DNA of 64,000 bases, taken from Actinomycetales bacterium (GTDB taxonomy: Bacteria; Actinomycetota; Actinomycetes; Actinomycetales; Microbacteriaceae). The notes below the pieces were generated by a model. It was not told the DNA's origin and searched no databases. It worked only from the letters and a program-made list of their open reading frames with translations. Each line of letters begins with the position of its first letter. The first letter of the stretch is position 1. Location: positions 1-64,000 of the forward strand of contig JAATFB010000060.1 in NCBI GenBank assembly GCA_015655415.1, written 5' to 3'. Shown in pieces: positions 1 to 64,000 of the stretch. The translations under genes were made by a program, and so were the position numbers.

Positions 1-103
1 AAGGTGCGACGGCGCCCGTCGGCGCGCGCGCACGGCCCGAAGCGCACGCATCCGACACCCCTCCCGCAGTCATATGTGCGGGCAGGCAGATGAAGAGAGA
101 CCA

Positions 104-844
104 ATGAGAAGACGCACCATCGCTGCCGCAGCTGCGGCAGCCGTCGCCACCGCCCTCGCGGTGGCCGCGCCGCTGTCAGCCAGCGCGCACATCCAGGTTG
201 CCCCGAACCAGGCGCCCCCCGGCGGATACGCCCTGCTGACCTTCCGGGTTCCGACCGAGTCGGCGACCGCCGGAACCGTCAGGTTCGAGATCGACCTTCC
301 CACCAAGACGCCGTTCACCTCCGTGTCATACCAGCCGGTCGCGGGCTGGTCGACGGAGGTGACGACCTCCACGCTGCCGAAACCGGTGAAGATCGCGGGC
401 GCGACCGTCACCACGGCACCGACCCGGATCGTCTGGACGGCCGACCCCGGCGTCCGGATCGAGCCCGGCCAGTTCCAGCAGTTCAGCGTCACCGCCGGCG
501 CGGTGCCCGAAACCGGCAAGCTGCTGATGCCCGCCGTCCAGACCTACTCGGACGGCAGCGTCGTCCACTGGAATCAGCCGACGCCGGCGTCCGGAGAGGA
601 GCCGGAGCATCCGGCGCCGACCCTCTACATCGACGACGCCCCGCCCGGAGCGGACGCGCCAAGCCTGGTGACCAGCACACCGGCACCCGCGGCAGACGGT
701 TCGACCGTGGACCCCGCGGCGATCGGCCTGGGCATCGGCGGCGTCGTGCTGGGCGCGGTCGGGGTCGTGATCGGGGTGCTGGCCCTGACGCGGCGGCCCC
801 GGCCGACGCGGTCGGCAGCGGACGGCGACGGGGGCACGGCGTGA
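104..844 (+). CDS. YcnI-like copper-associated membrane-anchored protein (DUF1775)
   Basis: This is an extracytoplasmic protein of the YcnI/DUF1775 family, which is linked to copper handling. An Ala-rich signal peptide ends in SASA, so the mature protein would begin with His (HIQVAP). YcnI proteins are known to use this N-terminal His in a copper-binding brace. The body is a beta-rich domain up to about residue 175. A Pro/Ala linker and one C-terminal transmembrane helix followed by RRPRP anchor it outside the membrane. I start at ATG 104 because GAAGAGAG lies just upstream and the signal peptide begins there; the ORF-track ATG at 74 would add a hydrophilic leader. The stop overlaps the GTG of the CopC gene by 4 bp, so the two are translationally coupled. 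Family assignment is firm; the copper role is inferred from family and partner. Confidence 0.92.
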   Translation: MRRRTIAAAAAAAVATALAVAAPLSASAHIQVAPNQAPPGGYALLTFRVPTESATAGTVRFEIDLPTKTPFTSVSYQPVAGWSTEVTTSTLPKPVKIAGATVTTAPTRIVWTADPGVRIEPGQFQQFSVTAGAVPETGKLLMPAVQTYSDGSVVHWNQPTPASGEEPEHPAPTLYIDDAPPGADAPSLVTSTPAPAADGSTVDPAAIGLGIGGVVLGAVGVVIGVLALTRRPRPTRSAADGDGGTA

Positions 845-1449
845 TCAGGCGCGCCACCGCGCTCGCGGCGGTGGTCGCGCTCGCCGGCGCCGCGGCGGCG
901 GGCGCGCTCACGGCGTCGCCGGCCTCCGCTCACGACTACCTCGTAGACAGCTCGCCTAAGGCGGGGTCGACGCAGACGACCCCGATCGACCGGGTGCGGC
1001 TCACCTTCGACGACGTCGTGCTCGACCTGTCGAAGACGGGGCCCGGCGCCCTGCTGCAGGTGACCGGCCCCGACGGCGGCTCGCGGCACTTCGAGACCGG
1101 ATGCCCCAGCATCCGCGACCGCGACCTGACCGTGCCGGTCGCCCTGGGGCGCGCCGGGAAGTACGTCGTGACGTGGCAGATCGTCTCGGCGGACGGGCAC
1201 GTGGTGTCCGACTCCATCCAGTTCGCCTACGCGCCCCCTCCGGGTACAAAGGCGGCCGCAGGGGCGTCCGCGAGCCCCTGCGCGGGAGCCGGCGCGACGG
1301 CGGCGCCCGCCGCGGGCGCCGGAACCGCACAGGGCACCGTCGACTCCGGTTCCGTCGGAATCGTCGTGGCGATCGCCGTCGCGATCGTCGTCCTCGCGCT
1401 GATCGCGGTGCTGGTGATCGTGCTGACACGCCGCCGAGTACGCGACTGA
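841..1449 (+). CDS. CopC-domain copper-binding protein with C-terminal membrane anchor
   Basis: This encodes a CopC-like copper carrier. The signal peptide ends in ASA, and the predicted mature N-terminus is His (HDYLVDSSP), the usual first Cu(II) ligand of CopC. The later motif DGHVVSD carries the other conserved Asp/His ligands. The CopC beta-barrel spans about residues 30-130. An Ala/Gly-rich linker and a single transmembrane helix ending in TRRRVRD follow. Many Gram-positive relatives fuse CopC to a CopD/YcnJ membrane domain; here only one anchoring helix is present. The start is GTG 841 in a GTGA overlap with the YcnI-like gene. Together the two form a small copper-delivery or copper-resistance operon closed by a strong hairpin at 1470-1510. 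Confidence 0.92.
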   Translation: MIRRATALAAVVALAGAAAAGALTASPASAHDYLVDSSPKAGSTQTTPIDRVRLTFDDVVLDLSKTGPGALLQVTGPDGGSRHFETGCPSIRDRDLTVPVALGRAGKYVVTWQIVSADGHVVSDSIQFAYAPPPGTKAAAGASASPCAGAGATAAPAAGAGTAQGTVDSGSVGIVVAIAVAIVVLALIAVLVIVLTRRRVRD

Positions 1450-1469
1450 CGGAGTCCCGACCGCAATGT

Positions 1470-1510
1470 GGGGGCGGATGCCGTGCGCCCGCGCCACGGC
1501 ATCCGCCCCC
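1470..1510 (+). terminator. Strong stem-loop after the ycnI-copC operon
   Basis: A perfect 16-bp stem (GGGGGCGGATGCCGTG paired with its complement) with a 9-nt loop lies 20 bp after the copC stop. There is no long U-tract, which is common for GC-rich actinobacterial terminators. It should end the copper operon before the MFS promoter. Confidence 0.8.
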
Positions 1511-1558
1511 GATGCCCCCCTGACGAGCACGTGCGGGCGCCCGCCGTGGCACCGGCGG

Positions 1559-1585
1559 TATAGTTACTTCACGTCAAGCAACTAG
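1559..1585 (+). promoter_or_regulatory. Promoter and candidate MarR operator for the MFS exporter
   Basis: A -10 element TATAGT at 1559-1564 overlaps an imperfect inverted repeat (ATAGTTACTT facing AAGCAACTAG around CACGTC; 8 of 10 positions pair). The MFS gene starts about 27 bp further on and its last partner gene is a MarR regulator. This palindrome is therefore the natural site for repression of the exporter operon. Binding is inferred. Confidence 0.6.
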
Positions 1586-1611
1586 TTCAGCCGTGACGTC
1601 CCTGGAGCTCC

Positions 1612-3459
1612 GTGACCACCGCTACCACCCCTCCGCCCTCCCGCACCCTCTTCAGCAAGGAGCACCCGCACTACAAGTGGGTCGCTCTCAGCAACACCAC
1701 CCTCGGCATGCTGATGGCGACGATCAACTCCTCGATCGTCATCATCTCGCTGCCCGCCATCTTCACCGGCATCAAGCTCGACCCGCTCGGCGAGGGCAAT
1801 GTGAGCTATCTGCTCTGGATGCTCATGGGCTACATGCTCGTCACCGCCGTGCTCGTCGTGACGTTCGGCCGTCTCGGCGACATGTACGGGCGCGTGCGGA
1901 TCTACAACCTGGGGTTCGTCGTCTTCTCGGTGGGGTCGGTCGCCCTCGCGTTCGACCCGTTCACCAGCGGAGCCGGAGCGATGTGGCTGATCGCCTGGCG
2001 CTTCGTGCAGGGCATCGGCGGCGCGATGCTGTTCGCCAACTCCACGGCCATCCTGACCGACGCCTTCCCCGCCCACCGCCGGGGCATGGCGCTCGGCATC
2101 AACCAGGTCGCGGCCATCGCCGGAAGCTTCATCGGCCTCATCGTCGGCGGCCTCCTCGCCGTCATCGACTGGCGCGCCGTGTTCTTCGTCAGCGTGCCGA
2201 TCGGGATCACAGGCACCATCTGGTCGTACATCTCGCTCAAGGAGGTGGGCACCCGCAACCCCGGCAAGCTCGACTGGCCAGGCAACGTCACCTTCGCGGT
2301 CGGCCTCTTCGCACTGCTCACCGCCATCACCTACGGCATCCAGCCCTACGGCGACAGCTCCACCGGATGGACCAACCCGTGGGTGATCGGCGGCATCGTC
2401 GGCGGCATCGTGCTGCTGGCGGTCTTCACCTTCATCGAGCTGAGGGCCAGGGCCCCCATGTTCAACATGCGGCTGTTCCGGATCCGCGCCTTCGCGATGG
2501 CCAACCTCGCGGGCCTGCTCGCATCCGTCGGTCGCGGCGGCCTGCAGTTCATGCTGATCATCTGGCTGCAGGGCATCTGGCTGCCGCTGCACGGCTTCGA
2601 CTATGCGGAGACGCCGCTCTGGGCGGGCATCTACATGCTGCCGATCACGATCGGCTTCCTCATCGCGGGCCCGCTCTCCGGCGTGCTGTCCGACCGCTTC
2701 GGCGCCCGCCTGTTCGCCACCCTCGGCCTGGTGGTCGTCGCCATCACATTCGTGCTGCTGCTGGTCATCCCGGTGAACTTCGACTATTGGCAGTTCGCCA
2801 TCATCACCGGACTCTCAGGGCTCGGCTCCGGGATGTTCGGGGCGCCGAACCGCACCGCCATCATGAACAGCGTTCCGGCGAACCAGCGCGGGGCGGCATC
2901 CGGCATGGCGGGAACGGTGCAGAACGCCGGCACCTCGCTGTCGATCGGCCTGTTCTTCTCGTTGCTCATCTCCGGGCTCGCCGCGTCCCTCCCCTCCTCC
3001 CTGTACAACGGGCTCACCTCGCACGGGGTGCCGGCCGCCGCGGCGCACAAGATCGCCGAGCTGCCGCCGGTGGGCACCGTCTTCGCCGCCTTCCTCGGCT
3101 ACAACCCGATCCAGAGCCTGCTCGGACCGACGGGCGTGCTCGCCCGGCTGCCGAAGGCCGACGCCGCGGCGCTGACGGGCAAGGAGTTCTTCCCGCAGCT
3201 CATCCAGCAGCCGTTCCACGACGGCCTCGTGGTGGTGTTCATCGCCGCCGCCATCATGTCGCTGATCGGCGCCGTCGCGTCGTTCGGCCGCGGCAAGAAG
3301 TACGTGCACGTCGACGAGCTCGTCGCCGCCCCGCATGCCATCGCGCACGAGCAGGGCCGGGACGCCTCCGGCACGGCGTCCGTGGACGCGAGCGATGCCG
3401 ACGAGCACCGGCGCGCCCAGGCGGGCGCGCCCGAGCGCACCGCGCCCGACCGCACCTAG
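1612..3459 (+). CDS. MFS drug exporter, DHA2 (EmrB/QacA-like) family
   Basis: This is a proton-driven multidrug exporter of the 14-TM DHA2 class. The 615-residue length fits 14 helices plus a hydrophilic C-terminal tail. The major-facilitator loop motif [11 protein letters not shown] follows TM2, and [14 protein letters not shown] matches the conserved TM4-5 region. The tail (after about residue 560) is acidic and Ala-rich and probably cytosolic. The GTG start at 1612 has CTGGAG upstream. The gene is followed after 9 bp by a MarR regulator, the common arrangement for a substrate-inducible exporter, and a palindrome covers its promoter. The substrate cannot be read from sequence. Confidence 0.93.
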
Positions 3460-3468
3460 GATCGACGG

Positions 3469-3957
3469 ATGTCCACCCCGCCCGACAGCCCGGCGTCCCT
3501 GGACCGCGCTGAGACCGCGGCGCGTCTCGCGGTCGCGATCGGCCGGCTCAACCGCCGCATCCGCCCGGTGGGCGAGGGGCTGACGCACGCCCAGCTCTCG
3601 GCGCTGTCGAGCATCGTGCGCAAGGGTGCGCTCCGGCCCGGCGACCTGGCTCGCATCGAGTCGATCGCAGCGCCGAGCGCCACGCGCGTTGTGGCTGAGC
3701 TGGAGTCCCAGGGGCTGGTGGAGCGCCAGGCCGATCCGGACGACGGCAGGTCGTCACTCGTCAGCGCGACGGATGCCGGGCTCGCGGCCGTGCTCAGCGC
3801 CCGCGCCGAGCGCGCCCGCCGCATCTCGGTGCTCCTGGCGGGACTCGACGAGCACGAGCTGAGCACCGTCGCGGCGGCACTCGACGCGCTCGAGGCCGCC
3901 GCAGCGTATGTGCCCCCGCCGGAGTCGTCCGACACCCCCGCGCGAGAACAGCAGTGA
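3469..3957 (+). CDS. MarR-family transcriptional regulator
   Basis: This is a 162-residue winged-helix regulator of the MarR family. The recognition helix region is around residues 60-85 (SATRVVAELESQGLVERQ). The wing motif DPDDGRSS follows, and dimerisation helices lie at both ends. It is the second gene of an operon with the MFS exporter, so it likely represses both from the palindrome at 1560-1585 and is relieved by an exported compound. The C-terminal codons contain GAGAACAGCAG, the same 11-mer found in the hairpin just downstream. Confidence 0.93.
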   Translation: MSTPPDSPASLDRAETAARLAVAIGRLNRRIRPVGEGLTHAQLSALSSIVRKGALRPGDLARIESIAAPSATRVVAELESQGLVERQADPDDGRSSLVSATDAGLAAVLSARAERARRISVLLAGLDEHELSTVAAALDALEAAAAYVPPPESSDTPAREQQ

Positions 3958-3967
3958 TCGTGCGCCC

Positions 3968-4004
3968 GCGCTGAGAACAGCAGGAATTCTGCTGTTCTCA
4001 GCGC
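3968..4004. terminator. Bidirectional hairpin between convergent marR and helicase genes
   Basis: A perfect 16-bp stem (GCGCTGAGAACAGCAG and its complement) closes on a 5-nt loop GAATT. It is followed on the + strand by TTTCTGCTGTTT. It sits between two convergent genes, so it can terminate both. The arm contains GAGAACAGCAG, also present in the end of marR at 3944-3954. Confidence 0.85.
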
Positions 4005-4054
4005 TTTCTGCTGTTTCCGACGCGGCGACGACGATCGCATCGCGAGGGCGACCC

Positions 4055-4137
4055 GTCACGCGGACGCCGGAGCCGGACCCGTCACGCGGACGCCTGATCC
4101 GTCACGCGGTTGCCGGATCCGTCACGCGGACGCCATC
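4055..4137. repeat. Short tandem repeat carrying the helicase stop codon
   Basis: Four copies of CCGTCACGCGGAYGCC-like sequence begin near 4053, 4079, 4099 and 4119, with spacings of 26, 20 and 20 bp. The last copy contains the TGA stop of the minus-strand helicase; each other copy also carries the same TGA. The array looks like duplication of the gene's 3' end. Confidence 0.75.
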
Positions 4138-5972
4138 AGGTCGCTGATCCTGGCGTCTCCCGCGGCGACCTCTTCGAAGCCCGCCTCGATCTCTGCGCGG
4201 CCCAACAGCTCCGACATGCGTCGGCGGCGCTGGCGGGTGATGAGCGTCACGACCGTTCCGGGCTTGCCGGCCCGGCCGGTGCGACCGGAGCGGTGCAGGT
4301 AGGTCTTGTACTCGTCCGGGGCGTCGGCCTGCACGACGAGGTCGATGTCGTCGACATGGATGCCGCGCGCCGCGACGTCCGTCGCCACGAGCACCGAGAC
4401 GCGACCGTTCGACAGCTTGTCGAGGTTGCGCTGGCGCCTCGACTGGCTCAGATCCCCGTGCAACGACACGGCCGGGATGCCGGCGTCGTCGAGCTGGTCG
4501 GCGAGCTGCTCGGCGAACGCGCGAGTGCGGGCGAACACCAGCGTCTTGCCGTCGCGGTCGGCGAGCTGCTCGACGATCGCGCTCTTCTCGCGGTGCTCGA
4601 TGACGAAGACCCGGTGGTCGATCGTTCCCGACGCCTGGTCCTCGCCCGCCACCTCGTGCACCGCGGGATCGACGAGGAACTCGCCGACCAACGACGCCAC
4701 ACCGGTGTCGAGCGTGGCGGAGAACAGCAGTCTCTGGCCGCCGTCGCCGGTGAGGCGCAAAATGCGCTGCACCGGTTCCAAGAATCCCAGGTCGCACATG
4801 TGGTCTGCCTCGTCGAGCACCGTGATGGCGACCTCGCTGAGGTCAAGGTGCCCCTGCTCGATGAGGTCCTCGATGCGTCCCGGCGTGCCGATCACGATGT
4901 CGACCCCTCGGCGCAGCGCGCCAACCTGGCGGCCCTGGGGAACGCCGCCGTAGATCTGCGTGGTGAACAGGCCGACGCTTTGCGCGATCGGCTGCACGGT
5001 GCGGTCGATCTGCAGGGCCAGCTCGCGGGTGGGCGCCATGATCAGCGCCCGGGGCGAACGGCCCATGGTGCGCCTGCCGCTGGCACGGCCCGACTCGGAC
5101 CAGAGTCGCATCAGGCGCTCGACGAGGGGGGCGCCGAAGGCGATCGTCTTTCCGCTTCCGGTGCGGCCGCGTCCCAGCACATCGCGCCCGGCGAGCACGT
5201 CGGGGATCGTCGCGGCCTGGATGGGGAACGGCGCATCGGCGCCGAGGCCGGCCAGCGCGCGCACGATGTTGCCGCCGAGCCCCAGGTCGCCGAAGGTGAC
5301 GCCGTCGACGTCGGACGCCTGGATCGCCTCCGCCTCCAGTCGCTCGAGCACCACGTCGTCCGCCGGAGTGAACGAGGAGCGCGCGTCGTGCGACGGGTAG
5401 AAGTCCGATCCGCGCGGCTGACGCGGGGCGCGGTCCTCATCGGCGCGACGGCGCGGACGGTCGTCGCTCTGCCGGCGCGGGCGGTCGTCGCCGAACCGAC
5501 GTGCCGGACGATCGCCGGAGTCGCGGCGCGGCCTATCCTCCGCGCGTCGTTCCGAACGCTCGCCGCGATACGAACGGGAGACGTCGTGATCCTCGCGCCG
5601 ACGGAGCGGGCGGTCGTCTCTGGGGCCTACGGCGCGCTCGAAGCGACCAGTGGCGGCCCGATCGGCGGAGCGAGCAGGGCCACGCTCGCGACGGTCCGGC
5701 GCCCCCTCGACGTTTCGGGTCGCAACGATGTCGCGCGAGCGTCCGCCGCGCGGGCGTGCCGGGGCGATGCCGTGCGCGGCCCGCTCTTCCGCCGTCCAGC
5801 GGCGCTTCTTCGGGGCGTCCGCCTCGTCCGCGGGGCGATAGCCGCGGTGGCCGGCGCTGCGACTGCCGGGCTTGGAGGTGCCGAAGCGCTGAGCGTCGGC
5901 CTTCCGGGCGCCGTATCGAGGATCGAAGTCGCGGGCCGGACGTCCGCCCGCCGGTTTCTTGTTCTTGGGCAT
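4122..5972 (-). CDS. DEAD-box ATP-dependent RNA helicase with long basic N-terminal region
   Basis: This is a cytosolic DEAD-box helicase of the RhlE/CsdA type, expected to unwind structured RNA during ribosome assembly or cold stress. The first ~190 residues are low-complexity and rich in Arg, Asp and Gly (repeated DDRPRR units), an RNA-binding extension. The helicase core then shows a Q motif (FPIQAATIP), motif I GRTGSGKT, Ia PTRELALQ, II DEAD (VLDEADHM), III SAT and VI HRSGRTGRAG. The core is complete and should be active. I start at 5972 (MPKNKKPAGG), which gives 616 residues; the track's extra 39 residues are out of character. The gene is alone, with about 420 bp upstream before the divergent transporter operon. 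The stop is embedded in a tandem repeat. Confidence 0.94.
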   Translation of the reverse strand: MPKNKKPAGGRPARDFDPRYGARKADAQRFGTSKPGSRSAGHRGYRPADEADAPKKRRWTAEERAAHGIAPARPRGGRSRDIVATRNVEGAPDRRERGPARSADRAATGRFERAVGPRDDRPLRRREDHDVSRSYRGERSERRAEDRPRRDSGDRPARRFGDDRPRRQSDDRPRRRADEDRAPRQPRGSDFYPSHDARSSFTPADDVVLERLEAEAIQASDVDGVTFGDLGLGGNIVRALAGLGADAPFPIQAATIPDVLAGRDVLGRGRTGSGKTIAFGAPLVERLMRLWSESGRASGRRTMGRSPRALIMAPTRELALQIDRTVQPIAQSVGLFTTQIYGGVPQGRQVGALRRGVDIVIGTPGRIEDLIEQGHLDLSEVAITVLDEADHMCDLGFLEPVQRILRLTGDGGQRLLFSATLDTGVASLVGEFLVDPAVHEVAGEDQASGTIDHRVFVIEHREKSAIVEQLADRDGKTLVFARTRAFAEQLADQLDDAGIPAVSLHGDLSQSRRQRNLDKLSNGRVSVLVATDVAARGIHVDDIDLVVQADAPDEYKTYLHRSGRTGRAGKPGTVVTLITRQRRRRMSELLGRAEIEAGFEEVAAGDARISDLMASA

Positions 5973-6358
5973 GAGGATTCTTCTGGGTTGTTCTCGGGTG
6001 TGCATGGCAGAACCCGCGACACGTCGTCGCGTCCTTGCAGAACCTGTTGGCGGACGGCGACCAGCACCGCCACCGTGAGGACCGTTCACATACAGTGGTC
6101 ATCCGCCCCGGGGCCGTCGACGGCTGATCGACGTCCGGAATGGTGCTCACAGCACCGGCGGAACCGGCCCACAGGACTGACAAACCCATCCGCGCGAGTG
6201 CGCGGTGTCCTGAGCCGACTGGTCGAGTCTATCGCATGCGCACCGACGGACCGCGCCATCGCCGACGACGAGGTGTCGCGTGCGCCCTGCCTCGCGAGGC
6301 GACCTTCCGCGCCTGCGCCGCACGCCGGCCGGGGAAACGGACACGAGGAACCGATTCG
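5973..6358. other. Intergenic region between helicase and transporter operon
   Basis: This roughly 390-bp stretch holds no credible gene. It must contain the helicase promoter and an untranslated leader. Reading leftward, ACTGTATGTGAA near 6085-6095 is a possible -10 region, which would give a leader of about 110 nt. Long leaders are usual for cold-responsive helicases, but I see no defined RNA fold here. Confidence 0.4.
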
Positions 6359-6390
6359 TTGACAGCCTCTCGGTAATACTGTAATACAGT
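6359..6390 (+). promoter_or_regulatory. Consensus promoter overlapped by GntR operator site 1
   Basis: A consensus promoter is visible: TTGACA at 6359-6364, a 17-bp spacer and TAATAC at 6382-6387. The perfect palindrome ACTGTAATACAGT at 6378-6390 covers the -10 box. Transcription should begin at about 6394, which is exactly the GTG start, so the message is predicted leaderless. A repressor bound here would block RNA polymerase directly. Confidence 0.8.
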
Positions 6391-6393
6391 CGT

Positions 6394-8160
6394 GTGACGC
6401 TTTCTCGATCCGTCAATGATGACGGCACCCCGATCCGGCGGTTCCACCCGAAGCCGTTCCTCATCCTCAGCATCGTGCTCGCGAGCCTGTTCGCCATAGT
6501 CGCGATCTATCCGCTCCTTCGCGTCGTGCTCGGTCTGTTCAACGTGAACGGCGCGTGGACGGCCGCCCCCATCCTCCACATGTTCGCGGTCAAGGGCCTG
6601 TGGCAGATGCTCGTCAACACGATCGTCGTCGTCGTCGTGAGCAGCGTTCTGGCGCTCGTCGTGGGTGCCGTGTTGGCTTGGCTCAACGAGCGCACCAATG
6701 CGCGGATGGGTACTCTCACCGACTCGCTGCCGCTCATCACCTACCTGGTGCCCCCGCTCGCCGGCGCAATCGGCTGGGCGCTGCTCCTCTCACCATCGGC
6801 GGGCGTGCTCAACGTTCTGCTCCGCGGCGGCGACCCCAGCGGGAGCGGCCCGCTCAACATCTTCAGTTGGCCCGGTCTGGTCTTCGTCTACACCCTGTAC
6901 TCGGTTCCGTACGCGTTCATCGCCGTCTCGAACGGCCTGCGCAACACGGACACGAGCCTCGAGGAGCAGTCGCGGGTGAGCGGCGCCAGCCTCGGGCGGA
7001 CGCTGTGGAGCGTCACGATCCCCTCGATCCGACCGGCGCTCGGCGGCGCGGTTCTCCTCATGGTGACCCAGGCTCTCGCGCTCTACTCGGTGCCCGTCAT
7101 CATCGGTACCGGCGCGAACATCCCGACCCTGGCCGTGGAGATCGTCAACCTGCTCAACTTCTCCTACCCGCCCCACACCAGCGAAGCCATCGGCCTGACG
7201 CTCATCATGGTCGTCCTCGTCGTGGTCGCGTGGGTGGCACAGAGTCGCATCCTGAGGTCCGGGCGCCACGGAACCCTGGGCGGCAGGGGGCAGCGCTTCG
7301 AGGTCACGACCCTCAAGGGCTGGCTCTGGCCGGCCCGGGCGATCTTCCTGCTCTACGGCCTGTTCGCCGTGCTGCTGCCGGTGTTCGCGCTCGTCATCGT
7401 CACGCTCGAGGGCTTCTGGTCGGCGACCATCAACTGGTCGACGCTCAGCGTCAACTGGTTCCTGAAGGCGCTCCAGGACCCGACCACCACGAAGGCGCTC
7501 GGCAACTCGATGCTGCTCGGCGTGGTGGGCGCGACCGTCGGCATCATCATCGCCGCGATCGTCTCAGTGCTCGTCGCCCGGAACCGCACCCGGCTCACCG
7601 GCGTGGTCGACGGCGCGATCAAGCTCCCGTCGGTGGTCTCCCACATCGTCATCGGCGTGGGCATGATCCTCGCCTTCGGAGGGCCGCCGTTCATGCTCGG
7701 CGGCACGGTCGCGATCCTGTTGATCGCCTATCTCGTGGTCTACCTCGCGCAAGGTTCGGTGACCACCGATGCCGCCGTCGCACAGGTGGGCAACGAGCTC
7801 GCCGAGGCGTCCTCCGTCGCCGGCGCGGGCTACGGACGCACCTTCTTCCGTGTGTATCTGCCGCTGATCCTCCCGGCGATGGTCGCGGGCTGGGCGTTCC
7901 TGTTCGCCCGCATGGCCGGCGACCTCACGGTGACGGCGATCCTGGGCTCGCCGAGCAACGTCACCATGGGCTACCTCATCATGCAGATCTTCCACAACGG
8001 GTCGTACGGCCAGCTGGCGCCGATCGCGATCATCATCACGGTGGTCTCATCGGTGGTCGTCATCGCGGTCATCGCGATCTCGAACACGTGGAGCCGGCGG
8101 CACACCAGGAAACGGCCGATCAAGGCCGGGCGAGAAGCGACAGCGACGGTGGCGAAGTGA
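6394..8160 (+). CDS. ABC importer permease, fused two-domain (FbpB/AfuB/phosphonate type)
   Basis: This inner-membrane permease carries two permease domains in one 588-residue chain, about 12 helices, as in FbpB-like importers of iron, sulfate, thiamine or 2-aminoethylphosphonate. Each half has its EAA loop for contact with the ATPase: one near residue 190 (EEQSRVSGASLGRT) and one near residue 470 (EASSVAGAGYGRTFF). The GTG start coincides with the predicted transcription start. The ATPase follows after 29 bp. The matching binding proteins are 10 kb downstream (18.4-20.7 kb), apparently within the same regulon. The substrate is unknown; given the catabolic neighbours, an organic acid is more likely than iron. 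Confidence 0.93.
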   Translation: MTLSRSVNDDGTPIRRFHPKPFLILSIVLASLFAIVAIYPLLRVVLGLFNVNGAWTAAPILHMFAVKGLWQMLVNTIVVVVVSSVLALVVGAVLAWLNERTNARMGTLTDSLPLITYLVPPLAGAIGWALLLSPSAGVLNVLLRGGDPSGSGPLNIFSWPGLVFVYTLYSVPYAFIAVSNGLRNTDTSLEEQSRVSGASLGRTLWSVTIPSIRPALGGAVLLMVTQALALYSVPVIIGTGANIPTLAVEIVNLLNFSYPPHTSEAIGLTLIMVVLVVVAWVAQSRILRSGRHGTLGGRGQRFEVTTLKGWLWPARAIFLLYGLFAVLLPVFALVIVTLEGFWSATINWSTLSVNWFLKALQDPTTTKALGNSMLLGVVGATVGIIIAAIVSVLVARNRTRLTGVVDGAIKLPSVVSHIVIGVGMILAFGGPPFMLGGTVAILLIAYLVVYLAQGSVTTDAAVAQVGNELAEASSVAGAGYGRTFFRVYLPLILPAMVAGWAFLFARMAGDLTVTAILGSPSNVTMGYLIMQIFHNGSYGQLAPIAIIITVVSSVVVIAVIAISNTWSRRHTRKRPIKAGREATATVAK

Positions 8161-8189
8161 CCAACACGGGATCGAGGGAGCGAAAGCAG

Positions 8190-9347
8190 ATGAGCGGGAC
8201 TGCGACGGAGGCGGCCTCGCCGGCCGAGGTATCCGCCGGACGCGCGCCGATCGTGCAGGTGAAGGGGCTGTCCAAGCGCTTCAAGCGGGAATCCGGTGCG
8301 ATCACCGCGGCGGTCGACGACATCTCTCTGGAGGTCGCGGCAGGCGAGTTCGTGGTCCTGCTCGGGCCGTCCGGCTGCGGCAAGACGACGCTGCTGCGGA
8401 TGCTGGCGGGACTCGAGGTGCCGGATGGCGGCTCGATCGCGATCCGTGGACGCACCGTGTACGACGCCGCCGCGAAGGTCAGCGTGCCGACCGAGCGCCG
8501 CTCGATCAGCATGGTCTTCCAGTCGTATGCGCTGTGGCCCCACATGACGGTCGCGCAGAACATCGCCTACCCCCTGAACCGGTCGGGAAAGAGGCTGGGC
8601 AAGGCGGAGATCGCACGGCAGGTCGAACGCGTGCTGGAGCTCGTGCGCATCCCGGATCTGGCACAGCAGTACCCGAACCAGATGAGCGGCGGGCAGCAGC
8701 AGCGCGTCGCGCTCGCTCGCGCGCTCGTCTCCGGCAGCGACCTCGTACTCTTCGACGAGCCGCTCTCGAACGTCGACGCGCAGGTGCGCGAGCGGTTGCG
8801 CTACGAGCTGCTCGACATCCAGCGCGAGCTCGGCTTCGCAGCGGTCTACGTCACGCACGACCAATCGGAGGCCATGGGCCTCGCGAACCGGATCGCGGTG
8901 ATGGGCGCAGGCCGCATCCGCCAGATCGCCTCTCCGCGCGAGACCTACGAGAACCCGGTGTCCCGCTACGTCGCGAACTTCGTCGGTGTGAGCAACGAGG
9001 AGCCGGGAACGGTCGTCTCGCTCGACGGGGACGTCGCGACGCTGCACACGGCGACCGGCGAGCTGCAGGGCCGTGTGACGGGCGGTGCGGTGGCGGTCGG
9101 AGACGAGGCCACTCTCGTGTGGCGTCCGGAGCACGCGACCGTGTCCGTGCAGGAGCCGACGGACGCTCGGTTCCGCTTCCCCGCACGCGTCGAGGCACTG
9201 CTGTTCGAGGGTGCCCACAACGAGGTGGTGCTGGATGTCGGGGGACGGCGTGCCCGGGCGTGGGCCCACGTGACGGCCGCCCTCGACGCGGGCTCCACCG
9301 TGTGGGTCGCCCTGAACCCCGCCTACGCCCGGGTCCTCAAGGACTAG
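8190..9347 (+). CDS. ABC importer ATP-binding protein
   Basis: This 385-residue ATPase energises the adjacent permease. Residues ~20-260 form the nucleotide-binding domain with Walker A GPSGCGKTT, signature SGGQQQRVALARAL, Walker B LVLFDEPLSNVD and the switch His in VYVTHDQ. The C-terminal ~120 residues form the OB/TOBE regulatory fold typical of the FbpC/PotA/MalK group. I chose ATG 8190, preceded by GAGGGAGCGAAAG, over the GTG that overlaps the permease stop. It is the second gene of the operon that opens at the GntR-controlled promoter. Confidence 0.93.
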   Translation: MSGTATEAASPAEVSAGRAPIVQVKGLSKRFKRESGAITAAVDDISLEVAAGEFVVLLGPSGCGKTTLLRMLAGLEVPDGGSIAIRGRTVYDAAAKVSVPTERRSISMVFQSYALWPHMTVAQNIAYPLNRSGKRLGKAEIARQVERVLELVRIPDLAQQYPNQMSGGQQQRVALARALVSGSDLVLFDEPLSNVDAQVRERLRYELLDIQRELGFAAVYVTHDQSEAMGLANRIAVMGAGRIRQIASPRETYENPVSRYVANFVGVSNEEPGTVVSLDGDVATLHTATGELQGRVTGGAVAVGDEATLVWRPEHATVSVQEPTDARFRFPARVEALLFEGAHNEVVLDVGGRRARAWAHVTAALDAGSTVWVALNPAYARVLKD

Positions 9348-9431
9348 GCATCCGGATGGCTCAGCCGGAAGATCGTGCCCTCGTCGCGCGCAGTGAAGAC
9401 CTGCGCCGCCCCCGCGGAGACCTGCAGTGTT

Positions 9432-9444
9432 ACCGTAATACGGT
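9432..9444. promoter_or_regulatory. GntR operator site 2 (upstream of gntR)
   Basis: The perfect 13-bp palindrome ACCGTAATACGGT lies 55 bp before the gntR start. It matches the site before the transporter operon at 11 of 13 positions, differing only at the paired third and eleventh bases. Its place before the regulator's own gene suggests autoregulation. Confidence 0.75.
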
Positions 9445-9499
9445 CGCAACCGCGCGGATTCGCCGCCGGCGCAGAACGCTGATGAAAGGGTCACGCATC

Positions 9500-10225
9500 A
9501 TGGCCGCAGTATCGCAAGTCGCTACCCGTGGAACCCCGGCGACGGTGATGATCCCCAGGGTTGCCGCGCCCCTGCGGCAGGAGCTGCTCGGGCACATCCG
9601 CGCGGCGATCTCCGCTGGCGAGTACAAGCCGGGCGAACGGCTTGTCGAGAGGGTGCTCTGCGAGCGGTACGGCGTGAGCCGGACCGTCGTCCGGGAGGCG
9701 CTGCGCCATCTCGAGGCGGAGGGACTCGTGACCATCGTCCCGAACCGCGGGCCCGTCGTCACCGTGCTCTCTCGGCAAGACGTGGAAGGTCTCTTCGAGG
9801 TCCGTGCCGCCATGGAGGCTCTTGCCGCCGAGCGCTTCGCAGAGCGCGCGACACCGGCTGAGCGCGCGGAGCTTGCGGCATCCTGCGACGCGGTCGAAGC
9901 CGCCTACTCCACGGAAGAGCCGGAAAGCTGGATCAATGCGAAGGATGCCTATTACGACGTCCTGCTGAAGGGCGCGCACAACGATCTCATCCGGAGCACG
10001 ATCGTGGGCATCCACTCCCGCATCCAGGTCATGCGCGGTCGCTCGCTGTCGGCGCCCGGCCGGCGCGAGGCGAGCCTCGCAGAGATCCGCGAGATCACCA
10101 GGCTCGCCGTCGCGGGGAAGGCCGCAGAGGCGGCGAAGGCGGCACGCAGGCACGTCGAGGACGCCGAAAGGGTGGCCTTCGCGCAGAGCGCCGAACTGGC
10201 TCCGTCGAACACATCGGAAGGATGA
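9500..10225 (+). CDS. GntR-family regulator, FadR subfamily (FCD domain)
   Basis: This is a 241-residue repressor-type regulator. An N-terminal winged helix (residues ~20-85; ISAGEYKPGERLVERVLCERYGV region, split by the recognition helix VSRTVVREALRHLEAEGLV) precedes an all-helical FCD ligand domain. FCD domains commonly bind organic acids through a metal held by Asp and His residues. ATG 9500 has AAAGGG ideally placed; ATG 9482 is an alternative. The stop is 6 bp from the next gene, so it heads an operon with the dehydrogenase and the CMD-family gene. A perfect palindrome upstream and identical-core palindromes before four other units make it the likely master regulator of the island. Confidence 0.95.
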   Translation: MAAVSQVATRGTPATVMIPRVAAPLRQELLGHIRAAISAGEYKPGERLVERVLCERYGVSRTVVREALRHLEAEGLVTIVPNRGPVVTVLSRQDVEGLFEVRAAMEALAAERFAERATPAERAELAASCDAVEAAYSTEEPESWINAKDAYYDVLLKGAHNDLIRSTIVGIHSRIQVMRGRSLSAPGRREASLAEIREITRLAVAGKAAEAAKAARRHVEDAERVAFAQSAELAPSNTSEG

Positions 10226-10231
10226 CGACAC

Positions 10232-11182
10232 ATGGGTGACGGGCTGGTCGACGGAGGCGCGGTCCTCTTCGTGGGCATCGGCGCGATGGGAGAGCCGATG
10301 TCGTCTCGGATCGCGAACGCCGGCGCGTATCGAGTGGTCGTCACCGATGCGGATGCGCAACGGGCATCGGCGGTGGCGGCGCGGATCGGGGCGGTCGCCG
10401 CGACGCCGGAGGAGTCGGCCGGCCCGCTGCACGAGTTCCGGACCGTGGTGCTCAGCCTGCCGTCGAGCCCCGTCGTCGAATCGGTGCTGCTCGGCGACGG
10501 CGGCATCTTCGGGCGCCTGGACCCGGGCTCGGTCGTCATCGACATGAGCTCCTCCACGCCGGCGAGCACTCGCGCGCTCGCCGCGACCGCCGCCCGGCTC
10601 CGGCTCGGATACCTCGACGCACCGGTCTCGGGCGGTGTTGCGAAGGCGCGCACCGGGGAGCTCTCGATCATGGTCGGAGGCGAGGAGGCGGTGTTCGCGT
10701 CGCGTCGCGAACTGCTCGAGTCGATGGGCACCACGATCACTCACGTCGGCGGTCCTGGAACGGGCCACGCGATGAAGGCGCTCAACAACCTGCTCTCCGC
10801 GATCGGCCTCATCGGCGCGGCGGAGGTGCTGGCGACCGCGACGAAGTTCGGCATCGAGCCGCGCATCGCGCTCGACGTGCTCAACGCGTCGACCGGGCGC
10901 AACCAGGCCACGGAGGTGAAGTACGGGCGTTATGTGCTCTCGCGCTCGTTCGACTCCGGCTTCGCGATGCAGCTGATGGTCAAGGATCTGAGAATCGCGC
11001 TCGAGATCGCGCATGACGCCCGGATTCCGGTGCCGATGAGCGCGAGCGCTCTCGAGGAGTGGACCGCCGCGTTCGACGCACTGGGGCAGAACGCCGACCA
11101 CACCGAGATCGCCGAGTATGTCGAGCGGCGCGCGGGGGTCCTTCTCACCGAGCCGACAGACGCGGCGATCGCCGCATCGTGA
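10232..11182 (+). CDS. NAD(P)-dependent oxidoreductase, 3-hydroxyisobutyrate dehydrogenase family (copy 1)
   Basis: This is a beta-hydroxyacid dehydrogenase of the HIBADH/tartronate-semialdehyde reductase family (316 residues), oxidising or reducing a 3-hydroxy acid at a carbon next to a carboxylate. The Rossmann motif VGIGAMGEPM is at residue ~15, the substrate loop DAPVSGGVAKA at ~130, and the catalytic Lys lies in GHAMKALNNLL at ~180. All key residues are present. It follows gntR after 6 bp, with AAGGA as ribosome site, and precedes the CMD-family gene by 17 bp. A second family member lies at 24.5 kb in the same regulon; the two are clearly diverged and probably act on different intermediates. 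Confidence 0.92.
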   Translation: MGDGLVDGGAVLFVGIGAMGEPMSSRIANAGAYRVVVTDADAQRASAVAARIGAVAATPEESAGPLHEFRTVVLSLPSSPVVESVLLGDGGIFGRLDPGSVVIDMSSSTPASTRALAATAARLRLGYLDAPVSGGVAKARTGELSIMVGGEEAVFASRRELLESMGTTITHVGGPGTGHAMKALNNLLSAIGLIGAAEVLATATKFGIEPRIALDVLNASTGRNQATEVKYGRYVLSRSFDSGFAMQLMVKDLRIALEIAHDARIPVPMSASALEEWTAAFDALGQNADHTEIAEYVERRAGVLLTEPTDAAIAAS

Positions 11183-11199
11183 ACAAAGGGGAACTCGAC

Positions 11200-11616
11200 A
11201 TGAGCGAAGTCACGCAGGAACAGCAGGACTACATCGACAATATGGCGCGGGCCCGCGGATATGTCCTCGAGTACCACAAGGTCATGGCGAAGCAAGACTA
11301 CGCGACGCTCAAGGCCGTCGACAACATGGTGCATGCCGCATACCTCGCCCCCCGCGCGCTCGACAGAAGGACCAAAGAGCTCATCTTCATCGTGAGCCTC
11401 ACGGTGATGCGGGCGACGAAGGGGCAGATACAGGCGCACATCAAGGTCGCCCTCGATCTCGGGCTCACCCCGCAGGAGATCCTGGAGGCGATCGAGATCG
11501 CACTGCCCGAGGCCGGGATCGTCGCCTTCCAGGAGGGCTTCGCGGCCTGGCAGGAGCTGGTCGGCGCGGACGGGATCGAGCCGCAGGTCGAGGCGTTCCG
11601 CGCCAAGCGCCCGTGA
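11200..11616 (+). CDS. Carboxymuconolactone decarboxylase-family protein (no CxxC)
   Basis: This small (138-residue) all-helical protein belongs to the CMD/AhpD superfamily. The family motif region GQIQAHIKVALDLGLTPQEI is intact, with the conserved His, but there are no cysteines. It therefore cannot be an AhpD-type peroxidase and is closer to true carboxymuconolactone decarboxylases or lyase-like members. ATG 11200 is preceded by AAAGGGGA. As the last gene of the gntR operon in an organic-acid island, a decarboxylase, lactone or isomerase role is plausible. The AhpD-like protein at 56.4 kb, by contrast, keeps CxxC. Confidence 0.88.
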   Translation: MSEVTQEQQDYIDNMARARGYVLEYHKVMAKQDYATLKAVDNMVHAAYLAPRALDRRTKELIFIVSLTVMRATKGQIQAHIKVALDLGLTPQEILEAIEIALPEAGIVAFQEGFAAWQELVGADGIEPQVEAFRAKRP

Positions 11617-11646
11617 CTTGACACTCCTCGCCCCTGACCGAGTAGT

Positions 11647-11659
11647 GTCGTAATACAGG
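11647..11659. promoter_or_regulatory. GntR operator site 3 (upstream of the comA-like operon)
   Basis: GTCGTAATACAGG carries the core GTAATACRG and differs from the perfect palindromes mainly at the outer bases. It lies 45 bp before the ComA-like start. TTGACA at 11618-11623 is a possible -35 box, with TAGTGT at 11643-11648 as a candidate -10 (19-bp spacer), so the site would again overlap the promoter. Confidence 0.65.
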
Positions 11660-11704
11660 ATTACAATTCAATCGGGCGCTTGCCGCTCCGGAGAGGTGAC
11701 AACG

Positions 11705-12541
11705 GTGTCAGATGCTTCGACGACCGAGCGGTCGTTCCCGTCCCTCGCGCTCAACGAGCGCGCAGCCAAGCCGCGCGGTGCGGGGATCACGGAGATCCGC
11801 GGCGGCTACTACACGATCGTCGGACCACAGCGCCTTGCGGACATCCTCGACGTCGCGGGCGAATGGGTCGACTGGATCAAGGTCCCCGGGCCCGGTGCCG
11901 CCCTGACCCCTGCCGGCACGTTGCGACAGCTGGCCGAGGTATCGCGTGCGCACGGTGTGAAGTTCGGGATCGGCGGCCTCATCGAGAAGGTGGTCACTCA
12001 GGGTCCGAAGGCAGTTGACGCCTACTTCGACAGGCTTCCCGAGCTGGGCTTCGAGGTCACCGAGATCTCTGCCGGCTTCCTCGCGTTGCCCGACTCCGAC
12101 TATCTGCGTCTCGTGGAGCGGGCTGCCAAGAGCGGCCTCACCGTCAAGGCGGAGGTCGGCATTCAGTTCGGGGCAGGCGGCACATCCGAGGCCGATGATC
12201 TCGAGTCGGCGGGGACCGGATCGGTGAGCCATGCGATCTCGCTGGCGCGGCGAGCGCTGGACGCCGGAGCGCACTTCGTCGTCCTCGAGTCCGAGGGCGT
12301 GACGGAATCGGTCAAGGTCTGGCGCACCGACGTCCCTTCGGCTCTCGCCGACGCGATCGGCATCGAGAAGATCATCTTCGAGGCCGCCGAGCCCAAGGTC
12401 TTCGAGTGGTACATCAAGAACTTCGGGCCCGAGGTGAACGTCTTCATCGATCACAGCCAGGCGCTGCTCCTCGAGGCGGTGCGATCGGGCGTCTGGGGCT
12501 CCACCACGCTGTTCAACCGCGTGTTCACGTACAAGGGCTGA
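11705..12541 (+). CDS. Phosphosulfolactate synthase (ComA)-family TIM-barrel protein
   Basis: This 278-residue protein matches the ComA family, which in methanogens adds sulfite to phosphoenolpyruvate as the first step to coenzyme M. Family landmarks are visible in order: GDYVD-like VAGEWVDWIKVPGP at ~50, KFGIGG at ~85, the GFEVTEIS strand at ~118, KAEVG at ~148, FVVLESEG at ~200, KIIFEAAEP at ~235 and a C-terminal LLEAVRSGVWG. The start is placed at GTG 11705 because GGAGAGG lies 8 bp before it; GTG 11696 would overlap that site. It opens an operon with a flavoprotein and ComD/ComE-like subunits. ComB and ComC homologues are absent, so coenzyme M synthesis is unlikely. A reverse (lyase) or altered reaction in a degradative route is my inference. 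Confidence 0.85.
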   Translation: MSDASTTERSFPSLALNERAAKPRGAGITEIRGGYYTIVGPQRLADILDVAGEWVDWIKVPGPGAALTPAGTLRQLAEVSRAHGVKFGIGGLIEKVVTQGPKAVDAYFDRLPELGFEVTEISAGFLALPDSDYLRLVERAAKSGLTVKAEVGIQFGAGGTSEADDLESAGTGSVSHAISLARRALDAGAHFVVLESEGVTESVKVWRTDVPSALADAIGIEKIIFEAAEPKVFEWYIKNFGPEVNVFIDHSQALLLEAVRSGVWGSTTLFNRVFTYKG

Positions 12542-12575
12542 GCGCCGGCGAGGCGCGGAAGGTATGGGGAAGCGA

Positions 12576-14072
12576 ATGACGAAGGTCGTAGTGATCGGTG
12601 CCGGAAACGCAGGGCTCTCGGCGGCGCTGTCGGCACGGGAGCACGGTGCGGACGTGGTGGTGCTGGAGGCGGCGCCCGAGGATGAGTACGGCAGCGACTC
12701 ATACTTCTCCGGAGGCCTGTTCCGGGTCTCCTACGAGAGGTACTCCGATCTGTCCGCGCTCGTGGACGATCTGACCCTCGCAGGCGAGGGGCTGGACGAG
12801 TTCGCGAGCTACGCCGAGGCCGACTTCCTCGACGACTGGGGCCGCGTCACCGGGTACCGGCTCGACCCTGAGATCTCCGACCACGTCGTCAGCAACAGCT
12901 TCGAGGCTCTCAAGTGGTTGCACGAGAAGGGCAAAGTGCCGTTCGTCTCGCCGATCATCGTCGACGAGAACGGGCGCGCCCGGCACAGCCGTCCCGGCTG
13001 GCACGGCGGCTTCGTCGAGGCGTCCGGCGCCGGCGCCGGGCTCACCGACGCCCTGCGCAGATCGACCGTGGCAAGTGGTGCAGACATCCGTTACGGAGTC
13101 GAGGCGATCGGGCTCACGCGGCGAGACGGCGGCCGGGGGTGGACGGTGGCGACGCGCACCACCGTCGGCGGCGTGGTCGCCGAGATCGACGCAGACGCGC
13201 TCATCGTGGCCAGCGGCGGCTTCCAGGCCGACACCGAATGGCGCACTCGGGACCTCGGCGTCGGCTGGGATCTCGCGAAGGTGCGAGGCTCCGTGCACAA
13301 CACCGGAAAGGGCCTGCGTCTCCTTCTCGACCAGGGTGCGAAGGCCGCCGGCAACTGGTCCGGCTGCCACGCCGTCGCGTGGAGCACGGGCTCCGGCGAG
13401 GCAGGGCGAGCCGATGCCAACCACGTCTTCGAGCGCGAGAGCCACCCGTTCGGCATCAGCGTCAACTCTCTCGGTGAGCGTTTTCTCGACGAGGGGGAGG
13501 ACTTCGGCGCATACACCTATGCGAAGTACGGCAAGGTCATCCTCACTCAGCCGGGCCAGGTCGCCTGGCAGATCTTCGACGAGAAGACCCGCAGCCTGTG
13601 GACCGATGAGTACCGCTACAAGAATCCCGAGGCGGCCCGCATCCAGGCCGGCAGCCTCGAGGAGCTCGCCGACAAGATCGTGCCCCGCGGCATGGGGTCG
13701 AAGGAGACCTTCCTCAAGACCGTGGCCGACTACAACGCGGCGGTCGACTCGGGCATCGAGTTCAACCCCTACATCAAGGACGGCAAACGCACGAATGGCC
13801 TCGTCCCCGACAAGACCAACTGGTCGCAGAAGATCGAGGACGGCCCCTTCTACGCGTTCGAGGTGACCTGCGGAATCACGTTCACCTTCGGCGGGGTGAA
13901 GGTGGACACGGGTGCCCGTGTGCTTGACCGCCGCGACGAGGCGATCCCGAAGCTGTACGCAGTCGGCGAAGCGGTCGGCGGCCTCTACTACTTCAACTAC
14001 GCGAGCGGGACGGGGCTCACCGCCGGCACCGTGCTCGGACGTGAGGCCGGCAGGCTGGCGGCGACGGCGTGA
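12576..14072 (+). CDS. FAD-dependent dehydrogenase, fumarate reductase/tricarballylate dehydrogenase-like
   Basis: This is a soluble flavoprotein of the FAD_binding_2 (fumarate reductase/3-ketosteroid dehydrogenase/TcuA) family, 498 residues. The N-terminal dinucleotide motif is VVVIGAGNAGLSAALSA. The cap domain holds RFLDEGEDFG, and the C-terminal FAD contact is AVGEAVGGLYYFNYASGTGL. Such enzymes introduce or reduce a C=C bond next to carboxylates. I prefer ATG 12576 (GGGGAAG five bases upstream) to ATG 12564. The stop overlaps the ComD-like start by 4 bp. It needs an electron partner; the etfAB-cytochrome b unit in the same regulon is the obvious candidate, in place of the TcuB partner used for tricarballylate. 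Confidence 0.9.
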   Translation: MTKVVVIGAGNAGLSAALSAREHGADVVVLEAAPEDEYGSDSYFSGGLFRVSYERYSDLSALVDDLTLAGEGLDEFASYAEADFLDDWGRVTGYRLDPEISDHVVSNSFEALKWLHEKGKVPFVSPIIVDENGRARHSRPGWHGGFVEASGAGAGLTDALRRSTVASGADIRYGVEAIGLTRRDGGRGWTVATRTTVGGVVAEIDADALIVASGGFQADTEWRTRDLGVGWDLAKVRGSVHNTGKGLRLLLDQGAKAAGNWSGCHAVAWSTGSGEAGRADANHVFERESHPFGISVNSLGERFLDEGEDFGAYTYAKYGKVILTQPGQVAWQIFDEKTRSLWTDEYRYKNPEAARIQAGSLEELADKIVPRGMGSKETFLKTVADYNAAVDSGIEFNPYIKDGKRTNGLVPDKTNWSQKIEDGPFYAFEVTCGITFTFGGVKVDTGARVLDRRDEAIPKLYAVGEAVGGLYYFNYASGTGLTAGTVLGREAGRLAATA

Positions 14073-14593
14073 GCGAGACGGCGACCGAGCTCTCGTGGCA
14101 GGAGCGGGTCTACCGCGTGCTGCGTGAGCACGGGGTGACACAGTTCCCCTATGTGCCCGACGCAGGCCATAGATTCCTCATCGAGGCCGCGACCGCCGAC
14201 CCGTCGGTGCACGCGATCCCCTGCACCACAGAGGAAGAGGGCGTCGGCATCGTCGCGGGAGCCCATCTCGGCGGCGAGACGGGCGTGCTTCTCATGCAGT
14301 CCAGTGGCGTGGGCAACACGATCAACTTCCTGTCGCTCATCCAGCACTGCAGCTTTCCATTCCTGACGCTCGTGACGATGCGGGGCGACTTCGGCGAGCA
14401 GAACCCGTGGCAGTTCGCGATGGGCCAGGCCGTCGAGCCGACGCTCAACGCCATGGGCCTCATCACCCTCAGGGCCGATGACCCCGAGCAGGCCGTCAGC
14501 ACCGTCGAGGCCGCGCTGGGCATGACGCAGGTCGGTGGCCGCTCGGTCGCCGTGCTGTTCGGCCAGCGACTGCTGGGCGCCAAGAAGTTCTAG
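14069..14593 (+). CDS. Sulfopyruvate decarboxylase-like ThDP enzyme, alpha subunit (ComD type)
   Basis: This is the pyrimidine-binding half of a split ThDP decarboxylase (174 residues), like ComD of sulfopyruvate decarboxylase and the N-terminal half of phosphonopyruvate decarboxylase. The cofactor-activating Glu is in CTTEEEGVGIVAGAHLGG, and LMQSSGVGNTIN follows as in the family. It starts at GTG 14069 in a GTGA overlap with the flavoprotein gene and is followed after 8 bp by its beta subunit. The two should form one enzyme converting a 3-substituted pyruvate to the aldehyde (sulfopyruvate to sulfoacetaldehyde in the known case). Actual substrate unproven. Confidence 0.88.
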   Translation: MSETATELSWQERVYRVLREHGVTQFPYVPDAGHRFLIEAATADPSVHAIPCTTEEEGVGIVAGAHLGGETGVLLMQSSGVGNTINFLSLIQHCSFPFLTLVTMRGDFGEQNPWQFAMGQAVEPTLNAMGLITLRADDPEQAVSTVEAALGMTQVGGRSVAVLFGQRLLGAKKF

Positions 14594-14601
14594 GAGGACG
14601 A

Positions 14602-15180
14602 ATGCTGGAACGAACCCCTGCCCTCGCGGCACTGCTCGACGGGACTGACGACCGGCTCATCGTCACCGGGCTCGGCAGTGCGGCGAACGACGTGGCATAC
14701 ATCACGGATTTCGCGCCACGCGCGTTCACCATGGACGGCGTCATGGGCGCCGCCGCGTCGCTCGGTCTGGGAGTAGCGCTCGCGCAGCCCGCTCGCGAGG
14801 TGCTCGTCGTCACGGGAGATGGCGAACTCCTCATGAACATCGGCACGCTCGCGACGATCGCCCTCCAGAATCCTCAGAATCTCGGGATCGTGGTCCTCGA
14901 CAATGGCCTCTACGGTCTGACCGGCGGCCAGACCACGGCGACCGCGACGGTGGCCGATCTCGAGACGGTGGCGCGTGGTCTCGGCATCCGCCGCACGTTG
15001 ACGGTGCGTTCCGACGACGAGCTGACCGCGGCGCACGAGCTCATCGCAACGCCCGGGGACACCGCGGTCATCGTGGTCAAGGTCGCGCCGGGTCCGGCGG
15101 CCGCGGTCCGCATCGACCGCGATGGATCCAGACTGCGGTCGAACTTCCGCTCCTACGTGCTCTCGGAGGTCGGCCGATGA
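14602..15180 (+). CDS. Sulfopyruvate decarboxylase-like ThDP enzyme, beta subunit (ComE type)
   Basis: This is the diphosphate-binding half (192 residues) that pairs with the preceding ComD-like subunit. The ThDP/Mg motif starts at GDGELLMNIG and ends in VVLDNGLYG, with the usual ~28-residue spacing. AGGAGG lies just before the ATG. The stop overlaps the start of an aldehyde dehydrogenase (ATGA), which fits a pathway where the decarboxylase makes an aldehyde that is oxidised at once. Both halves of the enzyme look catalytically intact. Confidence 0.88.
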   Translation: MLERTPALAALLDGTDDRLIVTGLGSAANDVAYITDFAPRAFTMDGVMGAAASLGLGVALAQPAREVLVVTGDGELLMNIGTLATIALQNPQNLGIVVLDNGLYGLTGGQTTATATVADLETVARGLGIRRTLTVRSDDELTAAHELIATPGDTAVIVVKVAPGPAAAVRIDRDGSRLRSNFRSYVLSEVGR

Positions 15181-16661
15181 CTGCGACCGTGTATCCCATG
15201 CTCATCGACGGGCAGGACTGGCCCGGCGACGGCCCCGGGATCATCGACGTCGACAACCCCTACGACGGTGAGGTGTGGGCACGGGTGCCGGTGGGCACCG
15301 ATGCCGACGTGGACCGCGCCGTCGCCGCAGCCACCCGGGCCTTCCAGTCCGGCCCATGGGGCACGATGCTCCCGGCGGCGCGAGCGAGGCTGATGCGGCG
15401 CCTCGGGGAGCTCATCGACCGCGAAGCCGAGGCGCTCACCCGCGCCCAGGTCATGGAGAACGGCAAGGCGATTCGCGAGCAGTCGGCGCAGACGAGCGGA
15501 CTGTCCTCATTCCTCAACTACTTCGCGGGGGTCGCGGAGATCCGCGGCGGCGAGACGATTCCCGTGAGCGTCAAGGACACCTTCGCCTACACGGTACGTG
15601 AGCCGCTGGGCGTCGTCGCCTGCCTCACCCCGTGGAACAGCCCGCTTGCGCTGCTGATGTGGAAGCTCGCGCCGGCGCTCGCCGCGGGGAACACGATCGT
15701 GATCAAGCCGTCCGAGGTCACTCCGGTGTCAACGGTGATGCTCGCCCGGCTGGCCAAGGAGGCAGGCCTGCCCGACGGTGTCATCAACGTGGTCACTGGA
15801 GCGGGCGCCACGGGGGCCGCGCTCGCAAGGCATCCCGGTGTACGCAAGATCGCGTTCACCGGCTCCACCGCTGTCGGCCGGGAGATCGGCAAGATCGCGG
15901 GCGAGAAGCTCATCTCGGCCTCGCTGGAACTGGGCGGCAAGTCGCCGAACATCGTCTTCGACGACGCGGATCTCGACGCGGCGATCGAGGGGACCGTCGG
16001 CGGCGTCTTCGCGGCCGCCGGGCAGACCTGCATCGCCGGCTCGCGCGTGCTCGTGCACGACTCCATCTACGACGAGTTCGCGAGGCGCCTGGTCGAGAGA
16101 TCCGAGCGGATCGTCCAGGGCGACCCGCTCGACTGGGACACCGAGGTCGGCACCATCGCCAACGCGCGGCAATACTCCAAGGTGCTGTCGCTGATCGAGA
16201 TGGCCAACGGCGAGGGGGCCCATCTGCTGCTCGGCGGCGGTCGGCCCGAGGCACCCGCCCTGCAGAAGGGCCTGTTCATCGCCCCGACGATCTACGGTGA
16301 TGTGACGCCGGACATGCGGATCACACAAGAAGAGGTGTTCGGGCCGGTCGTCGTGCTTCAGCGGTTCCACGACGACGAAGAGGCAGTCCGACTCGCCAAC
16401 GGGACCCCGTACGGCCTCGCCGCCGGCGTCTGGACGCGCGACGTCAAGCGCGCTCACCGGGTCGCCCGGCAGATCGTCGCCGGGACGGTCTGGATCAACA
16501 CCTACCGTAAGACGAACTTCGCGACGCCGTTCGGCGGCTTCAAAGACAGCGGGATCGGGCGAGAGAACGGCGCCAACGCCATCGACGAGTTCACCGAGGA
16601 GAAGCTCATCTGGCTCGACCTCGGCGACGGGGTGGCCGACCCGTTCAACCCGTTCGCGTGA
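15177..16661 (+). CDS. NAD(P)-dependent aldehyde dehydrogenase (copy 1)
   Basis: This is a complete ALDH-superfamily enzyme (494 residues). It has the cofactor motifs TPWNSPLALL and IKPSE, the turn FTGSTAVGR, the general base Glu in ELGGKSPN and the catalytic Cys in GQTCIAGSR, with EEVFGPVV later. It oxidises an aldehyde to the acid. The ATGA overlap with the ComE-like gene suggests its substrate is the product of that decarboxylase, for example a sulfo-, phospho- or carboxy-acetaldehyde. The substrate cannot be decided from sequence. A ThDP enzyme follows 18 bp downstream. Confidence 0.93.
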   Translation: MTATVYPMLIDGQDWPGDGPGIIDVDNPYDGEVWARVPVGTDADVDRAVAAATRAFQSGPWGTMLPAARARLMRRLGELIDREAEALTRAQVMENGKAIREQSAQTSGLSSFLNYFAGVAEIRGGETIPVSVKDTFAYTVREPLGVVACLTPWNSPLALLMWKLAPALAAGNTIVIKPSEVTPVSTVMLARLAKEAGLPDGVINVVTGAGATGAALARHPGVRKIAFTGSTAVGREIGKIAGEKLISASLELGGKSPNIVFDDADLDAAIEGTVGGVFAAAGQTCIAGSRVLVHDSIYDEFARRLVERSERIVQGDPLDWDTEVGTIANARQYSKVLSLIEMANGEGAHLLLGGGRPEAPALQKGLFIAPTIYGDVTPDMRITQEEVFGPVVVLQRFHDDEEAVRLANGTPYGLAAGVWTRDVKRAHRVARQIVAGTVWINTYRKTNFATPFGGFKDSGIGRENGANAIDEFTEEKLIWLDLGDGVADPFNPFA

Positions 16662-16679
16662 TGCCCGTGGTCTGAGGCC

Positions 16680-18305
16680 ATGCGCGGATACCAGCTCGTT
16701 CCCACGCTGCTGCGACAGCGCGGGCTGACGACGGTCTTCGCGATGCTTGCGGAGACGAACGGACCGTGGTTGGGATACGGCATCGCCCACGGTCTCGTTC
16801 GTCTGGTGCGGACGAGGCATGAGGAGACGGCGGTGATGGCCGCCAACGGCTTCGCCCGAGTGACGGGTTCCCCCGGGGTCGCGAGCGTCACACGAGGGCC
16901 TGGTTTCGCGAACTCGATCAACGCGCTCGCCGCCGCAGTGGACACGCACGTTCCCCTCATCCTCTTCACGGGAGAGAGCCCGCGACCGACGGCGCAGTCG
17001 CAGAACCTCGAGCAGGAGGGCATCGCTCGGCTGCTCGGCGCGGGCTACGTCGCGGTGCATGAGGTCGCCGAGCTGCCTGATGTGCTCGACCGCGCGATCG
17101 ACCGCGCCACCTGGCGCGGCTGGCCGCAGGTCGTCGCCGTGCCGGAGCCGCTCCTCGGGGAGGAGGCGGAGCCGGGTGAATGGGTCCCGGTCCCGCCCGC
17201 TCCCGCGGTCCCGAACGCCGCCGCCGTCGCGAAGGCCGTGACGCTGCTCACGGCTGCGAAGCACCCGCTCATCATCGGCGGTCACGGGGCGGTCGGGGCA
17301 GCCGCGCGGACCGCACTGGAACGGCTTGCGGAGCATACCGGAGCAGCGCTCGGCACGACCCTGATGGCGATCCGGAACTTCGCGGGACACCCGAACGAGA
17401 TCGGCCTCGTCGGCGGCTGGGCTCCACGAGCGGCGCGCGAGTATCTGCAGTCCGTGGATCTCGTCGTCGCATTCGGCGCGACGTTGAACCGCTTCACGAT
17501 GGATCGGGGCCGGCTCTTCCCCGAGGCATCGGTCGTGCAGGTGCTGCTCGACGCGAATGACGCCGGCTCGTTCCGGCGCCCGAACGTGCTGCTCGTCGGC
17601 GACGCCGCCGAGACCGCGTCGGCGGTACTCGCCGAGCTCGATCGCCGCGGCATGCCGCAGCGCGCGTATCCGGGGCCGAGCTTCGCCTCGGTTCGGGAGT
17701 CGCTCCTCGCCGTGGAGCGCGGACGCGCCGCCGCCGGCGGGCTCGACGTCATCGCGGTCGGGCATCGGATCGACGAGCTGCTGCCGCCCGATCGCATCGT
17801 GGTGACCGACTCCGGCCGGGCGGTCATCCCGCTTCCCGATCTCGTCGACGCGCGAGACGGGCGCTCGTGGATCCACGGACGAGGCTACGGGTCGATCGGA
17901 CAAGGACTCGGCCTCGCGATCGGTGCGGCGACGGCACAGCCCGGCCGCACCACCGTGCTCTTCGTCGGCGATGGGGCCTTCCTCTCCGCCTGCCATGATC
18001 TCGACGCGGCGCGCCTGGCGGGACTCGAGAACCTCGTGATCGTCGTCCTCAATGACGAGAAGTACGGCATGGAGGTCGGCGCCATGACGCGCTTCGGCCT
18101 CTCCCTCGAAGCGATCAGCCAGTCGACCCCCGAGCTCGTCGCACTCGCCCGGGTGTACGGCGGCGACGGCGTCCGAATCGAATCCGTCGCCGACCTCGAC
18201 GCGCTCAGAATTCCGATCGGGCAGGGACTGTTTCTGGTCGACGCTCGGCTCGATGCCGAGTCAGACCCGGCCTTCGCCGTCGGCGACGGATCCGGCGCAA
18301 AGTAA
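16680..18305 (+). CDS. ThDP-dependent enzyme, acetolactate synthase/benzoylformate decarboxylase-like
   Basis: This is a full-length ThDP enzyme (541 residues) with the three-domain layout of acetolactate synthase relatives. The catalytic Glu is in RTRHEETAVMAANGFAR at ~45, a central domain spans ~185-330, and the ThDP/Mg motif runs from GDGAFLSACHD to VVLNDEKYG at ~410-440. It is not the sulfoacetaldehyde acetyltransferase Xsc by eye, because the N-terminal sequence differs. It closes the run of tightly spaced enzyme genes that begins with the ComA-like gene. Two ThDP enzymes in one operon suggest two 2-oxo-acid steps, or a carboligation as well as a decarboxylation. Confidence 0.9.
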   Translation: MRGYQLVPTLLRQRGLTTVFAMLAETNGPWLGYGIAHGLVRLVRTRHEETAVMAANGFARVTGSPGVASVTRGPGFANSINALAAAVDTHVPLILFTGESPRPTAQSQNLEQEGIARLLGAGYVAVHEVAELPDVLDRAIDRATWRGWPQVVAVPEPLLGEEAEPGEWVPVPPAPAVPNAAAVAKAVTLLTAAKHPLIIGGHGAVGAAARTALERLAEHTGAALGTTLMAIRNFAGHPNEIGLVGGWAPRAAREYLQSVDLVVAFGATLNRFTMDRGRLFPEASVVQVLLDANDAGSFRRPNVLLVGDAAETASAVLAELDRRGMPQRAYPGPSFASVRESLLAVERGRAAAGGLDVIAVGHRIDELLPPDRIVVTDSGRAVIPLPDLVDARDGRSWIHGRGYGSIGQGLGLAIGAATAQPGRTTVLFVGDGAFLSACHDLDAARLAGLENLVIVVLNDEKYGMEVGAMTRFGLSLEAISQSTPELVALARVYGGDGVRIESVADLDALRIPIGQGLFLVDARLDAESDPAFAVGDGSGAK

Positions 18306-18347
18306 CGATTTGGCCCGCAGGACGTTCAGGCGACTGAATGCAGACCG

Positions 18348-18372
18348 TCTGATTGTATTCTGGTAATCTGAT
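18348..18372 (+). promoter_or_regulatory. Candidate internal promoter before the binding-protein genes
   Basis: This AT-richer patch holds TATTCT (18356-18361) as a possible -10 and a direct TCTGAT repeat 19 bp apart (18348, 18367). The minus strand reads AGAATACAA, a weak match to the AATAC core of the GntR site. A separate start here would raise receptor expression over the enzymes. Confidence 0.4.
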
Positions 18373-18400
18373 AAGACGAAAATCGAAAGAGAGCGCGCAA

Positions 18401-19477
18401 ATGCAACGAAGCGTTTCACAGCTCGTCCGAACAGCACGGGTCGGCGGCGCCTTCGCCGCGGTCGCAGCCGCCGCGCTGATCATCGCCGGCTGCAGTTCGG
18501 CGCCGACGACGACTCATTCCACTGTTCCCAGCAACGACCCACTCGCCTCGCTCGTCGCCGCCGCCCAGAAGGAGGGATCGCTGACGATCTACGGCTCGCC
18601 GGATGAGCCGGGTGTCGACGCTGCGCTGAAGCAGTTCCAGCAGCAGTACGACATCCACGCCACGTATACGCGCCTGGCCGGCACGAGCCTCGAGTCACGC
18701 TACGCCTCGGAGAAGCAGTCGCACGCGACGACCGCCGACGTCATCATGCTCAACCTCGACCAGTTCGTGCCCGACTCGCTCAAGAGCGGGATCATCACCT
18801 CTCCCGCCGACCTCAAGATCCCCGGGTACCCGTGGCACTTTCCGGCGAAATTCCTGCTGCCGGACTATGGCACCGCCGAGGTCGGCGTCGGCGTGCGCGG
18901 CATCACCATCAACACGAACTATGTGAAGCCCGGCCAGATCACGACCTGGAGCGATCTGCTGAAACCGAAGTGGAAGGGGCACATCGGAGTCCCGGACCCC
19001 ACGTCGGCTGCGGTCTACACCGGTCACTGGTACACCGTCGCGCAGCACCAGAAGGGCGGCGCGCAGAAGTTCCTCGAGGGCGTTCGCGCACAGCTCGCCC
19101 GCACCGGGGTCTATGCGGCCGGGGCTCCCGCGACATCGGCCGCCGGCTCCGGGGAGGTGTGGATCGTGCCGATGAACATCGCGAGTCTCACCAACAGCGC
19201 GGTTCAGGAGGGGGCGCCGCTCTCCTTCGTCACCCCGAAGGACACGGTGGCCGACCAGCAGGTGATATTCGCGAACAGCGCCCCGGACCACCCGAACGCC
19301 GCGAAGCTCTTCATCGCCTACATGATGTCCCGGGGCGGTTCGCAGACGATGGCGAAGAACAACGACGAGCTGTCGCCCTACGACGCCTCGAAGCTCCCGA
19401 GCACGCTCTGGAGCTGGCCGATCAGCACGGCCGCCGAACAGCAGGACAACGTCAACCGCTGGCTCACCGGACGCTGA
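18401..19477 (+). CDS. ABC importer substrate-binding lipoprotein (receptor 1)
   Basis: This extracellular receptor belongs to the type-2 periplasmic binding fold used by iron, sulfate and 2-aminoethylphosphonate importers (358 residues). The signal peptide ends in the lipobox LIIAGC, so the mature protein is lipid-anchored. The binding-fold core starts at AAQKEGSLTIYGSPDEPG and keeps hallmark stretches such as DVIMLNLDQF and GSGEVWIVPMN. ATG 18401 follows AAAGAGAG by 7 bases; the track start at 18353 lies before this signal. It is closely similar along its whole length to the next gene. It should deliver substrate to the permease encoded at 6.4 kb, since no other type-matched permease is in the window. 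Confidence 0.92.
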   Translation: MQRSVSQLVRTARVGGAFAAVAAAALIIAGCSSAPTTTHSTVPSNDPLASLVAAAQKEGSLTIYGSPDEPGVDAALKQFQQQYDIHATYTRLAGTSLESRYASEKQSHATTADVIMLNLDQFVPDSLKSGIITSPADLKIPGYPWHFPAKFLLPDYGTAEVGVGVRGITINTNYVKPGQITTWSDLLKPKWKGHIGVPDPTSAAVYTGHWYTVAQHQKGGAQKFLEGVRAQLARTGVYAAGAPATSAAGSGEVWIVPMNIASLTNSAVQEGAPLSFVTPKDTVADQQVIFANSAPDHPNAAKLFIAYMMSRGGSQTMAKNNDELSPYDASKLPSTLWSWPISTAAEQQDNVNRWLTGR

Positions 19478-19596
19478 CCCAGAGGCTCGCGACGACGGCC
19501 ACCGCCGTCCGGCGGGATTCCGCGTCACGCCGTCCGCTGAGGACGAGTTGTCTTCCCGTAACAAGACAAGATCGCAAGTGAAAGAGAGCAATGCAA

Positions 19597-20688
19597 ATGC
19601 AATGGCGCATTTCGTCCCGAACACGCATGGCACGTGCCGGCACCGCCATCGCGGCGATCGCGGCTGCGGCCGTGATCCTCGCCGGCTGCAGTTCGACCTC
19701 GACGGCCACGTCGAACTCCACCAGCACCAGCGCGAGCACGAGCGACCCCGCTCTGGCCCCGCTCATCGCGGCGGCGAAGAAGGAGGGCTCGCTCCTGGTC
19801 TACGGCTCCCCCGGCGAGCCCGGGCTCAAGGCGGCGGTGGCCGGCTTCAGCCAGAAGTACGGGATCAAGGCGAGCTACGTCCGACTCGTCGGCGGTGACC
19901 TCGAATCCCGATACAGCTCGGAGAAGCAGGCGGGTTCCCCGACTGCCGACGTTCTCATGCTCAATCTCGACAGCTTTGCGGACACCGCGAAGCAGCAGGG
20001 GCTCATCACCGACCCCGCTGACCTCAAGATCCCCGGCTATCCCTGGGGCTTCCCCTCGAAGTTCCTGCTCTCCGACTACGGAACCGCAGTCGTCGGCCTG
20101 CAGATCCGCGGCATCACCTACAACACCAACTACGTGAAGCCAGGCGAGATCAAGACCTGGAGCGACCTGCTGAACCCCAAGTGGAAGGGCCACATCGGCG
20201 TTCCGGATCCGACCTCGGCGGCGGTCTACGTCGGCCACTGGTACACCGTCGGTCAGCACCAGAAGGGCGGCGCGCAGAAATTCCTCGAGGGCGTGCACGC
20301 TCAGCTCGCCCACAACGGCGTCTACGCGAGCGGCGTCCCGGCCTCGGCTGCGGCCGGTTCCGGCGAGGTGTGGATCGTGCCGATGAACATCGCGAGCACG
20401 ACCAAGACGGTCTCCGACCAGGGGGCCCCGCTCAAGTTCGTCGTCCCGTCCCAGACGACGACCGACCAGCAGGTGATCTTCGCGAACAGCGATCCCGCCC
20501 ACCCGAACGCGGCAAAGCTCTTCATCGCCTACATGATGTCGAAAGAGGGCGCCGACACGATGGCGACGAACAACAACGAGACCTCGCCATTCGACACCGG
20601 CAAGCTGCCGAAGACGCTGTGGAACTGGGCGCCGTCGCTCGCAGACAAAGAGCAGAGCGACGTCAACCTCTGGCTCACCGGCCGATAA
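19597..20688 (+). CDS. ABC importer substrate-binding lipoprotein (receptor 2, tandem paralogue)
   Basis: This is a second lipoprotein receptor (363 residues) with lipobox VILAGC and the same architecture as its neighbour. Long blocks are shared (for instance KWKGHIGVPDPTSAAVY), and both end in WLTGR, so it arose by tandem duplication. Differences concentrate in loops after the signal peptide and in the region around QGAPLKF, which may alter ligand choice. The spacing of AAAGAGAG favours ATG 19597 over 19591. Two receptors for one permease suggest two related ligands or affinities. Confidence 0.92.
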   Translation: MQWRISSRTRMARAGTAIAAIAAAAVILAGCSSTSTATSNSTSTSASTSDPALAPLIAAAKKEGSLLVYGSPGEPGLKAAVAGFSQKYGIKASYVRLVGGDLESRYSSEKQAGSPTADVLMLNLDSFADTAKQQGLITDPADLKIPGYPWGFPSKFLLSDYGTAVVGLQIRGITYNTNYVKPGEIKTWSDLLNPKWKGHIGVPDPTSAAVYVGHWYTVGQHQKGGAQKFLEGVHAQLAHNGVYASGVPASAAAGSGEVWIVPMNIASTTKTVSDQGAPLKFVVPSQTTTDQQVIFANSDPAHPNAAKLFIAYMMSKEGADTMATNNNETSPFDTGKLPKTLWNWAPSLADKEQSDVNLWLTGR

Positions 20689-20705
20689 GAGAAGGGGCTG
20701 TCTCG

Positions 20706-21236
20706 ATGATTCCAGTAGGCACGCCGACCACCGACATCAGCGACGCGCATCCGGATCTCCAGGTCTGCGAGACGCAGTTCACCCGGTACGGCGGCAAGAC
20801 AGCCTTCGGCGGTCGCATCCGGACCCTCAAGTGCCTGGAGGACACGGCGCTCCTCATGCAGGTGCTCGGTCAGCCGGGCCACGGCGCGGTGCTCGTCGTC
20901 GACGGGGAGGCGTCCATGCGCAGCGCGCTGCTGGGCGACCGGCACGCCGGCATGGCGGCCGCGAACGGATGGGCGGGCGTCATCGTGTACGGTGCCGTGC
21001 GCGACAGCGTGGGCATCGGACGGCTCGAGCTCGGGGTGAAGGCCCTCGGGGTGACGCCCAGGCGCAGCGGCAAGTCGGCGCTCGGCGCGGTCGACGCACC
21101 CGTCCGCTTCGGCGGCGCCGAGTTCGTCGCGGGCGGCTACCTGTGGAGCGACGAGGACGGTGTCGTGGTCGCCCCGCCCGGCTGGGACTCCGACTCGCTC
21201 GAGCCGGCGCCGCAGCAGCAGGCGTACGCGCACTGA
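20706..21236 (+). CDS. RraA-family protein (putative 4-hydroxy-4-methyl-2-oxoglutarate aldolase-like)
   Basis: This 176-residue protein belongs to the RraA/HMG-aldolase fold. The motif MAAANGWAGVIVYGAVRD carries the conserved Arg-Asp that holds the divalent metal and pyruvate enolate in the aldolases, and the Gly-rich GDRHAGM precedes it. True RraA (RNase E inhibitor) has the same fold but lacks lyase activity, and RNase E inhibition is unlikely here. Being the last gene of the island's forward operon, with AGAAGGGG before its ATG, it more likely cleaves a 4-hydroxy-2-oxo acid or decarboxylates oxaloacetate-like compounds. A strong hairpin follows. Confidence 0.87.
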   Translation: MIPVGTPTTDISDAHPDLQVCETQFTRYGGKTAFGGRIRTLKCLEDTALLMQVLGQPGHGAVLVVDGEASMRSALLGDRHAGMAAANGWAGVIVYGAVRDSVGIGRLELGVKALGVTPRRSGKSALGAVDAPVRFGGAEFVAGGYLWSDEDGVVVAPPGWDSDSLEPAPQQQAYAH

Positions 21237-21242
21237 GTCCCG

Positions 21243-21282
21243 GGGGGTCGGGCGGCGATCGTCACGACGCCGCCCGACCCCC
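21243..21282. terminator. Strong hairpin between convergent rraA-like and prpD-like genes
   Basis: A 15-bp perfect stem (GGGGGTCGGGCGGCG with its complement) around a 10-nt loop starts 6 bp after the rraA-like stop. It has no U-tract. It can end the forward operon, and the leftward prpD-like transcript as well. Confidence 0.8.
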
Positions 21283-21369
21283 GGGGCTGCCGAGAAAGCC
21301 GGACAACATCGCGAGGGGACGCGATCAGGGTCGCGCAGGCCACCGAGGCGCGTGCCCGCCCGGGAGGCC

Positions 21370-22800
21370 TCAGCGCTCCCGGACCCGACGCAGCACCTCC
21401 GCCGCGCTGTGGATCGCGCCGGGTTCCTCGGCATGAAGCAGTGCGCTCTCGAGGGCCACGACGTCGGCATCGCCTAGGCCGAAGGCGGCGTTGCCGCGGA
21501 ACTTCGCTGCGACCGCCGCCTCGCTCATCGGATTGGCTTCCGTGCCGCGCGGCTCCGGCACCTCCACGACGTATCGCGAACCGTCGCGCATCCGTACCTC
21601 CAGTCCGCCGGGGTAGACCTGGCGGCCGTTGTCGAACTTCTCGCTCACCTCGTACTCGACGGTGGCCGCCAGGTCGAGCACCGCCTGATCGCGCAGTCCC
21701 TTCTCCGTGTAGGTGTTCAGGTCGACGCGGCCGTGCAGGAGCATCGCCGACACGGAGTATTGCAAGCTGAACTTGCCGCCGTACGGGGTGAGCGGGCGGA
21801 TGCGCGTCTCGCGCGGCTCAAGCACTATCGTCACCGCCGGACTGGGGACGATCGCGGTGATCTCGGCGATCTCGGCGAGCCGGTCCTCGATCTGCGCGCG
21901 GATCTCCAGCGCCGCGTCGAGCGCCCCGTGCATCCAGTAGCAGGAGGGGTAGGCCTTGTAAGCCATCCTCGGCGTCTCCCATTCCCGGCCCAGCGAGTCG
22001 AGAACGGGGCTCATGTCGACGTCCGCGTAGCCCGTGAGCGCCTCGTAGAGCCCGTAGCGGCCCTCGAAGACGTCGTCGGGGCCCTCTGCTCCTAGTGCGG
22101 CGAGCTCGGCGGAGAGGATGCCGTTGTGTGCTGCCCAGCCGGCGTGCAGATGCTTGTTCGGCGTGCCCTTCGCGATCCAGGCATTGAGCCCGCCGGCGGT
22201 GTCGCCGGCGATGCCGAAGGCGTTCGTCGTCGCCCGCGCGTCGAGGCCGAGCACCAGGGCGGCGCCCGCGGTCGCACCGAAGACGCCCGCGGTCAGTGTC
22301 GCGTGGAATCCGTGCTTCTGAAAGTGGATGGGGCCCCCCATGCCGATTCGGGTCGCCACCTCGTTGCCCGCGACGAGAGCCGCCACGAACTGCCGCCCGT
22401 CGGCGTCGGTGCGCTCCGACATCGCGAACGCGGCGGGCGTGACGATCGTGCTCGCATGCACGCGGGAGTCCGTGTCGATGTCGTCGAAGTCGATCGAGTG
22501 CTCGAGCGAGCCGTTCGCATAGGCGGCGTGCGCGGCAGGAACGCGATGCGGGATGCCGATGACCGATGCCTCCTCGACCCCGCGCATCCGCGCGAACAGG
22601 GCGACCGAGGCACGCGCGGTCGCCGCCTCGCCCGGCAGCACGGCCCCGGCGATGCCGACCCCGATCGTGTCGAGCGCGTGGAGCTTCGCCGCGGTGACGA
22701 CCTCCGGCGGGACGTCCTCGTAGCGCAGCCCGCTCACCCATCCCGCGATGCGTCGCGCGGCCGTCTCGCTCGCCCCCGTGTGTGCGGTGTGTTCGCGCAT
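21370..22800 (-). CDS. MmgE/PrpD-family protein
   Basis: This is a 476-residue member of the MmgE/PrpD family, which includes 2-methylcitrate dehydratase, cis-aconitate decarboxylase and iminodisuccinate epimerase. The all-helical N-terminal domain holds the family stretch SLEHSIDFDDIDTDSRVHAST, and the MGGPIHFQKHGFHATLTAGV segment is conserved. I start at 22800 (MREHTAHTG), preceded by GAGGAG; the track extends 31 residues upstream without support. It faces away from ALDH copy 2, and a shared 240-bp intergenic region carries the GntR palindrome. In this island it probably dehydrates, decarboxylates or isomerises a di- or tricarboxylate. Confidence 0.92.
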   Translation of the reverse strand: MREHTAHTGASETAARRIAGWVSGLRYEDVPPEVVTAAKLHALDTIGVGIAGAVLPGEAATARASVALFARMRGVEEASVIGIPHRVPAAHAAYANGSLEHSIDFDDIDTDSRVHASTIVTPAAFAMSERTDADGRQFVAALVAGNEVATRIGMGGPIHFQKHGFHATLTAGVFGATAGAALVLGLDARATTNAFGIAGDTAGGLNAWIAKGTPNKHLHAGWAAHNGILSAELAALGAEGPDDVFEGRYGLYEALTGYADVDMSPVLDSLGREWETPRMAYKAYPSCYWMHGALDAALEIRAQIEDRLAEIAEITAIVPSPAVTIVLEPRETRIRPLTPYGGKFSLQYSVSAMLLHGRVDLNTYTEKGLRDQAVLDLAATVEYEVSEKFDNGRQVYPGGLEVRMRDGSRYVVEVPEPRGTEANPMSEAAVAAKFRGNAAFGLGDADVVALESALLHAEEPGAIHSAAEVLRRVRER

Positions 22801-22952
22801 CCTCGAGCTCCTCGCTGTCTGGTCGTACAGGACAATAGGCTGCCCATCAGGGCGAACAGGGCGGTGGCGCACTCGGCGCCATCTCCTCGTCACATGTGCA
22901 CCGGTCAGGAGGTTTGACCCGCGCAGCCGGCAGAACTACATTAGCTTGTGCG

Positions 22953-22979
22953 ACCGTAATACAGGATGCCAATTTGGCA
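22953..22979. promoter_or_regulatory. GntR operator site 4 plus a second palindrome in the prpD/ALDH divergent region
   Basis: ACCGTAATACAGG (22953-22965) matches the island operator. One base later lies a different perfect palindrome, TGCCAATTTGGCA (22967-22979). The two sit between the divergent prpD-like and aldehyde dehydrogenase genes, so both promoters could be controlled. The second palindrome hints at another regulator, which I cannot identify. Confidence 0.65.
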
Positions 22980-23036
22980 CCTGTGCGGCTGCCGCGGACG
23001 ATCGTCGTCCGGATGCGCTGAGAGGTGATCAGTTCG

Positions 23037-24497
23037 ATGGAGAGCTATCGGGAGCAGTTGATCGACGGCGAGCTGGTGCGCGGCCACGGGCCCGAGTTCG
23101 AGTCGATCAACCCTTACACCGAGAAGCCCTGGGCGGTGTTCACCGAGGCCGACGAGGGCGATGTCGATCGCGCAGTGACGGCCGCCGAGCGCGCCTTCGA
23201 GTCCTGGCGCAAGACATCGGGAGTCGAGCGGGCGCGTCTCATGAACGCCCTCGCGGACGTGATCGAGCGCGATATCGACCGCCTCGCGCAGATCGAGACG
23301 AACGACAACGGCAAGCTCATCAAGGAGAACAGGAACCAGATCCTGTTCGCCGCGCGCAACTTCCGTTTCTACGCGGGCTATATCGACAAGATCGCCGGCG
23401 AAGTGAAGACGATGGATGCGTACACGAGCTTCGACTTCACGGTCCGCGAGCCGATCGGCGTCTGCGCGCTCATCACCGCGTGGAACTCGCCACTGCAGCT
23501 CCTCAGCAACAAGCTCCCCCCCGCGCTGGCCGCAGGCAACACCGCAGTCATCAAGCCGTCCGAGTTCACGTCGGCGAGCACACTTGAGCTTGCGAGTCTC
23601 GCGATCGAGGTCGGCTTCCCTCCGGGGGTCATCAACGTCATCACAGGCTTCGGCAGCACCGGCGCCCTGCTCACCTCGCACCCAGGGGTGGGCAAGATCA
23701 GCTTCACGGGAGGCATCGAGACGGCGAAGCGCATCGCCGCGGCAGCGGCGGCGAACATCGTGCCGTGCAGCCTTGAGCTCGGCGGGAAGTCGGCGAACAT
23801 CATCTTCGAGGACGCCCCGTATGAGAAGGCGATCGCCGGTGCGATCGGCGGCGTCTTCGCGGCGGCCGGGCAGAGCTGCGTGGCCGGTTCCCGGCTGCTC
23901 GTCCAGGCGTCCATCTACGAGAGGGTCGTCGAGGACATCGCGCAGTGGGCGTCGCGGATAAAGCTGGGCGACCCGACGGACGCTGAGACGCAGATGGGAC
24001 CGATCGCCTTCCGGGGTCACTATGAGAGGGTCCTCGCCCACATCGCGGACGCGCTCGAGGACGGCTCCCGGCTGGTGGCCGGGGGTCACCCCGCGGCGCT
24101 TGGCGGCCTCTTCATCGAGCCGACGGTGTTCGCGGACGTCGACAACAGCTCGCGACTCGCGCAGAACGAGGTCTTCGGGCCGATCCTCGCGATCATCCCG
24201 TTCGACGACGAGGCCGAGGCGATCGCGATAGCGAACGACTCCAGGTTCGGCCTTGCCGGCGGTGTCTGGTCGAAGGACGTCACCCGAGCGTTGTCCGTGG
24301 CCAAGGAGATCCGCTCCGGCATCATCTGGGTCAACACCTACCGCACCAGCGCGGCGCAGGCTCCGTCGGGAGGCTTCAAGCAGAGCGGCTACGGCCGTGA
24401 GCGCGGCACCGAGGCGCTCCTCGACTACACGGTCGTCAAGAGCACCCTCGTCGACCTCACCGACACAGTTCGCGACCCGTTCGTCCTCGGTCGCTAG
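23037..24497 (+). CDS. NAD(P)-dependent aldehyde dehydrogenase (copy 2)
   Basis: This is a complete ALDH enzyme (486 residues) with TAWNSPLQLL, FTGGIETAKR, the general base in ELGGKSANI, the nucleophile Cys in GQSCVAGSR and NEVFGPIL. It is clearly diverged from copy 1, so it probably handles a different aldehyde. I prefer ATG 23037, 11 bases after AGAGG, over GTG 23025, which overlaps that site. A hydroxyisobutyrate-dehydrogenase-family gene follows after 28 bp. Such a pair is typical of a dehydrogenase making a semialdehyde that the ALDH then oxidises. Confidence 0.93.
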   Translation: MESYREQLIDGELVRGHGPEFESINPYTEKPWAVFTEADEGDVDRAVTAAERAFESWRKTSGVERARLMNALADVIERDIDRLAQIETNDNGKLIKENRNQILFAARNFRFYAGYIDKIAGEVKTMDAYTSFDFTVREPIGVCALITAWNSPLQLLSNKLPPALAAGNTAVIKPSEFTSASTLELASLAIEVGFPPGVINVITGFGSTGALLTSHPGVGKISFTGGIETAKRIAAAAAANIVPCSLELGGKSANIIFEDAPYEKAIAGAIGGVFAAAGQSCVAGSRLLVQASIYERVVEDIAQWASRIKLGDPTDAETQMGPIAFRGHYERVLAHIADALEDGSRLVAGGHPAALGGLFIEPTVFADVDNSSRLAQNEVFGPILAIIPFDDEAEAIAIANDSRFGLAGGVWSKDVTRALSVAKEIRSGIIWVNTYRTSAAQAPSGGFKQSGYGRERGTEALLDYTVVKSTLVDLTDTVRDPFVLGR

Positions 24498-24525
24498 CGC
24501 CAATCGCAATCGAAGGGAACGGATC

Positions 24526-25410
24526 GTGACAGAGCAGCGCATCGCCGTGGTCGGTCTCGGGAACATGGGCGGTGCCGTCGCCGCGAATCTCGCGCAGCGA
24601 GGCGAGCGGGTCACCGGCTTCGACCTCTTCGAGCCAGCCCGCAGGCGTGCGGAGGAAGCAGGTGTTCGGGCGTTCGACAGCATCGCCGAGGCCATCACAG
24701 ACGCCGACGTCATCGTGACCAGCCTGCCCAACGGCGCTATCGTCAAGAGCGTCTATCTCGGCGATGACGGTGTCATCGCTCACGCGGCGCCTGGTGCATT
24801 GGTCATCGAGCTGAGCACCATCAGCCAGCAGGACATGATCGAGGTCGGGAACGCCGCTTCCGCCGCCGGCCTCCGCGTCGTGGACTGCGCGGTGAGTGGC
24901 AGCCCCGCCCAGGGCGGCAGCGGTGACCTCGCGCTCATCGTCGGCGCCACCGATGACGACCTGGCGATCGCCCAGCCGGTGCTGCGCGAGATCGGCTCGA
25001 GCCTCCAGCACGTCGGCGGCGTGGGCAAGGGGAAGGTCGTCAAGCTGGTCAACAACCTGATGGCCATGGGGAACGTGCTCGTCGCGGCCGAGGCGTTCCA
25101 GATCGGCATCGCTGCAGGGATGGACGCACAGCGTCTCTACGACGTGCTCTCGACGAGCGGCGGCCGCTCGCACCACTTCGTCAACCGCTTCCCGAAGGCC
25201 ATCGCCGGGGACTTCGCCCCCGGTTTCACCATCGCGCTCGGCGAGAAGGACCTCGGCTTGGGCATTCAGCTCGCGCACGATGTCGGCGTTCCCGCACCGG
25301 CCGCTGAGACGGTGCACGCGATGTATGGCGTGGCGATGGCGGAGGGCGACGGCGATGACGACATCGTCGGCCTCCTTCGGATGTACCAGCGTTGGACGCC
25401 CCGGCGCTGA
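24526..25410 (+). CDS. NAD(P)-dependent oxidoreductase, 3-hydroxyisobutyrate dehydrogenase family (copy 2)
   Basis: This is a 294-residue beta-hydroxyacid dehydrogenase. The Rossmann motif VVGLGNMGGAVAANL is at residue ~8, the substrate loop DCAVSGSPAQGG at ~125, and the catalytic Lys lies in GKVVKLVNNLM at ~172. GTG 24526 is preceded by GAAGGGA; the longer track ORF runs through the ALDH gene in another frame. It shares an operon with ALDH copy 2. The protein family covers 3-hydroxyisobutyrate, tartronate semialdehyde, 2-(hydroxymethyl)glutarate and sulfolactaldehyde substrates, so the sequence alone does not fix the substrate. Confidence 0.92.
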   Translation: MTEQRIAVVGLGNMGGAVAANLAQRGERVTGFDLFEPARRRAEEAGVRAFDSIAEAITDADVIVTSLPNGAIVKSVYLGDDGVIAHAAPGALVIELSTISQQDMIEVGNAASAAGLRVVDCAVSGSPAQGGSGDLALIVGATDDDLAIAQPVLREIGSSLQHVGGVGKGKVVKLVNNLMAMGNVLVAAEAFQIGIAAGMDAQRLYDVLSTSGGRSHHFVNRFPKAIAGDFAPGFTIALGEKDLGLGIQLAHDVGVPAPAAETVHAMYGVAMAEGDGDDDIVGLLRMYQRWTPRR

Positions 25411-25428
25411 ATGTGGGGCAGCCGATGA

Positions 25429-25596
25429 CGACGAGGGCTGCTGCGCGTCACCCGGGTGGTCATCGAGGCCAAGAGCATCCGGCCCCACGGGGACGCGACA
25501 GACAATCTCTGGATGAGCGACGGCGCCCCCGAGTTCCCGATGGCCCGTCAGGTCGCCGGCGTGAAGGCGGCGATCGACCGCGAGGTCAACGACTGA
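25429..25596 (+). pseudogene. Possible C-terminal gene remnant
   Basis: Directly after the HIBADH-family gene, an open stretch of about 55 codons reads IEAKSIRPHGDATDNLWMSD and ends with AAIDREVND and a stop. It has natural-looking composition, no proper start, and is opened by a stop at 25426. It overlaps the end of the convergent cytochrome gene by 11 bp. It looks like the tail of a deleted gene, but I do not recognise the family. Confidence 0.4.
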
Positions 25597-26776
25597 TCTT
25601 TCCCATCGACCTCGCCAGGGGCGCAAGGAGCACTGCTCGCGCCGACATGACGGCGGCGATCGTGACGAGCAAGGCCAGGGCGAAGACCGCGACACCCCAC
25701 CAATCGGTCGCGTCGCGGGCCGTGAACATGTGGTTCAGGTTGCGAAGGGCACCGGTGGAGAACACGAGCACGACGTGCACCACGGTGAAGGCGACGAAGT
25801 AGATCATGACCGGGAAATGAACGGCACGCGCCCACTCGATCGGATAGCCGCGGTTCAGCCGCTGGGCGTTCACGGGCCATGCACCGCTCATGCGGATGCC
25901 GGTGATAGCGGCGAGCGGAGCCGCAAGGAACACCGTGGCGAAGTAGGACAACTGCTGGAGGGCGTTGTAGTTCGTCCATCCGTCGTCCAGCGGCCAGTTC
26001 ATCGACGCGTACTGCAGGGCCGCGGAGACCGCGTTGGGGAACACCTCCCAGCTCGTGGGCACGATCCGCGCCCATTGGCCCGTGCTGAACAACAGCACGA
26101 CGAACAGCGCGCCGTTCGCGAGCCAGAGCGCGTCGACGCTGAGATGCAGCCACAGCTCGAGGCTGATCTTGCGGGCATGTGAGCTGCGTGGCCCCCGCGT
26201 ACGCGTCCAATAGGCGGCTGGACGCTTGGTCGTGCGCACGAGCCAACCGCTTCGCACGATGAGCACCAGGAAAAACAGATTGGCGAAGTGCTGCCACCCA
26301 AGCCATGCGGGCAGCCCGATCGGCGTCCACCCGGGGATGGGCGCCGATCCCGGGTAGCGCTCGATGAAGGCCCCGACGCCATCCAGCGAACGCAGCCATC
26401 GCGCCGCCAGGACGACGGCCACGGCAAGCACGATGACCCCGACCGCCGCACCGCCCCGGCCGAGCACACGTCGGCTCACGCGTCGGCGGGGCGGCGCGGG
26501 AGCCGTGGCGGGTGGTGCCTCGTGAGCCGCAGCCGCCGGGGGCGCGGCCGAGGTGGGCGGCGCCGGCTCGCCGCCGCCCCGCGATCCGCGCGGTCCGTCG
26601 GTCGTGGTGGGAGCAGCAGCCGCGCCCGGCGTGGCGATCAACCCGCTGCGCCGGCCCGGCGGCCTCACTGCGGCGGCATCCTCCTGCGGCGGCTTGACAG
26701 CGGTGGACTCCGCGCCGGATGTTCCCGGTGTGGCGGAGAGCCCCGCTCTCCGGCGCGGCACAGGCTGGTCGTTCAC
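25586..26776 (-). CDS. Cytochrome b561-like membrane protein, likely electron acceptor for ETF
   Basis: This 396-residue protein has a ~110-residue Pro/Ala-rich N-terminal region and then about five to six transmembrane helices. The candidate haem His residues are in [31 protein letters not shown] and FTVVHVVLV, the pattern of the cytochrome b561/formate dehydrogenase gamma fold. The N-terminal part carries a duplicated motif, [10 protein letters not shown] and [10 protein letters not shown]. The GTG start overlaps the etfA stop by 4 bp, so it is co-translated with the electron-transfer flavoprotein. I infer that it passes electrons from ETF into the quinone pool. No catalytic molybdo- or iron-sulfur partner is nearby. 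Confidence 0.85.
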
Positions 26777-27738
26777 GAGTCGCGCGCTTCGATCGCCTCG
26801 ACGACCTTGGGGACAACGTCGAAGACATCGCCGACGATGCCGAAGTCGGCGATGTCGAAGATGGGGGCGTCCGCGTCCTTGTTGATCGCCACGATCGTCT
26901 TGGCAGTCTGCATTCCGGCCAGGTGCTGCACCGCTCCCGATATGCCGAGCGCGACATACAGATCCGGAGACACCTGCACTCCCGTCTGCCCCACCTGCCG
27001 ATCCTGGGGAACATACCCGGCATCGACGGCCGCTCGACTGGCGCCGACGGCGGCGCCGAGCACGTCCGCGAGCCGCTCGACCAGGGCGAAGTTCGCGGCG
27101 GAGCCCAGGCCTCGACCGCCTGCCACGACCTTGGCGGCCGAGCGCAGCTCGGGGCGGTCGGATGTCGTCCTGATCGCCTCGACCGATGTGATCGTGGCGG
27201 CCGGCAGCTCACCGCCGAGGCCATCGATTCTCTCGACCCGCAGACTCTGCGCGCCGGTTCTCATGTCGAGCGCACCCTCACGCACGGTCGCCACGACGGG
27301 TCCGAAACTCGCCGCCGACTGCACGGTGTAGGTTCCGCCGAACACGGAATGGCACACGACGACGCCTTCGTCGTCGCGCATCAGGCCAGTGGCGTCCACC
27401 GCGACTGCCGCCTTCGCCCGGGCGGCGAGGCGCCCCGCGACGTCACGACCGTCGATCGTGTTCGAGATGAGCACGGCATCCGGCCGCTCGGCCTTTATCG
27501 CGGCGGCCAGCGCGGAGACCATGGGCTCGACCAGCGCATGGCTGTCCGTCTCGGCGACGAGCACGCGGCTGGCCCCCAACTCCGCCGAGCGCTCCGCGGC
27601 CGGCCCGATGTGCTCGGAGCGCCCCACCACGACGGCCACGGGCGTGCCGATCTGTGCCGCCACGCCGAGCAGTCCCGCGGCCGAGTCGAGCACGGTGCCC
27701 GTCGGCGAGAGATCGATGAGAACCAGAATCGGATTCAT
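26773..27738 (-). CDS. etfA: Electron transfer flavoprotein, alpha subunit
   Basis: This is a 321-residue ETF alpha subunit. The C-terminal FAD domain is canonical: [31 protein letters not shown] and [20 protein letters not shown]. It accepts electrons from a soluble flavin dehydrogenase, here most likely the FAD-dependent enzyme at 12.6 kb. The start is ATG 27738. It follows etfB by 8 bp and overlaps the cytochrome b gene by 4 bp. The order etfB-etfA-cyt b under a GntR-like site marks it as a pathway-dedicated ETF rather than the housekeeping copy. Confidence 0.94.
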
Positions 27739-27746
27739 GCTGCGCC

Positions 27747-28523
27747 TCACAGGAGCTTGGAATCGGCGAGAAAGTCAACGAGGCGACCGGCCGCATCCCC
27801 CTCGTCGACGAGCTTGAGACCAGCCACGCGCTCTGGTCGTCTGGCGACGCCGAGGACGATGGAATGGGCCCGCGTTTCGTCCTCGATGGCGACGCCGAGG
27901 TCCGAGACCGACAACGTCATGAGCGGCTTCCGGCGCGCTGCGATGGCGCTCTTCAGACTCGGGAAGCGCGGATCCGGCAGCGCCTCGGTGATCGAGATGA
28001 CACAGGGCGTCGCCGCTTCGACGGTGAGCCTGGCCGAGGCGGTCGCCCGTGTGCCTGCGACGCGCCCTTCGTCGATGCCAACGGTTGAGAGGCTGGTCGC
28101 GCTCGGCACCTGCAGGAATTCCGCGATCGCCGCGGGAACGGCGCCACTTGCGCCATCGGTCGACCGGTCACCGGCGACGACCAGGTCGAAGCCGATCCGG
28201 CGAACGGCCGCGGCCAGGACCTCGGCCGTCGTGACGAGATCGGCGCCTCTAAGGGCCTCGTCGGCGACGAGCACCGCACTGTCCGCCCCCATCGCCAGCG
28301 CCTTGCGGATCGATGGCTCAGACGACGCCGGCCCCATGGACAGCGCCACGATCTCGGTTCCGTCGTGCTCGTCGGCGTAGCTCAGCGCAACCTCGAGCGC
28401 GCGTTCATCGATCTCATCGAGCACGGCGCCGCTCGCTGCGCGATCGGCCAGGCCGGTCTGCTCGTCGAGCACACGCTGGCCGTAGGTGTCCGGAACTTCC
28501 TTGACCAGCACCACGATCTTCAC
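27747..28523 (-). CDS. etfB: Electron transfer flavoprotein, beta subunit
   Basis: This is a 258-residue ETF beta subunit. It begins [20 protein letters not shown], keeps the family [12 protein letters not shown] segment and the AMP-site region [21 protein letters not shown] 28523 has GGAGG at the right distance; the 80 extra residues in the track are spurious. It is the first gene of the etfBA-cytochrome b operon. A weak copy of the GntR operator lies 128 bp upstream. Confidence 0.94.
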
Positions 28524-28650
28524 TCGGGCACCTCCCCGCGGGCCCGGACCGGGGTCGCCTCTGACCGCCCGACCATCGCCCACCTCTTCGCCGGCACATC
28601 TGACCCCTCGACGATTGCGCGCACCGGCTCCCTTGCGCAGCATCACCACG

Positions 28651-28663
28651 TCAATAATACAGT
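28651..28663. promoter_or_regulatory. GntR operator site 5 (weak, upstream of etfB)
   Basis: TCAATAATACAGT keeps the right half of the operator (TAATACAGT) but the left half is degenerate. Read leftward, ACTGTATTATTG offers a -10-like TATTAT. It is the only such match upstream of the etfBA-cytochrome operon, which links that unit to the island regulator. Confidence 0.5.
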
Positions 28664-28686
28664 ACGACAGTCTCGCACCAGGCGTG

Positions 28687-28850
28687 ATGTCGCTGATCGG
28701 CGGCGACCTGGCCCTCACCTCCACCCCGGGACGGGCGTGCGCGCCCGCGCCCAGGTCGCGCATCGTCAGGCCGACGGCAGCTGGCTGCGCGTGCTCGACC
28801 GGCCGGAGCGCCTCCGGCCGAGCGCGACCGGGACCACATCGCAGGAGTGA
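28687..28850 (+). pseudogene. Frameshifted remnant of an NTF2/SnoaL-like protein
   Basis: One frame reads MSLIGGDLALTST; after a frame change the next reads VRARAQVAHRQADGSWLRVL then DRPE and a stop near 28850. This order (GDLAL, then VAHRQADGSW, then DRP) is the C-terminal pattern of DUF4440/SnoaL-like small proteins. The N-terminal half is missing, so this is a decayed fragment. The rest of the 28.52-29.06 kb gap holds only the etf operator, a short CCGTTCCG hairpin at 28961-28980 and no other gene. Confidence 0.55.
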
Positions 28851-29057
28851 GCCTCAACACCTCCACCGCACTGGTCGGCTGAGAGCATTCGCAGCCCAGA
28901 AGACGCACCGAGTCGACGCGCATACGGGTTCTCAGCGAATTGACCTACCCTCTAGTCAGACCGTTCCGCCCCCGGAACGGCGCACTCCGCACCGCCGTCC
29001 GCACCGCGCCCGCTCCGCCGGAGACCACCGCACACCCCGGCAGAAACCCCATCGCCT

Positions 29058-30080
29058 GTGATCACGACAGATCCGGCGGGCACTCGCCCGCCACACGCCC
29101 GCCTGCGCGCGTGGCTGGTCGGCGCCTGCTCGGTCGTGGCCATCGCGGTGCTCGCTGCGCTCGGAGTCGTCTTCGTCGCACCCCGGGCGCACAGCTCCGA
29201 CGTGCACACCGCCCCACTGGCTGCGACGGCGCCGGGCGGCGCGGGCCTGCGGGCGCCGGCGGTGGGAATCCGCACGTTCACCGCCCCGGGCGGCCTGAAC
29301 ACGGCGTCGAACGTGCCGTACGCCACGTCGCCGGACGGAGTCCCGCTCACGCTGGACACGTGCTCGCCCGTCACCGACGGTGCGCTGCGTCCGGCGGTGC
29401 TGCTGATCCATGGCGGCGGCTGGACGCACGGCGACAAGGCCGGCCCCGACTACCACGCGGTGTGCGAGTGGCTTGCCTCCGAGGGATTCGTCACGTTCTC
29501 GGCCGACTACTCGCTCGGCGAACAGGGCCGCTTCCCCGTCGCCCCCGACGAGCTGCGCAAAGCCGTGGCGTGGATGCGCACGCCCGCCACCGCGAAGCGG
29601 TACGGCATCGATCCCCGCCGCATCGGGTTCGTCGGCGGCTCGGCCGGTGGCAGCATGGCCGCCCTCCTGGCCACGGAGGGCTCGGGACCGACCGACCGCG
29701 GGACGCGCGCGGCGGCCCTGGTCGAGATCTCCGGTCCCGTGGATCTGACGCCGAGGGGCCAGGAGCTGGGTCATCCCGGCCCGCTGCTGCAGTCCTTCGA
29801 GCTCGGCTACCTCGGATGCGCGACGTTCGCCGACTGCCCGCAGGCGGAGCGAGCGTCGGCGGTGTCGCATGTGGACCCGAGCGACCCGCCTACCTTCATC
29901 GAGGGCTCGGAGGGCGACTTCGTGCCGCACGAGCAGGGCGAGGAGTTCGCGGCGGCGCTCGCCGCGGCGGGCGTGCCGCACAGCGTGCGGATAGTGCCGG
30001 GCGCCGGCCACTCGATCGCCCTGCTGGATGCCGCCAGCCGATCCGCCGTCGCCGCGTTCCTGCACCGCTACCTGGGCTGA
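29058..30080 (+). CDS. Membrane-anchored alpha/beta hydrolase (esterase/lipase-like)
   Basis: This is a 340-residue hydrolase exported or anchored by one N-terminal helix (LVGACSVVAIAVLAALGVVF). The oxyanion loop is LLIHGGGWTHGDKAG at ~115, and the nucleophile Ser is in GGSAGGSMAALL. An acid residue is probable in EGSEGDFVPH and the catalytic His in GAGHSIALLD. This set matches BD-FAE/carboxylesterase-like enzymes of the HGGGW type. It probably cleaves an ester outside the membrane; the substrate is unknown. It is alone, facing a convergent RND gene across a short hairpin. Confidence 0.9.
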   Translation: MITTDPAGTRPPHARLRAWLVGACSVVAIAVLAALGVVFVAPRAHSSDVHTAPLAATAPGGAGLRAPAVGIRTFTAPGGLNTASNVPYATSPDGVPLTLDTCSPVTDGALRPAVLLIHGGGWTHGDKAGPDYHAVCEWLASEGFVTFSADYSLGEQGRFPVAPDELRKAVAWMRTPATAKRYGIDPRRIGFVGGSAGGSMAALLATEGSGPTDRGTRAAALVEISGPVDLTPRGQELGHPGPLLQSFELGYLGCATFADCPQAERASAVSHVDPSDPPTFIEGSEGDFVPHEQGEEFAAALAAAGVPHSVRIVPGAGHSIALLDAASRSAVAAFLHRYLG

Positions 30081-30081
30081 C

Positions 30082-30101
30082 CGGCCGCAGAGCTGCGGCC
30101 G
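30082..30101. terminator. Short GC-rich hairpin between convergent genes
   Basis: CGGCCGCAG and CTGCGGCCG face each other across two bases (effectively a 7-bp stem with a GAGC tetraloop) immediately after the hydrolase stop. It is a plausible terminator, though short. Confidence 0.5.
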
Positions 30102-30142
30102 CTGCCCTCTGGCGCCCCTGTCGTTCTGCTCCTTCGGTCTCC

Positions 30143-33100
30143 TCAGGCGGTCTCGGTGGGAGCGGGCGGCTGCGCGGCGCCCTCGCCGCCGGCATCGGCC
30201 TCGCCGGCGCCGTCGCCCGCCACGGCTCCGCCGGCGTGCCGTGCCGCCTTGTGCGCCCCCCGGCGACCTCGGGCTCCCTCGATGAGGTTGTACAGCGTCG
30301 GCAGCACGACAAGCGTGAGCAGCGTCGAGGACACGAGCCCGCCGATCACCACGATCGCCAGCGGCTGCGAGATGAACCCGCCGTGCCCGGTGAGCCCGAC
30401 CGCCATCGGCAACAGCGCGAAGATCGTGGCGAAGGCGGTCATGAGGATCGGCCGCAGACGACGCGACGCGCCGTGCCGGACCGCATCCGGCACCGAGAGC
30501 CCTCGCCTGCGGTACTGGTTCACCAGGTCGACCAGCACGATCGCGTTCGTCACCACGATGCCGATCAGCATGAGCACCCCGATCAGCGACGCCACACCCA
30601 GCGGGATGCCCGAGACGATCTGCAGCACGATCGCGCCTGTCGCGGAGAACGGCACCGAGATCAGCAGCATCAGCGGCTGCCGCAACGACTTGAAGGTCGC
30701 CACCATCACGACGTAGACGATGAGGATGGCCGCCAGAAGCGCCAGCCCGAGCTGGGAGAACGCGGACGACTGGCTGGCCGTGACGCCGCCGACGGACGCG
30801 GAGGCCCCCTCGGGAAGCTTCGCGTCGTCGAGCGCCTTGGCCACCTGCGCGTTCGCTGTGCTCAGGTCGTCGCTGGCCGGTGTCGCCGTGATCGTCGCGC
30901 TGCGCAGACCGTGCTGCGTGGTCACCGTCGCCGGGCCGGTCCTCTGAGCCACGTCGGCCAGCGTGCTCAGGGGCACCGGGCCCCGGGCGGTCAGGATCTG
31001 CAGGCTCTTCAGCGCGTCCACGCTCATCGGCTGGTCCGCGTCGGCGATGTAGATCTTCAGGGTGGTGTCCTTGATCGCGACAGTGCCGACCTGCGTGGGC
31101 TGCATCGCCTGCGACACCTGAGTGCCCACCGCCACCTCGCTGAGCCCGTACTGCGCCGCCTTCGACCGGTCGACGACGACTCCGATGTACGGCAGCGAGG
31201 CACTGAGGTTGCTGCTGACCTGGCTCATCGAGCTCAGCTTCCGCAGCCTGTCGACGATCGTGTCGGATGCCTTCTGCAGGTCGGCCTGCGTCGAGGCGGT
31301 GACGTCGATCTCGATGTCGTTCGACACACCGAACCCGCTGCTCGAGGACACCGTGATGTCCCCCTCGTTTTTGATCCGGTGCAGCTGCCTCTCGACGGTG
31401 GCCTGGAGGGCGTCCTGGTCGGCATCCGGATCGGTGGTGACGGAGAACGTGGCCCCGCCCGATCCGCCGGCGAAGGCGTCCTGCAGCGCACTGCCGGTGG
31501 AGCCCACCGACAGCTGCACGATGCGGATGCCGTGGATGCCCATCAGCTTCTTCTCCACGACCCGGGCGGAGTCGTCCTTTGACTGCAGGCTGGTTCCGGG
31601 CGGGAAGGTCTGCGACACGCTCAGCGTGTTCTGCCCGGTCGAGCCGAGGAAGTTCGTCTTCATCAGCGGCGTCAGCGCGAGCGTTCCGCCCAGCACCAGC
31701 ACCGCGGCGATGATCGTCACCGCCGAGTGCTTGAGCGTCCAGCTGATGATCGGCAGGTAGCCCCTCTGCAGCCGGGAGGGATGCTCGAGCTCGTCGTGCC
31801 CGCTCGCGACGGCCTCGTCGATGGACATGTGGCTCGCCGGGTCGTCCTGGAGGCTCTCGGCGTTCCCGCCCTTCCGCGCCCTCTGCCGGGGCGGCCGCAG
31901 GAACCAGTACGCCAGCACGGGGACGATCGTGAGTGCGACGAGCAGCGACGAGAGCAGGGCGATCGTCACCGTGACCGCGAACGGCCGGAACAGCTCGCCC
32001 GTCACGTCGCCGACGAACGCGATCGGAAGGAACACCGCCACCGTGGTGACGGTGGAGGCGGTGATGGCGCCGGCGACCTCGCGCACCGCCTCCACGATGG
32101 TCTTCGCGCGGTCGACGCCCGCCACGAGATGCCGCTTGATGTTCTCGATGACGACGATGGAGTCGTCGACGACACGCCCGATGGCGATCGTGAGGCCGCC
32201 GAGCGTGATGATGTTGAGCGTGTAGCCGCTCGCCCACATGCCGATGAAGGTGATGAGCACCGAGGTCGGGATCGAGATCGCCGTGACCAGCGTCGACCTG
32301 ATGGAGAGCAGGAAGATCAGGATCACGATCACCGCGAACAGCAGGCCGAGCAGGCCCTCTTCGGTCAACGAGTTGATCGACTGCTCGATGAACGGCGCCT
32401 GGTCGAACACGACGGTGAACTTCGCGTCGTGCCCCAGCTTGTCGCGCAGGTCGGGGACCAGGCGCTCCACAGAGCGCGAGACCTCGACGGTGTTCGCACT
32501 GGGCAGCTTCGTGATGGCGATGGTGAGCGCCGGCTTGCCGTTGACCCGAGAGACCGAGGTCGTCGGGTCGTCCGAGACCGCGACGGATGCCACGTCGCCG
32601 ATCGTGTGCACGGCCGACTGTCCCGCTGCGGCCTGTGCGCCGCCCGTCTGGGCGGCTCCGGCGGATGCCGCCCCGGCGGATGCGCTGGGCGCCAGCGGCA
32701 GAGAGGCGATCTCATCGACGGAGGTGATCGTTGTCCCGGCCTGCACGGAGAGCGTCTTGCCGTCCTGGGTGATCGACCCGGCCGGCACCAGCACGCCGTT
32801 CTGGCTCAGCGCATCCTTGACGGACTGCACGCTTGCGCCCGCCGCGGCGAGCTTCGCGGCGTCCGGCGTGATGGTCACACGCTGACCGACCTGGCCGACC
32901 AGCTGCGCGTCGTTCACGCCCCCGACCTTCTTGATGTCAGGAAGCACGAGACGGTCGATGTCGTCGCCGAGCTGCTTGCCGCTCGTGCCGCTCGTGACGG
33001 CGAGCTGAAGAACGGGCAGATCGTCGATGCTTCCGCTGAGCACCTGCGGGTCGACATCGTCCGGGAGGGTGGACTTGATGCGGTTGATGGCCTGGTCGAG

Positions 33101-33424
33101 CTTCTGCTCGGCGGTGTTCAGGTCGGTGCCGTAGGTGAACTTGACCGTGATCAGCGACTGGTTGGTGCTGCTCACCGCCGAGGTGCTGTCCAGGTCGGGA
33201 ACACCCTGGATGGCCGTCTCGATGGGCGTGCTCACGTCGTTGTTGACGATCTCGGGGGACGCCCCCGGGTAGCTGGTCACGATGGCCAGCTGCGGGAAGT
33301 CGATGGACGGCGCGAGCTCCTGCTTCAGATTGCTCAGCGCGATCCCGCCGAACACGGCGACCACGATCGTGACGAGCGCGATGAGGGCACGATTCTTCAT
33401 GCTCAAGACGGCTAGGGCGTGCAC
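30143..33424 (-). CDS. RND-family efflux permease (AcrB/SwrC-like, stand-alone)
   Basis: This is a large 1093-residue RND exporter with the duplicated layout of 12 helices and two big extracytoplasmic loops. The proton-relay Asp pair is in IGRVVDDSIVVIENI (TM4). The second half has GIVVTNAIVLVDLVNQY. The N-terminal SMKNRALIALVTIVVAVFGG helix is typical. No membrane-fusion protein or outer-membrane channel is nearby, as expected in a Gram-positive cell where SwrC-type pumps act alone. GTG 33424 follows AAGGA. The C-terminal tail is Ala/Gly-rich and probably cytosolic. It likely exports lipophilic compounds. Confidence 0.94.
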   Translation of the reverse strand: MHALAVLSMKNRALIALVTIVVAVFGGIALSNLKQELAPSIDFPQLAIVTSYPGASPEIVNNDVSTPIETAIQGVPDLDSTSAVSSTNQSLITVKFTYGTDLNTAEQKLDQAINRIKSTLPDDVDPQVLSGSIDDLPVLQLAVTSGTSGKQLGDDIDRLVLPDIKKVGGVNDAQLVGQVGQRVTITPDAAKLAAAGASVQSVKDALSQNGVLVPAGSITQDGKTLSVQAGTTITSVDEIASLPLAPSASAGAASAGAAQTGGAQAAAGQSAVHTIGDVASVAVSDDPTTSVSRVNGKPALTIAITKLPSANTVEVSRSVERLVPDLRDKLGHDAKFTVVFDQAPFIEQSINSLTEEGLLGLLFAVIVILIFLLSIRSTLVTAISIPTSVLITFIGMWASGYTLNIITLGGLTIAIGRVVDDSIVVIENIKRHLVAGVDRAKTIVEAVREVAGAITASTVTTVAVFLPIAFVGDVTGELFRPFAVTVTIALLSSLLVALTIVPVLAYWFLRPPRQRARKGGNAESLQDDPASHMSIDEAVASGHDELEHPSRLQRGYLPIISWTLKHSAVTIIAAVLVLGGTLALTPLMKTNFLGSTGQNTLSVSQTFPPGTSLQSKDDSARVVEKKLMGIHGIRIVQLSVGSTGSALQDAFAGGSGGATFSVTTDPDADQDALQATVERQLHRIKNEGDITVSSSSGFGVSNDIEIDVTASTQADLQKASDTIVDRLRKLSSMSQVSSNLSASLPYIGVVVDRSKAAQYGLSEVAVGTQVSQAMQPTQVGTVAIKDTTLKIYIADADQPMSVDALKSLQILTARGPVPLSTLADVAQRTGPATVTTQHGLRSATITATPASDDLSTANAQVAKALDDAKLPEGASASVGGVTASQSSAFSQLGLALLAAILIVYVVMVATFKSLRQPLMLLISVPFSATGAIVLQIVSGIPLGVASLIGVLMLIGIVVTNAIVLVDLVNQYRRRGLSVPDAVRHGASRRLRPILMTAFATIFALLPMAVGLTGHGGFISQPLAIVVIGGLVSSTLLTLVVLPTLYNLIEGARGRRGAHKAARHAGGAVAGDGAGEADAGGEGAAQPPAPTETA

Positions 33425-33523
33425 GGCGTTCCTTACGTCAGCGGGCGGTCACGAGGCGCTGTGAGGTGTACAGGAGGTCGGTGCGGCACCGATCGCGTGC
33501 GATTATTGCATCCGACTCTGGAC

Positions 33524-33541
33524 AGTTGACGCATGTCAACT
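33524..33541. promoter_or_regulatory. Palindrome upstream of the RND exporter
   Basis: AGTTGAC and GTCAACT face each other across GCAT, about 100 bp upstream of the RND start. On the minus strand one arm supplies TTGACA, a possible -35 box. It looks like an operator for a regulator not encoded next door. Confidence 0.5.
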
Positions 33542-33577
33542 ATCCTGGCGTCTCCCCGACGGGATGCACGGGCCGTC

Positions 33578-35011
33578 TCAGACGACGGCGCCGAGCATCG
33601 CCGCGTCCGGCATCGGATGCCTCGTGGCGGCCGGCCACGCCCTGCGTAACGCCTCGACCGCCCGCGGCATCTGCGACGCGGAGGAGGCCAGCGGGATGCG
33701 CAGATGGCGCTCGAACGCGCCGTCGACCCCGAACCTCGGCCCGGCGGTGATCAGCAGACCCTCACCGCGGGCCGCCAGCGCGAGCTGGGAGCTCACAGGG
33801 GCGCCGATGTTGACCCAGACGGCGAGCCCGCCGTGCACATGAGGCACGACCCAGTCGGGGAACGACGCGGACACGGCCCGTTCGACGGCGGACCGGCCGG
33901 CGGCGAGCTGGGCGCGGCGCTCCGCGAGCACCGTCTCGTAGTCGTCGAGGAGCGCCGTCACCACCAGCTGATCGAGCACCGGCGTGCCGAGGTCCATGTT
34001 CACGCGCACGGCGTGGAGCCGGCGGATCATGGAGCGCTCCGCACGCACCCAGCCGACCCGCAGTCCGCCCCACATCGTCTTGCTGGCCGATCCGATGGTG
34101 ATCACCCGAGCGCCGCGCGCGTAGGCGGCCAGGGGGGCCAGCGTCTCGGGCCGATCGATGTCCAGCTCGGCCGACGTCTCGTCGGCGACGACGATCGTGC
34201 CCTGCGCGGCCGCGGCCTCCAGCACGCGAGACCGCACGGATGCCGACATCGAGCGTCCGGTCGGGTTCTGGAAGTCCGGCATGAGATAGGCGATGGCGGG
34301 GCTCGTGCGCCGCAGCGCGGAGTCCAGCGCACCCAGATCCCAGCCGTCCGGGGAGTCGACCGAGACCGGCATGGTCACCAGCCGCGCACCAGCCGCGCCG
34401 ATCGCGTCGTAGGCGTGCGGATACGTGGGCACCTCGATCAGCGCGCGATCACCCCGGCTCACGAGGGCGCGAGCGACGAGGGCGATCGCCTGCTGCGCGC
34501 CGACCGTGACGAGCACCTCATCCGGGTCGGTCGGCAGCCCGCGCTCGGTGTAGCGGCGTGCCACCGCCTCCCGCAGCGACGGGAGGCCCACTGTGTCGTA
34601 GCCGTTGTCGAGCAGCAGGGGTGGGAGCCGCTCGGATGCCGTGCGCACGGCATCCGGCATCGTGGACGGCGCGGGAAGGGCGGCCTTCGTGAGGTCGAGC
34701 ATCCCGGTGCCCGGATCGGCCGACGACGCCCTCGCGCCGGGGAGTGCCGTGCGCGTGCCGGAGCCCCGGCGGCTCACCGCGAACCCCTGCTCGCGCAGCC
34801 GCTGGTATGCGGCGCTGATCGTGGTGCGGCTCACCCCCAGCTGCGCGGCGAGCTCACGTTCCGCGGGCAGCCGCGTGCCCGCCAGCAGCCGCCCGTCGAT
34901 GACGAGCAGCCGGATGCGATCGGCCAGCGCCTCGTACGAGGAGGCGCCGACGTCACGCCATTCGCCGAGCAGCTCCAGAAGCGGCCGGGGTCCGATCGTC
35001 AGGAACGACAT
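33578..35011 (-). CDS. MocR-type regulator (GntR HTH fused to aminotransferase domain), copy 1
   Basis: This is a 477-residue MocR/PdxR-family regulator. The N-terminal GntR winged helix (RLPAERELAAQLGVSRTTIS, residues ~45-85) is joined to a fold-type I PLP domain. The PLP Lys is in TIGSASKTMWGG, and VVADETSAELD holds the conserved Asp that contacts the pyridine ring. It probably senses PLP or an amino-acid adduct. It diverges from a YczE-like membrane gene, a pairing known from Bacillus, and two direct repeats between the genes fit MocR binding. Confidence 0.93.
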   Translation of the reverse strand: MSFLTIGPRPLLELLGEWRDVGASSYEALADRIRLLVIDGRLLAGTRLPAERELAAQLGVSRTTISAAYQRLREQGFAVSRRGSGTRTALPGARASSADPGTGMLDLTKAALPAPSTMPDAVRTASERLPPLLLDNGYDTVGLPSLREAVARRYTERGLPTDPDEVLVTVGAQQAIALVARALVSRGDRALIEVPTYPHAYDAIGAAGARLVTMPVSVDSPDGWDLGALDSALRRTSPAIAYLMPDFQNPTGRSMSASVRSRVLEAAAAQGTIVVADETSAELDIDRPETLAPLAAYARGARVITIGSASKTMWGGLRVGWVRAERSMIRRLHAVRVNMDLGTPVLDQLVVTALLDDYETVLAERRAQLAAGRSAVERAVSASFPDWVVPHVHGGLAVWVNIGAPVSSQLALAARGEGLLITAGPRFGVDGAFERHLRIPLASSASQMPRAVEALRRAWPAATRHPMPDAAMLGAVV

Positions 35012-35026
35012 CAGGCCACTCTAGCC

Positions 35027-35072
35027 GGATTGGCTATTCATTCGAGCACCCTCTGTGGGATTGGCTATTCAT
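35027..35072. promoter_or_regulatory. Direct-repeat operator for the MocR-YczE pair
   Basis: Two perfect copies of GGATTGGCTATTCAT (35027-35041 and 35058-35072) are spaced 31 bp start to start, three helical turns. MocR proteins are known to bind same-face direct repeats in such divergent regions. The second copy ends 1 bp before the YczE-like ATG, so its TATTCA may also be a promoter element. Confidence 0.75.
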
Positions 35073-35073
35073 C

Positions 35074-35847
35074 ATGTCGCCAATACGCCAACGCGTGCCC
35101 GCAGCCGCTCCATCCGGCGGTGCCGCGATGCCGGTAGTGCGCGCCCTGAGCTCGCGGCCCGCGGGCCGCGTGCTTCGCGTCACGCAGCTGCTGGCCGGCC
35201 TGTTCCTCTACGGAATGGCCATCGCCATGATGATGCAGGCGACCATCGGGATCGAGCCATGGGACGTCTTGGCGCAGGGGATCACGCTGCGCACCGGCAT
35301 CCCGTTCGGGCTCGTGACCGATCTCGTCGGCGCCGTCGTGCTCCTGCTGTGGATCCCCCTGCGCCAGCGCCCGGGTCTGGGCACCGTGCTCAATGTGCTC
35401 CTCGTGGGGCCGGCCGCCCAGTTCGGCCTGTGGGCGGTGCCGCAGCCGGACGAGCTCTGGGCGCGCATCCTGCTGTTCGGGGCGGGTCTGGCCCTCATCG
35501 CCGTGGCATCCGGGCTCTACATCGGCGCACAGTACGGCCCCGGCCCGCGCGACGGCCTGATGACGGGACTGAACGCTCGCACCGGACGGCCGATCTGGCT
35601 CGTGCGCACCGGCATCGAGGCGGCGGTGCTGCTGATCGGATGGCTCCTGGGCGGCGACGTCGGATGGGGCACGCTCGCGTACGCGGCGTGCATCGGTCCG
35701 CTCGTGCATGTGGCGATCCCCCTGTTCGCGCTTCGCCTGCCAGACCCTGTTCCCGGCGACCCGGACGGCCGTCTGATCGAACCGGACGCCGCGGCACGGC
35801 GCCGCGAGCGCTCGCAGGAGCGCTGGGCCCTCGGTCGGCTCGACTGA
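35074..35847 (+). CDS. YczE/YitT-like integral membrane protein
   Basis: This is a 257-residue membrane protein with about five or six helices, similar to YczE, whose gene is typically adjacent to a MocR regulator. The helices begin at QLLAGLFLYGMAIAMMMQ, and the family stretch GIEPWDVLAQG follows. YczE function is not well defined; a transport or regulatory role is assumed. ATG 35074 directly follows an operator repeat and lacks a good ribosome site, so the true start could be a leaderless or slightly later codon (ATG 35128, MPVVRALSS). Confidence 0.85.
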   Translation: MSPIRQRVPAAAPSGGAAMPVVRALSSRPAGRVLRVTQLLAGLFLYGMAIAMMMQATIGIEPWDVLAQGITLRTGIPFGLVTDLVGAVVLLLWIPLRQRPGLGTVLNVLLVGPAAQFGLWAVPQPDELWARILLFGAGLALIAVASGLYIGAQYGPGPRDGLMTGLNARTGRPIWLVRTGIEAAVLLIGWLLGGDVGWGTLAYAACIGPLVHVAIPLFALRLPDPVPGDPDGRLIEPDAAARRRERSQERWALGRLD

Positions 35848-35933
35848 GCGATAGCCGGGGCCGCCGGGGCGCATGCCTCGCGTCGGCGAACCGCACCCGT
35901 CGCGGACGCCGGTGCGTCATCGCCCCACGGCGG

Positions 35934-36048
35934 CACGGTCTCGACAGGCTCGACCGGCGGAAATCACACCACGGTCTCGACAGGCTCGACCGGCGACCCC
36001 CGCCAGGGTCCCGACGGGCTCGACCGGCGACCACGGCTCGACCGGCGG
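35934..36048. repeat. Cluster of GGTCTCGACAGGCTCGACC-type intergenic repeats
   Basis: Two near-perfect copies of CACGGTCTCGACAGGCTCG (starting 35934 and 35970) are followed by a diverged copy (36006-36029) and a half copy (36031-36048). The same core, CTCGACAGGCTCGACC, occurs twice inside the ABC ATPase gene at 44.7 kb. This behaves like a dispersed REP-type element. The rest of the 35.85-36.15 kb gap holds the PadR operators. Confidence 0.75.
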
Positions 36049-36091
36049 AAGCCCGCCCGACCGACGACGACCCGGGTTGCAGGAACGCGAT

Positions 36092-36133
36092 ACACGATAT
36101 ATCGTGTCTTCTGTCAATCGAGATATATCTCGA
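36092..36133. promoter_or_regulatory. Twin palindromic operators for PadR
   Basis: Two perfect 16-bp palindromes stand 26 bp apart start to start: ACACGATATATCGTGT (36092-36107) and TCGAGATATATCTCGA (36118-36133). They share the ATATAT centre, are strikingly AT-rich for this genome, and lie just before the DUF4097-padR operon. PadR regulators often autoregulate through ATAT-centred palindromes. Confidence 0.8.
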
Positions 36134-36150
36134 TCTGAGGAGACGAGAGG

Positions 36151-37020
36151 ATGCCCACCATGGCACAGGAACGCTGGCTCGTGATGCCGGGCGAGGCCAA
36201 GACCATCGACGTGGAGCTGGTGCGCAGGCTCAAGGTGAGCCTGATCGGCGGCCAGGTCGACGTGATCGGCCACGACGAGCCCACCGCGCGCGTCGAGGTG
36301 AGCGAGGTCGTCGGCAAGGAGCTGAAGGTCTCCATCGACGGAGACACGCTCGAGGTCGATCATCCGCAGTGGCGCTGGGACAACTTCATCGACGTGTTCC
36401 GGTCGTGGCGGGGGAAGGCACGCGCCGACGTGACCGTGCTCGTTCCCCGCGACGTCGAGCTCAAGCTCGGCGTCGTCTCGGCGACCGCCCTCGTGAGCGG
36501 GCTGGTCACCGATGCGAGGCTGAACACCGTCAGCGGCGAGATCACCGCCGACGGGCTGGTCGGCGATCTCGACCTGAACACCGTCAGCGGCGAGCTGACC
36601 GTCCGCGACCACCGAGGGGAGATCGTGGCGCACACGGTCTCGGGCGACATCACGGTCTCGGGCAGCGTGCCGAAGCTGACCGTCGAGGGCGTGAGCGCGA
36701 ACGTGTATCTCGACCTGTTCGACGTCCCATACTCCGTCAGCACCAGCCTGGTGTCGGGGGATGTCACGATGCGCATCGACGAGAACGTGGGCGTGCGCTA
36801 CCGCATCAACACCGTCAGCGGCGTCGCACACCTCGACGGCACCACCATCGTCCGCGGCTCGATGGGCAAGACGTTCACCCACCACTCCGGCCCGCTGGAG
36901 GGACGCTGGCTCGACATGTCGGTCAACTCGGTCTCCGGCAACCTTTCTGTCGTGCGCCGGCCGGGCAGCGCGACGGCGGGCACGCCGACCACCGCGGACG
37001 CCACGGACGGCGCCGCATGA
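36151..37020 (+). CDS. DUF4097-family beta-repeat protein
   Basis: This is a 289-residue protein made of short repeated beta-strand units, with recurring NTVSGEIT, NTVSGELT, HTVSGDIT and NTVSGVAH motifs. That is the signature of DUF4097 (adhesin-like beta-strand repeat) proteins. There is no signal peptide or membrane helix, so it is probably cytosolic. ATG 36151 follows GAGGAG by 8 bases. The stop overlaps padR by 4 bp. DUF4097-PadR pairs are common in actinobacteria; a role in envelope-stress response has been suggested for relatives, but function here is unknown. Confidence 0.9.
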   Translation: MPTMAQERWLVMPGEAKTIDVELVRRLKVSLIGGQVDVIGHDEPTARVEVSEVVGKELKVSIDGDTLEVDHPQWRWDNFIDVFRSWRGKARADVTVLVPRDVELKLGVVSATALVSGLVTDARLNTVSGEITADGLVGDLDLNTVSGELTVRDHRGEIVAHTVSGDITVSGSVPKLTVEGVSANVYLDLFDVPYSVSTSLVSGDVTMRIDENVGVRYRINTVSGVAHLDGTTIVRGSMGKTFTHHSGPLEGRWLDMSVNSVSGNLSVVRRPGSATAGTPTTADATDGAA

Positions 37021-37643
37021 CGCCCCCGGTGTTCTCCCACGGCAGCCTGCGCCTCTACCTCCTGAGCCTGCTCGACGAGTCGCCGCGACATGGGTACGAG
37101 CTGATCCAGGCGCTCAGCGACCGGTTCGGCGGAACGTACAGCCCGAGCGCGGGCACAATCTATCCGAGGCTGGCGAAGCTGGAGGACGAGGGGCTGGTCA
37201 CCAAGACCACGGTCGGCCGCAAGAGCGTGTACGCGATCACCGACGCGGGGCGCGCCGAGCTGAGGGACCGCGCATCCGAGCTCGACGAGATCGAGAGCCA
37301 GGTGACCGACTCCTTGCGCCGCATGGCCGACGAGGTGCGCGCCGGCGTGAGTCAGGCGATGCGGAGCCTGCGTGCCGACCTCGCCGCCGCAGCGCGCGAG
37401 GCGAAGCAGGAGGCGCAGACCACGTCGCGTTCCGCCGGCCACGACCAGGACGCGGATCCGCGCGCCGAGTCCCGCGTGGCGTTGCGTGAGGCCGAGATCG
37501 TGCTGAACGAGTTCCGTCAGCAGGTGCGGGCCGACCTCCGGCAGGCGGTGATGCGCGCCGGCATCCCCGACCGCGCCGTCGCCGAGCTGCGCGCCGGCCT
37601 GGCCCGTGTGCGCTCCGACATGCTCGGCCGCCTGGGCCGCTGA
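37017..37643 (+). CDS. PadR-family transcriptional regulator
   Basis: This is a 208-residue PadR regulator. The winged helix comprises LRLYLLSLLDESPRHGYELI, the invariant SPSAGTIYPRLAKLEDEGLV stretch and the wing. A long C-terminal helical region (from residue ~85) has charged coiled-coil character and replaces the usual short dimerisation helix. The ATGA overlap couples it to the DUF4097 gene. It most likely binds the twin palindromes at 36.1 kb and represses its own operon. Confidence 0.93.
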   Translation: MTPPVFSHGSLRLYLLSLLDESPRHGYELIQALSDRFGGTYSPSAGTIYPRLAKLEDEGLVTKTTVGRKSVYAITDAGRAELRDRASELDEIESQVTDSLRRMADEVRAGVSQAMRSLRADLAAAAREAKQEAQTTSRSAGHDQDADPRAESRVALREAEIVLNEFRQQVRADLRQAVMRAGIPDRAVAELRAGLARVRSDMLGRLGR

Positions 37644-37707
37644 TCCCCCTGAGCGCGCGCCTCTGCCTACCACGCTGTGGGTTCTCCGCACGGCGCGAAG
37701 CGCCGGC

Positions 37708-37735
37708 TTGACAGTCATTGGGCAGGTAGTAGTGT
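37708..37735 (+). promoter_or_regulatory. Promoter of the APC permease (leaderless)
   Basis: TTGACA (37708-37713), a 16-bp spacer and TAGTGT (37730-37735) form a good promoter. The predicted transcription start is at about 37742-37744, on the GTG start codon of the permease, so the mRNA should be leaderless. Confidence 0.7.
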
Positions 37736-37743
37736 CGTCCCTC

Positions 37744-39915
37744 GTGACAAATGAGGGGAGGCTCCCCGGGCTCGACGGCCGCTCCGCGAAACGGTGGCTG
37801 ATCGGGGAACCTCTACCCAGCGAGAAGCTCGAGGGTCAGCTGCTCCCGAAGCACCTCGCACTGCCGATCTTCGCGAGCGACGCCCTCTCCTCCGTGGCCT
37901 ATGCGCCGCAGGAGCTCATGATGGTGCTCCTGGTGGGCGGCGTCGCCCTTCTCGCCACCTCCCCGTGGATCGCGCTGGCGGTCGTGGTGCTCATGCTCAC
38001 GGTCGTCGCCTCGTATCGGCAGCTCGTCAAGGCGTACCCGTCCGGCGGAGGCGACTACGAGGTCGCGCACAAGAACCTCGGCGAGAAGGCAGGCCTCGTC
38101 GTGGCCTCGGCGCTGCTGGTCGACTACGTGATGACCGTGGCCGTCTCGGTGGCGAGCGGAGTGGACAACATCATCTCGGCGCTGCCCATGCTCAGCGGGT
38201 TCCGCGTGGAGCTCGCCGTCGCGTTCGTGGCCCTGATCGCCGCCATCAACCTGCGCGGCGTGCGAGAGGCGAGCAAGGCGTTCGCGATCCCGACGTACGT
38301 CTTCATCTGCAGCATCGGCGTGATGATCGTGACCGCGCTGGTGCGCACGGCGCTCGGCCTCGCACCCGTCGCGGAGTCGGCGCATTATGCGGTCAGGGCC
38401 GAGGGCCTCACCCAGGCGGCGATCGTGCTGCTGCTGCTGCGCGCGTTCTCCAGCGGGTGCTCGGCGCTCACCGGCGTGGAGGCCGTCGCCAACGGAGTTC
38501 CGGCGTTCCGCTCCCCCAAGATCCGCAACGCCCGCACCACGCTGCTCATGATGGGCGGCATCGCCGTGTTCCTGTTCGCCGGCCTCATGGCGGTGTCGCT
38601 CATCGCCGGGGTGCACTACGCCGAGAACCCTTGCGACCTGGTCGGCTGGAAGCAGTGCACCACACAACCGCAGCGCTCGCTGATCGCGCAGCTGGCGTCC
38701 GCTACCTTCGGCAACAACTCCATCCCGTTCTTCGTCGTGCAGGCGGCAACCGCCCTGGTGCTGCTGCTGGCCGCCAACACGGCGTTCAACGGATTCCCGC
38801 TGCTGGGATCCGTGCTCGCCCGGGACTCCTACGCCCCCAAGGCGATGTCGACTCGCGGCGACCGGCTGGTGTTCTCGAACGGGGTCATCGCGCTGGCGCT
38901 GGCGGCGATCATCCTGCTCGTCATCTACCAGGCGAACCTCACCAACCTGATCCAGCTCTACATCATCGGCGTGTTCGTCTCGTTCACGCTCGGGCAGTCG
39001 GGCATGGTGAAGCACTGGGTCACGCTGCTGCGCGACGGCGCACGCGAACGGGTGAGCATCATCCGGTCGCTGTGCATCAACGCGTTCGGGGCCGTGCTGA
39101 CCTTCAGCGTGCTGGTGGTCGTGACGATCACCAAGTTCACGCACGGGGCGTGGCTGGTCTTCATCATGATGCCGGTGCTCTTCCTGCTCATGCTCGGCGT
39201 CAACCGGTACTACCGGGACGTCGCCAAGGAGGTGGAGGTCGACCCGACCACCACCTTCGGCTCCAGCGGCGACCACGCGATCGTGCTGGTCGGCAAGATG
39301 CAGAAGCCGGTGCTGAAGGCTCTGGACTACGCGATCGCGGCCCGGCACCAGTCGATCGAGGCCGTGCACATCTCGGTCGACGAGGACGCCACGGAGCTGC
39401 TCCAGCGGCAATGGCGGGACATGAACATCCACGTGCCGCTCACCATCATCGAGTCGCCCTATCGCGACTTCGGCATACCCCTGATCAAGTACATCAAGCA
39501 ACGGCGCGAGCAGCACGGCTCGGAGGTCACCACCGTCTACCTGCCCCAGTACATCGTCGGACACTGGTGGGAGGCCTTCCTGCACAACCATCGTGCACGC
39601 CGCATCTCGAAGCAGCTCATGCTCGTGCACGGCGTGATGATCGCCCTCGTGCCGTGGCTGCTCGACTCGTCCGAGGTCATCTACGGCCGCCGCTCGCGTC
39701 CGCTGCCCGGGCAGGACCGCCGTGGCGAGCCGATCCGCGCCATCCCCCGCCGTCCGTTGGCGCCCGCCGCCCCGACCGGCGCCTGGCGAGGCAGGCGGGA
39801 GGCACGGTCCGAGACGTCCCCCATCGGCGACGCCACGGGCGCCGCATCGTCCTCCAGCGCGACGGAGCGCACCCGCAACGGCGAGAAGCCCGCCGCGCAC
39901 ACGGGACGGCACTGA
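37744..39915 (+). CDS. APC-family permease with C-terminal cytosolic domain
   Basis: This is a 723-residue amino acid-polyamine-organocation family permease. It has about 12 helices over residues ~40-520 (FASDALSSVAYAPQELMMVL opens the transport core). A soluble C-terminal domain follows (GDHAIVLVGKMQKPVLKALD, VHISVDEDATELL) that resembles the regulatory USP-like domain of large APC transporters. The family moves amino acids or potassium; this long form is widespread in actinobacteria and its substrate is not fixed. GTG 37744 is chosen because it matches the frame and the predicted leaderless start. Confidence 0.92.
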   Translation: MTNEGRLPGLDGRSAKRWLIGEPLPSEKLEGQLLPKHLALPIFASDALSSVAYAPQELMMVLLVGGVALLATSPWIALAVVVLMLTVVASYRQLVKAYPSGGGDYEVAHKNLGEKAGLVVASALLVDYVMTVAVSVASGVDNIISALPMLSGFRVELAVAFVALIAAINLRGVREASKAFAIPTYVFICSIGVMIVTALVRTALGLAPVAESAHYAVRAEGLTQAAIVLLLLRAFSSGCSALTGVEAVANGVPAFRSPKIRNARTTLLMMGGIAVFLFAGLMAVSLIAGVHYAENPCDLVGWKQCTTQPQRSLIAQLASATFGNNSIPFFVVQAATALVLLLAANTAFNGFPLLGSVLARDSYAPKAMSTRGDRLVFSNGVIALALAAIILLVIYQANLTNLIQLYIIGVFVSFTLGQSGMVKHWVTLLRDGARERVSIIRSLCINAFGAVLTFSVLVVVTITKFTHGAWLVFIMMPVLFLLMLGVNRYYRDVAKEVEVDPTTTFGSSGDHAIVLVGKMQKPVLKALDYAIAARHQSIEAVHISVDEDATELLQRQWRDMNIHVPLTIIESPYRDFGIPLIKYIKQRREQHGSEVTTVYLPQYIVGHWWEAFLHNHRARRISKQLMLVHGVMIALVPWLLDSSEVIYGRRSRPLPGQDRRGEPIRAIPRRPLAPAAPTGAWRGRREARSETSPIGDATGAASSSSATERTRNGEKPAAHTGRH

Positions 39916-39952
39916 CGGGCGCCTTCCACGACCGCGTGAGCGACGATCGAGC

Positions 39953-40085
39953 TCACGACGCGTCGGGCACGACCGCGGAACGCGCGAAGCGGACCCCCGG
40001 CCGCGACGTCACGACACGGTGCCGCGGAGCATCCGGGCCCGAGGCGACGAGGTCGAGCACGGCGTCCGCGACCTCGTCGAACGGA
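39953..40085 (-). pseudogene. Possible short-chain dehydrogenase C-terminal remnant
   Basis: Between the APC permease and the flavin oxidoreductase, the minus strand reads LDPFDEVADAVLDLVASG then APRHRVV, ending at a stop at 39953. The EVADAVLDLV and PRHRVV pieces resemble the tail of SDR enzymes. No start or Rossmann region is present. It may be a fossil of a deleted gene; chance coding in GC-rich DNA is the alternative. Confidence 0.3.
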
Positions 40086-40100
40086 TCGAGGCTGGAGGGG

Positions 40101-41231
40101 TCAGAGCAGGGCCATGATCTGACGGGCGATGACACGTCCGGAACGGTTCGCCCCCATCGTCGACGCGTACGGTCCGTAACCGGCCAGGAACACGCGCGGG
40201 TCCGTCCACGCCTGCCCGGACTCCACGGTCACTCCGCCCGCCTTCTCCCGCAGCCGCAGCGGAGCCAAGTGGCGCAGCTCAGGTCGGAAGCCGGTGGCCC
40301 AGATGATGGCATCCGCCGATGTGAACGAGCCGTCGGGCCAGCGCACCCCGCCCGGCTCGATCGAGGCGAACATGGGACGCTCCCGGAGCAGACCGCGCGC
40401 TATGCCAGCGGCCACCCGGCGCGTCAGGGGCACACCGGTCGAGCTCACGATGCTGGGCAGGGCGCGGCCGGCGCGCGCCGCTGCATCCGCGTCCCGCACC
40501 GCGGCGACGCCGCCCTCGATGGTCTGAGCCCGCGCGGTGCTGAAGTCGACGGGCCGCCGTGACGCCCACGAGACGGATGCCGCGACGTCCTCCAGCTCCA
40601 GCACAAAGCCGACCGCGCTCGTGCCGCCGCCCACCACCACCACGTCCTGGCCGCGGAACTCCTCTGCGGAGACGTAGCCGTTGGTGTGCACATGCCGCCC
40701 CCGGAATGTGTTCGCACCCGGGTAGTAGGGAATGAAGGGGGCTCCCCAGGTCCCAGTCGCGTTGACGAGCAGCCGTGTGACGGTCTCGCCCTCGGTGTGC
40801 CGCAGCGCGAGATCGGCGCCGCGGTTCTCCACCGCCACGACCTCGACCGGCCTGTGCACCCGCAGGTCGAAGTGTTCCTCGTAGCGCCGGTAGTAGCCCG
40901 CGACGATGTCCTTGGCGGGCAGCGTGCGGTCGGCGGTCTCGAAGCTGATGCCGAGCTCGGACATCCCGGGCAGGTCGTTCACGTGATGCGCGCTCCCGAG
41001 ACGCAGGGCATCCCACCGGAACTGCCACGCCCCGCCTGTTCCCGGCCCCCGGTCCACGACGGTGAAGTCGACGTCGGGCTCCAGCTGGAAGCGACGCAGA
41101 TAATACGCGACCGCGAGCCCGGCTTGACCGGCTCCCACGACCGCCACCTGAACGCGTCCGGGCACTGGAGACACGGTCCATACCATCACGGATCGCTGGG
41201 AACCGGGGCCCGGGGCGGCGGGGGCCTGCAT
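40101..41231 (-). CDS. NAD(P)/FAD-dependent oxidoreductase (flavin monooxygenase/CzcO-like)
   Basis: This is a flavin-dependent oxidoreductase with two dinucleotide motifs: VAVVGAGQAGLAVAYYL for FAD and VVVVGGGTSAVGFVLEL for NAD(P)H about 160 residues later. WATGFRPEL precedes a C-terminal FAD contact, AGYGPYASTMGANRSG. This is the layout of single-component monooxygenase-like CzcO/ArsO proteins. It probably oxidises a small organic or metalloid substrate with NADPH. I place the start at 41231 (376 residues); ATG 41186 is an alternative. It diverges from DUF3073. Confidence 0.88.
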   Translation of the reverse strand: MQAPAAPGPGSQRSVMVWTVSPVPGRVQVAVVGAGQAGLAVAYYLRRFQLEPDVDFTVVDRGPGTGGAWQFRWDALRLGSAHHVNDLPGMSELGISFETADRTLPAKDIVAGYYRRYEEHFDLRVHRPVEVVAVENRGADLALRHTEGETVTRLLVNATGTWGAPFIPYYPGANTFRGRHVHTNGYVSAEEFRGQDVVVVGGGTSAVGFVLELEDVAASVSWASRRPVDFSTARAQTIEGGVAAVRDADAAARAGRALPSIVSSTGVPLTRRVAAGIARGLLRERPMFASIEPGGVRWPDGSFTSADAIIWATGFRPELRHLAPLRLREKAGGVTVESGQAWTDPRVFLAGYGPYASTMGANRSGRVIARQIMALL

Positions 41232-41319
41232 GCTAAACTCGGCGCTAGTTTTCGTTTCCCATTCCAAAGTCCCGAGTGAGCACGTCAGCCCCGGGCCTGG
41301 CATCGTGAGGGGGTCTCGC

Positions 41320-41517
41320 ATGGGGCGCGGCCGTCAGAAGGCAAAACACACCAAGATCGCTCGCGAGTTGAAGTCGTACAGCCCTGCTGTCGACTACGAC
41401 AAGCTGGAGCAGGAGCTGACCGGGCACTCGTCTCACGATGACCCGTATGCGGCGTGGGCCGACTACGACCCGGATGCCGCCGACGGCTTCGAGCATCAGG
41501 AGCGTTCCGCGGGCTGA
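41320..41517 (+). CDS. DUF3073 family small protein
   Basis: This is a 65-residue actinobacterial protein beginning MGRGRQKAKHTKIARELK and ending acidic, the exact pattern of DUF3073. GAGGGGG lies before the ATG; the longer track start is not supported. The N-terminal half is strongly basic and may bind nucleic acid, but its function is unknown. In many actinobacteria it sits beside purM; here purM is 12 kb away, which suggests later insertions. Confidence 0.9.
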   Translation: MGRGRQKAKHTKIARELKSYSPAVDYDKLEQELTGHSSHDDPYAAWADYDPDAADGFEHQERSAG

Positions 41518-41534
41518 GCGGAATCCCCGATCGA

Positions 41535-41556
41535 CGCGCACCCCTCCGGGTGCGCG
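41535..41556 (+). terminator. Rho-independent terminator of DUF3073
   Basis: CGCGCACCC and GGGTGCGCG form a 9-bp stem with a CTCC loop, followed by TCTTTGTTG. It starts 18 bp after the DUF3073 stop and is one of the clearest intrinsic terminators in the window. Confidence 0.85.
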
Positions 41557-41578
41557 TCTTTGTTGTGGAACATCATGG

Positions 41579-41622
41579 CCCGAACCCGAACCCGAACCCG
41601 AACCCGAACCCGAACCCGAACC
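41579..41622. repeat. Hexanucleotide CCCGAA tandem repeat
   Basis: Seven perfect CCCGAA units (41579-41620) plus CC. The array stands directly before the first 140-bp repeat copy. It resembles a telomere repeat by chance; the chromosomal setting does not support that reading. It is a candidate site of slipped-strand length change. Confidence 0.9.
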
Positions 41623-41628
41623 GGGTAG

Positions 41629-41768
41629 CCGAACCGAGGCCGGCTCCTGAGCACCCGACGTCTCCGAAGGACATACCCGCATCCGAACCCCGATGACGTT
41701 CGAGACGACACATGTCCTCCGGAACGGCCACCACCCGACCATCGGCCCTCGGGTCGTCCCCGATCCGG
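41629..41768. repeat. 140-bp direct repeat, copy 1
   Basis: This block is repeated at 41848-41987 with one mismatch (T/C at 41692 versus 41911). Inside it, CCGAAGGACAT and ATGTCCTCCGG form an imperfect inverted repeat about 37 bp apart (10 of 11 pairs). It contains no plausible gene; the minus-strand ORFs through it are repeat-driven. Confidence 0.9.
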
Positions 41769-41847
41769 AACGGCCGCCGGATCCGGGCAGTCAGTTCCCC
41801 ACCGTCCTTCACCCCCGACCGACGGCCCCGTCAGACCGTCCGAGGTC

Positions 41848-41987
41848 CCGAACCGAGGCCGGCTCCTGAGCACCCGACGTCTCCGAAGGACATACCCGCA
41901 CCCGAACCCCGATGACGTTCGAGACGACACATGTCCTCCGGAACGGCCACCACCCGACCATCGGCCCTCGGGTCGTCCCCGATCCGG
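41848..41987. repeat. 140-bp direct repeat, copy 2
   Basis: This is nearly identical to copy 1. It ends 7 bp before the stop of the response-regulator gene, so it forms that operon's 3' flank. The 80 bp between the two copies is unique and holds nothing I recognise. A 78-bp core copy lies on the other side of the same operon at 45.79 kb. Confidence 0.9.
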
Positions 41988-41994
41988 CGAGCCG

Positions 41995-42609
41995 TCACAG
42001 CCACCCGTTGGCGGACGCCTGCGCAACCGCGTCCGCCCGGTTCCGCGCGCCCGTCTTGCCGATCGCCGCGGACAGGTGATTGCGCACGGTTCCCTCGGAG
42101 AGGCCGACGTCCCGCGCGATCTCGTTGACGGTTCCGCCCCGGGCGGCGATCCGGAGCACCTCCGTCTCGCGCTGAGTGAGCGGCGACGCCCCGGACGCCA
42201 GCGACTCGGCGGCGAGGGCCGGATCCACGACGCGCAGTCCCTGCGCCACACGACGCACCGCGTCGGCCAGCTGGGCCGCCGGCGTGTCCTTCACGACGAA
42301 CCCGCTCGCGCCCGCCTCCATCGCCCGGCGCAGGTACCCGGGTCGCCCGAACGTCGTGACGATCAGCGAACGGCACTGCGGCAAAGTGCGGTGCAGCAGC
42401 CGTGCCGCGGCAAGACCGTCGAGCCCCGGCATCTCCACGTCGATCAGGGCGACCTGCGCGGCGGAGTCTCGCGCCGCATCCAGCACCTCGTCGCCCCGGC
42501 CCACCTGGGCGACGACGGCGAGGTCCGACTCGAGCTCGAGCAGTGCGGCGAGCGCGCCGCGCACCAGCGCCTGATCGTCGGCAAGCAGCACCCGGATCGG
42601 CTCGGTCAT
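41995..42609 (-). CDS. LuxR/NarL-family response regulator
   Basis: This is a 204-residue response regulator. The receiver domain has the phosphoacceptor Asp in ALIDVEMPGLDG, the acidic pair LLADDQ and the conserved Lys in FVVKDTP. The C-terminal LuxR helix-turn-helix (LTQRETEVLRIAARGGTVNEIA region) follows. The start at 42609 overlaps the kinase stop by 4 bp; the track adds 6 residues. With the DesK-like kinase it controls the co-encoded ABC-2 exporter, probably from the palindrome at 45.76 kb. Confidence 0.94.
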   Translation of the reverse strand: MTEPIRVLLADDQALVRGALAALLELESDLAVVAQVGRGDEVLDAARDSAAQVALIDVEMPGLDGLAAARLLHRTLPQCRSLIVTTFGRPGYLRRAMEAGASGFVVKDTPAAQLADAVRRVAQGLRVVDPALAAESLASGASPLTQRETEVLRIAARGGTVNEIARDVGLSEGTVRNHLSAAIGKTGARNRADAVAQASANGWL

Positions 42610-43883
42610 GTCCCGGCCCCCGCCCACGGGCCGGACGGCCGGCTCGCACCACGTCCAGGAACGCGCACAGCGACGATCGTGCCGCCGCCGTCGCCGGGCT
42701 CGATGGAGACCGCACCTCCGACCCGGCGGGCGCGTTCCCTGATCCCCGCGACGCCGTGACCGGAGGTCGCGATCTCGGACATCCCGCGGCCGTCATCGCC
42801 GATGATGATCGCCCGGCGCTCCAGCGCCACCCAGCAGTTGCGGGCCCGCGCATGGCGCACCACGTTCGTGACGGACTCGCGCAGCACCCACGCGAAGGTC
42901 TCGCGGAGCTCCGGGGCGACCACCTCGGGAGATGCCGGCAGGTGCGGCGTGACATCCGCAGCGACGAGTGCCGCGTGGGCGGCCGACAACTCGGTCCCCA
43001 GGCTCATCGCGCGATACCCGGCGACCGACGCCCGCAGGTCGGCCAGCGCCGAACGGGTCAACCGCTCGATGTCGGCGAGCTCGTGTTCCGCCCGGTCCGG
43101 ATCGCGTCGGAGGAGCTTGCGCGCGAGCTCGCTCTTGACGGTCACGACGGTGAGCGAATGCCCGAGGACGTCGTGCATGTCACGGGCGAAGCGCTCGCGC
43201 TCGTCGACCACGGCGAGCCTGGCGATCTCGCTCTGCGCATCCCTGAGCCTCTGCACCGCCTGGATCTGCTTGGAGAACGCGAACATCATGATCCCGATGG
43301 ATGCCGTGAGCGCGAGCGCGTACCAGTCGTCGGCGAACGTGCCCGCCACGCCGATCACGATCAGCTGAGCGAGCAGCACCGTGCAGATTGTCGAGGCGAA
43401 GAACGGCAGAGGGTGCCAGCTCATCGCCGCCATGACCGGCAGATAGATCCACAGCCAGACCGTGTTCACGCCGATGAACGGGATCGTGAGGCACGTCGCC
43501 GCGACGAAGACGAGATAGCCGATCGCGGTGACGAGCCATGAGCGTCCCCAGGTCAGCGGCGGAAGAACGAGGTAGATCACGGCGACCAGAGCGATGAGCA
43601 CGGTCAGGAGCGTCGCCGAGGGCACATCGGGTCGGTTCGTCCAGACGATGCCGACCGGGATGCCGAGATAGACGATCCCCCAGACGGAACCCCAGTACCA
43701 CCGCCTCGCTCGGGGGTGGGCGAGTCGGGCACGAGCGTCCGCCCAGCGCGACGCGCTCCGGCCGGCCCCGGTGGCGTTGCCGTGCGGCGCGTGGCGGGGC
43801 GGTGATCCCGCATCGGTGCCGGGCGCGTCCGGGTCTGCGGTCGGAGGCGTTGTCACGCTGCTCAGCGTAGGCGTCGTGGTCAC
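42606..43883 (-). CDS. Sensor histidine kinase, DesK/NarL-partner type
   Basis: This is a 425-residue kinase. After a ~60-residue cytosolic leader there are five or six transmembrane helices with almost no external loop, as in membrane-sensing DesK-like kinases. The HisKA_3 phosphoacceptor is in ERFARDMHDVLGHSLT and the ATP site in IIIGDDGRGM and GHGVAGIRERA. GTG 43883 overlaps the permease stop (GTGA). The lack of a sensor domain suggests it reads the membrane state or the state of the adjacent ABC transporter. Confidence 0.93.
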   Translation of the reverse strand: MTTTPTLSSVTTPPTADPDAPGTDAGSPPRHAPHGNATGAGRSASRWADARARLAHPRARRWYWGSVWGIVYLGIPVGIVWTNRPDVPSATLLTVLIALVAVIYLVLPPLTWGRSWLVTAIGYLVFVAATCLTIPFIGVNTVWLWIYLPVMAAMSWHPLPFFASTICTVLLAQLIVIGVAGTFADDWYALALTASIGIMMFAFSKQIQAVQRLRDAQSEIARLAVVDERERFARDMHDVLGHSLTVVTVKSELARKLLRRDPDRAEHELADIERLTRSALADLRASVAGYRAMSLGTELSAAHAALVAADVTPHLPASPEVVAPELRETFAWVLRESVTNVVRHARARNCWVALERRAIIIGDDGRGMSEIATSGHGVAGIRERARRVGGAVSIEPGDGGGTIVAVRVPGRGASRPSGPWAGAGT

Positions 43884-44623
43884 TGCCGCGCCGCGTCGCG
43901 ACGGTAGCGCCAGACGATGAAGGCTCCCAGCACCACCGTCCACGCCAGCAGCACGAGGGCCGGCTCGAGCACGTCGCCGCCCAGGCGCGCGCCCATCTGA
44001 CCGAGACGGTTGAGCCAATACGACGGCACGATCTGCGCGACGTCCTTCATCCACACCGGAAGAACGGACAGCGGAACCCACAGGCCGCCGAGAATCGCCA
44101 TGCCGAAGAAGACCACCATGAACAGCGGCTGCGCGAACTGCGGCCTGGCGAACTGCCCGATCAGCACCGCGATCAAGGCGAACGGGATGACCCCGAGCCA
44201 CAGCCCGAGCGCGGCCATCGCCCACGCTGCCGGGCTCAGCGACGCGTGGAAGACGATCACCGAGACGACGATCAGTGCGACGATGCTCACCAGCGCGACG
44301 ACCAGGGCGGCGACGACCTTCGAGACCAGATAGCCCATTCCCGTCAGCGGGGTCAGCCGCAGCTGACGGTTCCAGCCGACGGAGCGCTCGGTCACGATCG
44401 CGAAGGCCTGGCCCAGGGCGGCCATCATCCCGCCGTAACCGGCCATCTGCACGGTGGTGACGACGATCCAGGGCAGCCCGGTCACGTTGTCGAACTGGCC
44501 ACCCGAGCCGTAGATGCCGCCGAAGAGCAGCAGCATGACGAGCGGCACGGCGAACGTGAAGATCGTGCTCCTGACGTTCTTGAGCTGGCGGAGGGACTCC
44601 AGTCGCAGGTACGCGATGCTCAC
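43880..44623 (-). CDS. ABC-2 type transporter permease
   Basis: This is a 247-residue ABC-2 permease with about six helices. The conserved family segment RQLRLTPLTGMGYLVSKVV follows TM2, and LGGLWVPLSVLPVWMKDVAQ precedes the last helices. GTG 44623 overlaps the ATPase stop by 4 bp. With the ATPase it makes an exporter, often for antimicrobial peptides or lipids when paired with a DesKR-like system. Confidence 0.93.
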   Translation of the reverse strand: MSIAYLRLESLRQLKNVRSTIFTFAVPLVMLLLFGGIYGSGGQFDNVTGLPWIVVTTVQMAGYGGMMAALGQAFAIVTERSVGWNRQLRLTPLTGMGYLVSKVVAALVVALVSIVALIVVSVIVFHASLSPAAWAMAALGLWLGVIPFALIAVLIGQFARPQFAQPLFMVVFFGMAILGGLWVPLSVLPVWMKDVAQIVPSYWLNRLGQMGARLGGDVLEPALVLLAWTVVLGAFIVWRYRRDAARQ

Positions 44624-45696
44624 GAGAGGCCTCCGATCGCGGGGCGGGTGGCGATCCGCGGGCCCCGCTCGTGCGCCCGCGGGTCGATTCCGTCGAAACC
44701 CGCACGCCCCGCACCGGCCTCGACAGGCTCGACCGACGGCATCACCCGCGGGCCCGCACCGGCCTCGACAGGCTCGACCGACGGCGTCACGGTGAGCGCG
44801 AGGAAGGCGTCGTCCATCGAGTGCGCGGTGACCTCGATGTCGTGGACGTCGTCGTGGTGCGATAACAAGGTGCGCAGGGCGGCGTCGGACTCGTCGCTGA
44901 CCAGGGTGAGCACGTCGCCGCGGTGTTCGAGACTCCGCACGCCCGGCAGCTCTCGCAGCTCCGCCTCGACCTCCGCCGTCCATGCGAAGTCGAATGAGGC
45001 CCGGATTCGACGGCCCGACACCACCGCCTTCACCTCGCCCGGCGTCCCGTCGGCGACGACACGGCCGGCGGCCATCATGACGATGCGGTCGGCGTACGCG
45101 TCGGCCTCGTCGAGATAGTGGGTGGCGAAGACCACGGTGCGTCCGGCATCCGTGAACTCGCGCATGGACTGCCAGAATGCGCGCCGCGCCTCCACGTCCA
45201 TCGCCGCGGTCGGCTCATCGAGGACGAGCAGGTCGGGATCGGAGACGATCGCGACGGCGAACCGCGCCCGCTGCATCTGACCTCCGGAGAGCCTGCTCAC
45301 CCGTTGCCTTGCGATCTCCGTGCACCCGGCGCGCTCCAGCGCCTCCCAGACGGGGAGCGGATGCCGGTGCGCCGCGGCGATCAGCGCGACCGACTGCGCG
45401 ACCGTCATGGTCGGCAGCAGCGCTCCGCCCTGCAGCATCGCGCCGACACGACCCGCGACGATCGCTTCGCGAGGCTGCCCGCCGAACAGCGCGGCGCTTC
45501 CCGAGGCCGGGTCGGCGAGTCCGAGCGCGAGATCGATCGTCGTCGACTTGCCGGCGCCGTTCGGGCCGAGCAGTGCGACGACCTCGCCAGATTGGATGGT
45601 CAGGTCGATCCCGTCGACCGCGGCAAGAGCTCCGAACGTCTTGCGCAGGTCCGTCAGGCGGATGGCTGGAGCGTGAGTGGTGGATGTGGCGTTCAC
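44620..45696 (-). CDS. ABC transporter ATP-binding protein with repeat-derived C-terminal tail
   Basis: This is a 358-residue ATPase of the ABC-2 exporter class. It has Walker A GPNGAGKST, signature SRLSGGQMQR, Walker B LLVLDEPTAAMD and the switch His in VVFATHYLDEAD. The conserved domain ends around residue 310 (HSMDDAFLALTV). Beyond that, two copies of PSVEPVEAGAG are encoded by an exact 30-bp DNA repeat of the same type seen at 35.9 kb, followed by a short tail. The extra ~45 residues look like an intergenic repeat captured into the reading frame. It is the first gene of the exporter/two-component operon. Confidence 0.93.
   Translation of the reverse strand: MNATSTTHAPAIRLTDLRKTFGALAAVDGIDLTIQSGEVVALLGPNGAGKSTTIDLALGLADPASGSAALFGGQPREAIVAGRVGAMLQGGALLPTMTVAQSVALIAAAHRHPLPVWEALERAGCTEIARQRVSRLSGGQMQRARFAVAIVSDPDLLVLDEPTAAMDVEARRAFWQSMREFTDAGRTVVFATHYLDEADAYADRIVMMAAGRVVADGTPGEVKAVVSGRRIRASFDFAWTAEVEAELRELPGVRSLEHRGDVLTLVSDESDAALRTLLSHHDDVHDIEVTAHSMDDAFLALTVTPSVEPVEAGAGPRVMPSVEPVEAGAGRAGFDGIDPRAHERGPRIATRPAIGGLS
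44711..44785. repeat. CTCGACAGGCTCGACC repeat captured inside the ABC ATPase gene
   Basis: Two identical 30-bp copies (44711-44740 and 44756-44785) lie 45 bp apart, so the frame is kept. Their core matches the repeat cluster at 35.93-36.05 kb. They encode PSVEPVEAGAG twice at the C-terminus. Confidence 0.85.
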
Positions 45697-45755
45697 CTCT
45701 CCATCGAAGCCGCGCGGGGACGTGCGCGCCTCGGCCGCGCATCATCGGAGGTCCG

Positions 45756-45767
45756 TGACATCTGTCA
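45756..45767. promoter_or_regulatory. Candidate response-regulator site before the ABC-2 operon
   Basis: TGACATCTGTCA (arms TGACA/TGTCA, 2-bp spacer) lies 60 bp upstream of the ATPase start. Response regulators of the DesR/LiaR type bind TGACA-like inverted repeats of this kind, so autoregulation by the co-encoded regulator is likely. Confidence 0.5.
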
Positions 45768-45791
45768 TGGAACCCGGGCCGCGCTCCCGAA

Positions 45792-45869
45792 CACCCGACG
45801 TCTCCGAAGGACATACCCGCACCCGAACCCCGATGACGTTCGAGACGACACATGTCCTCCGGAACGGCC
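45792..45869. repeat. 78-bp core copy of the 41.6/41.8 kb repeat (copy 3)
   Basis: This segment matches the central part of the 140-bp repeats, including both CCGAAGGACAT and ATGTCCTCCGG arms. With copy 2 it brackets the exporter/two-component operon in direct orientation, separated by about 3.8 kb. Confidence 0.88.
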
Positions 45870-45884
45870 GCCGGACCCAAACCT

Positions 45885-45918
45885 TCGGTTCCTCCGGCCG
45901 GATGGCTGGAGGAACCGA
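45885..45918 (-). terminator. Hairpin after the P-loop kinase gene
   Basis: TCGGTTCCTCC and GGAGGAACCGA form a perfect 11-bp stem around a 12-nt loop, about 50 bp after the end of the leftward kinase gene. It would separate that operon from the ABC-2 operon. Confidence 0.6.
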
Positions 45919-45966
45919 TGCCGTGCGCACACTGCCATTGGAGAACGAGCCTGCGCGCCTCGCCTC

Positions 45967-46719
45967 TCACAGCGGGCGGCCGTCGACCCCCGAGACCACC
46001 AGGTCGGCCCGCCCGCGTGAGGCCTCGACCAGGCGGGCATTGGCGCCGTCCACATCGCGTGCCCACGCCGTGGCCGCCTCTCGGGTGCGGCCGTACCGCA
46101 CGTGGCGGGCTATCAACCGCCTCTCACGCTCGTGCTCCGGCGTCGCGCAGAACCAGGCGGCGTCCAGTCGCGAACGCACGCCCGACCAGGGGTCGCGATC
46201 CACCAGCAGATAGTTGCCCTCGACGACGACGAGGCGAGCCGACGGGTCCACCGGGATCGCGCCCACCACCCCCTCGTCGACCGAGCGGTCGAAGCCTGGG
46301 GCGTAGACCACGTGGCCGGTCTCGGCACGCAGCCGGTCGAGGAGGCTGAGGAAGCCCCAGCCGTCGAAGGTCTCGATCGCGCCCTTCCGATCGCGCAGGC
46401 CGAGGCGGGCGAGAGTGGAATTGGCGAGGTGGAAGCCGTCCATCGGCACGCACGCCGCGAATCCCGGACGGGCCCGGTTGATCCGGTCCACTAGGGCCCG
46501 CGCGAGGGTGGTCTTCCCGCTGCCCGGGCTCCCGGCGATGCCGAGCAGAGCCCGGGCAGCGCCCGGCTGCCCGAGGCCGTCGAGTCGCGCGACGAGCAGG
46601 TCGAGCGGGTCGGAGGCGCGTGGGGAGCGCGTCGGATGCGCGGAGCCCGCTCGGGGACCGGTCGCACCGACCCCGGCCGGTCGCGCGTCCCCGGCATCAG
46701 CAGAGCGTGTGGCCGCCAT
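45967..46719 (-). CDS. P-loop nucleoside/sugar kinase-like protein
   Basis: This is a 250-residue kinase of the uridine kinase/pantothenate kinase-like P-loop group. Walker A is GIAGSPGSGKTTLARAL; VPMDGFHLAN and VVVEGNYLLVD match the substrate and base motifs of this family. A ~45-residue disordered N-terminus precedes the core. Members encoded beside sugar transport genes are thought to phosphorylate a pentose or other sugar. It is the last gene of the sugar operon and overlaps the upstream SDR remnant by 23 bp. Confidence 0.88.
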   Translation of the reverse strand: MAATRSADAGDARPAGVGATGPRAGSAHPTRSPRASDPLDLLVARLDGLGQPGAARALLGIAGSPGSGKTTLARALVDRINRARPGFAACVPMDGFHLANSTLARLGLRDRKGAIETFDGWGFLSLLDRLRAETGHVVYAPGFDRSVDEGVVGAIPVDPSARLVVVEGNYLLVDRDPWSGVRSRLDAAWFCATPEHERERRLIARHVRYGRTREAATAWARDVDGANARLVEASRGRADLVVSGVDGRPL

Positions 46720-46873
46720 CGAACACCATTATCGAACCCGTGACGAGTGAGGAGGCCGCCGAGGCCGGGTGGATGAGGGTCGGCACGATGAGCGCGGGTC
46801 CGATCCCGCGGCTCCCGTCGGTCACCAGGGCTCGCTCCCCGGTGGGGTCGTGCCGTTCGAGCACGGTCGTCAT
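46697..46873 (-). pseudogene. Internally deleted short-chain dehydrogenase (SDR) remnant
   Basis: A 58-codon ORF, too short for the track, has a good ribosome site (GGAG) and starts MTTVLERHDPTGERALVTDG. It keeps the Rossmann motif GSRGIG, then jumps at once to the C-terminal SDR pattern SAASSLVTGSIMVFDGGHTL and stops. About 190 central residues, including the YxxxK catalytic part, are gone in frame. It lies 18 bp after an intact SDR gene, so it is probably a collapsed tandem or divergent copy. Confidence 0.75.
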
Positions 46874-46891
46874 CTCCTGGTCTCCTCGGTC

Positions 46892-47662
46892 TCAGACGAC
46901 GGTGTAGCCGCCGTCGATCAGGATGTTCTGACCCACGACGTACCGCGACCGCTCGCTCGCGAGGTAGACGACGAGATCGCCCAGTTCATCGGGCTCTCCC
47001 ATGCGGCCCTCCGGGATCCTTCCGATCCACTCCTTCACCATCTCCGGATTGCCGGCCACGAAGTCGCGGGTCATGTCCGAGGCGAAATAGCCGGGGGCGA
47101 TGGCGTTGACCCTGATCCCCTTCGGGAGCCATTCGATCGCCAGGCTCTTGGTGAGCATCACCACGCCGGCCTTCGAGACGTTGTAGGCCGTCTGCGTCTG
47201 AGGGATGTTGACGATGTATCCCGACATGGACGAGACGTTCACGATCGTCGCTGTCACGGATGCACGCACGACGCGCGCGGCGAACTCTCGTGCCGCCAGG
47301 AAGGTGCCGGTGAGGTTGACGTCGATGACGCGCCGCCACTCGTCGGGACGGGTGTCCAGCGCGGGGACGCCCGAGGAGATGCCCGCGCTGTTGACGAGGA
47401 TCCTCGCGACACCCAGCCCGTCCTCGACGCGATCGAAGGCGGCCGACAGGGAGGACTCGTCGGTGATGTCCACGGTGACGCCCACGATCCTCCGGCCGGT
47501 CGTCGCGGCGAGCTCCTGCGCCGACGCGTGGACCGCGTCGAGCCGGTCCATCAGCGCGACGTCCGCGCCGTGGCGGGCGAGGGCCGACGCCATCGCGAGC
47601 CCCAGCCCGCGAGCCCCTCCCGTCACGACGGCGGTCTGTCCCTGGAGAGGTGATTCGGTCAT
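46892..47662 (-). CDS. Short-chain dehydrogenase/reductase (SDR)
   Basis: This is a classical SDR of 256 residues. The cofactor motif is TGGARGLGLAMASAL, the NNAG-like motif is NSAGISSG, the catalytic Ser and YNVSK dyad are in SSMSGYI and TAYNVSKAG, and the family ending is GQNILIDGGYTVV. ASP-like DITD suggests NAD(H) preference. ATG 47662 follows AAGGAAG; the long N-terminal track extension is spurious. In an operon with a sugar importer and a Zn-dehydrogenase it probably oxidises a sugar or polyol. Confidence 0.93.
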   Translation of the reverse strand: MTESPLQGQTAVVTGGARGLGLAMASALARHGADVALMDRLDAVHASAQELAATTGRRIVGVTVDITDESSLSAAFDRVEDGLGVARILVNSAGISSGVPALDTRPDEWRRVIDVNLTGTFLAAREFAARVVRASVTATIVNVSSMSGYIVNIPQTQTAYNVSKAGVVMLTKSLAIEWLPKGIRVNAIAPGYFASDMTRDFVAGNPEMVKEWIGRIPEGRMGEPDELGDLVVYLASERSRYVVGQNILIDGGYTVV

Positions 47663-47745
47663 GTGTCTTCCTTTGGCTTGCCCTTGGGTTGGTTGGAGTG
47701 CCCGTGGCGCGGTCGGATTGCCTGTGCAGCGGGCGGCGGACAGGG

Positions 47746-48750
47746 TCAGAGCTGAGGCTGGACGATCGCCTTGAGAGAATGCGGGTCGCGCCTTGCCAGG
47801 AGCAGTGCGCGTTCCGTCTCGGCGAGCGGGAACCGGTGGGTGACGATCGAACGAACGTCCACGCGGCCGCTCGAGATCAGGCTGATCGCGGTCGGCCAGG
47901 TGTGCGCGTAGCGGTTGACCATGCTTATCGTCAGCTCCCTCGGGTTGTAGTGCGCAAGGGCGAGCGCCACGTCGCCCTTGGCCATGCCCACTATCGCGGC
48001 CCGCCCGGCCGGCCGCAGCCGCTCCAGCGCCTCCGGGAGCACGCCGGAGGCGCCCGAGCACTCGATGAGCACGTCGAACCGGGCGTCGGCGTCGGCTTCC
48101 CCGTCGTGAGCCTCGAATCCCAGGCTCCTGGCGAACCCGACCCTGAACGGCGAGACGTCGGTGAGCACGACCCGCGCGGCACCCAGCGCGCGAGCGGCCT
48201 GGGCGGCGAGGATGCCGACGGGCCCAGCGCCCGTGACCAGCACGTCGTCGCCGGGCCTCAGCGTCGCCCGGCGACAGGCCCAGAGCCCGACCGAGAGCGG
48301 TTCGACCATGGCGCCGTCCTCATAGCTCATGCCGTCCGGGATCGCGAACAGGTTGCGCTCGTCGATGACCAGGCGCTGGACGAGTGCGCCGTCGTGCGGC
48401 GGCGTCGCGAGAAACACCAGACGGGGACAGAGGTGATAGTTCCCGGTCAGACATTCGCGGCAGTCCCGGCACGGCGTGCCCGGCTCGATGGCCACGCGGT
48501 CCCCCACCCGCACTCGCGTCACATCCGGACCGACGGCCGCGACCTGCCCGGCGGCCTCGTGACCGAGAACGATCGCCCCGTCGACCACGTAGTCGCCGAT
48601 CCTGCCCGCGGTGAGATAGGTGGTGTCCGAGCCGCACACGCCGACCGCCTCGATGCGCACCGCGACCTCCCGTCCCCTCGGATCGCGGGTCGGCCGTTCC
48701 TGCACGACGATCACGCCTGGTCGTTGCATGACGGCTGCCAGATTGTGCAC
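47746..48750 (-). CDS. Zinc-dependent alcohol/polyol dehydrogenase (MDR family)
   Basis: This is a 334-residue medium-chain dehydrogenase like sorbitol/threonine dehydrogenases. The catalytic zinc ligands are Cys in GVCGSDTTY, the GHEAAG His-Glu and a later Glu. The structural zinc cluster is CRDCRECLTGNYHLC (four Cys), and the nucleotide motif is VTGAGPVGILAAQ. GTG 48750 is 8 bases after GGAGGG. It acts on a polyol or sugar imported by the neighbouring ABC system. The SDR follows 83 bp downstream. Confidence 0.93.
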   Translation of the reverse strand: MHNLAAVMQRPGVIVVQERPTRDPRGREVAVRIEAVGVCGSDTTYLTAGRIGDYVVDGAIVLGHEAAGQVAAVGPDVTRVRVGDRVAIEPGTPCRDCRECLTGNYHLCPRLVFLATPPHDGALVQRLVIDERNLFAIPDGMSYEDGAMVEPLSVGLWACRRATLRPGDDVLVTGAGPVGILAAQAARALGAARVVLTDVSPFRVGFARSLGFEAHDGEADADARFDVLIECSGASGVLPEALERLRPAGRAAIVGMAKGDVALALAHYNPRELTISMVNRYAHTWPTAISLISSGRVDVRSIVTHRFPLAETERALLLARRDPHSLKAIVQPQL

Positions 48751-48805
48751 CGGCGTTTCCCTCCTGGTCGTGTCGGGTGGCCCGGGATCCGAGCCTCCGC
48801 GACGG

Positions 48806-49705
48806 CTATTTGACGGCGCCGAACGACAGACCCGCCGCGAGCTGCCTCTGCATCAGGGCGGTGACGACGATCACCGGGGTGATGTACAGGACGCATGCTG
48901 CGGCCATCTGGCCGTAGTTGATCAGCGCGTTCGTGCTGGTGAAGGTGGACAGGAACACGGTGAACGTCTGCGTGAGCTGCCCCGAGAGCACGAGCGCGAA
49001 GGGCAGCTCGTTCCAGGCGAAGACGAAGACGAATCCCATGACCGTGAGGATGCCGGTGCGCGCGAGCGGGATCGAGATCCTCACCAGCGTCTGGAATCGA
49101 CCGAGGCCGTCGAGCTGCGCAGCCTCCTCCGTCTCCTCGGGAACCTGCTCGAAGAAGGTGCTGAACAGCCACGTGGCGAAGCTCGCGTTCATCATCGTCG
49201 ACATGCAGATGATCGACACCAGCGAGCCGTTCAGGCCGATGAACGAGAACATCATGTAGACGGGCACGACCACGGCCATGGGCGGAAGCATCCGCAGGCT
49301 GATGATCCAGAACTGGAGGTCCTTCGCCTTCCGCACGTTCAGCCGGGCGAGGCCGTAGGCGGCGGGAAGCGCCAGCACCAGCACAAGCACCAGCACGCAC
49401 GCCGTCACGATCACGGAGTTCGTGAAATAGCCCATGATCTGCGGGGTGAAGATCGAGCTGAAGTTCTCGAGATCGAGACTGAAGGGCACGACCACCGGTG
49501 GAACGACCTGGGTCTCGATGTAGTTCTTGAACGCCGTGCTCAACAGCCAGAGCAGGGGCAGCACGCTGGGCAACGCCAGCAGCGCGGCGAGCAGCCAGAA
49601 CATGGCGTCGGAGAGTCTCCGTCGGCCACGCGCCCGGAGCCGCCTGCCGCCTCGGGGGTGCTTGCCGGAGCTCCGCCCGACCTCTTCCACGAATGTGACG
49701 GCCAT
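48806..49705 (-). CDS. Carbohydrate ABC transporter permease (MalG-like)
   Basis: This is a 299-residue permease of the CUT1 sugar-importer class with six helices. The EAA loop EEAAQLDGLGRFQTLVRISIP is near residue 205. ATG 49705 follows AAGGAGG, and its A is shared with the stop of the other permease gene (TGATG). No ATPase gene is in the operon, so a shared MsiK-type ATPase encoded elsewhere must power it. Confidence 0.94.
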   Translation of the reverse strand: MAVTFVEEVGRSSGKHPRGGRRLRARGRRRLSDAMFWLLAALLALPSVLPLLWLLSTAFKNYIETQVVPPVVVPFSLDLENFSSIFTPQIMGYFTNSVIVTACVLVLVLVLALPAAYGLARLNVRKAKDLQFWIISLRMLPPMAVVVPVYMMFSFIGLNGSLVSIICMSTMMNASFATWLFSTFFEQVPEETEEAAQLDGLGRFQTLVRISIPLARTGILTVMGFVFVFAWNELPFALVLSGQLTQTFTVFLSTFTSTNALINYGQMAAACVLYITPVIVVTALMQRQLAAGLSFGAVK

Positions 49706-50628
49706 CAGTCCTCCTTGAACGCGAATCGGACCAGGAGCTGGCTGAGCAGGATCACGATGACGAGCGTGATGATCGCGATGGCGGATCCGTAGCCCGTGTT
49801 GAAGAACACGAAGGCCTGCCGGTAGATCTCGTAGGAGAGCACCGTCGTGGTCGTGCCCGGACCGCCCTGTGTGGTGACGAGCACGGTGGCGAAGGTGCCG
49901 ATCAGCTGCACGCCCGCGAGCAGCGCGATGAGCCCGATGACCTTGCGCATCATCGGCACCTCGAGGGAGAACACGCTCCGGATCCTTCCGGCACCGTCGA
50001 GTGCGGCGGCTTCTCGGACCTCGCCCGGAATGCCGAGCAGGCCGCCGTAGAGGATCACGGTCGCCAACGGCGTCCACTGCCAGACGACGATCATCATGAT
50101 GCTGAAGATCGCGATGCGGGGATCCCCCAGCCAGTCCGGGGCGGGCAGGCCCGCGGCGGACAGCAGGAACCCGAGCACCCCGACGCGAGTGTTCATGATG
50201 TAGCCGAAGAGCAGTCCGACGACGATCTCGGGGAGCATCACGGGGAGCAGATACACCGTTCTGATCAGCGAGCTGCCCCTCAGCTCGTGGACCCGATGGA
50301 AGACCTTTGCGATGAGGTAGCCGACGATCAGCTCGAACGGCAGGGCGATGACGACCACCAGGAATGTGCGGCCGTAGGTCGCCAGCATCTCCGGACTGGT
50401 CACCACGCGGACGTAGTTCGCCAGTCCGACGAAGTGGACGGGGGTGTCGGCGCCGACCTTGTAGTCCGTGAGGCTCGTGACCAGCGAGAAGATGGTGGGC
50501 ACCGCGCTCATCAGGGCGAGGAACACGATCAACGGCGCGACGAATGCGCGCCGGGCTGCCCGGGTGCTGTCGGGCCGGTGGGGCGTGCGTTGCGCCCGAA
50601 TCCGGTCGGGGGTGGTGAGCGTTGTCAT
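49705..50628 (-). CDS. Carbohydrate ABC transporter permease (MalF-like)
   Basis: This is a 307-residue permease with six helices after a ~27-residue basic leader. The EAA loop REAAALDGAGRIRSVFSLEVP is near residue 215, matching CUT1 MalF-like subunits. It lies between the binding-protein gene (66 bp upstream) and the MalG-like gene (1-bp overlap). Confidence 0.94.
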   Translation of the reverse strand: MTTLTTPDRIRAQRTPHRPDSTRAARRAFVAPLIVFLALMSAVPTIFSLVTSLTDYKVGADTPVHFVGLANYVRVVTSPEMLATYGRTFLVVVIALPFELIVGYLIAKVFHRVHELRGSSLIRTVYLLPVMLPEIVVGLLFGYIMNTRVGVLGFLLSAAGLPAPDWLGDPRIAIFSIMMIVVWQWTPLATVILYGGLLGIPGEVREAAALDGAGRIRSVFSLEVPMMRKVIGLIALLAGVQLIGTFATVLVTTQGGPGTTTTVLSYEIYRQAFVFFNTGYGSAIAIITLVIVILLSQLLVRFAFKED

Positions 50629-50694
50629 GAGGCTCCTGCCATGCGTGATGTCGGAGGTGGGCGCAACGCGCGGGTCGCACCCACCTCCGACCTG

Positions 50695-52122
50695 CTAATG
50701 GACGGTGTAACCGGCGGACTTGAGCATGGAGCCGATCTGCGAGTCGGCGTCGGAGGTGGCCTGGTCGAGCGTCTTCTGCCCCGCCAGATACGCTCCGATC
50801 TGGTCGCCGAGCTGACTCATGATGTCGAAGGCCTCCGGAACCTGTGGGCGGAACGCCGGGAACGCCGTGTCGACCACCTTGGCCTGCACCTTCAACCACG
50901 GGTACTTCTTCTGCAGGGTCGTGTTGTCCTGCACCGAATAGCGGGCAGCGAACCCGCCGTCATCCATGAACGCGGCGTTGACCGCGGGGCTCGAGAACCA
51001 CTGGATGAAGTCCCACGCCAGGCTCTTCTTGCCCGAGTACTTGTTGATGCCCATCTCCCAGCCGCCGACGGGAGTGTTGAGGGCAACTCCGCTGGCCGTG
51101 GGGTCGGGCTGCACCGCGTACTTGCCCGCGACCGCCGACTTAGACGAGCTGCCCAGTGAGGCGATGTCGTAGTTCCACGGCTGGATCATCGCGGCCTGGC
51201 CGGTGGCGAACGCGGAGTACCTGCTGTTCCAGTCGATGTTGAGCGCGCCCTTGGGCTCGCAGTCCAGCAGATCCTTGAACATCTTGATGGTCGCCTTGCT
51301 CTGCGGCGAGCTGAACTGCGGCGTCATGTCCGAGTAGTAGTCCCCGCCCGGCTGGTCGGGACTCTCAGACGCGAACGGCTTGCCGCCCATGTTGTAGATG
51401 TACTCGAAGTACGCCTGCCCGACCGGCGTGCCGCTCTGGTTGTTGAGCGCGGTGCCGGCCACGCCGGTCTTCTCCTTGATGGCGTGGCATGCGGATTCGA
51501 ACTCCGACATCGTCTTGGGCGGCTTCACGCCCGCCTTGCCGAGGAGCTCCGTGTTGTAGACGTTCATCGTGAAATAGGGGGCGAAGGGCACGCCCAGCGT
51601 CTTGCCCTTCCACTGGGCCCCGGCCCGCATGACCTTGTAGAAGTCGTCGTACATCAGTAGGTCTTTGTCCGCCTTCTTGAGCCGGTCGTCGAGCGGCTCG
51701 ACGAATCCGGTCTGCGCGAACTTGCCGATCCAGGGCATGTCGTACATGATCACGTCGGCCTGCGAGCTCTTCTGCTGGCCGAGCAGCACCTCCTTCGAGT
51801 AGCCGTCGTTGTACGAATACCCGTTGTAGGTGACCTTGGCGCCGGTCAGCTTCTCGAAGCTGCCGATCATGTCGAGGGCGGCCGCGTACCAGGGGTCTTT
51901 GATGCCGACGATGTTGAGGGTCTTGCCCTCGTACTTGCCCTTGAGCTTCTCCGAGAACGATTCGAACGCGGCCTTGTTCTTGGCCGTCGGAGCCCACTGG
52001 GCGTAGGGGGCCTTGTCGGAGCCGGTGCCGGAGCCGCCGGAGGAGCACGCCGACAGCCCTGCCATCAGCACTGCGGCGCTCGCCGCCGCGACGATGCGGC
52101 GGATCCGTCTCTTCTGAGCCAT
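50695..52122 (-). CDS. Sugar ABC transporter substrate-binding lipoprotein
   Basis: This is a 475-residue CUT1-type receptor. The signal peptide ends in the lipobox LSAC followed by a Ser/Gly linker. The binding core starts at GKTLNIVGIKDPWY. Typical segments include DVIMYDMPW and a C-terminal WDFIQWFSSPAVNAAF. It delivers a sugar or polyol to the two permeases. A stem-loop between it and the upstream epimerase-like gene may favour its higher expression. Confidence 0.94.
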   Translation of the reverse strand: MAQKRRIRRIVAAASAAVLMAGLSACSSGGSGTGSDKAPYAQWAPTAKNKAAFESFSEKLKGKYEGKTLNIVGIKDPWYAAALDMIGSFEKLTGAKVTYNGYSYNDGYSKEVLLGQQKSSQADVIMYDMPWIGKFAQTGFVEPLDDRLKKADKDLLMYDDFYKVMRAGAQWKGKTLGVPFAPYFTMNVYNTELLGKAGVKPPKTMSEFESACHAIKEKTGVAGTALNNQSGTPVGQAYFEYIYNMGGKPFASESPDQPGGDYYSDMTPQFSSPQSKATIKMFKDLLDCEPKGALNIDWNSRYSAFATGQAAMIQPWNYDIASLGSSSKSAVAGKYAVQPDPTASGVALNTPVGGWEMGINKYSGKKSLAWDFIQWFSSPAVNAAFMDDGGFAARYSVQDNTTLQKKYPWLKVQAKVVDTAFPAFRPQVPEAFDIMSQLGDQIGAYLAGQKTLDQATSDADSQIGSMLKSAGYTVH

Positions 52123-52167
52123 GTGATTCTCCTTGCTGGAACGGTGTGGATGGCGGTGCGCTGAGGT

Positions 52168-52202
52168 CTCGTCCGGAGCCGGCCCCGGGACCGGCGGACG
52201 AG
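52168..52202 (-). promoter_or_regulatory. Stem-loop between epimerase-like gene and sugar receptor gene
   Basis: CTCGTCCG pairs with CGGACGAG, and an inner CCGG/CCGG pair extends the stem past a GAG bulge. Lying inside an operon just before the receptor gene, it can act as a partial terminator or protect the receptor mRNA, common in sugar importers. Confidence 0.5.
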
Positions 52203-52282
52203 AAAGAGAAAGAGGAGGAGGGTCTTCACGCGCGGGGCGGTCGCGCCCGGCTCGCGTGGCGGGGTGCCGAGGCCGTCGCGCA

Positions 52283-53155
52283 TCAGTGCAGCGCGATCGT
52301 CTCCACGGCTCGGAGGCCGTTGCGGATGAAGCCGAGCGCGTGCTGCGCCAGATCGTCGGAGTCGTCCCAGAGGTTGCGCCAGACGGCGAGCATCCTGCTG
52401 AGGTTTTCGTTCACCACGGCGGTCGAGAACGTCTCGAACACGATCGGGCCGTCGTAGGAGATGGAGTCGAGGGCCCGGAAGAACCCCGGGAAGTCGACCG
52501 TGCCCGAGCCGAGGTATCCGCGATGGCTCTCACCGACGTGGACGTAGCCGAGTCGGTCGCCGCACAGGGCGACCGGGCGGTACATGTCGGACTCCTCGAT
52601 GTTCATGTGGTAGGTGTCGAGGTGGACGACGACGTTGGGGCGGTCGACCTCGTCGATGTACCGCAGCGCCTGGGTCGCGGTGTTGATCATGTTCGACTCG
52701 TACCGGTTGACGACCTCGATCCCCAGGGTGATGCCGTGCTCCGCGGCCCGGTCGGCGACGCTGCGGATGACCGCGACGCCGTTGGCCCTGGCCCTGGCCG
52801 TCGGCGGCTCGGAGTACTTGCGCAGCTCCCCGAAGAGCACGCCGACGAGATGACGCGACCCCAGGGCGGCGAGGACGTCCACCGCGCGGTTCAGCTTCGC
52901 CTCGCCGGCGCGCACCCGCTCCAGGTCCTCGCTGGTGACGTCGGTCTCCCGCGACTGGCCGAGGGAGGCCGTGATGGTGATCGGATGCCGGCCCAGGGTC
53001 TCGATCGCGGCGTCCACGTCGAACCCGTACGGGTCGAGCAGCGGCAGCTCCAGGATGTCGAACCCCGTCGCGCGCGACCGCGTGACCGCCCGCTCGAATC
53101 CCGGCGGGTCGAAGTCGCCCGCCCAGACGAGGCCGTGGCATCCGATCATCATCAT
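52283..53155 (-). CDS. Sugar phosphate isomerase/epimerase (TIM-barrel, AP-endonuclease family 2)
   Basis: This is a 290-residue TIM-barrel protein of the D-tagatose/D-allulose 3-epimerase group. The metal and catalytic residues are seen in GIEVVNRYESN (Glu), VHLDTYHMNIEE (Asp, His), YVHVGESHRG (His) and the final IVFETFS (Glu). It converts one ketose to its epimer. It is the first gene of the sugar operon, with AAAGGG before ATG 53155. The pair of sugar dehydrogenases suggests a route for a rare sugar or polyol. Confidence 0.92.
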   Translation of the reverse strand: MMMIGCHGLVWAGDFDPPGFERAVTRSRATGFDILELPLLDPYGFDVDAAIETLGRHPITITASLGQSRETDVTSEDLERVRAGEAKLNRAVDVLAALGSRHLVGVLFGELRKYSEPPTARARANGVAVIRSVADRAAEHGITLGIEVVNRYESNMINTATQALRYIDEVDRPNVVVHLDTYHMNIEESDMYRPVALCGDRLGYVHVGESHRGYLGSGTVDFPGFFRALDSISYDGPIVFETFSTAVVNENLSRMLAVWRNLWDDSDDLAQHALGFIRNGLRAVETIALH

Positions 53156-53277
53156 TGATCCCTTTCACTACGCAGTGGGCGGCGGAGTCGATGGTGTCGA
53201 TGCCCCCGTTCTGCAGCGAAGGGCCCGGCCCATCGAGCGCCGATGGAGCTACAGGGCAGATACGCCCTGGACCACGT

Positions 53278-53329
53278 ACAGATTGTCATGCATACATGGT
53301 GGTGTGCAAGTCGGGCGCATAACAGATTG
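53278..53329. promoter_or_regulatory. Divergent control region between sugar operon and XRE regulator
   Basis: Two direct ACAGATTG repeats (53278-53285, 53322-53329) flank an AT-richer patch with CATGCATACATG. This region must hold both divergent promoters, and the repeats are candidate sites for the XRE protein, whose start lies 6 bp after the second repeat. Confidence 0.45.
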
Positions 53330-53334
53330 GTGAC

Positions 53335-53640
53335 GTGACGGAGTCCGGTGACGCTGAGGCGGCCTGGCTGCTCTACGCCCGTCGGCTCGGAGACAATCTG
53401 CAGCGGTTCCGCTGGGCCGTCGGCCTGTCACAGGAGCGCGTCGCTCACGAGGCCGGCATCTCCACGTTCACGTATCAGAAGCTGGAGAAGGGCGAGTCGA
53501 ATCCCGGCACCCCCGCGAACCCGCGACTGCGCACCGTGGTGATGATCGCGCGGGCATTGGGCGTGCCGGTCCTCGACCTGCTCCCACCGTTCCCCGCCGA
53601 CGCGGAGGCACGAAGGCAGGAGTCCGGCAGCGCGTCCTGA
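53335..53640 (+). CDS. XRE-family helix-turn-helix regulator
   Basis: This is a 101-residue protein with one Cro/C1-type helix-turn-helix (LGDNLQRFRWAVGLSQERVA through GISTFTYQKLEKGES, residues ~15-60) and a short Pro-rich end. It has no ligand domain. It is divergent from the sugar operon and may regulate it, or may be an independent small regulator. GTG 53335 has no clear ribosome site and could be read leaderless. Confidence 0.85.
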   Translation: MTESGDAEAAWLLYARRLGDNLQRFRWAVGLSQERVAHEAGISTFTYQKLEKGESNPGTPANPRLRTVVMIARALGVPVLDLLPPFPADAEARRQESGSAS

Positions 53641-53718
53641 AAAGGGCGCACCGGGACTGACCCGCCACCGCCGGCTAGGACCGGCTCTGAACGGGCCGCC
53701 CAGCCGCGCCGCGCCCGG

Positions 53719-54822
53719 TCAGCCCGCGTATTCGCCGACCAGGCGCACCGCGCCGCCGTCGACGCCCTTCGCACCATGCTCGTAGCCGGTGAGATCGCGC
53801 TCGGCGCGCGAGACCACCGCGGCCTGCCACGCCGGGATCCCGTCGACGGCGAGCGTGGAGATCACGGATGCGACGGCATCCGCCTCGACGACGGCGAAGA
53901 AGCCGACGCCCAGGTTCCAGGTGCCCTCGGCGCTCTCCAGGCTGGTCCCGGCCAGCTCGCTCAGCACCCGGAAGACCGGGGCGGGAGACCACGTCGAACG
54001 GTCCACATCCGCCCACGAGCCGCGCGGCAGCACCCGTGCCAGGTTCGCCGCGATCCCGCCACCGGTCACATGCGACAGTGCGTGCACCGAGGCCCCGCTC
54101 GGCGACGCGAGCACCCGCAACAGCGGTGCCGTGTACAGCCGGGTCGGCTCGAGCAGCGCCTCGCCGACGACGCCGCCGAACTCGTCCAGGACGTCCGTGA
54201 ACGCGATGCCCCGGCGGGCGAGGATGTGCCGGACGAGCGAGAAGCCGTTGGAGTGCAGTCCCGAGCTGCCCAGTGCCAGGACGACGTCGCCGTCGCGCAC
54301 CTTCTCCGGGCCCAGCACCGCCTCCGCCTCCACGACGCCGGTGGCGGCGCCCGCGACGTCGTAGTCGTCGACGCCGAGGAGCCCGGGATGCTCGGCCGTC
54401 TCGCCGCCCACCAGCGCGGTGCGCGTCTCGGCGCACGCCGCCGCGATGCCGCGAACGATGTCGGCGATGCGCTCGGGCACCACCTTGCCGCACGCGATGT
54501 AGTCCGTCATGAAGAGCGGACGGGCCCCGACCACGACGATGTCGTCGACGACCATGCCCACCAGGTCCTGACCGATCGTGTCGTGCCTGTCCAGCGCCTG
54601 AGCTATCGCCACCTTCGTGCCGACACCGTCGGTCGACGTGGCCAGCAGCGGGTGCCGGTATCCGCGCAGCAGGGATGCGTCGAACAGGCCCGCGAACCCG
54701 CCGACGCCGCCCAACACCTCGGGTCCGTGCGTCCTGGAGACGGCGGACCTCATCAGCTCGACCGCGAGGTCGCCCGCGGCTGTGTCGACACCGGCATCGC
54801 GGTAGGTGCTGGTCTCAGTCAC
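53719..54822 (-). CDS. purM: Phosphoribosylformylglycinamidine cyclo-ligase (AIR synthetase)
   Basis: This is PurM, which closes FGAM to AIR with ATP, the fifth step of purine synthesis. The 367-residue protein shows TSTDGVGTKVAIAQ, the ATP-site GGETAEHPG, LGSSGLHSNGFSLVR and VTGGGIAANLARVLP, all canonical. GTG 54822 lies about 8 bp after a -10-like TACTCT on the minus strand, so the mRNA is probably leaderless. It is separated from purF by a MocR/AhpD-like pair and points the opposite way, which is unusual for actinobacteria. Confidence 0.96.
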   Translation of the reverse strand: MTETSTYRDAGVDTAAGDLAVELMRSAVSRTHGPEVLGGVGGFAGLFDASLLRGYRHPLLATSTDGVGTKVAIAQALDRHDTIGQDLVGMVVDDIVVVGARPLFMTDYIACGKVVPERIADIVRGIAAACAETRTALVGGETAEHPGLLGVDDYDVAGAATGVVEAEAVLGPEKVRDGDVVLALGSSGLHSNGFSLVRHILARRGIAFTDVLDEFGGVVGEALLEPTRLYTAPLLRVLASPSGASVHALSHVTGGGIAANLARVLPRGSWADVDRSTWSPAPVFRVLSELAGTSLESAEGTWNLGVGFFAVVEADAVASVISTLAVDGIPAWQAAVVSRAERDLTGYEHGAKGVDGGAVRLVGEYAG

Positions 54823-54884
54823 AACGTCAAGAGTACCGATGCGAGGCTCGTGCCGGATTCGGGGGTCGCGCGCACGCCGCAGCC

Positions 54885-56318
54885 TCAGCGCGCTGCCCCG
54901 ATCGCGGCGATCATGGCAGCGACCGACTCCTCGAAACGGGACTCCGGCGGCGCGCCGAAGCCGACCACCATCGCCGGACGGTGCGACACAAATGTCGCAC
55001 TCCTGCGCCCGGCGGATGGGGCACCCACTGCGTCGGCGCGGTACGAGCGCAGTCCCTCGATGCGCAGCCCGAGGGCTGCGGCGCGCGCGCTGACCTCGAC
55101 CTCGTCGACGCCGTCGGGCAGCTCGAGGAGGGACTGCAGGCCGGCGGCCATTCCGGTGAGGCGGGCATCGGGCATCCGCTGACGCAGCACGCCGTCGACG
55201 TGCTCCCGTCGGGCGCGGTATCGCAGGCGGGACGACCGCACCGTGCGGTCGTAACCGCCCGTCTCGATGAACAAGGCGAGGGCGAGCTCGGCGATGGCGC
55301 CCGTCGCCGCACCCGCGAGGCGACGCTGTTCGAGCACCGGAACCATGAGCTCGCGGGGCAGCACGCCCCAGCCGAGTCCGATCGCGGGAGCGAGCGCCTT
55401 GCTCGCCGTGCCCGCGTAGACGACCTGCTGCGGCGCGAGCGCCTGCAGCGCGCCGATCGCTCGGCGGTCGAAGCGGAACTCGCCGTCGTAGTCGTCCTCG
55501 ATCACGATGGCGCCCGTCCGTTCGCACCAGCGCACCACCGCCGTCCGACGCGCCGCGCTCAAGGCCACCCCGGTCGGAAACTGGTGAGCGGGCGTCAGCA
55601 GGGCCCCGTCGACGTCGAGGTCGTCGAGCAGGTCGACCACTGCGCCCTCGCCATCCACCGGCAGCGGCACCGGCTGCAGGCCGGCATCCGACAGGATCTC
55701 GCGGTGCAGCGCGTGCCCGTATTCCTCGATCGCGATCCGCCGCGCACCGCGCGCGACGAGCGCCAGCGCGACCAGCCGCAGCACGCCGCCGAAGCCGGGG
55801 GCGATCACCAGGTCATCGGGCGACGCCCAGACGCCCATCGCCCTGGCGAGGTAGCCGGCGAGCGCTTCGCGCGCCCGCTGTGCGCCCCGCAGGTCCTGAT
55901 ACCCCAGCGCCGCGCCGGGCGCCTGCGCGAGCGCGGTGCGCACGGCGGCCGCCCACGCGGTTCGCGGAAAGCCCGAGACGTCGGGGATGCCGCCGCGCAG
56001 GTCGAGGCGGAGCGCTCGCTCCGCCTGCGGGGCGGCCTCCGCCACGGGCAGGAAGCTGCGATCGGCGACGCTCGTACCCGATCCGACGCGCGCTTCGAGC
56101 CATCCCTCGGCGACGAGCCGGGAATACGCCTCCGCCACGCTGTTGCGCGCGATGCCGAGGTCGCGCGCGAGGCTGCGGGATGCCGGCAGCCTGGTTCCGG
56201 CGGGCAGCCTGCCGTCGCGGATGGCCGCACGCACGGCGTCCTCGAGCGACGCGGTCTTGCGACGCGGGTCGATGGCGAGGTGGAGGTCCAATCCGGAATT
56301 GGCCCACCCGTCCGTCAT
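54885..56318 (-). CDS. MocR/PdxR-type regulator (GntR HTH fused to aminotransferase domain), copy 2
   Basis: This is a 477-residue MocR regulator. The GntR domain holds DAVRAAIRDGRLPAGTRLPA then SRSLARDLGIARNSVAEAYS. The aminotransferase-like domain has PLP Lys in YAGTASKALAPAI and Asp in IVIEDDYDGEFRF. It diverges from an AhpD-like gene with only 47 bp between them, a pairing found in many actinobacteria, so it likely activates or represses that gene. It is inserted between purM and purF. Confidence 0.92.
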   Translation of the reverse strand: MTDGWANSGLDLHLAIDPRRKTASLEDAVRAAIRDGRLPAGTRLPASRSLARDLGIARNSVAEAYSRLVAEGWLEARVGSGTSVADRSFLPVAEAAPQAERALRLDLRGGIPDVSGFPRTAWAAAVRTALAQAPGAALGYQDLRGAQRAREALAGYLARAMGVWASPDDLVIAPGFGGVLRLVALALVARGARRIAIEEYGHALHREILSDAGLQPVPLPVDGEGAVVDLLDDLDVDGALLTPAHQFPTGVALSAARRTAVVRWCERTGAIVIEDDYDGEFRFDRRAIGALQALAPQQVVYAGTASKALAPAIGLGWGVLPRELMVPVLEQRRLAGAATGAIAELALALFIETGGYDRTVRSSRLRYRARREHVDGVLRQRMPDARLTGMAAGLQSLLELPDGVDEVEVSARAAALGLRIEGLRSYRADAVGAPSAGRRSATFVSHRPAMVVGFGAPPESRFEESVAAMIAAIGAAR

Positions 56319-56365
56319 GTCATTGGACTCTATCAGCGGGCCACATCGCCCGTAACGTGAGGGAC

Positions 56366-56863
56366 ATGACAGAGAACAGCGGTGAGACCGCCGCCTTCGC
56401 CCCGACCCGTCGCCTCGACTTCGAGGGGCTCGTCCCCGCCTTCTCTCGCGCCGTGAGCGCACTGGACGCCGCCGCCGCCGAAGAGCTCGACCGCACCGCA
56501 GTCGACGCCGGCCTGCGCGAGCTGGTGAGGCTGCGGGCATCCCAGCTGAACGGATGCTCGTACTGCGTCGACACCCACACTCGCGCCGCGCAGGATGCCG
56601 GCGAGCCGCCGCAGCGCATTGCGGCCGTCACCGTGTGGGCGGAGTCGAACTTCTTCACCGTCGCCGAACGTGCCGCGTTCGCCCTCACGGATGCCGTGAC
56701 GCGCCTCTCCGAGACCCACGTTCCCGACGAGGTGGTCGCCGAGGCCCGCGCGCAGTACAGCGACGAGCAGGTCGCCGCGCTGCTCGCCCTGCTCGTCTCG
56801 ATCAACGCGTGGAACGAGATCGGCGTCACGGCACGCTGCTGGCGTCCGCGCCTCGGGGGCTGA
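56366..56863 (+). CDS. AhpD-like carboxymuconolactone decarboxylase-family peroxidase
   Basis: This is a 165-residue CMD-family protein with the AhpD redox motif intact: LNGCSYCVDTHTRAA (CxxC and the conserved His). It likely reduces peroxides or has a related thiol-dependent activity. ATG 56366 follows GTGAGGG. The divergent MocR gene probably controls it. The island protein at 11.2 kb belongs to the same superfamily but lacks these cysteines. Confidence 0.92.
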   Translation: MTENSGETAAFAPTRRLDFEGLVPAFSRAVSALDAAAAEELDRTAVDAGLRELVRLRASQLNGCSYCVDTHTRAAQDAGEPPQRIAAVTVWAESNFFTVAERAAFALTDAVTRLSETHVPDEVVAEARAQYSDEQVAALLALLVSINAWNEIGVTARCWRPRLGG

Positions 56864-57000
56864 GGTCGTCGTCCGCCGCCGCGGACGGGGAGGGCACGGA
56901 GCGCGAGCGAGCTCTCATCAGATTCGCCTCGATCGCGTGTGTCAGACTGGTGGCGCCGGATTCCCGGCACCACCCCCCACCTCAGGAGCACCTCGCCAGC

Positions 57001-58461
57001 ATGTGCGGCATAGTCGGCATCGTCTCTACCGAGCCGGTCAACCAACTGGTCTACGACAGCCTCCTCCTCCTGCAGCACCGCGGACAGGACTCGACCGGGA
57101 TCGCCACGGCAAACGGCAACACGTTCCACATGCACAAGGCACGCGGTCAGGTTCGAGAGGCGTTCCGCACCCGCGACATGCGCTCGCTGCTTGGGAACAT
57201 GGGCCTCGGCCACGCCCGCTACACGACGAAGGGCGACGCCGCCAACGAGCAGGAGGCGCAGCCCTTCTACGTGAACGCCCCGTACGGCATCGTCCTGGTG
57301 CACAACGGCAACCTCACGAACACCCGAGAGCTGGCCGACGATCTGTTCCACATCGACCGCCGGCACGTGAACTCGACCAGCGACACCGAGCTCCTCGTGA
57401 ACGTGCTGGCCACCGAGCTACAGGGGCAGATCACGGGCCTGGACTTCGACCCCGACCAGGTGTTCACGGCCGTCGAGCGCGTGCACGAGCGCGTGGAGGG
57501 CGCCTACGCCGCGATCGCGATGGTCGCAGGGCAGGGGCTGCTCGCCTTCCGCGACCCGTTCGGCATCCGGCCGCTGATCCTCGGCCGCAAGCCCGTGGGG
57601 CTCGTCGGAGACGAGTGGATCGTGGCGTCCGAGTCGGTCGTGCTCGAGGCCCTCGGCTACGAGGTCGTGCGCGACGTGCAGCCCGGCGAGGCCGTGTTCG
57701 TCACGCTCTCCGGCGAGCTGTACAGCAGGCAGTGCGCCAAGAACCCCGTGCTGGTGCCGTGCTCGTTCGAGTACGTCTACCTCGCGCGGCCCGACTCCGT
57801 GATGAACGGGATCTCGGTGTACGAGGCGCGGCTGCGCCTGGGCAACCGGCTCGCGGACACCATCGCCCGGTACGCCCCGCTGGGCGACATCGACGTGGTG
57901 ATGCCCATCCCGGACTCCTCGCGCCCGGCGGCGTCCCAGGTCGCCCAGAAGCTGGGCATCGAGTACCGCGAGGGCTTCTACAAGAACCGTTACGTGGGGC
58001 GAACGTTCATCATGCCGGGACAGGCGCAGCGCAGGAAGAGCGTGCGTCAGAAGCTCAACGCCATGTCCACGGAGTTCAAGGGCAAGAACGTGCTCATCGT
58101 CGACGACTCCATCGTGCGCGGCACCACGTCGAAGGAGATCGTCGACATGGCCCGGGCCGCCGGCGCCAACCAGGTGACGTTCACCTCCGCGGCCCCGCCG
58201 GTGCGGTTCCCGCACGTGTACGGCATCAACATGCCCAGCCGCCGGGAGCTCATCGCGGCCGGCCGGAGGATCCCCGAGATCGCGCTCGAGCTCGGTGCCG
58301 ACAGCCTGATCTACCAGGAGGTGCGCGATATGAAGGACGCGATCCTCGAGGGCCAGGACCTCGTGACCGACCTCGAGATGAGCTGTTTCACCGGGGACTA
58401 CATCACCGGCACCGTCACGCCCGAGTACCTGGAGTGGGTGGAGCGCACGCAGCTGAGCTGA
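57001..58461 (+). CDS. purF: Amidophosphoribosyltransferase
   Basis: This is PurF, the first committed enzyme of purine synthesis (PRPP plus glutamine to phosphoribosylamine), 486 residues. The start MCGIVGIVS gives the Ntn catalytic Cys2. The glutaminase half continues with LLLQHRGQDSTGIA and LGHARYTTKG. The transferase half has the PRPP loop VLIVDDSIVRGTTSKEIV and SRRELIAAGR. There is no propeptide. About 130 bp upstream is free of genes. A run of 7-bp repeats follows the stop. Confidence 0.97.
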   Translation: MCGIVGIVSTEPVNQLVYDSLLLLQHRGQDSTGIATANGNTFHMHKARGQVREAFRTRDMRSLLGNMGLGHARYTTKGDAANEQEAQPFYVNAPYGIVLVHNGNLTNTRELADDLFHIDRRHVNSTSDTELLVNVLATELQGQITGLDFDPDQVFTAVERVHERVEGAYAAIAMVAGQGLLAFRDPFGIRPLILGRKPVGLVGDEWIVASESVVLEALGYEVVRDVQPGEAVFVTLSGELYSRQCAKNPVLVPCSFEYVYLARPDSVMNGISVYEARLRLGNRLADTIARYAPLGDIDVVMPIPDSSRPAASQVAQKLGIEYREGFYKNRYVGRTFIMPGQAQRRKSVRQKLNAMSTEFKGKNVLIVDDSIVRGTTSKEIVDMARAAGANQVTFTSAAPPVRFPHVYGINMPSRRELIAAGRRIPEIALELGADSLIYQEVRDMKDAILEGQDLVTDLEMSCFTGDYITGTVTPEYLEWVERTQLS

Positions 58462-58493
58462 GGCACGACCGCCCGGTTCCGTCGCGCACGCAC

Positions 58494-58549
58494 ACAAGGC
58501 ACAAGGCACAAGGCACAAGGCACAAGGCACAAGGCACAAGGCACAAGGC
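58494..58549. repeat. Heptanucleotide ACAAGGC tandem repeat (8 copies)
   Basis: Eight perfect ACAAGGC units lie between purF and the RDD gene, ending 7 bp before a -10-like TAGCGT (58556-58561). The array occupies the -35 region of the next promoter. Copy number could change by slippage. Confidence 0.92.
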
Positions 58550-58567
58550 ATCCGATAGCGTGAGCGG

Positions 58568-59083
58568 ATGCACCGGCATCCGTGGCTGCGGCTGCTCGCC
58601 TGGCTCGTCGACTGGGCCTGCGTGCTCGTCTGGGTCGGTGCGGTCGCGGCGGTCGGCGTCCCCCTTCACCTGGCGGGCGTCACGGACGGTCTCGGCACCG
58701 TCGGGCTCAACGTGGTCGGCGGCCTCACGGTGGTGGTGCCGGTGACGGTCGCGCTCACGGCCCTGGAGGCGAGCACGTGGAGGGCGACGCCTGGCAAGCG
58801 GACGCTCGGGCTGCGCGTGGCGGCGCGCGACGGGGGACGGGCATCCTTCGCAGTCTGCCTGCTGCGCAACACCCTCAAGGTGGCCGTGCCTTGGCTGCTT
58901 GGACACGCCGCGGTCTTCGCCATCGTCGCCGCAAGCGCCTCGCGCAGCGTGCCGACAGGGGTGTGGGCGCTCACGGTCGCGGCGTACGTGCTGCCGATCG
59001 CCTACGTGATCGCACTGTTCGTCGGCAGCGGGCGCACGCCCTACGATGTCGCCTCGGGCACGAGCGTCGCGAGGGTCGGCTGA
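58568..59083 (+). CDS. RDD-family membrane protein
   Basis: This is a 171-residue RDD protein with three or four helices. The first transmembrane segment carries LAWLVDWACVLVW (the Asp of the family), and the conserved ATPGKRTLGLRVAARDGG loop sits after TM2. RDD proteins are small membrane proteins of unclear role, some linked to ion exchange. ATG 58568 falls at the predicted transcription start behind TAGCGT, so it is probably leaderless. The promoter abuts the 7-bp repeat array. Confidence 0.88.
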   Translation: MHRHPWLRLLAWLVDWACVLVWVGAVAAVGVPLHLAGVTDGLGTVGLNVVGGLTVVVPVTVALTALEASTWRATPGKRTLGLRVAARDGGRASFAVCLLRNTLKVAVPWLLGHAAVFAIVAASASRSVPTGVWALTVAAYVLPIAYVIALFVGSGRTPYDVASGTSVARVG

Positions 59084-59179
59084 TCCCTCGTTCCGGCCGC
59101 CTCTGACCAGGAGCGACGCCACGCGCGTGCGTCGGCGATCCCGGCGAGGCGGCGGGTCCGTCAGCCCCGTTCGCTTCCG

Positions 59180-59845
59180 TCATCCCTGTTCGGCGTCGCG
59201 CCCGGTCGACGCGCCGCGCTGATCCGAGGCGCCGCCGTCTCGGGCCGCGATCTCGCCGAGGTCTGTCAGGTCGCGGTCCCCGGTGGCCGCACGCCGCACG
59301 CCGATGCGATCGGCCAGCACGGTGCGCTCGGTGCGCCTGGTGGCCGCGGCCGCGATGATGGCGGCGAGGGCGCCCAGCCCGACGCCGACGGCCACAGACG
59401 CCAGCAGCACGAATCCGAAGACGGTGTTGCGGTCATACCCCGAGCCCTGCGGGAACGAGTACGTGAGGATGAAAGACGCGACCGCGAACAGGACGCCGCC
59501 CAGGATCATGAAGCGGCCGTACCGGGGCGTGCGGCGGACCCGGACCTCGTGCTCCGACTCGACGATCGCCTCCTCGCCGGGCGGCTCGACGGGCGGCGAC
59601 TCGACGTGCGGCGACTCCACGGGCGGCTCGACGAGCGGCGACTCGACGGACGCCGGCTCGACGGGCGGCTCGACGGACGCCGGCTCCACGGACGCCGGCT
59701 CCTTGACGGCACCGGCCCCGGCGGCCGACGGCTCGGGCGCATCGACCGGGGTCAGGGCCGAGGCTCCCGCCGGGGCGCCGGTCTGCGACAGGTCGTCGGT
59801 CTGCGGCAGGTCGTCGCGGTCGGGATCGTCGGAGTCGCGGGACAT
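59180..59845 (-). CDS. Conserved actinobacterial membrane protein with acidic repeat N-terminus
   Basis: I do not recognise a named family. This 221-residue protein has an N-terminal ~100-residue acidic, Pro-rich region with degenerate VEPASVEPPVEP-like repeats. Two transmembrane helices follow (RFMILGGVLFAVASFILTYS and VFGFVLLASVAVGVGLGALA), then a charged C-terminal tail rich in Arg and Asp. The two-helix core looks conserved; the repeat part is probably disordered and cytosolic. ATG 59845 is the likely start, with 59863 also possible. No ribosome site is clear. Confidence 0.75.
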   Translation of the reverse strand: MSRDSDDPDRDDLPQTDDLSQTGAPAGASALTPVDAPEPSAAGAGAVKEPASVEPASVEPPVEPASVESPLVEPPVESPHVESPPVEPPGEEAIVESEHEVRVRRTPRYGRFMILGGVLFAVASFILTYSFPQGSGYDRNTVFGFVLLASVAVGVGLGALAAIIAAAATRRTERTVLADRIGVRRAATGDRDLTDLGEIAARDGGASDQRGASTGRDAEQG

Positions 59846-59910
59846 CCGTCCATTGTCTCGCATCCCGCCGGACACCCCGTCCCCGGCCCGTGCCGCCCAC
59901 CTGCCCCCTG

Positions 59911-60009
59911 CCCCATCCGCCCCACCTGCCCCATCCGCCCCATCCGCCCCACCTGCCCCATCCGCCCCATCCGCCCCACCTGCCCCATCCGCCCCATCCG
60001 CCCCACCTG
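59911..60009. repeat. 27-bp minisatellite
   Basis: About 3.7 copies of a 27-bp unit built from three nonamers (CCCCATCCG, CCCCATCCG, CCCCACCTG). It gives long but meaningless ORFs on both strands (PHPPHLP and GRWGGWG). It lies in the 59.85-60.20 kb gap, which has no other gene. Confidence 0.92.
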
Positions 60010-60128
60010 CCCGCATCGGCCCGCGCCGAGAAGCCAGAAGAGGGCGGAAAGCACGAGCCAGAGGAGCAATTCCCGGCTTCTCGCTCGGCGCACCGGGGAA
60101 CGGGCGCCGGGGAGCGGGCACCGGGCAT

Positions 60129-60200
60129 GGGAACAGGGGCCGGGAACAGGGGCCGGTGGTATTGGGGCCGGTGGTATTGGGGCCCGGGGGTACTGGGGCC
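60129..60200. repeat. G-rich tandem repeats before the sterol-carrier gene end
   Basis: Two GGGAACAGGGGCC-like units are followed by two exact GGTGGTATTGGGGCC units and a diverged third. Runs of three to five G occur every few bases, so G-quadruplex formation on the + strand is possible. Confidence 0.8.
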
Positions 60201-60202
60201 GG

Positions 60203-60583
60203 TCAGCGGGGGCGGTACACCGGCAGGTACGGCTCGAGCGTTGCGCGGGTCCCCGAGGCGTGCACCGCGCCCGACGCGACCGCCTCCGCCCATGAGGTGC
60301 CGCCGGTCGCGAGGGCCAGCCAGGTGCGGGCATCCGTCTCGACGACGTTCGGCGGCGTTCCCCGGGTGTGGCGCGGCCCCTCGACGCACTGGACCGCGCC
60401 GAACGGCGGCACCCGGACCTCGACGGCGTTGCCCGGAACCCTCTCCGCGAGCGCCTGCAGCAGGAAGCGCACGGCCGTCGCAGCGACCTCGCGCGGCACG
60501 GACGCCTCGCCGGACACGAACGACGCCCGTGCCGCCGACACCGCCGCCGTGCCTTCCGCCTCCGGGATCCGTGCCCTCGCCAT
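60203..60583 (-). CDS. Sterol carrier (SCP2-like) family protein
   Basis: This is a 126-residue protein of the small bacterial sterol-carrier family. It shows a helix (AATAVRFLLQALAERVPGNAVEVRVPP), a central strand FGAVQCVEG and a C-terminal WLALATGGTSWAEAVASGAVHASG, the typical SCP2 pattern. Lipid binding is assumed from the fold. I start at 60583 (MARARIPE), with GGAG upstream. It diverges from purD, a neighbourhood common in actinobacteria. Confidence 0.85.
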   Translation of the reverse strand: MARARIPEAEGTAAVSAARASFVSGEASVPREVAATAVRFLLQALAERVPGNAVEVRVPPFGAVQCVEGPRHTRGTPPNVVETDARTWLALATGGTSWAEAVASGAVHASGTRATLEPYLPVYRPR

Positions 60584-60689
60584 GCGCTCCATTCTGCCCG
60601 GGAGCGCGCGCCGACCCTCCACGTCCCGCGCCGCCGCCGGGCGCGCGCGCCCACGCTGGGCGGAACCGCCACACCCTACGATGGGCAGA

Positions 60690-61982
60690 ATGAGGATTCT
60701 CGTTCTGGGATCGGGCGCGCGCGAGCACGCCATCATCCGCGCGCTGCTGGCCGAGGACGCCGACCACGACATCACCGCCGCTCCGGGCAACGCGGGCATC
60801 GCCGACGATGCCCGCACCATCGGGATCGACCCGAGCGACGGTGTCGCGGTCGCATCCTACGCGGAGGCGCACGGCGTAGACCTCGTCGTCGTCGGTCCCG
60901 AGGCGCCGCTCGTCGCCGGGGTCGCCGACGCGGTGAGAGCGCGAGGCATCCCGGTCTTCGGCCCCGGCAGGGCGGCGGCGCAGCTCGAAGGCTCGAAGGC
61001 GTTCGCCAAGCGCATCATGGACTCCGCGGGAGTCCCCACCGGTCGTGCCGAGGTCGTCGGCACGCTCGGCGAGGCACGCGCGGCCCTCGAACGCTTCGGC
61101 GAGCCATACGTCGTGAAGGCCAACGGGCTCGCCGCAGGCAAGGGCGTGCTCGTCACGGAGGATCGCGGCGCCGCGCTCGCGCACGCATCCCGCTGGCTGG
61201 AGCACGGCACGGTGCTCGTCGAGGAGTTCCTCGACGGCCGCGAGGTTTCACTCTTCCTGCTCAGCGACGGCGAGCACGTGCTCCCCCTCGCACCCGCGCA
61301 CGACTACAAAAGGCTCCTCGACGGAGACCACGGACCGAACACGGGCGGGATGGGCGCGTACTCCCCCGTGCCGTGGCTCGACGAGGGTTTCGTCGACGAG
61401 GTCGTCGACACCATCGCGCTTCCCACGATCCGAGCCATGGACATAGAGCGGGCCCCGTTCATCGGGCTGCTCTACATCGGACTCATCGTGACCGACGCCG
61501 GGCCCCGCGTCATCGAGTTCAATGCGCGCTTCGGCGATCCGGAGACGCAGGCGGTGCTGCCGCGGCTCGTGACGCCCCTCTCGGGCCTGCTGCTCGCGGC
61601 GGCGACCGGCGGTCTCGGCTCGCTGCCACGGCCCGAGTTCGCGCTCGATGTCGCCGTGGCCGTGGTGCTCGCCAGCGAGGGGTATCCGGAGGCGCCGGTG
61701 ACGGGACGCCCGATCCACGGGCTGGATGCCGCATCCGCCGTTCCGGAGGTGCAGATCCTGCACGCGGCGACCGGCATCGAGGCGCGGTCGATGGATGCCA
61801 CGTCGAGCTGGTCGACCGAGGCCCTGGTTGCGACAGGAGGCCGCGTGCTGAACGCCGTGGCGCTCGGCACGACCTTCGAGGAGGCGCGCGAGCGGGCCTA
61901 CGAGGCGCTGGGCAGGATCACGCTCGAAGGCGGTCAGTTCCGCGCGGACATCGCCGCCGCCGTCCCGTCCGCAGCCCGCTGA
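60690..61982 (+). CDS. purD: Phosphoribosylamine-glycine ligase (GAR synthetase)
   Basis: This is PurD, the second step of purine synthesis, 430 residues. The N-terminal loop MRILVLGSGAREHAI, the ATP-grasp part (VVKANGLAAGKGVLV) and GDHGPNTGGMGAYSPV, and the metal site FNARFGDPETQAVLP are all present. ATG 60690 lies exactly where a transcript from TACGAT (60677-60682) would start, so it is likely leaderless; ATG 60681 would add three residues. A tandem repeat array follows the stop. Confidence 0.97.
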   Translation: MRILVLGSGAREHAIIRALLAEDADHDITAAPGNAGIADDARTIGIDPSDGVAVASYAEAHGVDLVVVGPEAPLVAGVADAVRARGIPVFGPGRAAAQLEGSKAFAKRIMDSAGVPTGRAEVVGTLGEARAALERFGEPYVVKANGLAAGKGVLVTEDRGAALAHASRWLEHGTVLVEEFLDGREVSLFLLSDGEHVLPLAPAHDYKRLLDGDHGPNTGGMGAYSPVPWLDEGFVDEVVDTIALPTIRAMDIERAPFIGLLYIGLIVTDAGPRVIEFNARFGDPETQAVLPRLVTPLSGLLLAAATGGLGSLPRPEFALDVAVAVVLASEGYPEAPVTGRPIHGLDAASAVPEVQILHAATGIEARSMDATSSWSTEALVATGGRVLNAVALGTTFEEARERAYEALGRITLEGGQFRADIAAAVPSAAR

Positions 61983-62045
61983 GACGGGGCGGCCGTTCGC
62001 CGCGGTTCACGAGGTCGTGATTCGCCGGCTCACGCGATTCGCCTG

Positions 62046-62130
62046 TTCACGACATTCGCCCGTTCACGAGATTCGCCCGTTCACGAGATTCGCCCGTTCA
62101 CGAGATTCGCCCGTTCACGAGATTCGCCTG
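62046..62130. repeat. 17-bp tandem repeat downstream of purD
   Basis: Five units of TTCACGAGATTCGCCCG start at 62046, 62063, 62080, 62097 and 62114, with two diverged units before them from about 62006. The 17-bp period rotates the frame, which explains the spurious small ORFs here. The remaining 61.98-62.28 kb gap shows nothing else. Confidence 0.92.
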
Positions 62131-62284
62131 AACTGCATTCTTCACGCCCCGCTACATGGGAATCCGCATCGGTATGTAGCAGATCGTCAATTCTCTAGCA
62201 GCCGATTACGGGCGACAGCGCCCGACGACGACAGCGCACAGCGACCCAGCGCACAGTGGCCGCAGCACACGGGTGCGCAGCGCA

Positions 62285-62896
62285 TCAGGCGCCCACTGGT
62301 GGATCGATGAGCAGTGCGACGCGATCGGCGAGGTATCCGTCGAACGGTGCAAGGGCGCCCGGATCGGAGTCGGCCCAACGGACCCACGCCGCGCCATCGC
62401 GCACGGTGAGGGGTCCGGATGCCGCGACCAGGCTCGCATCCAGCGCAATGGGTCTCGCGTCGTAGTCGACGGTCGTGCCGGCGGGGAACCGCCCGCGGAA
62501 GGCCGCCACGCCCAGCTGACGACGACGCTCGGCGGATGCCGCCTGGTAGGTCGGTCGCCCTGGCTCGCGCGACCGCGTGACGGATCCGGTCGCGAAGACC
62601 GCGGGCGGGTGGTGCAGCGGGCCCGTGACGCCGGCGGCGGAGCGCGATCGGCCATCCCGACGATCGGGCACGGCCCCCTCGTCGGCGGCCAGCAGCAGCA
62701 CACCGAGCCGCCAGACGCGGCCGATCGGGCGCAGTCGCTCGGCGCGCGGCAGCAGCAGGATGCGACCGGGCGGCACGTACTCTGCGAGCGCCTCCGTGCG
62801 TGCGCCGGAGGCCGCAAGCCGGAATGCGGCATCCGCGAACGCGGCACGCACGTGCTCGATCGCCGCCGCGTCCGCCGCCGCGATCTCGTCGGGCAT
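62285..62896 (-). CDS. Hypothetical protein, conserved-looking
   Basis: I do not recognise the family. The protein has 203 residues, is soluble, and lacks signal peptide or transmembrane helices. It starts with an acidic helical stretch (AADAAAIEHVRAAFADAAF), then short beta-like segments (RILLLPRAERLRPIGRVWRLGVLLL), an Arg-rich middle with RRRQLGVAAFRGRFPAGTTV, and ends with VRWADSDPGALAPFDGYLAD. The codon pattern is that of a real gene and the frame is open to a good ATG at 62896. It lies downstream of the oxidase gene on the same strand, separated by a hairpin. Confidence 0.75.
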   Translation of the reverse strand: MPDEIAAADAAAIEHVRAAFADAAFRLAASGARTEALAEYVPPGRILLLPRAERLRPIGRVWRLGVLLLAADEGAVPDRRDGRSRSAAGVTGPLHHPPAVFATGSVTRSREPGRPTYQAASAERRRQLGVAAFRGRFPAGTTVDYDARPIALDASLVAASGPLTVRDGAAWVRWADSDPGALAPFDGYLADRVALLIDPPVGA

Positions 62897-62956
62897 GCCC
62901 TCACACTATGGCTCTGCGCGCCACTCGCCGGTACCCCCACCCCCGCCCCCGCCCCC

Positions 62957-63009
62957 AGAAGCCACTTGGTGTCCCTCCGCCGGGCCGGTGAAAACACCAA
63001 GTGGCTTCT
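62957..63009. terminator. Long perfect inverted repeat after the oxidase gene
   Basis: AGAAGCCACTTGGTGT and its exact complement form a 16-bp stem around a 21-nt GC-rich loop, in the 193-bp gap between two leftward genes. It may end the oxidase transcript. A long, perfect, AT-moderate palindrome like this is also typical of mobile palindromic repeats. Confidence 0.7.
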
Positions 63010-63012
63010 CGC

Positions 63013-63083
63013 CGGGGGCCTGGGGGGGAGGGGGGAGGAGGGGGGCTGGGGGGAAAGGGGCTGGGGGAAGGGGGCTGGGAGGA
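63013..63083 (+). repeat. Guanine-run tract (quadruplex-prone)
   Basis: About 70 bp of nearly pure G/A with many runs of four to seven G (for instance CTGGGGGGGAGGGGGGAGG). It lies right after the end of the leftward oxidase gene. Such a strand can form G-quadruplexes and could assist termination. Confidence 0.85.
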
Positions 63084-63089
63084 ACGGGC

Positions 63090-64000
63090 TCAGGCCAGGA
63101 GGCGGTCCAGGTAGGCGTTGCGGAAGACGCCGTGCGGGTCGTACTTCGCCACCAGGGCCCGGAAGTCGTCGAACCTCGGGTACATCGACGGCACAGCGTG
63201 GTCGGGATCGAGGAAGACCTTGCCCCAGTGCGGACGGGCTCCGAGCGGGAACAGCGCGCCCTCGACGGCAGGAAGCACCGCCTCCACGCCCGCCTGGTCG
63301 CGCTTCCAGGTGAAGTGGATGCCCAGCACGTCCCTCTGGTACGCCGAGCTCAGCCACAGTCCGTCCGAGGCGACCGTGCGCAGCTCGGCCACCTGCAGCA
63401 CCGGCGCCATCCGCTCCGACAGGGGCAGCAGCGCACGGACGGCGTCGGCCGCACGCTCGCGCGGCACCAGGTACTCGCTCTGGATCTCCTGGCCGCTGCT
63501 CGGCGTGAACGCGAGCCGGAAGTGCGCGAGACGCTCGTACCAGGGCCCCGGCACGCCGAACTGGTCGGTGCAGCTGTCCGCCGCGACGCCGGGCAGCGGA
63601 TGCCGCTTCTCGGTCGCCTGCGCGGCGCCCAGGAACGTCTCCGGCGCCTGAAGCGAGTCATCGCCGACGACCCGCTTCAGCCAGATCTGCTGCACCCCGC
63701 CGACCCACCTGGTGAAGATGCTCACGCTGTAGGCGGCCGAGGTGATGGCGTTCAGGTTGTCGAGGACGGTCGACCAGTCGAGATCGACGTAGACGGTCTG
63801 GGCCACCTGGAACGTCGGCACGACGTCGAGGGTCACGGCCGTCACGAGGCCGAGGGCGCCCAGGCCCACCACCGCACCGTCGAAGTCCTCGTCCCCTCGC
63901 CGCAGCACGCGCAACGCGCCGGTGCCGTCGACGAACTCGATGCCGGCGACGACCGCGGCCATGCTCGCATTGCGATCCCCGGAGCCGTGCGTGCCGGTGG
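63090..64000 (-). CDS. FAD-binding oxidoreductase, alditol oxidase-like (partial, runs off window)
   Basis: This is the C-terminal ~300 residues of a VAO-type flavin oxidase; its start lies beyond position 64000. The frame stays open to the window edge and reads TGTHGSGDRNASMAAVVAGI, part of the FAD domain. The substrate domain ends with RPHWGKVFLD, YPRFDDFRALVAKYDPHGVF and RNAYLDRLLA, the signature of alditol/xylitol oxidases and aldonolactone oxidases. It oxidises a polyol or sugar lactone with oxygen. The track's M at 63962 is internal, not the true start. Confidence 0.9.
   Translation of the reverse strand, partial: TGTHGSGDRNASMAAVVAGIEFVDGTGALRVLRRGDEDFDGAVVGLGALGLVTAVTLDVVPTFQVAQTVYVDLDWSTVLDNLNAITSAAYSVSIFTRWVGGVQQIWLKRVVGDDSLQAPETFLGAAQATEKRHPLPGVAADSCTDQFGVPGPWYERLAHFRLAFTPSSGQEIQSEYLVPRERAADAVRALLPLSERMAPVLQVAELRTVASDGLWLSSAYQRDVLGIHFTWKRDQAGVEAVLPAVEGALFPLGARPHWGKVFLDPDHAVPSMYPRFDDFRALVAKYDPHGVFRNAYLDRLLA

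Follow-up and report, generated by a model that had tools for sequence, protein, structure and literature searches.

A divergent branch of the ComA (phosphosulfolactate synthase) family, predicted to hydrate aconitate-type acids beside MmgE/PrpD and TcuA-like proteins

Aconitase occurs almost universally and is sensitive to oxygen and iron; for the half-reaction in which it converts cis-aconitate to isocitrate, no substitute from outside the superfamily is known to us. No such non-aconitase replacement was found in the literature searched, nor was any link of phosphosulfolactate synthase homologs to MmgE/PrpD or to aconitase (subscription papers and preprints lay outside the search). In the known methylcitrate cycle, the PrpD product 2-methyl-cis-aconitate is hydrated by aconitase (PMC5690661). 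The characterized MmgE/PrpD enzymes act on substrates with a 1,4-dicarboxylate core, the family members performing dehydration, decarboxylation, and epimerization (PMC12290011). A further source of cis-aconitate is TcuA of the TcuABC system of Salmonella, which produces this acid according to a paper cited in PMC10468695.

The protein described here is encoded at positions 11705-12541 (forward strand) of a 64,000-nucleotide stretch (hereafter, the window) of contig JAATFB010000060.1 from an Actinomycetales bacterium (assembly GCA_015655415.1). It shares its fold and family (PF02679) with ComA, (2R)-phospho-3-sulfolactate synthase (1qwg; YitD, 1u83; XcbB1 of Xanthobacter), and we predict that it is a hydratase of aconitate-type acids from a divergent branch of this family. 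As the preliminary description of the locus had it, an intact ComA-family open reading frame is found there; it has 281 codons from GTG 11696 or 278 from GTG 11705, and the latter start is plausible because GGAGAG lies 9 bases 5' of it, at a better spacing than for GTG 11696. In a profile search, PF02679 matches the protein over its full length (1e-63, 215.5 bits, cut-off 25.2) and was the only hit of the domain search, in which PF00330, the iron-sulfur aconitase superfamily, was not matched. The archaeal ComA equivalog TIGR03849, a model built for archaeal copies, is not reached (84.5 bits, cut-off 280). The AlphaFold model (pLDDT 87.4) is a TIM barrel, with ComA of Methanocaldococcus (1qwg) and YitD (1u83) as the best solved matches and unrelated barrels far behind. 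The gene is the sole PF02679 copy found in its genome; canonical YitD-like ComA, about 48-50% identical to Bacillus YitD, is encoded in four congeners but was not found in the window genome, which instead carries the divergent copy.

Members of the branch are 25-30% identical to ComA. For the residue comparison, suggested earlier as a check, 76 proteins of the branch and 28 canonical ComA sequences were aligned together. Eleven positions, among them Lys62 (Mj Lys43) and five glutamates, form a core shared by both groups: Asp59, Lys62, Gly93, Gly94, Glu97, Glu123, Ser125, Glu153, Gly191, Glu198, and Glu229 are invariant in a 41-row alignment, and in the larger set two canonical copies alone deviate, at Lys62. 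Most of these residues lie at or near the C-terminal strand ends of the AlphaFold model, on the side of a barrel that is usually catalytic. While this set is fixed, the parts that distinguish canonical ComA are changed. Lys137 (Mj numbering), found in 28/28 canonical proteins, is Gln or Met in all 76 branch members (Gln in 58/58 bacterial and haloarchaeal, Met in 18/18 micrarchaeal proteins; Gln157 in the window protein); RESG, a motif that follows the sixth strand in most canonical proteins, is absent from 76/76, the branch having ESEG in its place, and Arg244 is replaced by Trp. The branch has also gained a glycine-rich insert and new fixed residues, e.g., Arg35, Lys151, Glu204, and Trp209. 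RESGxG was dropped as a strict canonical marker, since RESGxxG, RETG or REGG is found in its place in part of the canonical copies; we therefore base the distinction on Lys137 and on the fact that no branch member has RESG. Of the ComA landmarks that had been said to be kept, all four quoted motifs (GFEVTEIS, KAEVG, FEAAEP, AVRSGVWG) are indeed present, but they are ComA-typical only in part, their canonical counterparts being GFEAVEIS, LTEVGKK, FEAPQK, and LRRGLRGDT, and Lys137, RESG, and Arg244 are lost.

The phylogeny, likewise suggested beforehand, comprised 88 PF02679 proteins. The window protein falls into a clade of its own, split from canonical ComA by an inner branch of 3.9 changes per column with 100/100 support; several long end branches were flagged in this tree, and we use only this split and the pairing of the window protein with a Micromonospora copy, L023. 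The window protein is most probably not a phosphosulfolactate synthase.

Other members of the family deserve mention. A third PF02679 group (L017, L072, L073) retains Lys137 and lacks RESG; one copy, on Bradyrhizobium plasmids, shares its operon with MmgE/PrpD and PrpF, so that aconitate-type acids may have been adopted a second time here. On a Legionella lytica plasmid, a 970-residue protein (L071:2856-5768) has ComA at its C-terminal end and is followed by a 2-phosphosulfolactate phosphatase gene. In L107, an apparent fusion, the additional C-terminal stretch seems to result from a frameshift and not to be a domain.

Homologs from the branch, about 41-55% identical, were found in haloarchaea, Salinibacter, plasmids of Methylosinus and Methylocystis, Rubrobacter-like and other actinobacteria, Nitrospirota, and deltaproteobacteria. 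Their genes, unlike those of ComA, have no comB or comC neighbors. In the stretches read, a gene for MmgE/PrpD accompanies that of the ComA-like protein in 68 of the 82 loci of the branch (L017, a locus of another PF02679 group, is left out of this count), including those of haloarchaea, actinobacteria, methanotroph plasmids, Salinibacter, and Nitrospirota; the loci are not independent, because many of the haloarchaeal ones are close kin. The distance is at most 200 bases in 42 loci, with both genes on the same strand in 38 of these. Clustering of all neighbors yielded MmgE/PrpD as the one family strongly shared across phyla. Sulfur genes were considered as a common theme and rejected, since DsrE and sulfurtransferase genes accompany the Salinibacter and Halorussus copies but are not common to other loci. 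Several deltaproteobacterial copies had no informative neighbor. In methanotrophs and actinobacteria, a DUF488-like gene (L105:8539-8922, and in L012, L025, L104, and L107) is found repeatedly in the vicinity of the ComA-like gene.

The usual MmgE/PrpD partner keeps PrpD-type motifs, e.g., HPSDN, and its nearest solved structures are cis-aconitate decarboxylase and 2-methylcitrate dehydratase. In four Nitrospirota, the ComA-like gene heads an operon with the genes for PrpB and PrpD, and in one of them also PrpC; the PrpB and PrpD proteins tested from these operons pass the curated cut-offs, and the operon is a true methylcitrate operon. Here the neighboring PrpD would supply the substrate, and we propose the ComA-fold protein for the hydration that is carried out by aconitase in the described cycle.

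The most telling neighborhood is that of Micrarchaeota. In one genome of this group, a distant branch member (35% identity) adjoins genes for MmgE/PrpD, isocitrate dehydrogenase, citrate synthase, and malate dehydrogenase; PF00330 was not found in this genome, while it was present in 15 other carrier genomes and in 14/14 controls. The ComA-like gene is carried by 20 of 295 Micrarchaeota genomes. In all 18 micrarchaeal loci read it adjoins MmgE/PrpD (same strand in 14, convergent in 4), with citrate synthase and an isocitrate-type dehydrogenase close by in 17; the contig of the 18th stops at MmgE/PrpD. PF00330 was found in 0/20 carriers, the assemblies being incomplete, and in 4/12 non-carriers chosen from the phylum, where three proteins are AcnA-sized and encoded beside citrate synthase and one has the size of LeuC/HacA (Fisher p = 0.014, with a small and non-random sample of non-carriers). 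The micrarchaeal citrate synthase and malate dehydrogenase score above curated cut-offs; for the isocitrate-type dehydrogenase, the best matches are isocitrate dehydrogenase models, below their cut-offs, with LEU3/homoisocitrate types in one subgroup. Dehydrogenases of either type need a hydratase for their substrate, and no hydratase of a known kind is present. Because citrate synthase and the dehydrogenase are there and aconitase is absent, the cluster needs a hydration step. The ComA-fold branch would thus share with the aconitase superfamily (AcnA/AcnB, PF00330) the predicted reaction and the genomic slot beside citrate synthase, although it differs in fold and family and the sequences are unrelated. 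The combination of citrate synthase and a matching dehydrogenase without aconitase holds for Micrarchaeota only, not for other carriers. Absence of aconitase was also considered for the Nitrospirota and actinobacterial carriers and rejected, as aconitase is present there; since most bacterial and haloarchaeal carriers have it, the pair with MmgE/PrpD would be at best a second route in them.

The window copy groups with L023 (support 100/99), and L141 (54% identity) and L043 have a similar setting. TcuA is encoded near all four members of this subclade; three of these neighbors score above the TcuA cut-off, and that of L043 is truncated. In both L023 and L141 the gene order is binding protein, permease, ATPase, TcuA, aldo/keto reductase, ComA-like protein. 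In the window, the TcuA-like FAD dehydrogenase gene (12564-14072, forward strand; tricarballylate to a cis-aconitate-type product) begins 22 bases 3' of the ComA-like stop, in agreement with the flavoprotein neighbor reported beforehand; its product passes the equivalog NF006130 (465 bits, cut-off 369) and does not reach the older TIGR02485 (220 vs. 373). The setting is, however, richer than the single flavoprotein described. Short gaps or overlaps join this gene, all on the forward strand, with those for a ComD-like ThDP subunit with the PYR domain (14069-14593; TIGR03845, 105 bits, below the cut-off of 148), a ComE-like ThDP subunit with the PP domain (14602-15180; TIGR03846, 143 bits, below 221.5), an aldehyde dehydrogenase (15177-16661; PF00171, 6e-175), and a three-domain ThDP enzyme of the acetolactate synthase type (16680-18305; PF02776, PF00205, PF02775). 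They are followed on the same strand by two genes for ABC substrate-binding proteins of the 2-aminoethylphosphonate/iron type (18401-19477 and 19591-20688; TIGR03261, 2.7e-12 for the first) and an RraA-like aldolase family gene (20706-21236; PF03737, 7e-37), and then, on the reverse strand and 9 kb on, by an MmgE/PrpD gene (21370-22893; PF03972, 8e-58). The latter protein belongs to a subgroup other than the usual branch partner, its closest solved relative being IDS epimerase. Upstream, also on the forward strand, are genes for an ABC permease (6394-8160) and ATPase (about 8190-9347; TIGR03262, 5e-40, under its cut-off), a GntR-type regulator (9500-10225; TIGR03338, 1.7e-28, under its cut-off), a protein of the 3-hydroxyisobutyrate/tartronate semialdehyde dehydrogenase family (10232-11182; PF03446, PF14833), which adjoins the ComA-like gene in L043 too, and a carboxymuconolactone decarboxylase family protein (11200-11616; PF02627, 6e-12). 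The absence of comB and comC partners, also claimed initially, holds for the cluster, but a distant ComB-family gene (PF04029, 69 bits) lies elsewhere in the genome; the ComC family (PF02615) was not found in this assembly, which is 87.6% complete.

The window thus shares with TcuABC the TcuA-type flavoprotein and the expected cis-aconitate product, and differs from it in having an ABC importer, ETF genes, the ComA-like protein, and extra decarboxylase and dehydrogenase genes; TcuB and TcuC were not recognized near the ComA-like gene, as judged without a model search. Relatives of the ComD/E-like pair (53-57% identity; L150, L152, L153) are labelled phosphonopyruvate decarboxylase or ThDP-binding protein and occur with aldehyde dehydrogenase, CoA-transferase, and MaoC, and in two cases MmgE/PrpD; they are probably a 2-oxoacid decarboxylase.

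Putative regulatory signals tie distant parts of the window together. A palindrome, GTAATACAGGATTAC, a candidate GntR operator with related sites elsewhere in the window, is found at 11650-11664, preceded at 11618-11649 (forward strand) by TTGACACT-N18-AGTGTC, a candidate promoter/operator of the ComA-like operon (found once, 0 expected). Sites of the form GTAATACnGnATTAC are at 6373-6387, 9427-9441, 11650-11664, 22956-22970, and 28654-28668, that is, upstream of the ABC permease, GntR, ComA-like, and ETF genes, with one between MmgE/PrpD and a second aldehyde dehydrogenase gene; there are 12 strand-matches against 0.77 expected, a number reached in 0/100 shuffles. The shared palindromes outline a putative regulon of about 22 kb, and because of them the ComA-like gene and MmgE/PrpD look like parts of one regulon. 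The ETF alpha and beta genes (26773-28763, reverse strand; PF00766, PF01012), lying 3' of the site at 28654, could possibly provide the electron acceptor for the TcuA-like flavoprotein.

The MmgE/PrpD, PrpD, and TcuA contexts all meet at aconitate-type acids, which are the likely metabolite class shared by the branch. That the branch acts on such acids rather than on phosphoenolpyruvate and sulfite is well supported by gene context and residues, and the earlier suggestion of another nucleophile or substrate for the ComA-like enzyme gains support from the changed residues and the citrate- and aconitate-type partners. The branch would have exchanged phosphoenolpyruvate and sulfite for cis-aconitate-type substrates, unsaturated acids with two or three carboxyl groups, most likely adding water across the double bond, or removing it in reverse. 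The ComA chemistry could be kept, with the nucleophile going to the beta carbon and a proton to the alpha carbon, water taking the place of sulfite and a carboxylate that of phosphate. In our view, the clusters of Micrarchaeota and Nitrospirota are explained most simply by hydration. An MmgE/PrpD dehydratase and a ComA-fold hydratase would then convert (methyl)citrate via (methyl)-cis-aconitate to (methyl)isocitrate without the iron-sulfur aconitase. In the window, an imported tricarballylate-like acid would probably receive its double bond from the TcuA-like flavoprotein and be hydrated by the ComA-like enzyme. We consider it rather probable that the ComA-fold branch is a hydratase of cis-aconitate-type acids, that with MmgE/PrpD it forms an iron-sulfur-free aconitase, and that the window copy hydrates the TcuA product. 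The wider picture, in which the pair makes isocitrate from citrate in Micrarchaeota and methylisocitrate from methylcitrate in Nitrospirota, gives haloarchaea and actinobacteria a second route, and has in the window a derived copy for catabolism of a tricarballylate-like acid, has in our estimate an even chance of being right. We infer the reaction, the substrate, any metal, and all downstream steps of the window cluster.

Among the alternatives, the one that survives best, though we think it somewhat less probable than hydration of the TcuA product, concerns the window copy alone: it may hydrate another substrate, e.g., a larger or 2-oxo tricarboxylate whose product is cut by the RraA-like aldolase. 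The loop after Lys62 is changed in the window protein, L023, L141, and L043 relative to the MmgE-linked clade, and their gene set is different; RraA-like genes are present in the window and L023, and the window adds the ComD/E-like pair and two aldehyde dehydrogenases. Against this, these copies share almost every other residue specific to the branch, and the tricarballylate dehydrogenase cut-off is passed by three of their four TcuA neighbors. Alternatively, the branch may act on the same acids by isomerizing, decarboxylating or cleaving them, or by adding a nucleophile other than water (e.g., sulfite or ammonia). Neighborhoods fix the metabolite class better than the reaction, and MmgE/PrpD members themselves vary in chemistry (PMC12290011), but we regard this as unlikely, given the hydration step needed by the aconitase-free micrarchaeal cluster and the lack of sulfur genes as common neighbors. 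The sulfite addition or release considered in the preliminary description is not supported, in view of the change of Lys137 and RESG in 76/76 branch members, the TIGR03849 score, and recurrent partners that handle citrate- and aconitate-type acids, not sulfite. A partial coenzyme M/sulfoacetaldehyde route, from phosphosulfolactate made by ComA through oxidation by another enzyme and ComDE-like decarboxylation of sulfopyruvate to sulfoacetate made by the aldehyde dehydrogenase, could draw on the presence of the ComA-fold, ComD/E-like, and aldehyde dehydrogenase genes in one operon and on the PF04029 gene elsewhere, but it is highly improbable and was rejected in view of the lost residues, ComA, ComD, and ComE model scores far under the cut-offs, relatives of the ComD/E-like pair that occur with MmgE/PrpD, CoA-transferases, and aldehyde dehydrogenase and do not adjoin ComA, the absence of ComD/E from the closest ComA-like clusters (L023, L141), and the absence of PF02615 from the 87.6% complete assembly of the window genome.

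If the hydratase reading is true, it would supply a missing step of the citric acid cycle in a number of Micrarchaeota and assign a role to the many proteins labelled 'phosphosulfolactate synthase', e.g., in haloarchaea, which are not known as coenzyme M makers. It would also provide an iron-free tool for organic acid chemistry.
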